Of a DNA stretch of 21,928 nucleotides, positions 1 through 21,928 are shown in pieces. A program made the translations under genes and the position numbers. The notes under the pieces were generated by a model, which was not told where the DNA came from, made no database searches, and worked only from the letters and a program-made list of their open reading frames with translations. The first letter of the stretch is position 1, and the number at the start of each line of letters is the position of its first letter. Source of the DNA: Candidatus Rifleibacteriota bacterium (GTDB lineage Bacteria; UBP17; UBA6191; JACPRK01); the NCBI GenBank assembly GCA_016213865.1, contig JACQZL010000084.1, forward strand, positions 1-21,928, given 5' to 3'.

Positions 1-1880
1 ACGTCGTTGTCCGTGCCGGGCCGGTCGATGGAGATGACGGGTGTGAGCACCTGGGTCGTATCCAGGGTGACCGTCAGCGACCGCGGGCCCGCGGCGGCAC
101 TCGTCGGGCCGCCGTGGACCAGGGTCACCACGGGCGGGGTGGAGTCGACGGTGAACTGGCTGTTGGTTGCCAGCGCATTGGCGTTGCCTGCCGCATCCTC
201 ACCACCCTCGACCGTGCACTGGGCGATACCGTCGAGGATCGTGGTGCCGTTCTGCGCGAGGGCGGTGTACGTGGCCGTCCAGACCAGCGGATCGGCCGTG
301 GCGGTCATCGGGGTCGCGGCCAGGTCGTTGGCGCCTCCACCTGCGCGCACGATCGCCAGGATCGGCACGGTGACCACGGCTTCGTCGAAGGTCGCGGTGA
401 GCGTCAAGGCGCCCGTGGCCACGGCCGCGGGGTTCTTCGAATAGGAGAGTGCAACCTCGGGGCCCGTCGTGTCGACCGTGAAGGTGCGGTTCGTGAGGCC
501 CGTGGCGGCATTGCCCGCGGCGTCCGTGAGCGTCACGGTCGTAAGCCCGTCGCCCGCCGTGGAGCAGTCATGACACGGCACGTTGTAGGTGAAGGTCCAG
601 ACACTGGGATCGGCGGGGTTCTGCGTCATGGAGGCCTCCAGGACGTCGCCACCCGTGCCCGGTCTGTCGATGCTGAGCAACGGAGACAACGTCTGGGGTT
701 CTGTGAACGCTGCGGTTATGACGAGCGGGCCCACTCCCACCAGGGCCGTCGACTTCGAGTATGAGAGCGTGGCGACGGGCGGCGTGTTGTCGACGAAGAA
801 GGTGCCCTTTGCCGGCGTGAGCCGCGCGCCGTTGGCCTCCAGCCGGATCGTGAAGGCGCCCTCGTCGGGCCCGACCTGAACCACTCGGCTGAACGTCCAC
901 GTCGTCAGGCTTCCGCCGACGCTCGCCATCGGCTGCGCGGGGAAGACGTCGTTCGTGGTGTTCCCGGTGAGCCCGCCCGCGAAGCGGATGCCAGGCGCGG
1001 TCGGCGTGATGTCCGTGTCGAACGTCGCCGTGACCCGGAAGACCTGCCCGGCCGCATAGGCCTGGCTCGGGCGGCTGTAGGTGACCCCCGCGGTCGGGAG
1101 GTTCAGCGGGCCCGTGAAGACCTTGCCCAGCACCGCGAAGAGGTTGGTCTCGGCGACGACGGCCTCGTAGCTGCCGTTCTGATCCGCGTCCACCTCGACC
1201 CGGAAGAAGTTGGTGTTGAAGGGACTGCCGGTGATCGTGTGCGTCACGTTGGGGTCGCCCAGGAACTGCATGCCGGGGTACTGCGGATAGGTCACCGGAA
1301 AGTCCGTATCCCACCGCAGGAAGGGTCCGATGGCGCCGTTGAGGGCGAGATTGAAGACCCCCGGGACCAGGCCCACGTCCACCGAGTCGTTGATGCCGCT
1401 CACGCCCGCGGGGACGTTGGTGAACTCCTTGACCCCGTACGGATGCGTGATCCGGTAGTTGCCGGCCACGGCCGTATCGACCCGGATCCGGACCCGGGCG
1501 AAGGCCACCTGCGCCCCGGCCTCGACAGGCCCATTCGCAAAGGCCGCTTCGAGGGCCAGCACCAGCAGGGCCGAGCCCGCGGGGGTGGGCGTGAGGGCAG
1601 TGGCCATGTGCCAGAACATCTCCTCGGGACTGTTGGCCGGTACGGAGATGGGCTGCCCGGGGAACGGGATCGTTCCGGCCAGCCCACAGGGGTCTGACGG
1701 CCCCGACGGCTGCTCGAGACAGAGCTCACAGGCCGTCAAGGCCGGGTCCTGGTACCAGAGCGGAAAGCCGACCTCGGGATCGGTCGGCCCGACGGCATTC
1801 AATTCGGCGTGGGCCGTCTGCCCCAGACCAAGCAGCATGACCATGACCATTCCCACGAACCACAACTTCTTGCCCTTCAT
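1..1880 (-). CDS. Secreted Ig-like repeat protein, partial (C-terminus beyond left edge)
   Basis: An open frame runs leftward from ATG 1880 without a stop to the window edge, giving about 626 residues. GGAAGG lies about 7 nt upstream of the ATG, and the first 25 residues form a Sec signal peptide (MKGKKLWF..., cleavage after AHA). Residues about 26-250 are one domain with the sequences GFPLWYQD, ACELCLEQ and AFARVRIRV. From memory, this domain begins many large secreted proteins of unknown function. From about residue 255 come Ig-like repeats of about 108 residues, with VDxTxPxVxL boundaries near residues 363, 472 and 580 and cores such as LTLTATFDEAVV. The same Ig type recurs in the giant protein at 8990-15913. 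No catalytic motif is visible, so a structural or adhesive surface role is likely. A promoter-like element shared with the copper oxidase genes lies about 180 nt upstream. The missing C-terminus may hold the anchor. Confidence 0.85.
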   Translation of the reverse strand, partial: MKGKKLWFVGMVMVMLLGLGQTAHAELNAVGPTDPEVGFPLWYQDPALTACELCLEQPSGPSDPCGLAGTIPFPGQPISVPANSPEEMFWHMATALTPTPAGSALLVLALEAAFANGPVEAGAQVAFARVRIRVDTAVAGNYRITHPYGVKEFTNVPAGVSGINDSVDVGLVPGVFNLALNGAIGPFLRWDTDFPVTYPQYPGMQFLGDPNVTHTITGSPFNTNFFRVEVDADQNGSYEAVVAETNLFAVLGKVFTGPLNLPTAGVTYSRPSQAYAAGQVFRVTATFDTDITPTAPGIRFAGGLTGNTTNDVFPAQPMASVGGSLTTWTFSRVVQVGPDEGAFTIRLEANGARLTPAKGTFFVDNTPPVATLSYSKSTALVGVGPLVITAAFTEPQTLSPLLSIDRPGTGGDVLEASMTQNPADPSVWTFTYNVPCHDCSTAGDGLTTVTLTDAAGNAATGLTNRTFTVDTTGPEVALSYSKNPAAVATGALTLTATFDEAVVTVPILAIVRAGGGANDLAATPMTATADPLVWTATYTALAQNGTTILDGIAQCTVEGGEDAAGNANALATNSQFTVDSTPPVVTLVHGGPTSAAAGPRSLTVTLDTTQVLTPVISIDRPGTDND

Positions 1881-2142
1881 TGCGCCTTCCTTTCGCCCGG
1901 AACGAGAACCGAGACACTGAGCCACTTGCGGTCAGAACCGCTGCCTCGGAGGACCGCCCGTGAGCGGCCCGAGGCTGTGAGAATCAAGTTGTTTGCACCA
2001 GGGCACCTGCGCGGCAGTCGAGTACGACAAACAGCCAGCAGAGTGCTACCGAACGGAAACTAGATACGTGCATGCCTGACCGACCGCACAAGTTTGTGGC
2101 ACTTTTATCACCCTTCCTCGCACGGCAGTTCTCTTCGGGCAG
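1881..2142 (-). other. Leader region of the Ig-repeat gene
   Basis: This non-coding stretch lies between the terminator of the lipoprotein gene and the start at 1880. Read leftward it holds the promoter-like element at 2059-2089 and then a leader of about 175 nt. The leader can form a nested hairpin at 1944-1974 (CCTCGG with CCGAGG outside, CCGC with GCGG inside). A second small inverted repeat lies at 1928-1941 (GCGGT-CAGA-ACCGC). No gene is supported here. Confidence 0.5.
2059..2089 (-). promoter_or_regulatory. Promoter-like element shared with the oxidase operon
   Basis: On the minus strand this reads GTGCGGT, 11 unmatched bases, then GCACGTATCTAGT. The same 20 bases with the same 11-base gap occur at 5738-5768 ahead of the multicopper oxidase pair. 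GTGCGG and TATCTA are separated by 17 bp, the normal spacing of -35 and -10 hexamers, so TATCTA could be a -10 box. Alternatively GTGC...GCAC could be the arms of a regulator site. Sharing and spacing are seen in the sequence; promoter function is inferred. Confidence 0.55.
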
Positions 2143-2197
2143 AAAAAAGCTGCAGGCTGCAGGGGGCCTCACCTGGCCCTGCCCGCAACCTGCAGCC
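2143..2197 (-). terminator. Intrinsic terminator of the lipoprotein gene
   Basis: Read leftward, a long G+C-rich hairpin (outer stem GCTGCAG with CTGCAGC, extended by imperfect pairs including GGG with CCC) is followed directly by TTTTTT at 2148-2143. It lies 51 bp past the stop codon at 2248, the expected place for a rho-independent terminator of that gene. It also insulates the next leftward gene. Confidence 0.85.
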
Positions 2198-2247
2198 CTT
2201 CTGTTTCGATCTGGACGCGTGCTGCGCCGGCTCTCGGAAGCAGCAGC

Positions 2248-3612
2248 TCAGTGGCCGTGTCCGCCGCCGGTAACTCCGCCGCTGTCGTCGGTCGGAGGAT
2301 TGTCAGCGCCGCCGCCGGTGAGTCCACCGTTGTCATCGCCCGGAGGATCATCAGCGCCGGTGCCGCCGCCGGTGAGTCCACCATTGTCGTCGCCCGGAGG
2401 ATCGTCGGCGCCATTGCCGCCGGTGAGCCCGCCGTTGTCATCGCCCGGAGGATCGTCGGCACCATTGCCGCCGGTGAGCCCGCCGTGATCGTCGCCCGGA
2501 GGATCATCGGCGCCATTGCCGCCGGTGAGCCCGCCGTGATCGTCGCCCGGAGGATCGTCGGCGCCATTGCCGCCGGTGAGCCCGCCGTGATCGTCGCCCG
2601 GAGGATCGTCGGCACCATTGCCACTGTCGTTGCCGCGGTTCCGTCCGTGATCGTCCACTTCCATCTGGCGGATGACCGACGGATCGACCGAGGGGCGGCC
2701 GCCGTGGATTTCGACGTAAGCGACCGTGTCGTTCAAGTGGGTCTCGATTTCGACCTCGATCTCGACCTCGACTTCGGTGTGGCGACGAGTGAAGTCCTCC
2801 ACGAAGGCTCGCACCGAGGTGCGCAGGTTGTCCATTTCGAGAGCGGTGAGACCGGGGATCAACGCGTGGTTCCGATCCAGGCCGTCCAGGAGGCCGTCCT
2901 CGAAGTCAAGCGCCAGCCTCTCCTGGTACTCGAGCGCGGTCGTCGACAACTCGGCGGCGCGCCGGCTCATCCCGGCCAGGTACAGGCCGTGGCGGGCCCC
3001 GTCGTCCGCGGCCGCGCCTCCGGCGTTGCGGAAGGCACCTCGAACGCCGTCGTCGGTCGAGAGATCGTCGGGCATTTCGTGAGAGACGTCCAGACCGGAA
3101 GCGGTCGAGAGACTGGCCAGGATCGTCCGCATTCTGGCCGACGAGAGGCCGCCCTCGGCCAGGGCCAGCCGCGTTGCCATGTGATTGAAGGTCGTGAGGG
3201 GGGCAACCACGGTGGTTCCGGGCGCGACGTCGGGGATGCAGTACGTGACGATACGCTCGGACGGCAGGCTGACGACCTGCTGAGTGGCCTCGTCGCGGTA
3301 GCGGGAGACGTGCACGTCGACCCAGACCGACCCGGAGGTCGTCACGCCCAGCGGCGTGCTGAACCGGCCGTCCGTGCCGGTGTGAGTACTCGCAAGCCGG
3401 TTTCCGCGGTGGCCGGCCTCGACCTCGAAGAACTCGACCTCTGCCTCCATGATCGGCCCCAGGAGGGCCGCGCCCGTGACGACGGCGGGCGTGGACAGGC
3501 TGGCGGAACCAGTTGGGCCTCCGCCTCCACCACCCCCTCCACACCCGGACAGCAGGCTGGCGCACAGGATGAGGGCGGTGACGAACGTCAAGCAATGGCA
3601 GCGCGATAGCAT
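2248..3612 (-). CDS. Lipoprotein with acidic Gly/Asp tandem-repeat tail
   Basis: This is a 454-residue predicted lipoprotein. ATG 3612 was chosen because AAAGGAG lies about 7 nt upstream and it starts a clear lipoprotein signal (lipobox LLSGC, Cys24). The frame is open to 3930, but that extension has no signal. A poly-Gly linker follows Cys24. Residues about 40-120 look like a carboxypeptidase-regulatory-type beta sandwich (TGAALLGPIMEAEVEFF, TDGRFSTPLG). Residues about 130-290 begin APLTTFNHMATRLALAEGGLS, a pattern I recall after such sandwiches in bacterial lipoproteins of unknown function. A short EVEVEIEVEIE run precedes the tail. Residues about 331-449 are seven repeats of GNGADDPPGDDHGGLTG or variants. 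The Asp density suggests cation binding or an extended spacer, but no function is assigned. An intrinsic terminator follows the gene. Confidence 0.88.
   Translation of the reverse strand: MLSRCHCLTFVTALILCASLLSGCGGGGGGGGPTGSASLSTPAVVTGAALLGPIMEAEVEFFEVEAGHRGNRLASTHTGTDGRFSTPLGVTTSGSVWVDVHVSRYRDEATQQVVSLPSERIVTYCIPDVAPGTTVVAPLTTFNHMATRLALAEGGLSSARMRTILASLSTASGLDVSHEMPDDLSTDDGVRGAFRNAGGAAADDGARHGLYLAGMSRRAAELSTTALEYQERLALDFEDGLLDGLDRNHALIPGLTALEMDNLRTSVRAFVEDFTRRHTEVEVEIEVEIETHLNDTVAYVEIHGGRPSVDPSVIRQMEVDDHGRNRGNDSGNGADDPPGDDHGGLTGGNGADDPPGDDHGGLTGGNGADDPPGDDHGGLTGGNGADDPPGDDNGGLTGGNGADDPPGDDNGGLTGGGTGADDPPGDDNGGLTGGGADNPPTDDSGGVTGGGHGH
2266..2622 (-). repeat. 51-bp in-frame tandem repeat array
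   Basis: Five 51-bp units, near-identical to each other, are followed by a 54-bp and a 48-bp variant, all in the reading frame of the lipoprotein. Each unit encodes a 17-residue acidic Gly/Asp/Pro motif. The units at the N-terminal side of the array (high coordinates) are most alike, and those near the stop codon have drifted, for example GGADNPPTDDSGGVTG. Unit lengths are multiples of three, so copy-number changes would keep the frame. Confidence 0.9.
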
Positions 3613-3632
3613 TCTAGGCTCCTTTCGAAGAG

Positions 3633-3654
3633 CTCCCGATCGCTCGATCGGGAG
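3633..3654 (-). promoter_or_regulatory. 10-bp inverted repeat just upstream of the lipoprotein ribosome site
   Basis: CTCCCGATCG and CGATCGGGAG are perfect inverted arms separated by two bases. The block ends 21 nt from ATG 3612, immediately ahead of the AAAGGAG ribosome-binding site. It could be a 22-bp operator for a dimeric repressor or an RNA hairpin that controls translation. Outer GAG/CTC bases can extend the stem across a bulge. The sequence does not say which role applies. Confidence 0.5.
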
Positions 3655-3671
3655 AGGCTCGCGGGCCGTCA

Positions 3672-3695
3672 CCTGCCGGCACTGGGGCCGGCAGG
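3672..3695 (-). promoter_or_regulatory. 9-bp hairpin in the lipoprotein upstream region
   Basis: CCTGCCGGC, a six-base loop, then GCCGGCAGG form a perfect stem-loop about 60-84 nt upstream of the lipoprotein start. There is no T tract on either strand, so it is not a normal terminator. It could be a leader structure or an operator. Confidence 0.4.
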
Positions 3696-4051
3696 CACAA
3701 CGACTCCGTGAATAACTGAAGTTGAGGTCGACCCTTTCTGGAGAACGTGTCGGGTGCAAAGGAAAGCCGCCTCCACTGACCGCCCGGAGGTCGCCAGGGG
3801 CCCTTGGAATCGAAGGTGCCCACAGGAGGTCGCATCCGTGGCAGCTCTCTGCGCTGGACTGCTTGCAGTGTGCTTGCGGCTGGGAGAGTTGATACCGGCA
3901 AACCCGACGGATCGCACACTCTTGGCGCACTTTTCTTCCCGTCGCCGGTGTCGCAGCTTTCTGGGTGTCCTTGCCGTCACGGCGCGCATTCCTTAAGAAA
4001 AGACCTCCACGATGTTGCCGTCATCGACTCGAAGTGCATAAATTCGGCACC

Positions 4052-5209
4052 ATGCTCGAAAATCGCGTGCGTCTCGGTCTCGTTCTCCCTTTCCTGGCCC
4101 TGGGGCTGCTTGCGACGCCCGAGAGGGCCCTCTCCGACGTCGTCCGACTCGAACTGGGGGCGGGGCCCAACCTCGTGTCGCTACCCGAGGCGGCGTACTC
4201 CACGTCCGCCTACACGGCTGCGGCCCTGGCGGCGGACACCGGCGCAGTCCTGGTCACCCAGGTGGACTTCCGCCCGGGAGAGCGCCCTCATGTCTTCGGG
4301 GCGGGCCTGCGTTCGCCCGACTTCCAGTTCAGTCGTGGACGGCCGGTCCTCGTTGTGACCAGGCGCACCGGTAGCGCCCTGTTGCGGGTCCCGGCGGCCG
4401 CGCCGGCAAGTCTGCCGGAGATGTCCCTGCAACTCCGGCGCGGCCTCAGCGCGGTCGCTGTCCCGGTGCTCGCCGGGGCCCCGAGCTACCTCTCGGCGGC
4501 CGATCTCCTGACTCTCTCCGGTGCCCAGCTCGCCATCCGCACCCGGATCGAGCCTGCCACCCGACGGAGCGTTTTCGAGGTCTTCATCCCGGCTCCGGGG
4601 CAGTCCGGTTTCCGACTCGAGCCCGGCCACGGCTACATCCTGTCGGCAGTGCGGACGCCCGAGACGACGGTGTTTCCGCTCTATCGGGACGTCGATGACG
4701 ATGGTCTTCCCGACGACGTGCAGGCAGTCAAGGGGCTGTCCGGCGGCGCCCCGGGCGACACCGACGGCGACGGCCTGTCGAACCTCGCGGAGCTTCACAT
4801 AGGCACCGATCCGGGTCGGTCCGACACGGACGGCGACGGTACCTCGGACGAGCTCGAGTTGGCGAACTACAGGGACCCGGGCGATCCGGCCCCCTCCTTT
4901 GCCCGCGAGGCCTATCCGATCTTTCTCAACCGCTGCGTGCCGTGCCACGAGTCCTCCGGCAATTCCGCTTTCCCGGACGACGGCTGGGCCGCGACCACGG
5001 CCGAGGTGAGCTATCGGAACATCGGGCAGGTCCCGGTGCTGGATCGCGCGCAGCCCGACCGCAGCCTCCTGCTCCTCAAACCCCTCGGTCTCGTGAACGG
5101 CGGCGTGGCCATGGGGGGCGGCACCATGGTGATCTTCACCTCTGGCACGGCGGACCCGGACTACCAGACACTCCTGAACTGGATCCGGGCAGGCGCGCTC
5201 TTCAATTGA
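4052..5209 (+). CDS. Exported monoheme cytochrome c with thrombospondin-3-like Ca-binding repeats
   Basis: This is a 385-residue protein. ATG 4052 is preferred because it begins a signal peptide (MLENRVRLGLVLPFLALGLL..., cleavage near ALS-D29). The frame is open to GTG 3965, but that extension is basic and has no signal. No Shine-Dalgarno is seen before 4052. Residues about 30-210 are beta-rich without a recognised fold. Residues about 214-270 hold Asp-rich thrombospondin type 3-like repeats (DVDDDGLPDD, DTDGDGLSNLAEL, DTDGDGTSDELE), a known calcium-binding motif. Residues about 283-385 form a c-type heme domain with CVPCH (Cys295, Cys298, His299). It ends YQTLLNWIRAGA, as in cytochrome domains of planctomycete and acidobacterial proteins. 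Methionines in GGVAMGGGTM could be axial ligands. It is probably a periplasmic or surface electron carrier; no partner is proven. Confidence 0.85.
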   Translation: MLENRVRLGLVLPFLALGLLATPERALSDVVRLELGAGPNLVSLPEAAYSTSAYTAAALAADTGAVLVTQVDFRPGERPHVFGAGLRSPDFQFSRGRPVLVVTRRTGSALLRVPAAAPASLPEMSLQLRRGLSAVAVPVLAGAPSYLSAADLLTLSGAQLAIRTRIEPATRRSVFEVFIPAPGQSGFRLEPGHGYILSAVRTPETTVFPLYRDVDDDGLPDDVQAVKGLSGGAPGDTDGDGLSNLAELHIGTDPGRSDTDGDGTSDELELANYRDPGDPAPSFAREAYPIFLNRCVPCHESSGNSAFPDDGWAATTAEVSYRNIGQVPVLDRAQPDRSLLLLKPLGLVNGGVAMGGGTMVIFTSGTADPDYQTLLNWIRAGALFN

Positions 5210-5248
5210 GCTGCCGCCTGCAGTGTCTTCGGGGTGCGCAGGCAGCTC
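5208..5248 (+). terminator. Hairpin overlapping the cytochrome c stop codon
   Basis: GAGCTGCC at 5208-5215 pairs perfectly with GGCAGCTC at 5241-5248, with further partial pairing inside (CCTGC with GCAGG). It starts within the TGA stop codon and is not followed by a T run. It could be a weak terminator or an mRNA 3'-end stabiliser. Confidence 0.35.
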
Positions 5249-5307
5249 CTGGGGAGCCGCATGGCTGGGTGCGTGGCCCGCAAAGGGCGACGGACCGCTC
5301 CACGAGC

Positions 5308-5538
5308 GGGGGACAAGCCCAATGGCATCAACTCGTGATGGTTGCCATCTCCTGCCATGGGTTTGCCGGAGAGGCCGCAACGATGGCCACGCCTGAAGGT
5401 AGAAGCGGCTTCCAGCCGCTTTCTGGGCGGCCGGGCTCACGTCAGGCTCCGAGGAAGCGGCAAGATGCCGCTTCTACCCTAGCGGCTTCTGTCATGCCTC
5501 TCCCGGTGAGGGATTTAATGCCATTGGGACAAGCCCCC
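5308..5538 (+). repeat. MITE-like element, copy A (231 bp)
   Basis: The ends are terminal inverted repeats of about 25 bp. The left end begins GGGGGACAAGCCCAATGGCA and the right end finishes TGCCATTGGGACAAGCCCCC. The core has two hairpins, AAGCGGC-TTCCA-GCCGCTT and AAGCGGCA-AGA-TGCCGCTT, enclosed by GGTAG and CTACC. A second copy of exactly the same length and core orientation lies at 21192-21422. It has no coding capacity and no obvious target duplication. Its left flank (about 5266-5307) matches the right flank of copy B in inverted orientation, so the core is inverted relative to its surroundings between the copies. It is best read as a non-autonomous mobile or repeat element; the mobilising enzyme is not in this window. 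Confidence 0.75.
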
Positions 5539-5737
5539 GCGCTACCCCACTTACGAGACCGGGTGCGGTTGCCAGCCCAGGAACCGCCACTGCACCCGAG
5601 TCTTCGCACGCCGGGCAGGTTCCGGTCGAGCTGGCTCTCTCGGCTCCAGCCCTCCCCCGCCGGAGGAGGGAGTGGGCGGGCGAGGCGCTCACGAAGATGC
5701 GACAGAAACGTGCAGACAGAAAAGTTGCAGAGGGAGC

Positions 5738-5768
5738 GTGCGGTTCTTCCAGAGGGCACGTATCTAGT
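5738..5768 (+). promoter_or_regulatory. Promoter-like element of the oxidase pair
   Basis: GTGCGGT, 11 bases, then GCACGTATCTAGT matches the minus-strand element at 2059-2089 in all 20 defined bases and in spacing. TATCTA (5761-5766) is a plausible -10 box with GTGCGG 17 bp upstream. It lies about 110 nt ahead of the first copper oxidase gene. The shared element points to common control of the two transcription units; its function is inferred. Confidence 0.55.
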
Positions 5769-5774
5769 CTGCTG

Positions 5775-5790
5775 CGGTCAGGCATGACCG
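5775..5790 (+). promoter_or_regulatory. Operator-like inverted repeat CGGTCA-GGCA-TGACCG
   Basis: Perfect 6-bp arms flank four bases, starting 6 bp downstream of TATCTAGT, where a repressor could block transcription. The 11-mer GGTCAGGCATG within it also occurs inside the spacer of the matching element at 2059-2089. A regulator-binding role is inferred. Confidence 0.45.
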
Positions 5791-5800
5791 GGTGCGTTGG

Positions 5801-5823
5801 AGGCGTCCCTCGGTGGGACGCCT
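5801..5823 (+). promoter_or_regulatory. Leader hairpin upstream of the oxidase pair
   Basis: AGGCGTCCC and GGGACGCCT form a perfect 9-bp stem with a five-base loop, 54 nt ahead of ATG 5878. It would lie inside the predicted leader mRNA. The downstream bases are A-rich, so it is not a terminator for rightward transcription. It may affect mRNA stability or be a regulatory structure. Confidence 0.4.
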
Positions 5824-5877
5824 AGGAAAAAGAGGCTCCTGAAGGGAGCGGTTGAGTGTGGCAATCGGAGAGGGACC

Positions 5878-7308
5878 ATGCAGATGAACTTGACTAGACG
5901 GAGTTTCCTTCGCGGACTTGCAGGTGGAGCCGCCGTGATCGTCGGACCCGGCTTCGTGGGGCGATGGACTGCCCAGGGTTTGACCCTCCCCGGGCCCCAG
6001 GTCCTTCGGTTCCACGTGACCGATGCGCTCAAGGGGATGGTGACCGACAACTCGATCAACAGCGCCAAGTGCTACTTCTGGACCTTCCGGGAAGAGAGCC
6101 TGGAGGTCGAGGTGCCGGGCCCGCTGATCTACACCGCCGTCGGGCAGCAGATCGACCTCAGCGTCACGAACGACCTGGACGAGCCTCATGCCTTCTTCGT
6201 CCCCGGGATGTTCGATACCGGCCCCATCGCCCCCGGGCAGACGTTCACCGGTTCGTTCACACCCACGGTGGCCGGCTCGTTCCTCTACTACGATAACCTG
6301 AACGCGCCGGTCAACCGCGTGATGGGCCTGCACGGCGCCATGGTCGTCATGCCGGCCACGCCGGCACCGGGCCACCGCTACACCCCCTACTCGGCGCCCA
6401 CCCTGGCCGTCCAGAAGCTCTTCGACGACCTGGGCGCGCAGCCCTGGTGGCCGGGCCTGGCCTGGGAGGAGGGGGACTCCGCCACGTCCACTCCGCCCTT
6501 CCGCCAGCACGTGTGGGTGCTGCACCAGGCCAGTCCCAACCTCTTCAGGGAGGTGGGCAGCCTCGCGCCCGGGGTGCTGTACGACCCGCAGGCTTTCATC
6601 GACGCGTTCACGAACGACCCGTTCACCCCGGTTCCCAATAACAACCGGACTCCTCAGTACTTCACCATCAACGGTCAGTCCGGGCACTTCGCCCATGACA
6701 ACCCGGTCATCTGCCCGATGCACCGCGTCGGCGAGCCGGCCGTGGTCCGCATGTTGAACGCGGGGCTGTGGACCCATTCGATGCACCTGCACGCCAACCA
6801 CGAGTACGTGATCGGCGTCGACGGGGTGCCTCAGAGCAGCCTCATCTGGATCGACGTCTTCACTCTCCTGCCCATGCGGACCGTCGAGTGGCTGGTCCCG
6901 TTGATGCGGCCGCCGGATATCCCCAATCAGCGGGGCATCGGCCGGGCGGACCCGGGTCTGCGCACTCTGGCCGGCGGCAGCACGTGGCCACCCGCCGAGG
7001 AACTGGTCATGCAGATCCCCGGCCCGGGGCAACGGAGCGGGCAGGATCAGAACGGAAACCCCATCGACCTGGCCGTGGAAATGGCGCCGCTGTGCTACCC
7101 GATGCACGACCACAGCGAGCCGTCGCAAACGGCCCAGGGCGGCAACTACAACTGCGGGCTCATCTCGGGCCTCAACTTCATCGGAGACCGCAACCAGCCT
7201 CAGGGCGTCGTGACCTTCCCAGGAGAGCTCACGACCATGGCCTTGCACGAAGGCGGGCCGGAGGCGACCGGACCGGCAGCGGGCCCCGCGACTCGATTCC
7301 ACGGGTAA
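5878..7308 (+). CDS. Tat-exported multicopper oxidase-like protein (motif 3/4 half)
   Basis: This is a 476-residue protein. GGAGAGGG precedes ATG 5878. The N-terminus is a twin-arginine signal (TRRSFLR, residues 6-12, then a hydrophobic stretch), so it folds before export. Two cupredoxin-like domains are visible, about 45-165 and 255-440. Domain 1 lacks copper ligands: the usual His-x-His sites read HAFF and YYDN. Domain 2 has H300-SM-H303-L-H305, the spacing of the family's HPxHLH motif, and H410-D-H412 where the family has HCH. The type 1 copper Cys is therefore replaced by Asp411, although both His remain. This chain alone has only four of the eight His needed for a trinuclear copper centre. 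The next gene, 71 bp away, carries the other four. It probably forms a heteromeric oxidase with that protein; the substrate is unknown. Confidence 0.85.
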   Translation: MQMNLTRRSFLRGLAGGAAVIVGPGFVGRWTAQGLTLPGPQVLRFHVTDALKGMVTDNSINSAKCYFWTFREESLEVEVPGPLIYTAVGQQIDLSVTNDLDEPHAFFVPGMFDTGPIAPGQTFTGSFTPTVAGSFLYYDNLNAPVNRVMGLHGAMVVMPATPAPGHRYTPYSAPTLAVQKLFDDLGAQPWWPGLAWEEGDSATSTPPFRQHVWVLHQASPNLFREVGSLAPGVLYDPQAFIDAFTNDPFTPVPNNNRTPQYFTINGQSGHFAHDNPVICPMHRVGEPAVVRMLNAGLWTHSMHLHANHEYVIGVDGVPQSSLIWIDVFTLLPMRTVEWLVPLMRPPDIPNQRGIGRADPGLRTLAGGSTWPPAEELVMQIPGPGQRSGQDQNGNPIDLAVEMAPLCYPMHDHSEPSQTAQGGNYNCGLISGLNFIGDRNQPQGVVTFPGELTTMALHEGGPEATGPAAGPATRFHG

Positions 7309-7379
7309 TTCCACGGTCGCACCCTGAGCCACGGTCAGAAACCGGCCCCGTCCATGGAGGGGCCCGAGGAGAACTCAAC

Positions 7380-8789
7380 ATGTCCTTCAGCAACCCGGGA
7401 TTCACGATCCCACGCCGCTCGGTCGTCGGCATGGAGGCCCACTGGATCAAGATGTGGGACCCTCCCACCGCAAGTCCCGTCACGCCCGAGCTCCTGACCC
7501 CGACCAACCCCGTCCCGGAGGTCATGGCGGCCGCCGGCCACCAGCTTCCACCCTCCGTTCCCCACACGGTCCAGCGCGACCTCATGCACGGCGTGCTGCT
7601 TCCCGCGTGGGACGGCGCCAAGCAGCTCGCCTTCTTCCTCTTCGCGGACGGCGACAACCCCGCGACCGTGCTGGGCACCTACCCGGCCGCGACGCTTCGC
7701 GTGCCGCGCGGGGTGGTCTTCCACGGCGAGACCTCGGGCAAGGGGCCTCCCCCGCACACCATCCACTGGCACGGCATTGAGCCGACGCCGATGAACGACG
7801 GCGTGGGGCACTGCTCGATGGAGATAGGCAAGTACACCTACCAGTGGCAGCCGAACTTCATGGGTTCCTACTTCTATCACTGCCACCGGAATACCGTGCA
7901 GCACTTCGAGTTCGGTCTGTTCGGGTTCCTGATCATCATGGCGCCCGACGCCTACTTCTCCTCCATCGCCAGCACCAACCCGGACGGCAGTGTCGTCCTG
8001 AACAACATCCCGATCGGCGCGAGCTCCGACGGGAAGTTCCGCACCCAGGCCAACACCTCCAAGTACCCGGCGTTCCCGGGCTTCGTCCCCGGAGATCCGG
8101 TCTTCGGCGTGGCGGGCCCCAACGGCCTGGGCGTCGGATCGCCCCACGCATGGACCGTCCCCTACGACGTGGAAGCCCTCTGGGTGTTCGACGACCGCGA
8201 TTCCATCTGGAGCGACCTGGCGTCCAACGCCCGGACGACCTTCCCGGCGGCGGGCAGCATCCCGGGAGTCAATGACCAGTTCAACCTCAACGCCGGGGTC
8301 AACGGCTTCTTCGCGTTCAACGACTACCACGCCGACTACTGGTTCGTCACGGGTGTGCCCGTACGGGCCCACCTCGGCGAGACAGGACAGATCGACGCCA
8401 ACGTGGTCGTCCCTCCCGCGTTGAACAGCGGCATGACCGGCATGCAGGTCTCGGTCAATGCCCGCGTCGGCCAGACCATCCTGGTGAGGGCCCTGGATGC
8501 GGCGTACAACAGTGTCGAGCTCCAGTTCCCGGTCGATGTCCTGATCACCGCCTGGGACGGCCGTTCGCTGGGCGTGCCCCCGTTCGGACTCTACAGCGAG
8601 CCGCGCTTCGTGCCGGCCGGACAGGCCATCGAGATGAGCACCGCGCGGCGTTTCGACGCCCTGATCCGGGCTACCACGCCGATCAACTCCTTCGCTACCG
8701 CGAAGTTCATCGACACCCGAGGGCAGATCCCAGGACAACCGCAGCGGGTCGTGATGACGGCTCAGGTTCCGTTCGTGATCACCGCCTGA
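7380..8789 (+). CDS. Multicopper oxidase-like protein without own signal (motif 1/2 half)
   Basis: This is a 469-residue protein with GAGGAGAA ahead of ATG 7380. The N-terminus (MSFSNPGFTIPRRSVVG) has no hydrophobic export signal. The N-terminal cupredoxin contains H126-TI-H129-W-H131-G and H167-C-H169 with H175 and L180. That is four trinuclear-type His plus a plausible type 1 site (H126, C168, H175, axial L180). There are two more residues than usual between Cys168 and His175. The second half (about 300-469) looks like a cupredoxin without ligands. These motifs complement those of the preceding gene product. Together they supply HWH, HCH, HLH and HDH, the eight His of a complete multicopper oxidase. 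It could be exported as a passenger with its Tat-signalled partner (inference). The pair is probably one operon. Confidence 0.83.
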   Translation: MSFSNPGFTIPRRSVVGMEAHWIKMWDPPTASPVTPELLTPTNPVPEVMAAAGHQLPPSVPHTVQRDLMHGVLLPAWDGAKQLAFFLFADGDNPATVLGTYPAATLRVPRGVVFHGETSGKGPPPHTIHWHGIEPTPMNDGVGHCSMEIGKYTYQWQPNFMGSYFYHCHRNTVQHFEFGLFGFLIIMAPDAYFSSIASTNPDGSVVLNNIPIGASSDGKFRTQANTSKYPAFPGFVPGDPVFGVAGPNGLGVGSPHAWTVPYDVEALWVFDDRDSIWSDLASNARTTFPAAGSIPGVNDQFNLNAGVNGFFAFNDYHADYWFVTGVPVRAHLGETGQIDANVVVPPALNSGMTGMQVSVNARVGQTILVRALDAAYNSVELQFPVDVLITAWDGRSLGVPPFGLYSEPRFVPAGQAIEMSTARRFDALIRATTPINSFATAKFIDTRGQIPGQPQRVVMTAQVPFVITA

Positions 8790-8828
8790 GCGAGCAACGC
8801 TCGAAATCGACAAGGATCCCCGGGCAAG

Positions 8829-8868
8829 ACCTGCCTGGCCCGAGCCGTCACGGACAGGCCAGGCAGGT
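8829..8868 (+). promoter_or_regulatory. 12-bp inverted repeat after the oxidase pair
   Basis: ACCTGCCTGGCC (8829-8840) and GGCCAGGCAGGT (8857-8868) form a perfect 12-bp stem with a 16-nt loop, 39 bp past the stop of the second oxidase gene. No T tract follows. It could be a factor-dependent terminator, an mRNA 3'-end stabiliser, or a structure limiting read-through into the giant gene at 8990. Confidence 0.45.
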
Positions 8869-8989
8869 GGAGCCTGCGGCGATCGTCCAGAGACACCCAC
8901 GTTTGACGGGTTCTTCCCACCATGTTGGAGATTCCTGATCCCAGAGGCAGGCGCCGGGTCGCGCGAGCGATCCGCAAGGAGTTCGAGCC

Positions 8990-11900
8990 ATGAGAGCGAT
9001 TCGGTTTACTGATTGTGAGACGTGCGGTTCGGATGCCGGACGGCGTGCAGCTCGGCTGCGGGCGCCGATCCTGTGGTTGGCGGTTGCGCTACTGTCCGTG
9101 GTTTGCTCGCCGGCGGCGCTCGCGCTCGGCAACGGCCAGGCCGCCGGCCTGGTGCTGGGACAGCCAAACTTCACGACGTCCACCCTGGGCGGGGGCGCCG
9201 CGGGCATGAGCCTCCCGTACGGTGTCAGCAGCGACGGTACGCATTTCTTTGTCGGGGACGTCTTGAACAACCGGGTGTTGATCTGGAACAGGATGCCCAC
9301 GGCCGCTGGGACCCCCGCCGACGTGGTCGTGGGACAGCCGGACCTCGTCACGACCGCCCCCGGGCTGGAGGCCGACAGGCTCTACTACCCGTACGGCGTC
9401 AGCAGCGACGGCACTCGCCTCTTCGTCGCCGATCAGTACAACAACCGGGTCCTGATCTGGAACCGGATCCCCACGGCCGACGGGGTCCCCGCCGACGTGG
9501 TCCTGGGACAGCCGAGCTTCCTGGCCGGGGGTGCCAACATACCTGCCCGCGGCGCCGCCACCCTCAGCCTCCCGACGGGAGTCTTCTGTGACGGCACGCG
9601 CCTCTTCGTCGCCGACACCCAGAACAACCGGGTGCTGATCTGGAACACCGTCCCCACGCTCTCCGGGACCCCCGCCGACGTCGTCGTGGGACAGCCCAAC
9701 TTCGAGACCGGCAGCCCGAATAGCCCCAACTGCAACGCCCAGACACTGCACGTGCCGTCGGCCGTCTACTCCGACGGCACGCGTCTCTTCGTCTCCGACT
9801 TCGGCAATAACCGCGTGTTGATCTGGAACGTCATCCCGACCAACCACGGGCAGTCGGCCGACCTCGTCCTGGGGCAGTCCGACTTCGCTGGCCTGGCTCC
9901 CAACAACCCCAGTCTGGGTGCCGGCACGCTCAACGGTCCGCACGGCCTCTTCTTCGACGGCACCAGCCTCTCCGTCGCCGATCTCCACAACAACCGCGTG
10001 TTGCTCTGGACCGGCCTCCCCACGGTCAACAAGCAACCCGCCAACTTCGTGCTGGGGCAGGCGGGCTTCGCAAGCGGCCTCGCCAACTCCCCCGCGCTGG
10101 GCGCCGCGAGCCTGTTCGGCCCCTCCAATGTGTACTTCGCCGGCGGCCGGCTCTTCATCGCGGACTACTCCAATAACCGCGTCACGAGCCACCAGCTCCA
10201 GCCGACCGTGGCCCTCGCCTACAACCGCCCTGGCACCGCTTTCCCGGCCGGCCCGCTGACGATTTCGGCGACCTTCTCGGAAGTGCTCGCGACCGTGCCG
10301 ACGGTGGCCGTCGACGGCCAGGGGACGGCCAACGACGTCGCGCCGACCGCGATGAGCCCGACGGCCAATCCGCTGGTCTGGACCTTCGCGGCGACCCTCG
10401 TGTCCGGTGCGGACGGCCTTGCCACGGTCACGATCGCCAACGGAAGGAGCAACGCGGGCTACGAGAACGCCGCGGCCACGAACGCCACCTTCACGGTCGA
10501 CGCGACGGGTCCCGTCGCGACGCTGGCCTTCACCCGCGGCCCGGCTGTCCTGGGCGCCGGCGCGCTCTCCCTCACGGCTACCTTCGACGAGGCGACCGTC
10601 ACCCAACCCACCCTCGCGGTCACCGCCGGCGCCGAGTTCTTCAACGCCCCCGTCCTCCGGCAGGTCAGCGCCACTGTCTTCGCCTTCGACCTGACGGTGG
10701 GCGCCACCGCGACCGCCCAGGCCGGCTCGCCCTATTCGTTGACCCTCTCCGGCGCGTCCGACGCGCTCGGGAACGCGCAGGCCCAGACGGTTGTCAACGG
10801 GACCGTTGACACGGTCGCGCCGCCGGCGCCGGTGCTCTCCTTCAGCAGGGGGCCGGGCTTTGTCGGTTCCGGGCCTCTGACGGTGACGGCCGACTTCGTC
10901 GAGCCGCTCTTGTCGACCGTGGACCCGGTGTTGACCTTCAGTGGCGCCGCGGCCACGGCGGGCAACTTCAGCACGCTGACCCCGGTAGCAGCTCGCGTCA
11001 GCCCGACCCGTTTCGTTTACGACGTGACGGTGCAAGGAGCCCTGCCTCCGGCCGGCGCCGCGTACTCGGCGACCGTCGCGGGAGGCCAGGACCTGGGCGG
11101 CAACGTGCAGGCGCCGGCCGTGCAGAACGGCACGGTCCAGGCGCCGGCCACGCTCGCCTTCGGTGCCCTCTCGGCCCCTGCCAACGTCTCGCTGGGCCAG
11201 ACCTTCAACGCGGCCGTGGTCGTCACCAACCTCGGCGGCGCGACGGCTGTCATCACCTCGACCGCGTTGACCTTCAGCGGCGCAGGCATGACGGCGACCC
11301 CCGCCGCCGGCAACGTCACCACGCTCGCGGGCGGCGCCAGCTCGACGCTCAGCTTCACGGTCACGGCCGCTCTGACGGCGACCCCGGGCGTTCACGAGGC
11401 GACCCTGGCGGTGGCGGCACGGGACGATAGCAGCGGTGCCGACGCCAGCAAGGTCCTGGCCCTGGCGCCCGGCATCAACGTGGAGACCCAGTCGGCCCTC
11501 GCGTTCGGCACCTTCACGGCACCCTCTTTCGTCTTGCAGGGCCAGACCTTCAACGCCTCGGTCGTGGTCACCAACTCCGGCCAGGCGCGGGTCAACATCA
11601 CCTCGGCGGCCCTGACGTTCCTCCCGGGCGGGTTGACCGCGACGCCCGTGGGGTCGAACCCGTCGTCCCTGGACGGCGGCCAGAGTGCGACGTTCAACTT
11701 CGAGGTCAAGGTCGCACTCGACGCCCCGGCGGGCACGCACACGCCGTCGCTGGCGGTAACGGCAGTCGACGCCAACAGCGAGGCCGACGCGAGCCAGTTC
11801 GAAAACCTCTCGCCCACCGTCACGGTCCAGGCCCTGGCGACACTCTCGTTCGGGCCGCTCTCGGCGCCCGCCAAGGTCTCGCAAGGGCAGACCTTCAGCG

Positions 11901-14900
11901 CGGCCGTGGTCGTCACGAATCAGGGACAGCAGACGGCCCGCATCACGTCGACCGCGTTGACCTTCAGCGGCACCGGGCTGACCGCGAGCCCCTCGCAGGG
12001 GAACGCCACTACACTGGCCGGCGGGGTCAGCGCGACGTTCAACTTCTCGGTCACGGCGGCGGGGGACGCGCTCGCGGGCGCTCACCTCGCGACGCTCGCG
12101 GTGCTGGCCGCAGATCCCGACAGTGGCGCCGACGTGAGCGCCACCCAGAGCCTCTCCCCCGGAGTGACCGTGGAGACCCCGGCGGCACTCGCGTTCAGCG
12201 AGCTCACGGCACCCGCGGACCTCGCGCCGGGCCAGACCATCACCGTCAGCGTGGCCGTCACGAACCTGGGACAGGCCATTGCCGACGTCGTTTCGACGGC
12301 GCTCACCTTCAGCGGCAGCGGACTCACGGCCACGCCCTCGCAGGCGAACGCGACCGCCGTGGCCGGCGGAGGCAGCGCCACCTTCAGCTTCTCGGTGACC
12401 GCGGCACCCACGGCAACGGTCGGTGCCCACACGCCGACGTTGGCCGTGACCGCGAAGGACCGCAACAGCGACGCCAATGTGGACAAGACCCAGACGCTCT
12501 CGCCCGCCCTCACGGTAAGGGAGGCCGGAGTGCCGTTCATCTCGAGCGGGGCCACGGCCCCCATCGTGAACGACGTCGCGACGGCCATCACCCTGGCCGG
12601 TGGCGGCTTCACCGGGGTCACGGCGGTCCGTCTGGGCGACCCGGCCCACACGGTACTGACCGGCCTCCAGGTGAGAGACGACGCCAACCTCTCAGCGACG
12701 GTCCCGCGAGGCGTCCTCGCCGGGGACTGGGACGTGGTCCTGACGCGGCCCGCGGGCGACGTGACGGTGGCCGGTTTCAAGTTGACCGTGACGCCGGGAA
12801 TCTCGCTGGTGGTGAGCGTCACGCCGAGGCTGGCGACGCCCGACACGGCGACGGCGATCACCCTGACGGGCTCGGGCTTCACGGGTGCGACCGTGGTCAC
12901 GCTCGATGACGGAACGCGCACCCCGCTCACCAACCTGCGCGTGATAGATGACGGCACCCTGACGGCCACCCTGCCGGCCGGTCTCGCGCTCGGCACTTAC
13001 GATTTCCTCGTCACGACGCCGCGCGGTACCGGTTCGGCCGGCAGCGCGAGGGTGACCGTGGGCGCGGGCCCTGTGGCCGCCGCAGGTGGAGACCTCGAGC
13101 GCCTGGTCACCCAGACCGTCAACCTCGACGGCTCGGGCTCGACGGGGCCTGCAGGCGAGGCCCTGGTCTACCACTGGTCTCTTACTTCCCTCCCCGCGGG
13201 CAGCCAGGTCACTTCGGGCTCGCTCTCCGACAACAACACGAGCACCGCGGCAAGGCCGTCGTTCGTCCCGGATCGCAAGGGTACGTACGTCCTGTCGCTC
13301 GTCGTCAACGTCGGGGGCCTCAACTCGGCACCCGACACGGTGAACGTCAACATCGGCAACTCGACACCGGTGGCCGTGATTGCGGCCTTGCCTGCCGGTT
13401 CCGTCGGGGTCGCCATGGTGCTCGACGGCCGCGGCTCGTCCGACGCCAACGTGGAGGACGTGCTCACCTACCGCTGGAGCTTCCTTTCGGTTCCCCAGGG
13501 AAGCTCGGTGACGGCCGGCTCGATCTCGCCGAACAACACGATCTCCGCTTCCCGGCCCAGCTTCACGCCGGACCTCGCGGGCTCCTACAGGGTTGCGCTG
13601 GTGGTGGACGACGGCACGGCAAGCTCCGTGAGAGTCGAGGCCACGGCCCAGGTCACGGGCCAGGGCAATCAGGTCCCGACGGCCGACCTCCAGATCTCCG
13701 CCCTGACGGGAGGCCCGCGGCTCGTCGAGCTGGACGGCAGCGGCTCCAGGGCCTTCACGCCCCCTGACGGCAACCGGATCGTGACCTACGCCTGGAGCCT
13801 GGTCCAGAAGCCCGCGCAGGCCGCCGCGTTCAGTGCGACGACGGCCCGCGCCCGCTACGAGGCCAGAGTGCAAGGGACGTATCAGTTCTCGCTCACCGTG
13901 ACCGACCAGGCCAGCCAGACCGCGACCGCGACCAAGTCGATCGTCGTGGATGACGTCAAGCCGCGAGTGCACCTCGAGGACCATCTCGTGGTCATCCTGC
14001 CGCGGACCGGCGCCCCCGCCGGCCTGGTCACGACCGCGATCGTCCAGCTCGACGGTCGCCTGTCGGACGACGCCAACGGCGACACGATCAGCTACCGCTG
14101 GAGCGTCGTCTCGGCCCCCGTGGCAACCTCCGGGTTGATCCCGCAGGCCGAGCTCACGAGCCCCGTGGCAACGCTGCACTTCCCGACTGACCTCGACCCG
14201 ACCAACACCTTCCTGCTGGGTGCGGGGAGCTACGTGGTCCGGCTGACGGTCTCGGACGGCGACGAGGCAGAATCCGACGAGTTCGAAATCACGGCCCTCG
14301 ACCCGTTGGTGTTGCTGCCCTGGGCCGACGCGGGCGTCAACGAGACCTACCTGGTCCGGTTCCTGTCGCCTGGCGTGATCGCGGAAACGGTGCCCGATCC
14401 AACGGTGGCCGGAGGGGTCAACAACCTCAGAGACTTCGTGCGCCTCGACGGGCACGAGAGCGTCGATCCTCGTGGCCGGACCCTGACCTACCGGTGGAGC
14501 GTCGCTCGCGACAGCCAGGGCAACCCGCTGATCCCCACCGGGGCCCAAGTGCCGGTGCTGGCGGGCGCCACAACTCACCTCCCCACCTTCGTTCCGAGCG
14601 TCGAGGGTCCGTACACGTTCGAGTTGATCGTCAACAACGGGGCCTTCGACAGCCGTCGGGACCGCGTCACGGTGACCATCCTGTCGGCCGAGGCCCAGAA
14701 CCACCGGCCGCATCCCGAACTGGTCGTGGAGGACCTGGCCCACGCGGACCCGAGAACCCCGCTCGACGCGCTGCGCTCGTTCACGGTGGGAGACACGGTC
14801 CAGTTGAACGCTTCGACCTCCTCCGATCGCGACGCCGAGGACCGCACCTCCGGGCTGCGTTACCAGTGGCGGCAACTCGAGGGTGAGAGCGTGACGCTGA

Positions 14901-15913
14901 GCCCATCCCCGACGGCGGCCGTGGCCAGCTTCATTGCGCCGAGCGCCGGCACGTACCGCTTCGAGCTGACGGTGACCGATCGGCGCAACGGTGCCAGCGA
15001 ACCCGAGGATATCGCGTGCGTGGTCCTGGCGCCGGCCCAGAGCATGCCCCGCCTGCGTCTGGTGGCCTCGGCCTCGACGGTGACGACCACCGGCGAGGAT
15101 GCGGGAGAGGCGATCCAGGAAGGCCGTCGCAACAGTCTGCGAGTGCTGGTGTCGCCAACCGTGACCCCGGTGGTGACGCTCACCGCGACGGTGGATCCGG
15201 GGCTGCGGTACAAGCTCGATTGGACGCAGGTCGACGGTCCGACCGTGGTCTTGACGCGCAACGGCGAGACCGACACGACGGCGACCCAGGTCCAGACGAC
15301 CTTCAGTCCCACCACCTCCCGCGTGCACGAGTTCCAGGCCCTCCTGACGCTGCTCGACTCCAACGGAGCGGCAACCGGAGTGCGGGTGTCACGGCGGATC
15401 CGCGTCATCGTCGATACGCCCGAGAGCCAGGTGCCCACCGCGGTCGTCCAGCCCATCACGCAGCCGGCCCCCCTCGACGGCACGGACGCTCAGCGCCGCG
15501 TCACCCTGGACGGGCGAGGTTCGACCGGGACGACCACCGCGGGCCAGCAACTCAGCTACGTCTGGGAGCAGCTCTCCGGTCCGGAGGTTGAGATCGAGAA
15601 CCCGTATTCGGCCCTGACCCGCTTCGTTGCCCCGCGTCACGACGACAATCTGCCCCGCCACTACGTCTTCGCCCTGTATGTGGACACGGGCGCCGACCGC
15701 AGCGAGCCGTTCATCGTGCAGGTGGCCCAGCAGGGCCAGGCAGCGAGCGCCCCGATCGTCAGCGACCTGGGCGGTGTTGGTGGAGGCGGCGGCGGCTGCG
15801 CTCTGGACAGGATGGCGGGCACGGCCACCACGGGCTCGCTCGACCTGACCCTCTACGCCTTGCTGCTGATGGGACTTCTCCAAAGGCGCAGGCTCGAGGC
15901 CGCGGCTCGGTAA
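8990..15913 (+). CDS. Giant NHL-propeller / Ig-like / IPT / PKD surface protein with C-terminal sorting signal
   Basis: This is a 2307-residue protein; AAGGAG lies about 9 nt before ATG 8990. It has an N-terminal export signal (ILWLAVALLSVVCSPAALA). Residues about 46-404 hold six NHL-type blades (VLGQPNF...DGTRLFVADQYNNRVLIWN). About 405-717 are three Ig-like repeats like those of the gene at 1-1880. About 719-1177 are four tandem repeats of about 115 residues (LAFGALSAP...GQTFNAAVVVTNLG), CARDB-like. About 1178-1360 are two IPT/TIG-like domains. About 1362-2250 are roughly eight PKD/REJ-like domains (LDGSGS...YHWSL). The end is a tripartite tail: GGGGGGC (Cys2270), a hydrophobic segment and QRRR. 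It resembles the MYXO-CTERM, JDVT-CTERM and GlyGly-CTERM sorting signals, but the exact class is not assignable. It is probably displayed at the cell surface; ligand unknown. Confidence 0.9.
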   Translation: MRAIRFTDCETCGSDAGRRAARLRAPILWLAVALLSVVCSPAALALGNGQAAGLVLGQPNFTTSTLGGGAAGMSLPYGVSSDGTHFFVGDVLNNRVLIWNRMPTAAGTPADVVVGQPDLVTTAPGLEADRLYYPYGVSSDGTRLFVADQYNNRVLIWNRIPTADGVPADVVLGQPSFLAGGANIPARGAATLSLPTGVFCDGTRLFVADTQNNRVLIWNTVPTLSGTPADVVVGQPNFETGSPNSPNCNAQTLHVPSAVYSDGTRLFVSDFGNNRVLIWNVIPTNHGQSADLVLGQSDFAGLAPNNPSLGAGTLNGPHGLFFDGTSLSVADLHNNRVLLWTGLPTVNKQPANFVLGQAGFASGLANSPALGAASLFGPSNVYFAGGRLFIADYSNNRVTSHQLQPTVALAYNRPGTAFPAGPLTISATFSEVLATVPTVAVDGQGTANDVAPTAMSPTANPLVWTFAATLVSGADGLATVTIANGRSNAGYENAAATNATFTVDATGPVATLAFTRGPAVLGAGALSLTATFDEATVTQPTLAVTAGAEFFNAPVLRQVSATVFAFDLTVGATATAQAGSPYSLTLSGASDALGNAQAQTVVNGTVDTVAPPAPVLSFSRGPGFVGSGPLTVTADFVEPLLSTVDPVLTFSGAAATAGNFSTLTPVAARVSPTRFVYDVTVQGALPPAGAAYSATVAGGQDLGGNVQAPAVQNGTVQAPATLAFGALSAPANVSLGQTFNAAVVVTNLGGATAVITSTALTFSGAGMTATPAAGNVTTLAGGASSTLSFTVTAALTATPGVHEATLAVAARDDSSGADASKVLALAPGINVETQSALAFGTFTAPSFVLQGQTFNASVVVTNSGQARVNITSAALTFLPGGLTATPVGSNPSSLDGGQSATFNFEVKVALDAPAGTHTPSLAVTAVDANSEADASQFENLSPTVTVQALATLSFGPLSAPAKVSQGQTFSAAVVVTNQGQQTARITSTALTFSGTGLTASPSQGNATTLAGGVSATFNFSVTAAGDALAGAHLATLAVLAADPDSGADVSATQSLSPGVTVETPAALAFSELTAPADLAPGQTITVSVAVTNLGQAIADVVSTALTFSGSGLTATPSQANATAVAGGGSATFSFSVTAAPTATVGAHTPTLAVTAKDRNSDANVDKTQTLSPALTVREAGVPFISSGATAPIVNDVATAITLAGGGFTGVTAVRLGDPAHTVLTGLQVRDDANLSATVPRGVLAGDWDVVLTRPAGDVTVAGFKLTVTPGISLVVSVTPRLATPDTATAITLTGSGFTGATVVTLDDGTRTPLTNLRVIDDGTLTATLPAGLALGTYDFLVTTPRGTGSAGSARVTVGAGPVAAAGGDLERLVTQTVNLDGSGSTGPAGEALVYHWSLTSLPAGSQVTSGSLSDNNTSTAARPSFVPDRKGTYVLSLVVNVGGLNSAPDTVNVNIGNSTPVAVIAALPAGSVGVAMVLDGRGSSDANVEDVLTYRWSFLSVPQGSSVTAGSISPNNTISASRPSFTPDLAGSYRVALVVDDGTASSVRVEATAQVTGQGNQVPTADLQISALTGGPRLVELDGSGSRAFTPPDGNRIVTYAWSLVQKPAQAAAFSATTARARYEARVQGTYQFSLTVTDQASQTATATKSIVVDDVKPRVHLEDHLVVILPRTGAPAGLVTTAIVQLDGRLSDDANGDTISYRWSVVSAPVATSGLIPQAELTSPVATLHFPTDLDPTNTFLLGAGSYVVRLTVSDGDEAESDEFEITALDPLVLLPWADAGVNETYLVRFLSPGVIAETVPDPTVAGGVNNLRDFVRLDGHESVDPRGRTLTYRWSVARDSQGNPLIPTGAQVPVLAGATTHLPTFVPSVEGPYTFELIVNNGAFDSRRDRVTVTILSAEAQNHRPHPELVVEDLAHADPRTPLDALRSFTVGDTVQLNASTSSDRDAEDRTSGLRYQWRQLEGESVTLSPSPTAAVASFIAPSAGTYRFELTVTDRRNGASEPEDIACVVLAPAQSMPRLRLVASASTVTTTGEDAGEAIQEGRRNSLRVLVSPTVTPVVTLTATVDPGLRYKLDWTQVDGPTVVLTRNGETDTTATQVQTTFSPTTSRVHEFQALLTLLDSNGAATGVRVSRRIRVIVDTPESQVPTAVVQPITQPAPLDGTDAQRRVTLDGRGSTGTTTAGQQLSYVWEQLSGPEVEIENPYSALTRFVAPRHDDNLPRHYVFALYVDTGADRSEPFIVQVAQQGQAASAPIVSDLGGVGGGGGGCALDRMAGTATTGSLDLTLYALLLMGLLQRRRLEAAAR

Positions 15914-15937
15914 CCAAAGTCGGCTGTGACTCCAAGT

Positions 15938-15992
15938 GAGGCGGCGCCTCGAAGCTATCCAGACCGTTGGTGGCTCCTCGAGGCGCCGCCTC
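15938..15992 (+). promoter_or_regulatory. 15-bp inverted repeat with alternative folds before the first peroxidase gene
   Basis: GAGGCGGCGCCTCGA (15938-15952) and TCGAGGCGCCGCCTC (15978-15992) are perfect inverted copies separated by 25 nt. Each arm can also fold alone: GAGGC-GGC-GCCTC on the left, TCGAGGC-GCC-GCCTCGA on the right. One long hairpin and two short ones are therefore mutually exclusive. The block lies between the giant gene's stop and the peroxidase ribosome site near 16003. No T run follows. It may be an attenuator-like or protein-binding site. Confidence 0.5.
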
Positions 15993-16016
15993 GACTCTGA
16001 AAAAGGCAGGTTCGAA

Positions 16017-18551
16017 ATGACGCACTCCCCCTCCCGTCAAGGGCTCCCGGCACACTTCCTTCGTCTCGCAGTGCTTCTGGTCGGGCTAGCGTGGCTCTGC
16101 GCGCCCGCGCGGGCGGGCTCCCGCGTCAAGACGCTGCAGGGCGTGGTCATTCCCCCGCCGTCCAATCTGGCAACCTACGTCCGGAACCAGACGGCGGCGA
16201 TCCAGCTCGGCAAGGCCTTCTTCTGGGACATGCAGGTGGGAAGCGACGGCATCCAGGCCTGCGCAAGCTGCCACTACCAGGCGGGTGCGGACATCCGTCA
16301 CAAGAACCAGGTGAATCCGGGTCTGAGGAACAGTACACCGGATCGGACCTTCCAGAAGTGGGCGCCGAACGTCCTGATCAAGAAGGGGGACTTCCCCGTC
16401 ACGACCAATGAAGTGGTGGGGTCTCAGGGGACCTTCCAGTCCGTCTTCACGAGTGTCACCAGCGGCAGCGCCGTGGACGGCCGTACGCCCACGACCGACC
16501 CCGACGGGTTCCGGGTCGCAGGCCAGAACACCCGACGAGTGACGGCCCGGAACTCGCCCTCCGCGGTCAATGCGGTTTTCAACTCTTTTCAGTTCTGGGA
16601 CGGCCGGGCGAACAACACGTTCAACGGCACCAACCCGTCGGGCCCGGGAGCCGGGACCTATCCGATCGTCTCGAATGCGACCGGGACCCTGACCACCGTC
16701 AATGTGAGCATCTTCAACGCCGGTCTGGCTTCCCAGGCGACGGGGCCTCCGTTGGCCGACGAGATGTCCTGGGCCGGGCGGACCTGGCCCGACATCGGCA
16801 AGAAGATGCTGACCCTGAGGCCGCTGGCCAAGCAGAAGGTCTCTCCGACGGACAGTGTTCTGGGTGCCCTGGCCGCGCCGACCACGGGCTTGACGACGAG
16901 CTACCTGGCGTTGATTCAGGAGGCCTTCGAGCCTGCATGGTGGAGCTCGGCCGAGAGTGTCGTCGTGCTGGGCAGGACCTGCACCCAGGTGGAAGCGAAC
17001 TTTCCGCTCTTCTGGGGACTGGCCATCCATCTGTACGAGGCGACCCTGATCGCCGACCAGACCCCCTTCGACCGGTTCGACACGGGCGACCTGACCGCCC
17101 TGACCATCGCCCAGCAGAACGGCCTCTTCCTGTTCAATGAAAGGGCCAATTGCAGGAACTGCCACGGCGGCCCCCTGCTCTCCGATGCCATGGGCGGCGG
17201 CATCCCTGACCCTGTCAGCTCGTTCGACAACATCGGAGTCAGACCGGCTTCCGACGATGTCGGGGCGCAGGCGGTCTTCGGCGCCGGATTCGAGGGCGCG
17301 TTCAAGGTCCCCGCGCTGCGCAACGTCGAGCTGACCTGGCCCTACTTCCACAACGGCGGCATGGAGACCCTCGATCAGGTGATCGACTTCTACAACCGGG
17401 GAGGGGACGTCGCCAACACGAGCATCTCCCCACTGGGTTTGACGACTCAGGAAAGGTCCGACCTCAAAGCGTTCCTGCTAGCCCTCACCGACGAGCGCGT
17501 GCGCTGGGAGTCGGCGCCCTTCGACCATCCGGAGTTGTTGCTTCCCCATGGTCAGGCAGGGAACACCAACTGGTTGTCGGGTGTCGGCGGGCTCGGGGCC
17601 CCGGACGGCTTCGTGACTCTTCCTGCCGTGGGCGCCGGCGGCAGGGCCGCCGCGGGGCTGCCGCCACTCAAGGCCTTCTCGACCCGGGCCAGGCCTCAGA
17701 CGGACGCCGATTTCGATCTGGATGGGGCCGGCGACATCACGATCTTCCGAGCCAGAAGCGGCATGTGGCATACCCTCCGCTCCAGCGACGGGTTGCCGAC
17801 GGCGGTGCAATGGGGCCAACTCCTGGATGAAGTGGTGCTCGCCGATTACGACGGCGACGGCAGGTTCGACCCATCCATCTTCCGGCCCTCGAAGGCGACC
17901 TGGTACATCCGCAACTCTTCAGACGGATCCCACAGGATGATGGAGTGGGGAGCGGCCAGTACCGATCCCGCCACCGCCGACGTCCCGGTCCCGGGTGATT
18001 ACGACGGGGACGACCAGGCTGACCTCGCGGTCTGGCGGCCCCAGACAGGCACCTGGTACATCCGCCGCTCCTCCGACGGTGGGCACAGGATGGTCCAGTA
18101 CGGGTCGGGGAGCTCTCCCTTCACTCGCGACCAGCCGGTTCCCGCCGATTACGACGGCGACGGGACGACCGATATCGCAATCTGGCGGACCGCCACCGGG
18201 ACCTGGTACATCCGGCGCTCCTCGGACGGCAAGGAGACGGTGACCCAGTGGGGAGCCGTCAGCGACGAGGTGGTCCCGGGCGACTACGACGGCGATGGCA
18301 AGGCGGACCTCGCGGTCTGGAGGCCCGGCGGTGGGACCTGGTACGTCTTGCGGTCCTCCGACAGGGGCAACACCCAGGAGCACTGGGGAGCCTCGACCGA
18401 CATCCCGGTCCCATTGGACTTCGACGGTGACGGCAAGACGGACCTTGCGGTCTGGAGGCCAACCACGGGGAACTGGTACATCCTGCGTTCCTCCGACAAG
18501 GTCCAGGTTCAGCGGGAGTGGGGGATTCTGGAAGACGAGCCACTGGAGTGA
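16017..18551 (+). CDS. Diheme cytochrome c peroxidase-type protein fused to six FG-GAP-like repeats (1)
   Basis: This is an 844-residue protein. ATG 16017 has AAGGCAGG upstream and starts a Sec signal (cleavage near ARA-33). Residues about 40-555 are a diheme peroxidase/MauG-family domain. The N-terminal heme motif is CASCH (Cys82-His86) and the second is CRNCH (Cys379-His383). The typical segment YFHNGGMETLDQVIDFYNRGG contains Met449. The gap between the two hemes is about 300 residues, longer than in classic bacterial peroxidases. Residues about 562-844 are six repeats of about 45 residues built on DYDGDGKADLAVWRP and GTWYIRRSSDG, FG-GAP/VCBS-like Ca-binding propeller modules. By family, the domain reduces peroxide or oxidises a partner with its two hemes. 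The repeats suggest extracellular binding. It is the tandem paralogue of the next gene. Confidence 0.9.
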   Translation: MTHSPSRQGLPAHFLRLAVLLVGLAWLCAPARAGSRVKTLQGVVIPPPSNLATYVRNQTAAIQLGKAFFWDMQVGSDGIQACASCHYQAGADIRHKNQVNPGLRNSTPDRTFQKWAPNVLIKKGDFPVTTNEVVGSQGTFQSVFTSVTSGSAVDGRTPTTDPDGFRVAGQNTRRVTARNSPSAVNAVFNSFQFWDGRANNTFNGTNPSGPGAGTYPIVSNATGTLTTVNVSIFNAGLASQATGPPLADEMSWAGRTWPDIGKKMLTLRPLAKQKVSPTDSVLGALAAPTTGLTTSYLALIQEAFEPAWWSSAESVVVLGRTCTQVEANFPLFWGLAIHLYEATLIADQTPFDRFDTGDLTALTIAQQNGLFLFNERANCRNCHGGPLLSDAMGGGIPDPVSSFDNIGVRPASDDVGAQAVFGAGFEGAFKVPALRNVELTWPYFHNGGMETLDQVIDFYNRGGDVANTSISPLGLTTQERSDLKAFLLALTDERVRWESAPFDHPELLLPHGQAGNTNWLSGVGGLGAPDGFVTLPAVGAGGRAAAGLPPLKAFSTRARPQTDADFDLDGAGDITIFRARSGMWHTLRSSDGLPTAVQWGQLLDEVVLADYDGDGRFDPSIFRPSKATWYIRNSSDGSHRMMEWGAASTDPATADVPVPGDYDGDDQADLAVWRPQTGTWYIRRSSDGGHRMVQYGSGSSPFTRDQPVPADYDGDGTTDIAIWRTATGTWYIRRSSDGKETVTQWGAVSDEVVPGDYDGDGKADLAVWRPGGGTWYVLRSSDRGNTQEHWGASTDIPVPLDFDGDGKTDLAVWRPTTGNWYILRSSDKVQVQREWGILEDEPLE

Positions 18552-18607
18552 TCCGAGCGCAAACGGACCGGGGTGCGGGCAGCGGCCTCACCCGAATGTC
18601 CCCGATT

Positions 18608-18612
18608 GGAGG
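18608..18612 (+). promoter_or_regulatory. Shine-Dalgarno GGAGG that decides the second peroxidase start
   Basis: GGAGG touches the ATG at 18613 directly, too close to serve it. It lies 9 nt from the in-frame GTG at 18622, a normal distance. This favours GTG 18622 as the start. The two starts differ by only three residues. Confidence 0.55.
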
Positions 18613-18621
18613 ATGCCGGCA

Positions 18622-21147
18622 GTGAAACCAGGAACGATCTCGAGAGCAATCCTCGGGTTGATGGTCGCTTCCCTCTGGGTGGCCAGCTACCCTCCCGCTT
18701 CATGGGCCCAGTTCGTCAACGTTGCGAGGGGACTTCAGGGGGTCGCGGTTCCCAGGCCTTCCAACCTGGCCACCTACGTTCGGGACGAGGCGGCCGCAAT
18801 CAAGCTCGGCAAGGCCCTCTTCTGGGACATGCAGGTGGGAAGCGACGGCATCCAGGCCTGCGCGAGCTGCCACTTCCAGGCCGGTGCGGACGTCCGCTTC
18901 AAGAACCAGGTGAACCCGGGCTCGAGAGCGAGCACTCCCGACACCACCTACCAGATGTTGGGCCCGAACGCCTTGCTCCGAAAGACCCACTTCCCCGTCA
19001 CCACCAACGACGTCGTGGGGTCGCAGGGGACCTTCCGGGCCGACTTCGCGGGCATCGTTCCCGGCAGCTCCGTGGATGCTCGCGTTCCGGCGGCCGACTC
19101 CGACGGCTTTCGCGTCTTGGACCAGAACCTGCGCCGAGTCACCTCAAGGAATGCGCCCACCACGATCAACGCGGTCTTCAGTTGGGTCACTTTCCTGGAC
19201 GGGCGGGCCAACCACGTCTTCAACGGCACCTCGCCCAGCGGCCCGGGCAATCCGGCCTATCTCCCGTTCTCCAATGCGACCGGGACTCTCTCTCAAGTGA
19301 CTGTGGCCATCACGAGCGCCAGCCTGGCTTCCCAGGCGATGGGTCCCCCCCTGGTCGACGAGATGTCCTGGATCGGGCGGACCTGGCCCGAGATCGGAAG
19401 AAAGATGCTCAGCCTGACCCCGCTCGCCAAGCAGAAGGTCTCCGCGACGGACAGCGTCCTGGGCGTCCTGGCCGCGCCGACCACGGGCTTGACGACGAGC
19501 TACAGGGCCCTCATCGAGCAGGCCTTCGTTCCGTCGTGGTGGGACTCCGCCGAACCTGCCGTCGTCGACGGCAAGACCTACACCCAGATGGAAGCCAACT
19601 TCCCCCTCTTCTGGGGACTGGCGATCCAGCTCTACGAGGCCACCCTGATCTCCGATCAGACCCCGTTCGACCAGTTCATGGCGGGGAACCAGACGGCCCT
19701 GACCGAACAGCAGCAGCGCGGCCTCACCATGTTCAACGTGCGGGCGGGGTGTGCCGCCTGTCACGGAGGCCCCTTGCTGGGCGATGCAGCGGAGCCGCCT
19801 CCGGCGTCACCGTTCTACAACATCGGCGTCACGCCCCCCTCTCACGACATCGGTGCCGCGGCGGTCTTCGGCGTCGGTCTGGAGGCCGCGTTCAAGGTCC
19901 CCGGCCTGCGGAATGTCGAGCTGACCGGCCCGTACTTCCACAACGGCGGCATGGCAACTCTCGACGAGGTACTCGAGTTCTACGACAGGGGAGGAGACTT
20001 CCCCAACAACAACATCGTGCCCCTCCGCCTGGCTCCCCAGGAAGAGGCCGATCTGATGGCCTTCTTGAGGTCGCTGACCGACGAGCGGGTCCGATGGGAG
20101 TCGGCACCCTTCGATCACCCGGAGCTGGTGATCCCCAATGGTCACGCTGGAAACGGCGCCTGGGTGGCAGGCGCCACCGAGCTCGGGGCCCTGGACAGCT
20201 ATCTGACCCTCCCGGCCGTGGGCGCCGGCGGCCGCGCCGCCGCCGGACTGCCTCCGCTTCAGCCCTTCCTCAGCGGCGCCAAGTACAAGACAGCCGGGGA
20301 CTTCGACTTGGACGGGCGCAGCGAGCACACAGTCTGGCGCCCGAGCAACGGCACCTGGTACACCGTTCGTTCGTCCGACGGGGGCGCGAGCATGCTGCAA
20401 TGGGGAGACTCGAATGACCTGCCGGTCCCCGAAGACTACGACGGTGACGGAAGGGTCGATCGGGCGGTCTGGCGCCCCGCGGACGGGAACTGGTACATCC
20501 TCCGGTCCTCCGACGGGGGCCAGACCACCGTCCCGTGGGGGACAGGAACCGCCTTTGCCACCCCCGACGTTCCGGTCCCGGCCGATTTTGACGGGGATGG
20601 GCTCGCGGACCTCGCCGTGTGGCGGCCTTCCAATGGGACCTGGTACGTTCGCTGTTCGTCCGACGGGAGTCACACGGTCGTCCAGTACGGGACGGGCACC
20701 TACCTTGCCGAACCCGACGTCCCGATCCCGGCGGATTACGACGGCGATGGGAAAGCGGACTTCGCGGTCTGGCGGCCCTCGACTGGGACCTGGTACATCT
20801 ACCGCCACACCGACCGGACGGAGAGCGCCCACCAGTGGGGGACCCCGGGCGACAAGCCCGTGACCGGGGATTACGACGGCGACGGGACGACGGACCTCGC
20901 GGTCTGGCGACCCTCGAATGGGAACTGGTACATCCGCCGGTCCTCCGACCTGCTGGTCACCCGGGAGCAGTGGGGGGCCCCGACCGACACGCCGGTCGCT
21001 GCCGACTTCGACGGCGACGGAAAGTCGGACCTCGTGGTCTGGCGACCTTCGTCGGGCAGGTGGTACGTGCTCCGCTCCTCCGACCAGGTCCACACGCAGT
21101 ATGACTGGGGGACCGACGGTGACGTGCCGCTGACCAGACAACCCTGA
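18622..21147 (+). CDS. Diheme cytochrome c peroxidase-type protein fused to six FG-GAP-like repeats (2)
   Basis: This is an 841-residue paralogue of the preceding gene, 70 bp downstream and probably co-transcribed. GTG 18622 is preferred on Shine-Dalgarno spacing; ATG 18613 is the alternative. A Sec signal follows (ILGLMVASLWVASYPPASWA-Q). The first heme motif is CASCH (Cys80-His84) and the second CAACH (Cys377-His381), with the family segment YFHNGGMATLDEVLEFYDRGG. Conserved blocks such as LFWDMQVGSDGIQACASCH and PAVGAGGRAAAGLPPL match the first copy almost exactly, indicating tandem duplication. Residues about 556-841 are six FG-GAP-like repeats (DYDGDGKADFAVWRPSTGTW). The frame is open upstream to 18295, but that part overlaps the previous gene out of frame and is not coding. 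Both hemes and the probable Met ligand are kept, so both copies look functional. Confidence 0.9.
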   Translation: MKPGTISRAILGLMVASLWVASYPPASWAQFVNVARGLQGVAVPRPSNLATYVRDEAAAIKLGKALFWDMQVGSDGIQACASCHFQAGADVRFKNQVNPGSRASTPDTTYQMLGPNALLRKTHFPVTTNDVVGSQGTFRADFAGIVPGSSVDARVPAADSDGFRVLDQNLRRVTSRNAPTTINAVFSWVTFLDGRANHVFNGTSPSGPGNPAYLPFSNATGTLSQVTVAITSASLASQAMGPPLVDEMSWIGRTWPEIGRKMLSLTPLAKQKVSATDSVLGVLAAPTTGLTTSYRALIEQAFVPSWWDSAEPAVVDGKTYTQMEANFPLFWGLAIQLYEATLISDQTPFDQFMAGNQTALTEQQQRGLTMFNVRAGCAACHGGPLLGDAAEPPPASPFYNIGVTPPSHDIGAAAVFGVGLEAAFKVPGLRNVELTGPYFHNGGMATLDEVLEFYDRGGDFPNNNIVPLRLAPQEEADLMAFLRSLTDERVRWESAPFDHPELVIPNGHAGNGAWVAGATELGALDSYLTLPAVGAGGRAAAGLPPLQPFLSGAKYKTAGDFDLDGRSEHTVWRPSNGTWYTVRSSDGGASMLQWGDSNDLPVPEDYDGDGRVDRAVWRPADGNWYILRSSDGGQTTVPWGTGTAFATPDVPVPADFDGDGLADLAVWRPSNGTWYVRCSSDGSHTVVQYGTGTYLAEPDVPIPADYDGDGKADFAVWRPSTGTWYIYRHTDRTESAHQWGTPGDKPVTGDYDGDGTTDLAVWRPSNGNWYIRRSSDLLVTREQWGAPTDTPVAADFDGDGKSDLVVWRPSSGRWYVLRSSDQVHTQYDWGTDGDVPLTRQP

Positions 21148-21191
21148 GAGCCCGTGAATCCACCGGCGATGTCGGTTGGAGAGAGGTGCGC

Positions 21192-21422
21192 GGGGGCTTG
21201 TCCTAATGGCATTAAATCGTGATGGTTCCCATCTCCTGCCATGGGTTTGCCGGCGAGGCCGCAAGGATGGCCACGCCAGAAGGTAGAAGCGGCTTCCAGC
21301 CGCTTTTTGGGCGGCCGGGCTCACGTCCGGCCCCGAGGAAGCGGCAAGATGCCGCTTCTATCCTACCGGTATCTGTCATGCCTCTCCTGGTGAGGGATCT
21401 AATGCCATTGGGCTTGGCCCCC
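21192..21422 (+). repeat. MITE-like element, copy B (231 bp)
   Basis: Same length and core orientation as copy A at 5308-5538, with scattered substitutions. The left end begins GGGGGCTTGTCCTAATGGCA and the right end finishes TGCCATTGGGCTTGGCCCCC. The tips match those of copy A only when inverted: A has GGGACAAGCCC where B has GGGCTTGTCC or GGGCTTGGCC. Immediately to the right is a GAGCGGT-N12-GCGGGCCACG segment that copy A has on its left in reverse. The core hairpins around AAGCGGC are intact. Non-coding and non-autonomous. Confidence 0.75.
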
Positions 21423-21472
21423 GATTGTAGAGCGGTTTCGCTCGTCTGGCGGGCCACGAGGGCCCGCGCTAC
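21423..21472 (+). repeat. Double-hairpin module abutting copy B
   Basis: GAGCG-GTTT-CGCTC and GCGGGCC-ACGAG-GGCCCGC are consecutive hairpins enclosed by TGTAG and CTACC. The layout mimics the core of the 231-bp element with different stems. A diverged inverted relative lies at about 5266-5307, left of copy A. Confidence 0.5.
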
Positions 21473-21503
21473 CTTCTTCGAGGCGACGGATTCCAGCCTC
21501 AAC

Positions 21504-21580
21504 AAAGGTAGAAGCGGCTTCCAGCCGCTTCAGACTCGGGCAACCGTACCTTGGAAGCGACAAGTTGCCGTTTGTACCTT
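21504..21580 (+). repeat. Solo, diverged core module of the repeat element
   Basis: It starts AAGGTAGAAGCGGCTTCCAG, as in the cores of copies A and B. It ends with a degenerate second hairpin and TGTACCTT, so AAGGTA and TACCTT bound it as an inverted repeat. It lacks the GGGGG/CCCCC terminal repeats, so this core module occurs independently of the full element. Confidence 0.6.
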
Positions 21581-21735
21581 GCGGACCGCCCAGCCCCCGG
21601 GTTGACGGCGGTGGTGCGACGCGTCAACACAGATCGGCGAAGCCATGTCGGAGGGAAGGACGCGCTCTGTCCGGTCTTCGTAGGCTTCTGACGCGTGCTA
21701 TGCCGATAACCGATGACTGAACGGGGGTCCGCCCG

Positions 21736-21928
21736 ATGACGAGGCTCCGGTTTCGAATGCGCCCGACCGCCACTCTGGCAACCCTCCTCTTCTGGGCCCT
21801 GTCGTCAGGGCCATCGCCACTGGTCGCGGCCGGTTCCGAGTTGCGGTCCGGCGCCACGACCTCGGCGGCATCCGCGGTGACCTCGACCGCCGCGTCGCCT
21901 GCCACCACGGCTTCGACGGACGTCGCCT
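21736..21928 (+). CDS. Exported Ala/Ser/Thr-rich protein, N-terminal fragment
   Basis: The frame is open from ATG 21736 to the right edge (64 residues visible). It begins with a basic stretch (MTRLRFRMRP) and a hydrophobic signal (TLATLLFWALSSG, possible cleavage near VAA-G). After that it is almost entirely Ala, Ser and Thr (TTSAASAVTSTAASPATTAS), a low-complexity linker as in secreted or glycosylated surface proteins. Only a weak GGGGG precedes the ATG. ATG 21757 is an alternative start that would still leave the hydrophobic core. No domain is visible and no function can be given. Confidence 0.6.
   Translation, partial: MTRLRFRMRPTATLATLLFWALSSGPSPLVAAGSELRSGATTSAASAVTSTAASPATTASTDVA

Follow-up and report, generated by a model that had tools for sequence, protein, structure and literature searches.

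Wherever the literature passages drawn on here describe multicopper oxidases, the trinuclear copper site is formed either by domains within a single chain or by identical subunits. Type C two-domain enzymes carry their type 1 copper in domain 1 and form the trinuclear site between neighbouring subunits, according to passages of PMC13151041. In the bacterial six-domain oxidases MnxG, MofA, and OmpB, as outlined in sections of PMC3600357, domain 2 carries the type 1 site and meets domain 3 at the trinuclear site. No account of a multicopper oxidase that is split or built from different subunits, or of such a laccase, was found in the open-licence literature, searched by titles and the opening parts of abstracts.

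The window, a 21,928-nucleotide stretch of DNA from a Candidatus Rifleibacteriota bacterium, carries two adjacent forward-strand genes, P1 and P2, whose copper motifs are complementary. We put at about 0.84 the probability that their products are obligate subunits of one secreted type C-like oxidase with a three-copper cluster between domain 2 of P1 and domain 1 of P2; such an enzyme very probably works only when both proteins join.

P1 (5878..7308, forward strand) encodes 476 amino acids and has two candidate ATG starts, at 5878 and 5884. Translation, Pfam, and the family alignment give it two cupredoxin domains behind a Tat-type signal, TRRSFLRGLAGGAAVIVG (5878..5980, forward strand, end approximate), with an HxxHxH plus HDH half-site in domain 2 and none in domain 1. 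H300-H305 (HSMHLH, 6775..6792, forward strand) contains the trinuclear-site residues H303 and H305, and H300 occupies a vestigial type 1 His position. H410-D411-H412 (HDH, 7105..7113, forward strand) contributes two more trinuclear-site His and has Asp at the type 1 Cys position. P2 (7380..8789, forward strand; 469 amino acids) follows a likely ribosome-binding site of its own, GAGGAG at 7366..7371 on the same strand, 8 bases upstream of its ATG. The same three sources show two cupredoxin domains in P2, with an HWH plus HCH half-site and a type 1 site in domain 1 and none in domain 2. The H126-H131 segment (HTIHWH in the context PHTIHWHG; 7755..7772, forward strand) provides a type 1 His, H126, and trinuclear-site H129 and H131; the second segment (7878..7919, forward strand) provides trinuclear-site H167 and H169, type 1 C168 and H175, and the axial L180, these roles being assigned by analogy with solved relatives and from known ligand roles. 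The original prediction had allotted H303/H305 and H410/H412 alone to P1 and H129/H131 and H167/H169 alone to P2, with C168 as the single type 1 Cys and Asp411 as its P1 equivalent, and the translations agree with it down to the numbering. The type 1 positions H126, H175, and L180, again by analogy, were absent from that earlier account.

Both proteins belong to the multicopper oxidase superfamily: PF07732 (Cu-oxidase_3) matches residues 78-159 of P1 at 38.6 bits and residues 96-189 of P2 at 40.2 bits, against a cut-off of 21. PF07731 on residues 263-318 of P1 is below its cut-off, as is the Pfam TAT_signal model (18 bits; cut-off 22.7). The superfamily pattern of four HxH motifs plus a type 1 site is present in P1 and P2 jointly and in neither alone. 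Identity with three-domain laccases or CueO was rejected, both proteins being far below the NCBIfam cut-offs: the best score of each is to TIGR01480 (37.9 bits for P1 and 28.8 for P2; cut-off 478.95), and the CueO model gives 19.8 and 18.7 bits, respectively (cut-off 525). Copper nitrite reductase was likewise set aside, since TIGR02376 (NirK) scores 18.6 bits on P1 (cut-off 296.3) and has no match in P2 at E up to 1.

Conservation of the ligands was followed in 47 aligned P1/P2 pairs, comprising the window and 46 of 49 core-family loci (L020 and L037, which have no P1, and L049, with a cut P2, were left out). P1 H303 and H305 are His in all 47, and H410-D411-H412 is kept in 46, the remaining pair having a gap. 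P2 H126, H129, H131, H167, C168, H169, H175, and L180 are each kept in 47/47. The ligands are invariant at a mean divergence of 43-46 percent, and the eight trinuclear-site His that the two proteins had been predicted to supply together are present throughout, that one gap aside. H300 of P1 is His in only 42/47 pairs, which fits a P1 that lacks type 1 copper. More distant P1/P2 pairs display an identical split of motifs. As judged from the sequences, the complementarity is not chance.

P1 and P2 most resemble halves of type C enzymes, with type 1 ligands in an N-terminal domain (P2 H126, C168, H175, and L180; 47/47), residue-level matches with PDB entries 2zwn and 3g5w, and a fold match for the P2 half. 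We take 2zwn, a metagenome laccase, and 3g5w, a Nitrosomonas europaea blue copper oxidase, to be type C two-domain multicopper oxidases. An HDH in domain 2 also occurs in single-chain relatives. In type C enzymes, however, one gene supplies both half-sites to a homomeric trimer, whereas in the window each half is in a separate protein and the other half has been lost, P1 domain 1 and P2 domain 2 having none.

These patterns suggest a mechanism in which P1 and P2 are each a degenerate two-domain unit. P2 would keep domain 1, with its type 1 ligands (H126, C168, H175, and L180) and half-site (H129, H131, H167, and H169), and would have lost the domain 2 site; P1 would keep the domain 2 half-site (H303, H305, H410, and H412) and would have lost that of domain 1. 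The two would join as adjacent subunits do in homotrimeric two-domain enzymes, where domain 2 of each subunit meets domain 1 of its neighbour, and each P1:P2 pair would presumably have a single trinuclear site. The type 1 copper in P2 would take up electrons, perhaps from a metal ion or another extracellular donor, and oxygen would be reduced at the cluster common to both proteins. The pair likely arose when a two-domain gene was duplicated and each copy then lost the half-site that the other retained. The gene order is, as had been noted, reversed relative to the motif order of a one-chain enzyme, although natural fusions of more distant relatives share the order P1-P2; a site built from one unit's domain 2 and the following unit's domain 1 would also be expected to give this order.

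The heteromeric enzyme, which we infer rather than observe, draws its support from strict adjacency, natural fusions, and a Tat signal confined to P1. Conserved adjacency had been proposed as a check, and it holds: in 47/49 core-family loci P1 directly precedes P2, the other two loci being cut at contig ends. In 16 whole genomes searched, 11 of which contain P1, P2 adjoins all 17 strong P1 genes (E up to 1e-30, by coordinates), and it does so in 19/19 loci retrieved with the P1 profile alone, 11 of which repeat genes of the first set. The correlation between P1 and P2 distances is that expected of any two linked genes. Hosts include Geobacteraceae, Methanoperedens, Nitrospirota, Chloroflexota, and Bacillota; some host groups are metal-cycling. 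The arrangement is a conserved system, widespread in environmental microbes.

The search for natural fusions was also positive, with 12 single open frames in Micrococcaceae (L132, L134, L135, L137-L142, L145, L146, and L149) holding all four motifs in the order P1-P2. Motifs and order are identical to those of the window pair, in one gene instead of two, with HCH in the P1 half where the window P1 has HDH. On a tree of 41 rows the fusions are interleaved with split pairs. Within one bacterial family, both the split and the fused form have been tested by nature. No publication on these fusions was found in the open-licence literature. In the core family, the best 120 of 406 matches (E 0.001) to a joined 945-residue query include no full fusion. 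P0181 (644 amino acids) was not used as fusion evidence, as it has P1 followed by only the last P2 domain and its first HxxHxH His is changed.

A 45-row tree of P2 domain 1, for which a root was not inferred and which therefore does not distinguish one from several origins of the split, contains three groups. The first (99/93) unites the core family, a sub-family, and the Micrococcaceae split pairs, and the second (99/94) holds single-chain two-domain enzymes. The third (93/88, not starred, where long branches meet) combines pairs in P2-P1 order with Bacteroidota and Nitrosomonas pairs.

The distribution of export signals is consistent with one secreted complex. An RR motif is present in 66/68 P1 relatives, a set outside which the window stands, its own signals being judged by eye. 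By plain hydropathy with heuristic start codons, 64/67 P2 relatives are under a mark that 40/68 P1 relatives reach and under which the other 28/68 also fall. No recognisable signal was detected in P2, from the hydropathy of the 67 relatives and from the window by eye. On this hydropathy basis the two proteins display the Tat hitchhiker pattern of one partner with a twin-arginine signal and the other without. The Tat system moves folded proteins, and because the signal is in P1 alone, P2 is probably exported bound to it, suggesting that P1:P2 leaves the cell as a complex. Streptomyces tyrosinase MelC2 is a signal-less copper enzyme that is Tat-exported on its partner MelC1. To our knowledge, MelC1 is a helper that supplies no active-site ligands; the signal is likewise on one partner only, but P1 would supply such ligands. 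The Micrococcaceae fusions looked at have no clear export signal, so co-export would not be general.

A linked four-domain P1-P2 model has a pTM of 0.83, with low confidence across most of residues 343-451 (the HDH stretch of P1 and the linker). The best Foldseek matches of this model include ceruloplasmin and MnxG at rmsd 10-15 Å, and an arrangement common to all three is only suggested by the modeling. Nearly all VIA-align rows for the model are confined to the P2 half, which makes missing P1 rows there uninformative. Like ceruloplasmin, MnxG, MofA, and OmpB, the pair has cupredoxin domains, most of whose copper sites are lost, and would have its trinuclear site at one interface; the position between domains 2 and 3 in the bacterial enzymes equals the junction of P1 domain 2 and P2 domain 1. 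The six-domain enzymes, however, are single long chains whose type 1 site is in domain 2. The pair in the window has two chains, with its type 1 ligands confined to P2 domain 1, the third domain counted from the start of P1, and was on these grounds not assigned to the MnxG/MofA/OmpB type.

These matches bear on a variant of the preferred explanation, rather than its opposite, in which a third two-domain unit (an extra P1, an extra P2, or another cupredoxin protein) closes a ceruloplasmin- or MnxG-like ring. Two-domain enzymes are trimers in the passages of PMC13151041, and a further large multicopper-oxidase-like gene is downstream in 4/50 core loci (L008, L038, L039, and L047); yet no such third gene was found in the window or in 46/50 core loci, many on contigs cut short, and the fusions hold motifs of two units only. 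This closure is less likely than not. More doubtful still is a reading of P1 and P2 as independent products of one operon, copper or structural proteins such as electron carriers or a chaperone and its enzyme, with no common trinuclear site. In its favour, the model of the isolated P1-domain-2/P2-domain-1 interface failed, at a pTM of 0.37, and in 3/30 Micrococcaceae loci a P1-type gene, broken in one case, stands with no P2 in the flanking 5.8 kb or more on each side; the two genomes that carry these three loci have split pairs and fusions elsewhere. Separate functions do not account for eight trinuclear His kept as exact halves, for fusions of identical order and strict adjacency, or for a P2 without its own signal. 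That the split reflects faulty sequencing or assembly, or gene decay, can be dismissed as wildly improbable. Frame-broken copies do occur occasionally (L019, L042, L143, and L150), but both genes are uninterrupted in the window and in genomes from isolates, among them Geomonas, Minicystis, and Neobacillus; the ligands stay invariant as the sequences diverge, P2 has its likely ribosome-binding site, and the pair is conserved across phyla.

Returning to obligate P1:P2 subunits, a broader proposal, which we hold somewhat more probable than its negation, is that they represent a class of obligate heteromeric multicopper oxidase, both widespread and undescribed, that arose by duplication and complementary loss in a two-domain enzyme. 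With a Tat signal on only one subunit, the two would have to meet in the cytoplasm, and the trinuclear site would be assembled before or during export. If the site is common to two different proteins, the active center depends on assembly, making this a natural study system for the building of copper clusters, the change from homomer to heteromer, and Tat export of preassembled copper enzymes.

Downstream in the window are genes for two di-haem CCP_MauG-type proteins with FG-GAP repeats, at 15936..18551 (PF03150, 64.7 bits; PF13517) and 18295..21147 (PF03150, 60.9 bits; a mechanical frame with the true start further in), both on the forward strand. A CCP_MauG gene is near the pair in 15/49 fetched core loci, or 16/50 counting the window, and the 50 core loci also include SCO1 in 5, a MofC-like gene in 6, and the large further oxidase in 4; these are raw counts from loci that often sit on truncated contigs, and they do not commit the enzyme to a substrate. 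Cupredoxin/multicopper oxidase genes accompany SCO1/SenC and a cytochrome in Sideroxydans lithotrophicus Slit_1812-1818, in the portion of PMC12016527 concerned, and in OmpB/MofA clusters, in parts of PMC5566968; OmpB and MofA are described as single proteins. Locus L012 is similar: beside P1 and P2 it has SCO1/SenC and a periplasmic-binding-domain gene that includes a single haem motif. When P1 and P2 genes are annotated singly, one half will be called 'hypothetical' or the halves will be counted as two oxidases. The Indioceanicola P1 is annotated 'hypothetical'.

P1 and P2, neighbouring genes whose products carry complementary halves of a multicopper oxidase trinuclear copper site, lie 71 bases apart on the + strand of the window (P1, 5878-7308, 476 aa; P2, 7380-8789, 469 aa, as translated). 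P1 starts with a twin-arginine signal, and its second cupredoxin domain holds H300/H303/H305 and H410-D411-H412; in its first domain, EPHAFF and YYDN stand at the corresponding positions. The start of P2 bears no recognisable signal. Its first domain holds H126/H129/H131, H167-C168-H169, H175 and L180, and such copper motifs are absent from the second domain of the translation. Both translations confirm the residue numbers originally given for these motifs. In Pfam, PF07732 exceeds its cut-off in both proteins, and PF07731 in P1 stays below its own (16 bits against 20.4). The solved structures nearest to P1 by sequence are 2zwn and 3g5w, both two-domain enzymes; for P2, 9cck and 3gdc rank first, and 2zwn and 3g5w come lower.

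P1 and P2 make up a conserved system. At E 0.001, protein searches yielded 870 P2 relatives and 776 P1 relatives; each search scored about 8000 candidates and listed the best 120. A scan with a P2 alignment, one genome per species, retained 79 loci from 201 confirmed stretches. In 47 of the 49 core-family loci (L001-L049), P1 immediately precedes P2 on the same strand; the two exceptions (L020 and L037) start at a contig edge. Recorded hosts include Geomonas, Citrifermentans, Methanoperedens, Neobacillus, Paenibacillus, Minicystis, Nitrospirae, Chloroflexi, Poribacteria and Phycisphaerae. When 16 whole genomes were searched with both profiles, all 17 strong P1 genes (E up to 1e-30), from 11 genomes, adjoined P2 by coordinates; the other five gave weak profile matches only. 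Loci found with the P1 profile alone carry particular weight because their selection did not require P2. At E up to 1e-30 this profile matched 6 genomes among the 198 of one phylum and 9 among the 48 of one family, with one genome counted in both surveys. P2 adjoins P1, with complementary motifs, at all 19 distinct loci. Judged by N-termini, 11 of these duplicate genes already in the first set, and the other 8 add new distant pairs. The adjacency that the original prediction proposed to look for is thus borne out, in the core family and from the P1 side alike. One Nitrospirae contig carries two tandem P1-P2 pairs (L016, 4486-12457, + strand).

Ligand positions are retained despite sequence divergence. 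Across 47 pairs (the window and 46 core loci), with mean sequence differences of 46 percent for P1 and 43 percent for P2, the eight P2 ligand positions and H303 and H305 of P1 are kept in every pair, H410-D411-H412 in 46 (the remaining one is a gap) and H300 in 42. All 47 have Leu as the axial residue of the type 1 copper; type 1 coppers with Leu in this position tend to high potential. The P1 and P2 distance matrices correlate (r 0.43, a value reached in 0 of 2000 permutations), as expected for co-inherited genes.

In two-domain enzymes neighbouring subunits build each trinuclear site together, one giving its domain 1 and the next its domain 2, according to PMC13151041. P2 has retained the domain 1 contribution and P1 that of domain 2, the other half being lost in each, and the simplest reading is that every P1:P2 pair forms a single active site where identical subunits were formerly joined. 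The chemistry belongs to a known superfamily and the interface to a known type. The gene order had been called reversed relative to one-chain enzymes; the order itself stands, but on this reading it is not odd, because domain 2 of the first unit would meet domain 1 of the second. Domains 2 and 3 meet comparably in bacterial six-domain enzymes, as described in excerpts of PMC3600357. A search of open-licence literature turned up no account of a multicopper oxidase that is split or heteromeric and whose subunits share the trinuclear site.

Further pairs, from Planctomycetota, Thermoleophilia, Micrococcaceae, Bacteroidota and one Nitrosomonas MAG, divide the motifs between P1 and P2 in the same way, and the order is P2-P1 in pairs from Chloroflexota, Ilumatobacteraceae, Kangiella and Thiomicrorhabdus. 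HCH, HSH or HTH replaces the HDH of P1 in many distant pairs. A named example lies on an Indioceanicola profundi plasmid (NZ_CP030128), where the annotation of P1 reads "hypothetical protein" and that of P2 "multicopper oxidase domain-containing protein". The P2 scan also returned single-chain two-domain enzymes with both halves (L062, L065, L067, L069, L070, L072, L076, L077 and L079). Many P2 relatives of 548-1174 aa (such as P0008 and P0262) bear C-terminal carboxypeptidase-regulatory-like, PKD or other extracellular domains, which the window P2 lacks. Another relative, P0181 (644 aa), joins P1 directly to the last P2 domain; it lacks P2 domain 1, and its HxxHxH motif is changed.

Natural fusions, which the original prediction also proposed to look for, occur in Micrococcaceae. 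A Micrococcaceae P1 as sole query matched 15 of 149 genomes, at 30 loci, two of which (L144 and L148) are one broken gene fetched twice. Twelve loci are single open frames (741-887 aa, stop to stop) with all four motifs in P1-P2 order: HQxHxHxNH, PMHCH, HTxHxHG and HCH. Judged by sequence, these are Rosetta-stone fusions, each a natural protein whose halves correspond, in gene order, to the two split genes. A P2 match is fused or adjacent at 27 of the 30 loci, including one broken fusion (L143); at L130, L147 and the broken gene L150, P2 was not found within at least 5.8 kb. Fused and split forms interleave in a 41-row tree, whose starred branches force at least three changes. The pair on an Arthrobacter sp. 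FW305-BF8 plasmid (L111, 132-5885) may have been split by a recent frameshift, because it falls inside a clade of fusions.

Export appears to be assigned to P1. By a plain hydropathy test with heuristic starts (11 genes counted double; the window excluded and judged by eye), a Tat-kind RR motif is present in 66 of 68 P1 proteins, the other two being cut by contig ends. A 13-residue stretch of mean hydropathy at least 1.6 close to the N-terminus is found in 40 of 68 P1 versus 3 of 67 P2 proteins. RR pairs in 17 P2 proteins belong to a conserved IPRRSV-like stretch. The signal of P1 says that the enzyme acts beyond the cytoplasm; if it does, P2 would have to be carried out by P1. Tat transports proteins that are already folded, in keeping with export of a preassembled complex. 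This arrangement is not universal, since the Micrococcaceae fusions with inspected N-termini show no clear signal.

Neighbouring genes allow a fair guess, and no more, that the substrate is a metal ion or an extracellular electron donor. Downstream of the window pair lie two related, tandem di-haem CCP_MauG proteins with C-terminal FG-GAP repeats (15936-18551 and 18295-21147, both +), and CCP_MauG genes occur near 16 of the 50 core pairs, window included (15 of the 49 fetched loci). In the Geobacteraceae pairs L004, L005 and L012, SCO1/SenC and a periplasmic-binding-domain gene come next, company similar to that of OmpB/MofA in excerpts of PMC5566968. The Sideroxydans Slit_1812-1818 cluster, with SCO1, a cytochrome and three cupredoxin proteins, was found to be higher on magnetite, according to PMC12016527. 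The L111 plasmid pair adjoins an Nramp metal transporter and a metal-dependent regulator, near relatives of which were not found among the 89 loci first fetched. At four loci a third large multicopper-oxidase-like gene lies downstream of the pair (L047, 12353-17787; L008, 11866-16938; L038, 11853-16298; L039, 11632-17088; all +); that of L047 has a CopD domain and runs on into a second frame.

Other window genes include a 2307-aa protein (8990-15913, +) with NHL, CARDB and PKD-type repeats. Its C-terminus, a GGGGGGCALDR stretch followed by a hydrophobic segment and arginines, looks like a surface sorting tail, putatively of the GlyGly-CTERM type. A lipoprotein-like protein (2248-3930, -) ends in a tandem repeat of approximately GNGADDPPGDDHGGLTG, and a 414-aa protein (3965-5209, +) has bacterial TSP3 repeats and a single CVPCH haem-c motif.
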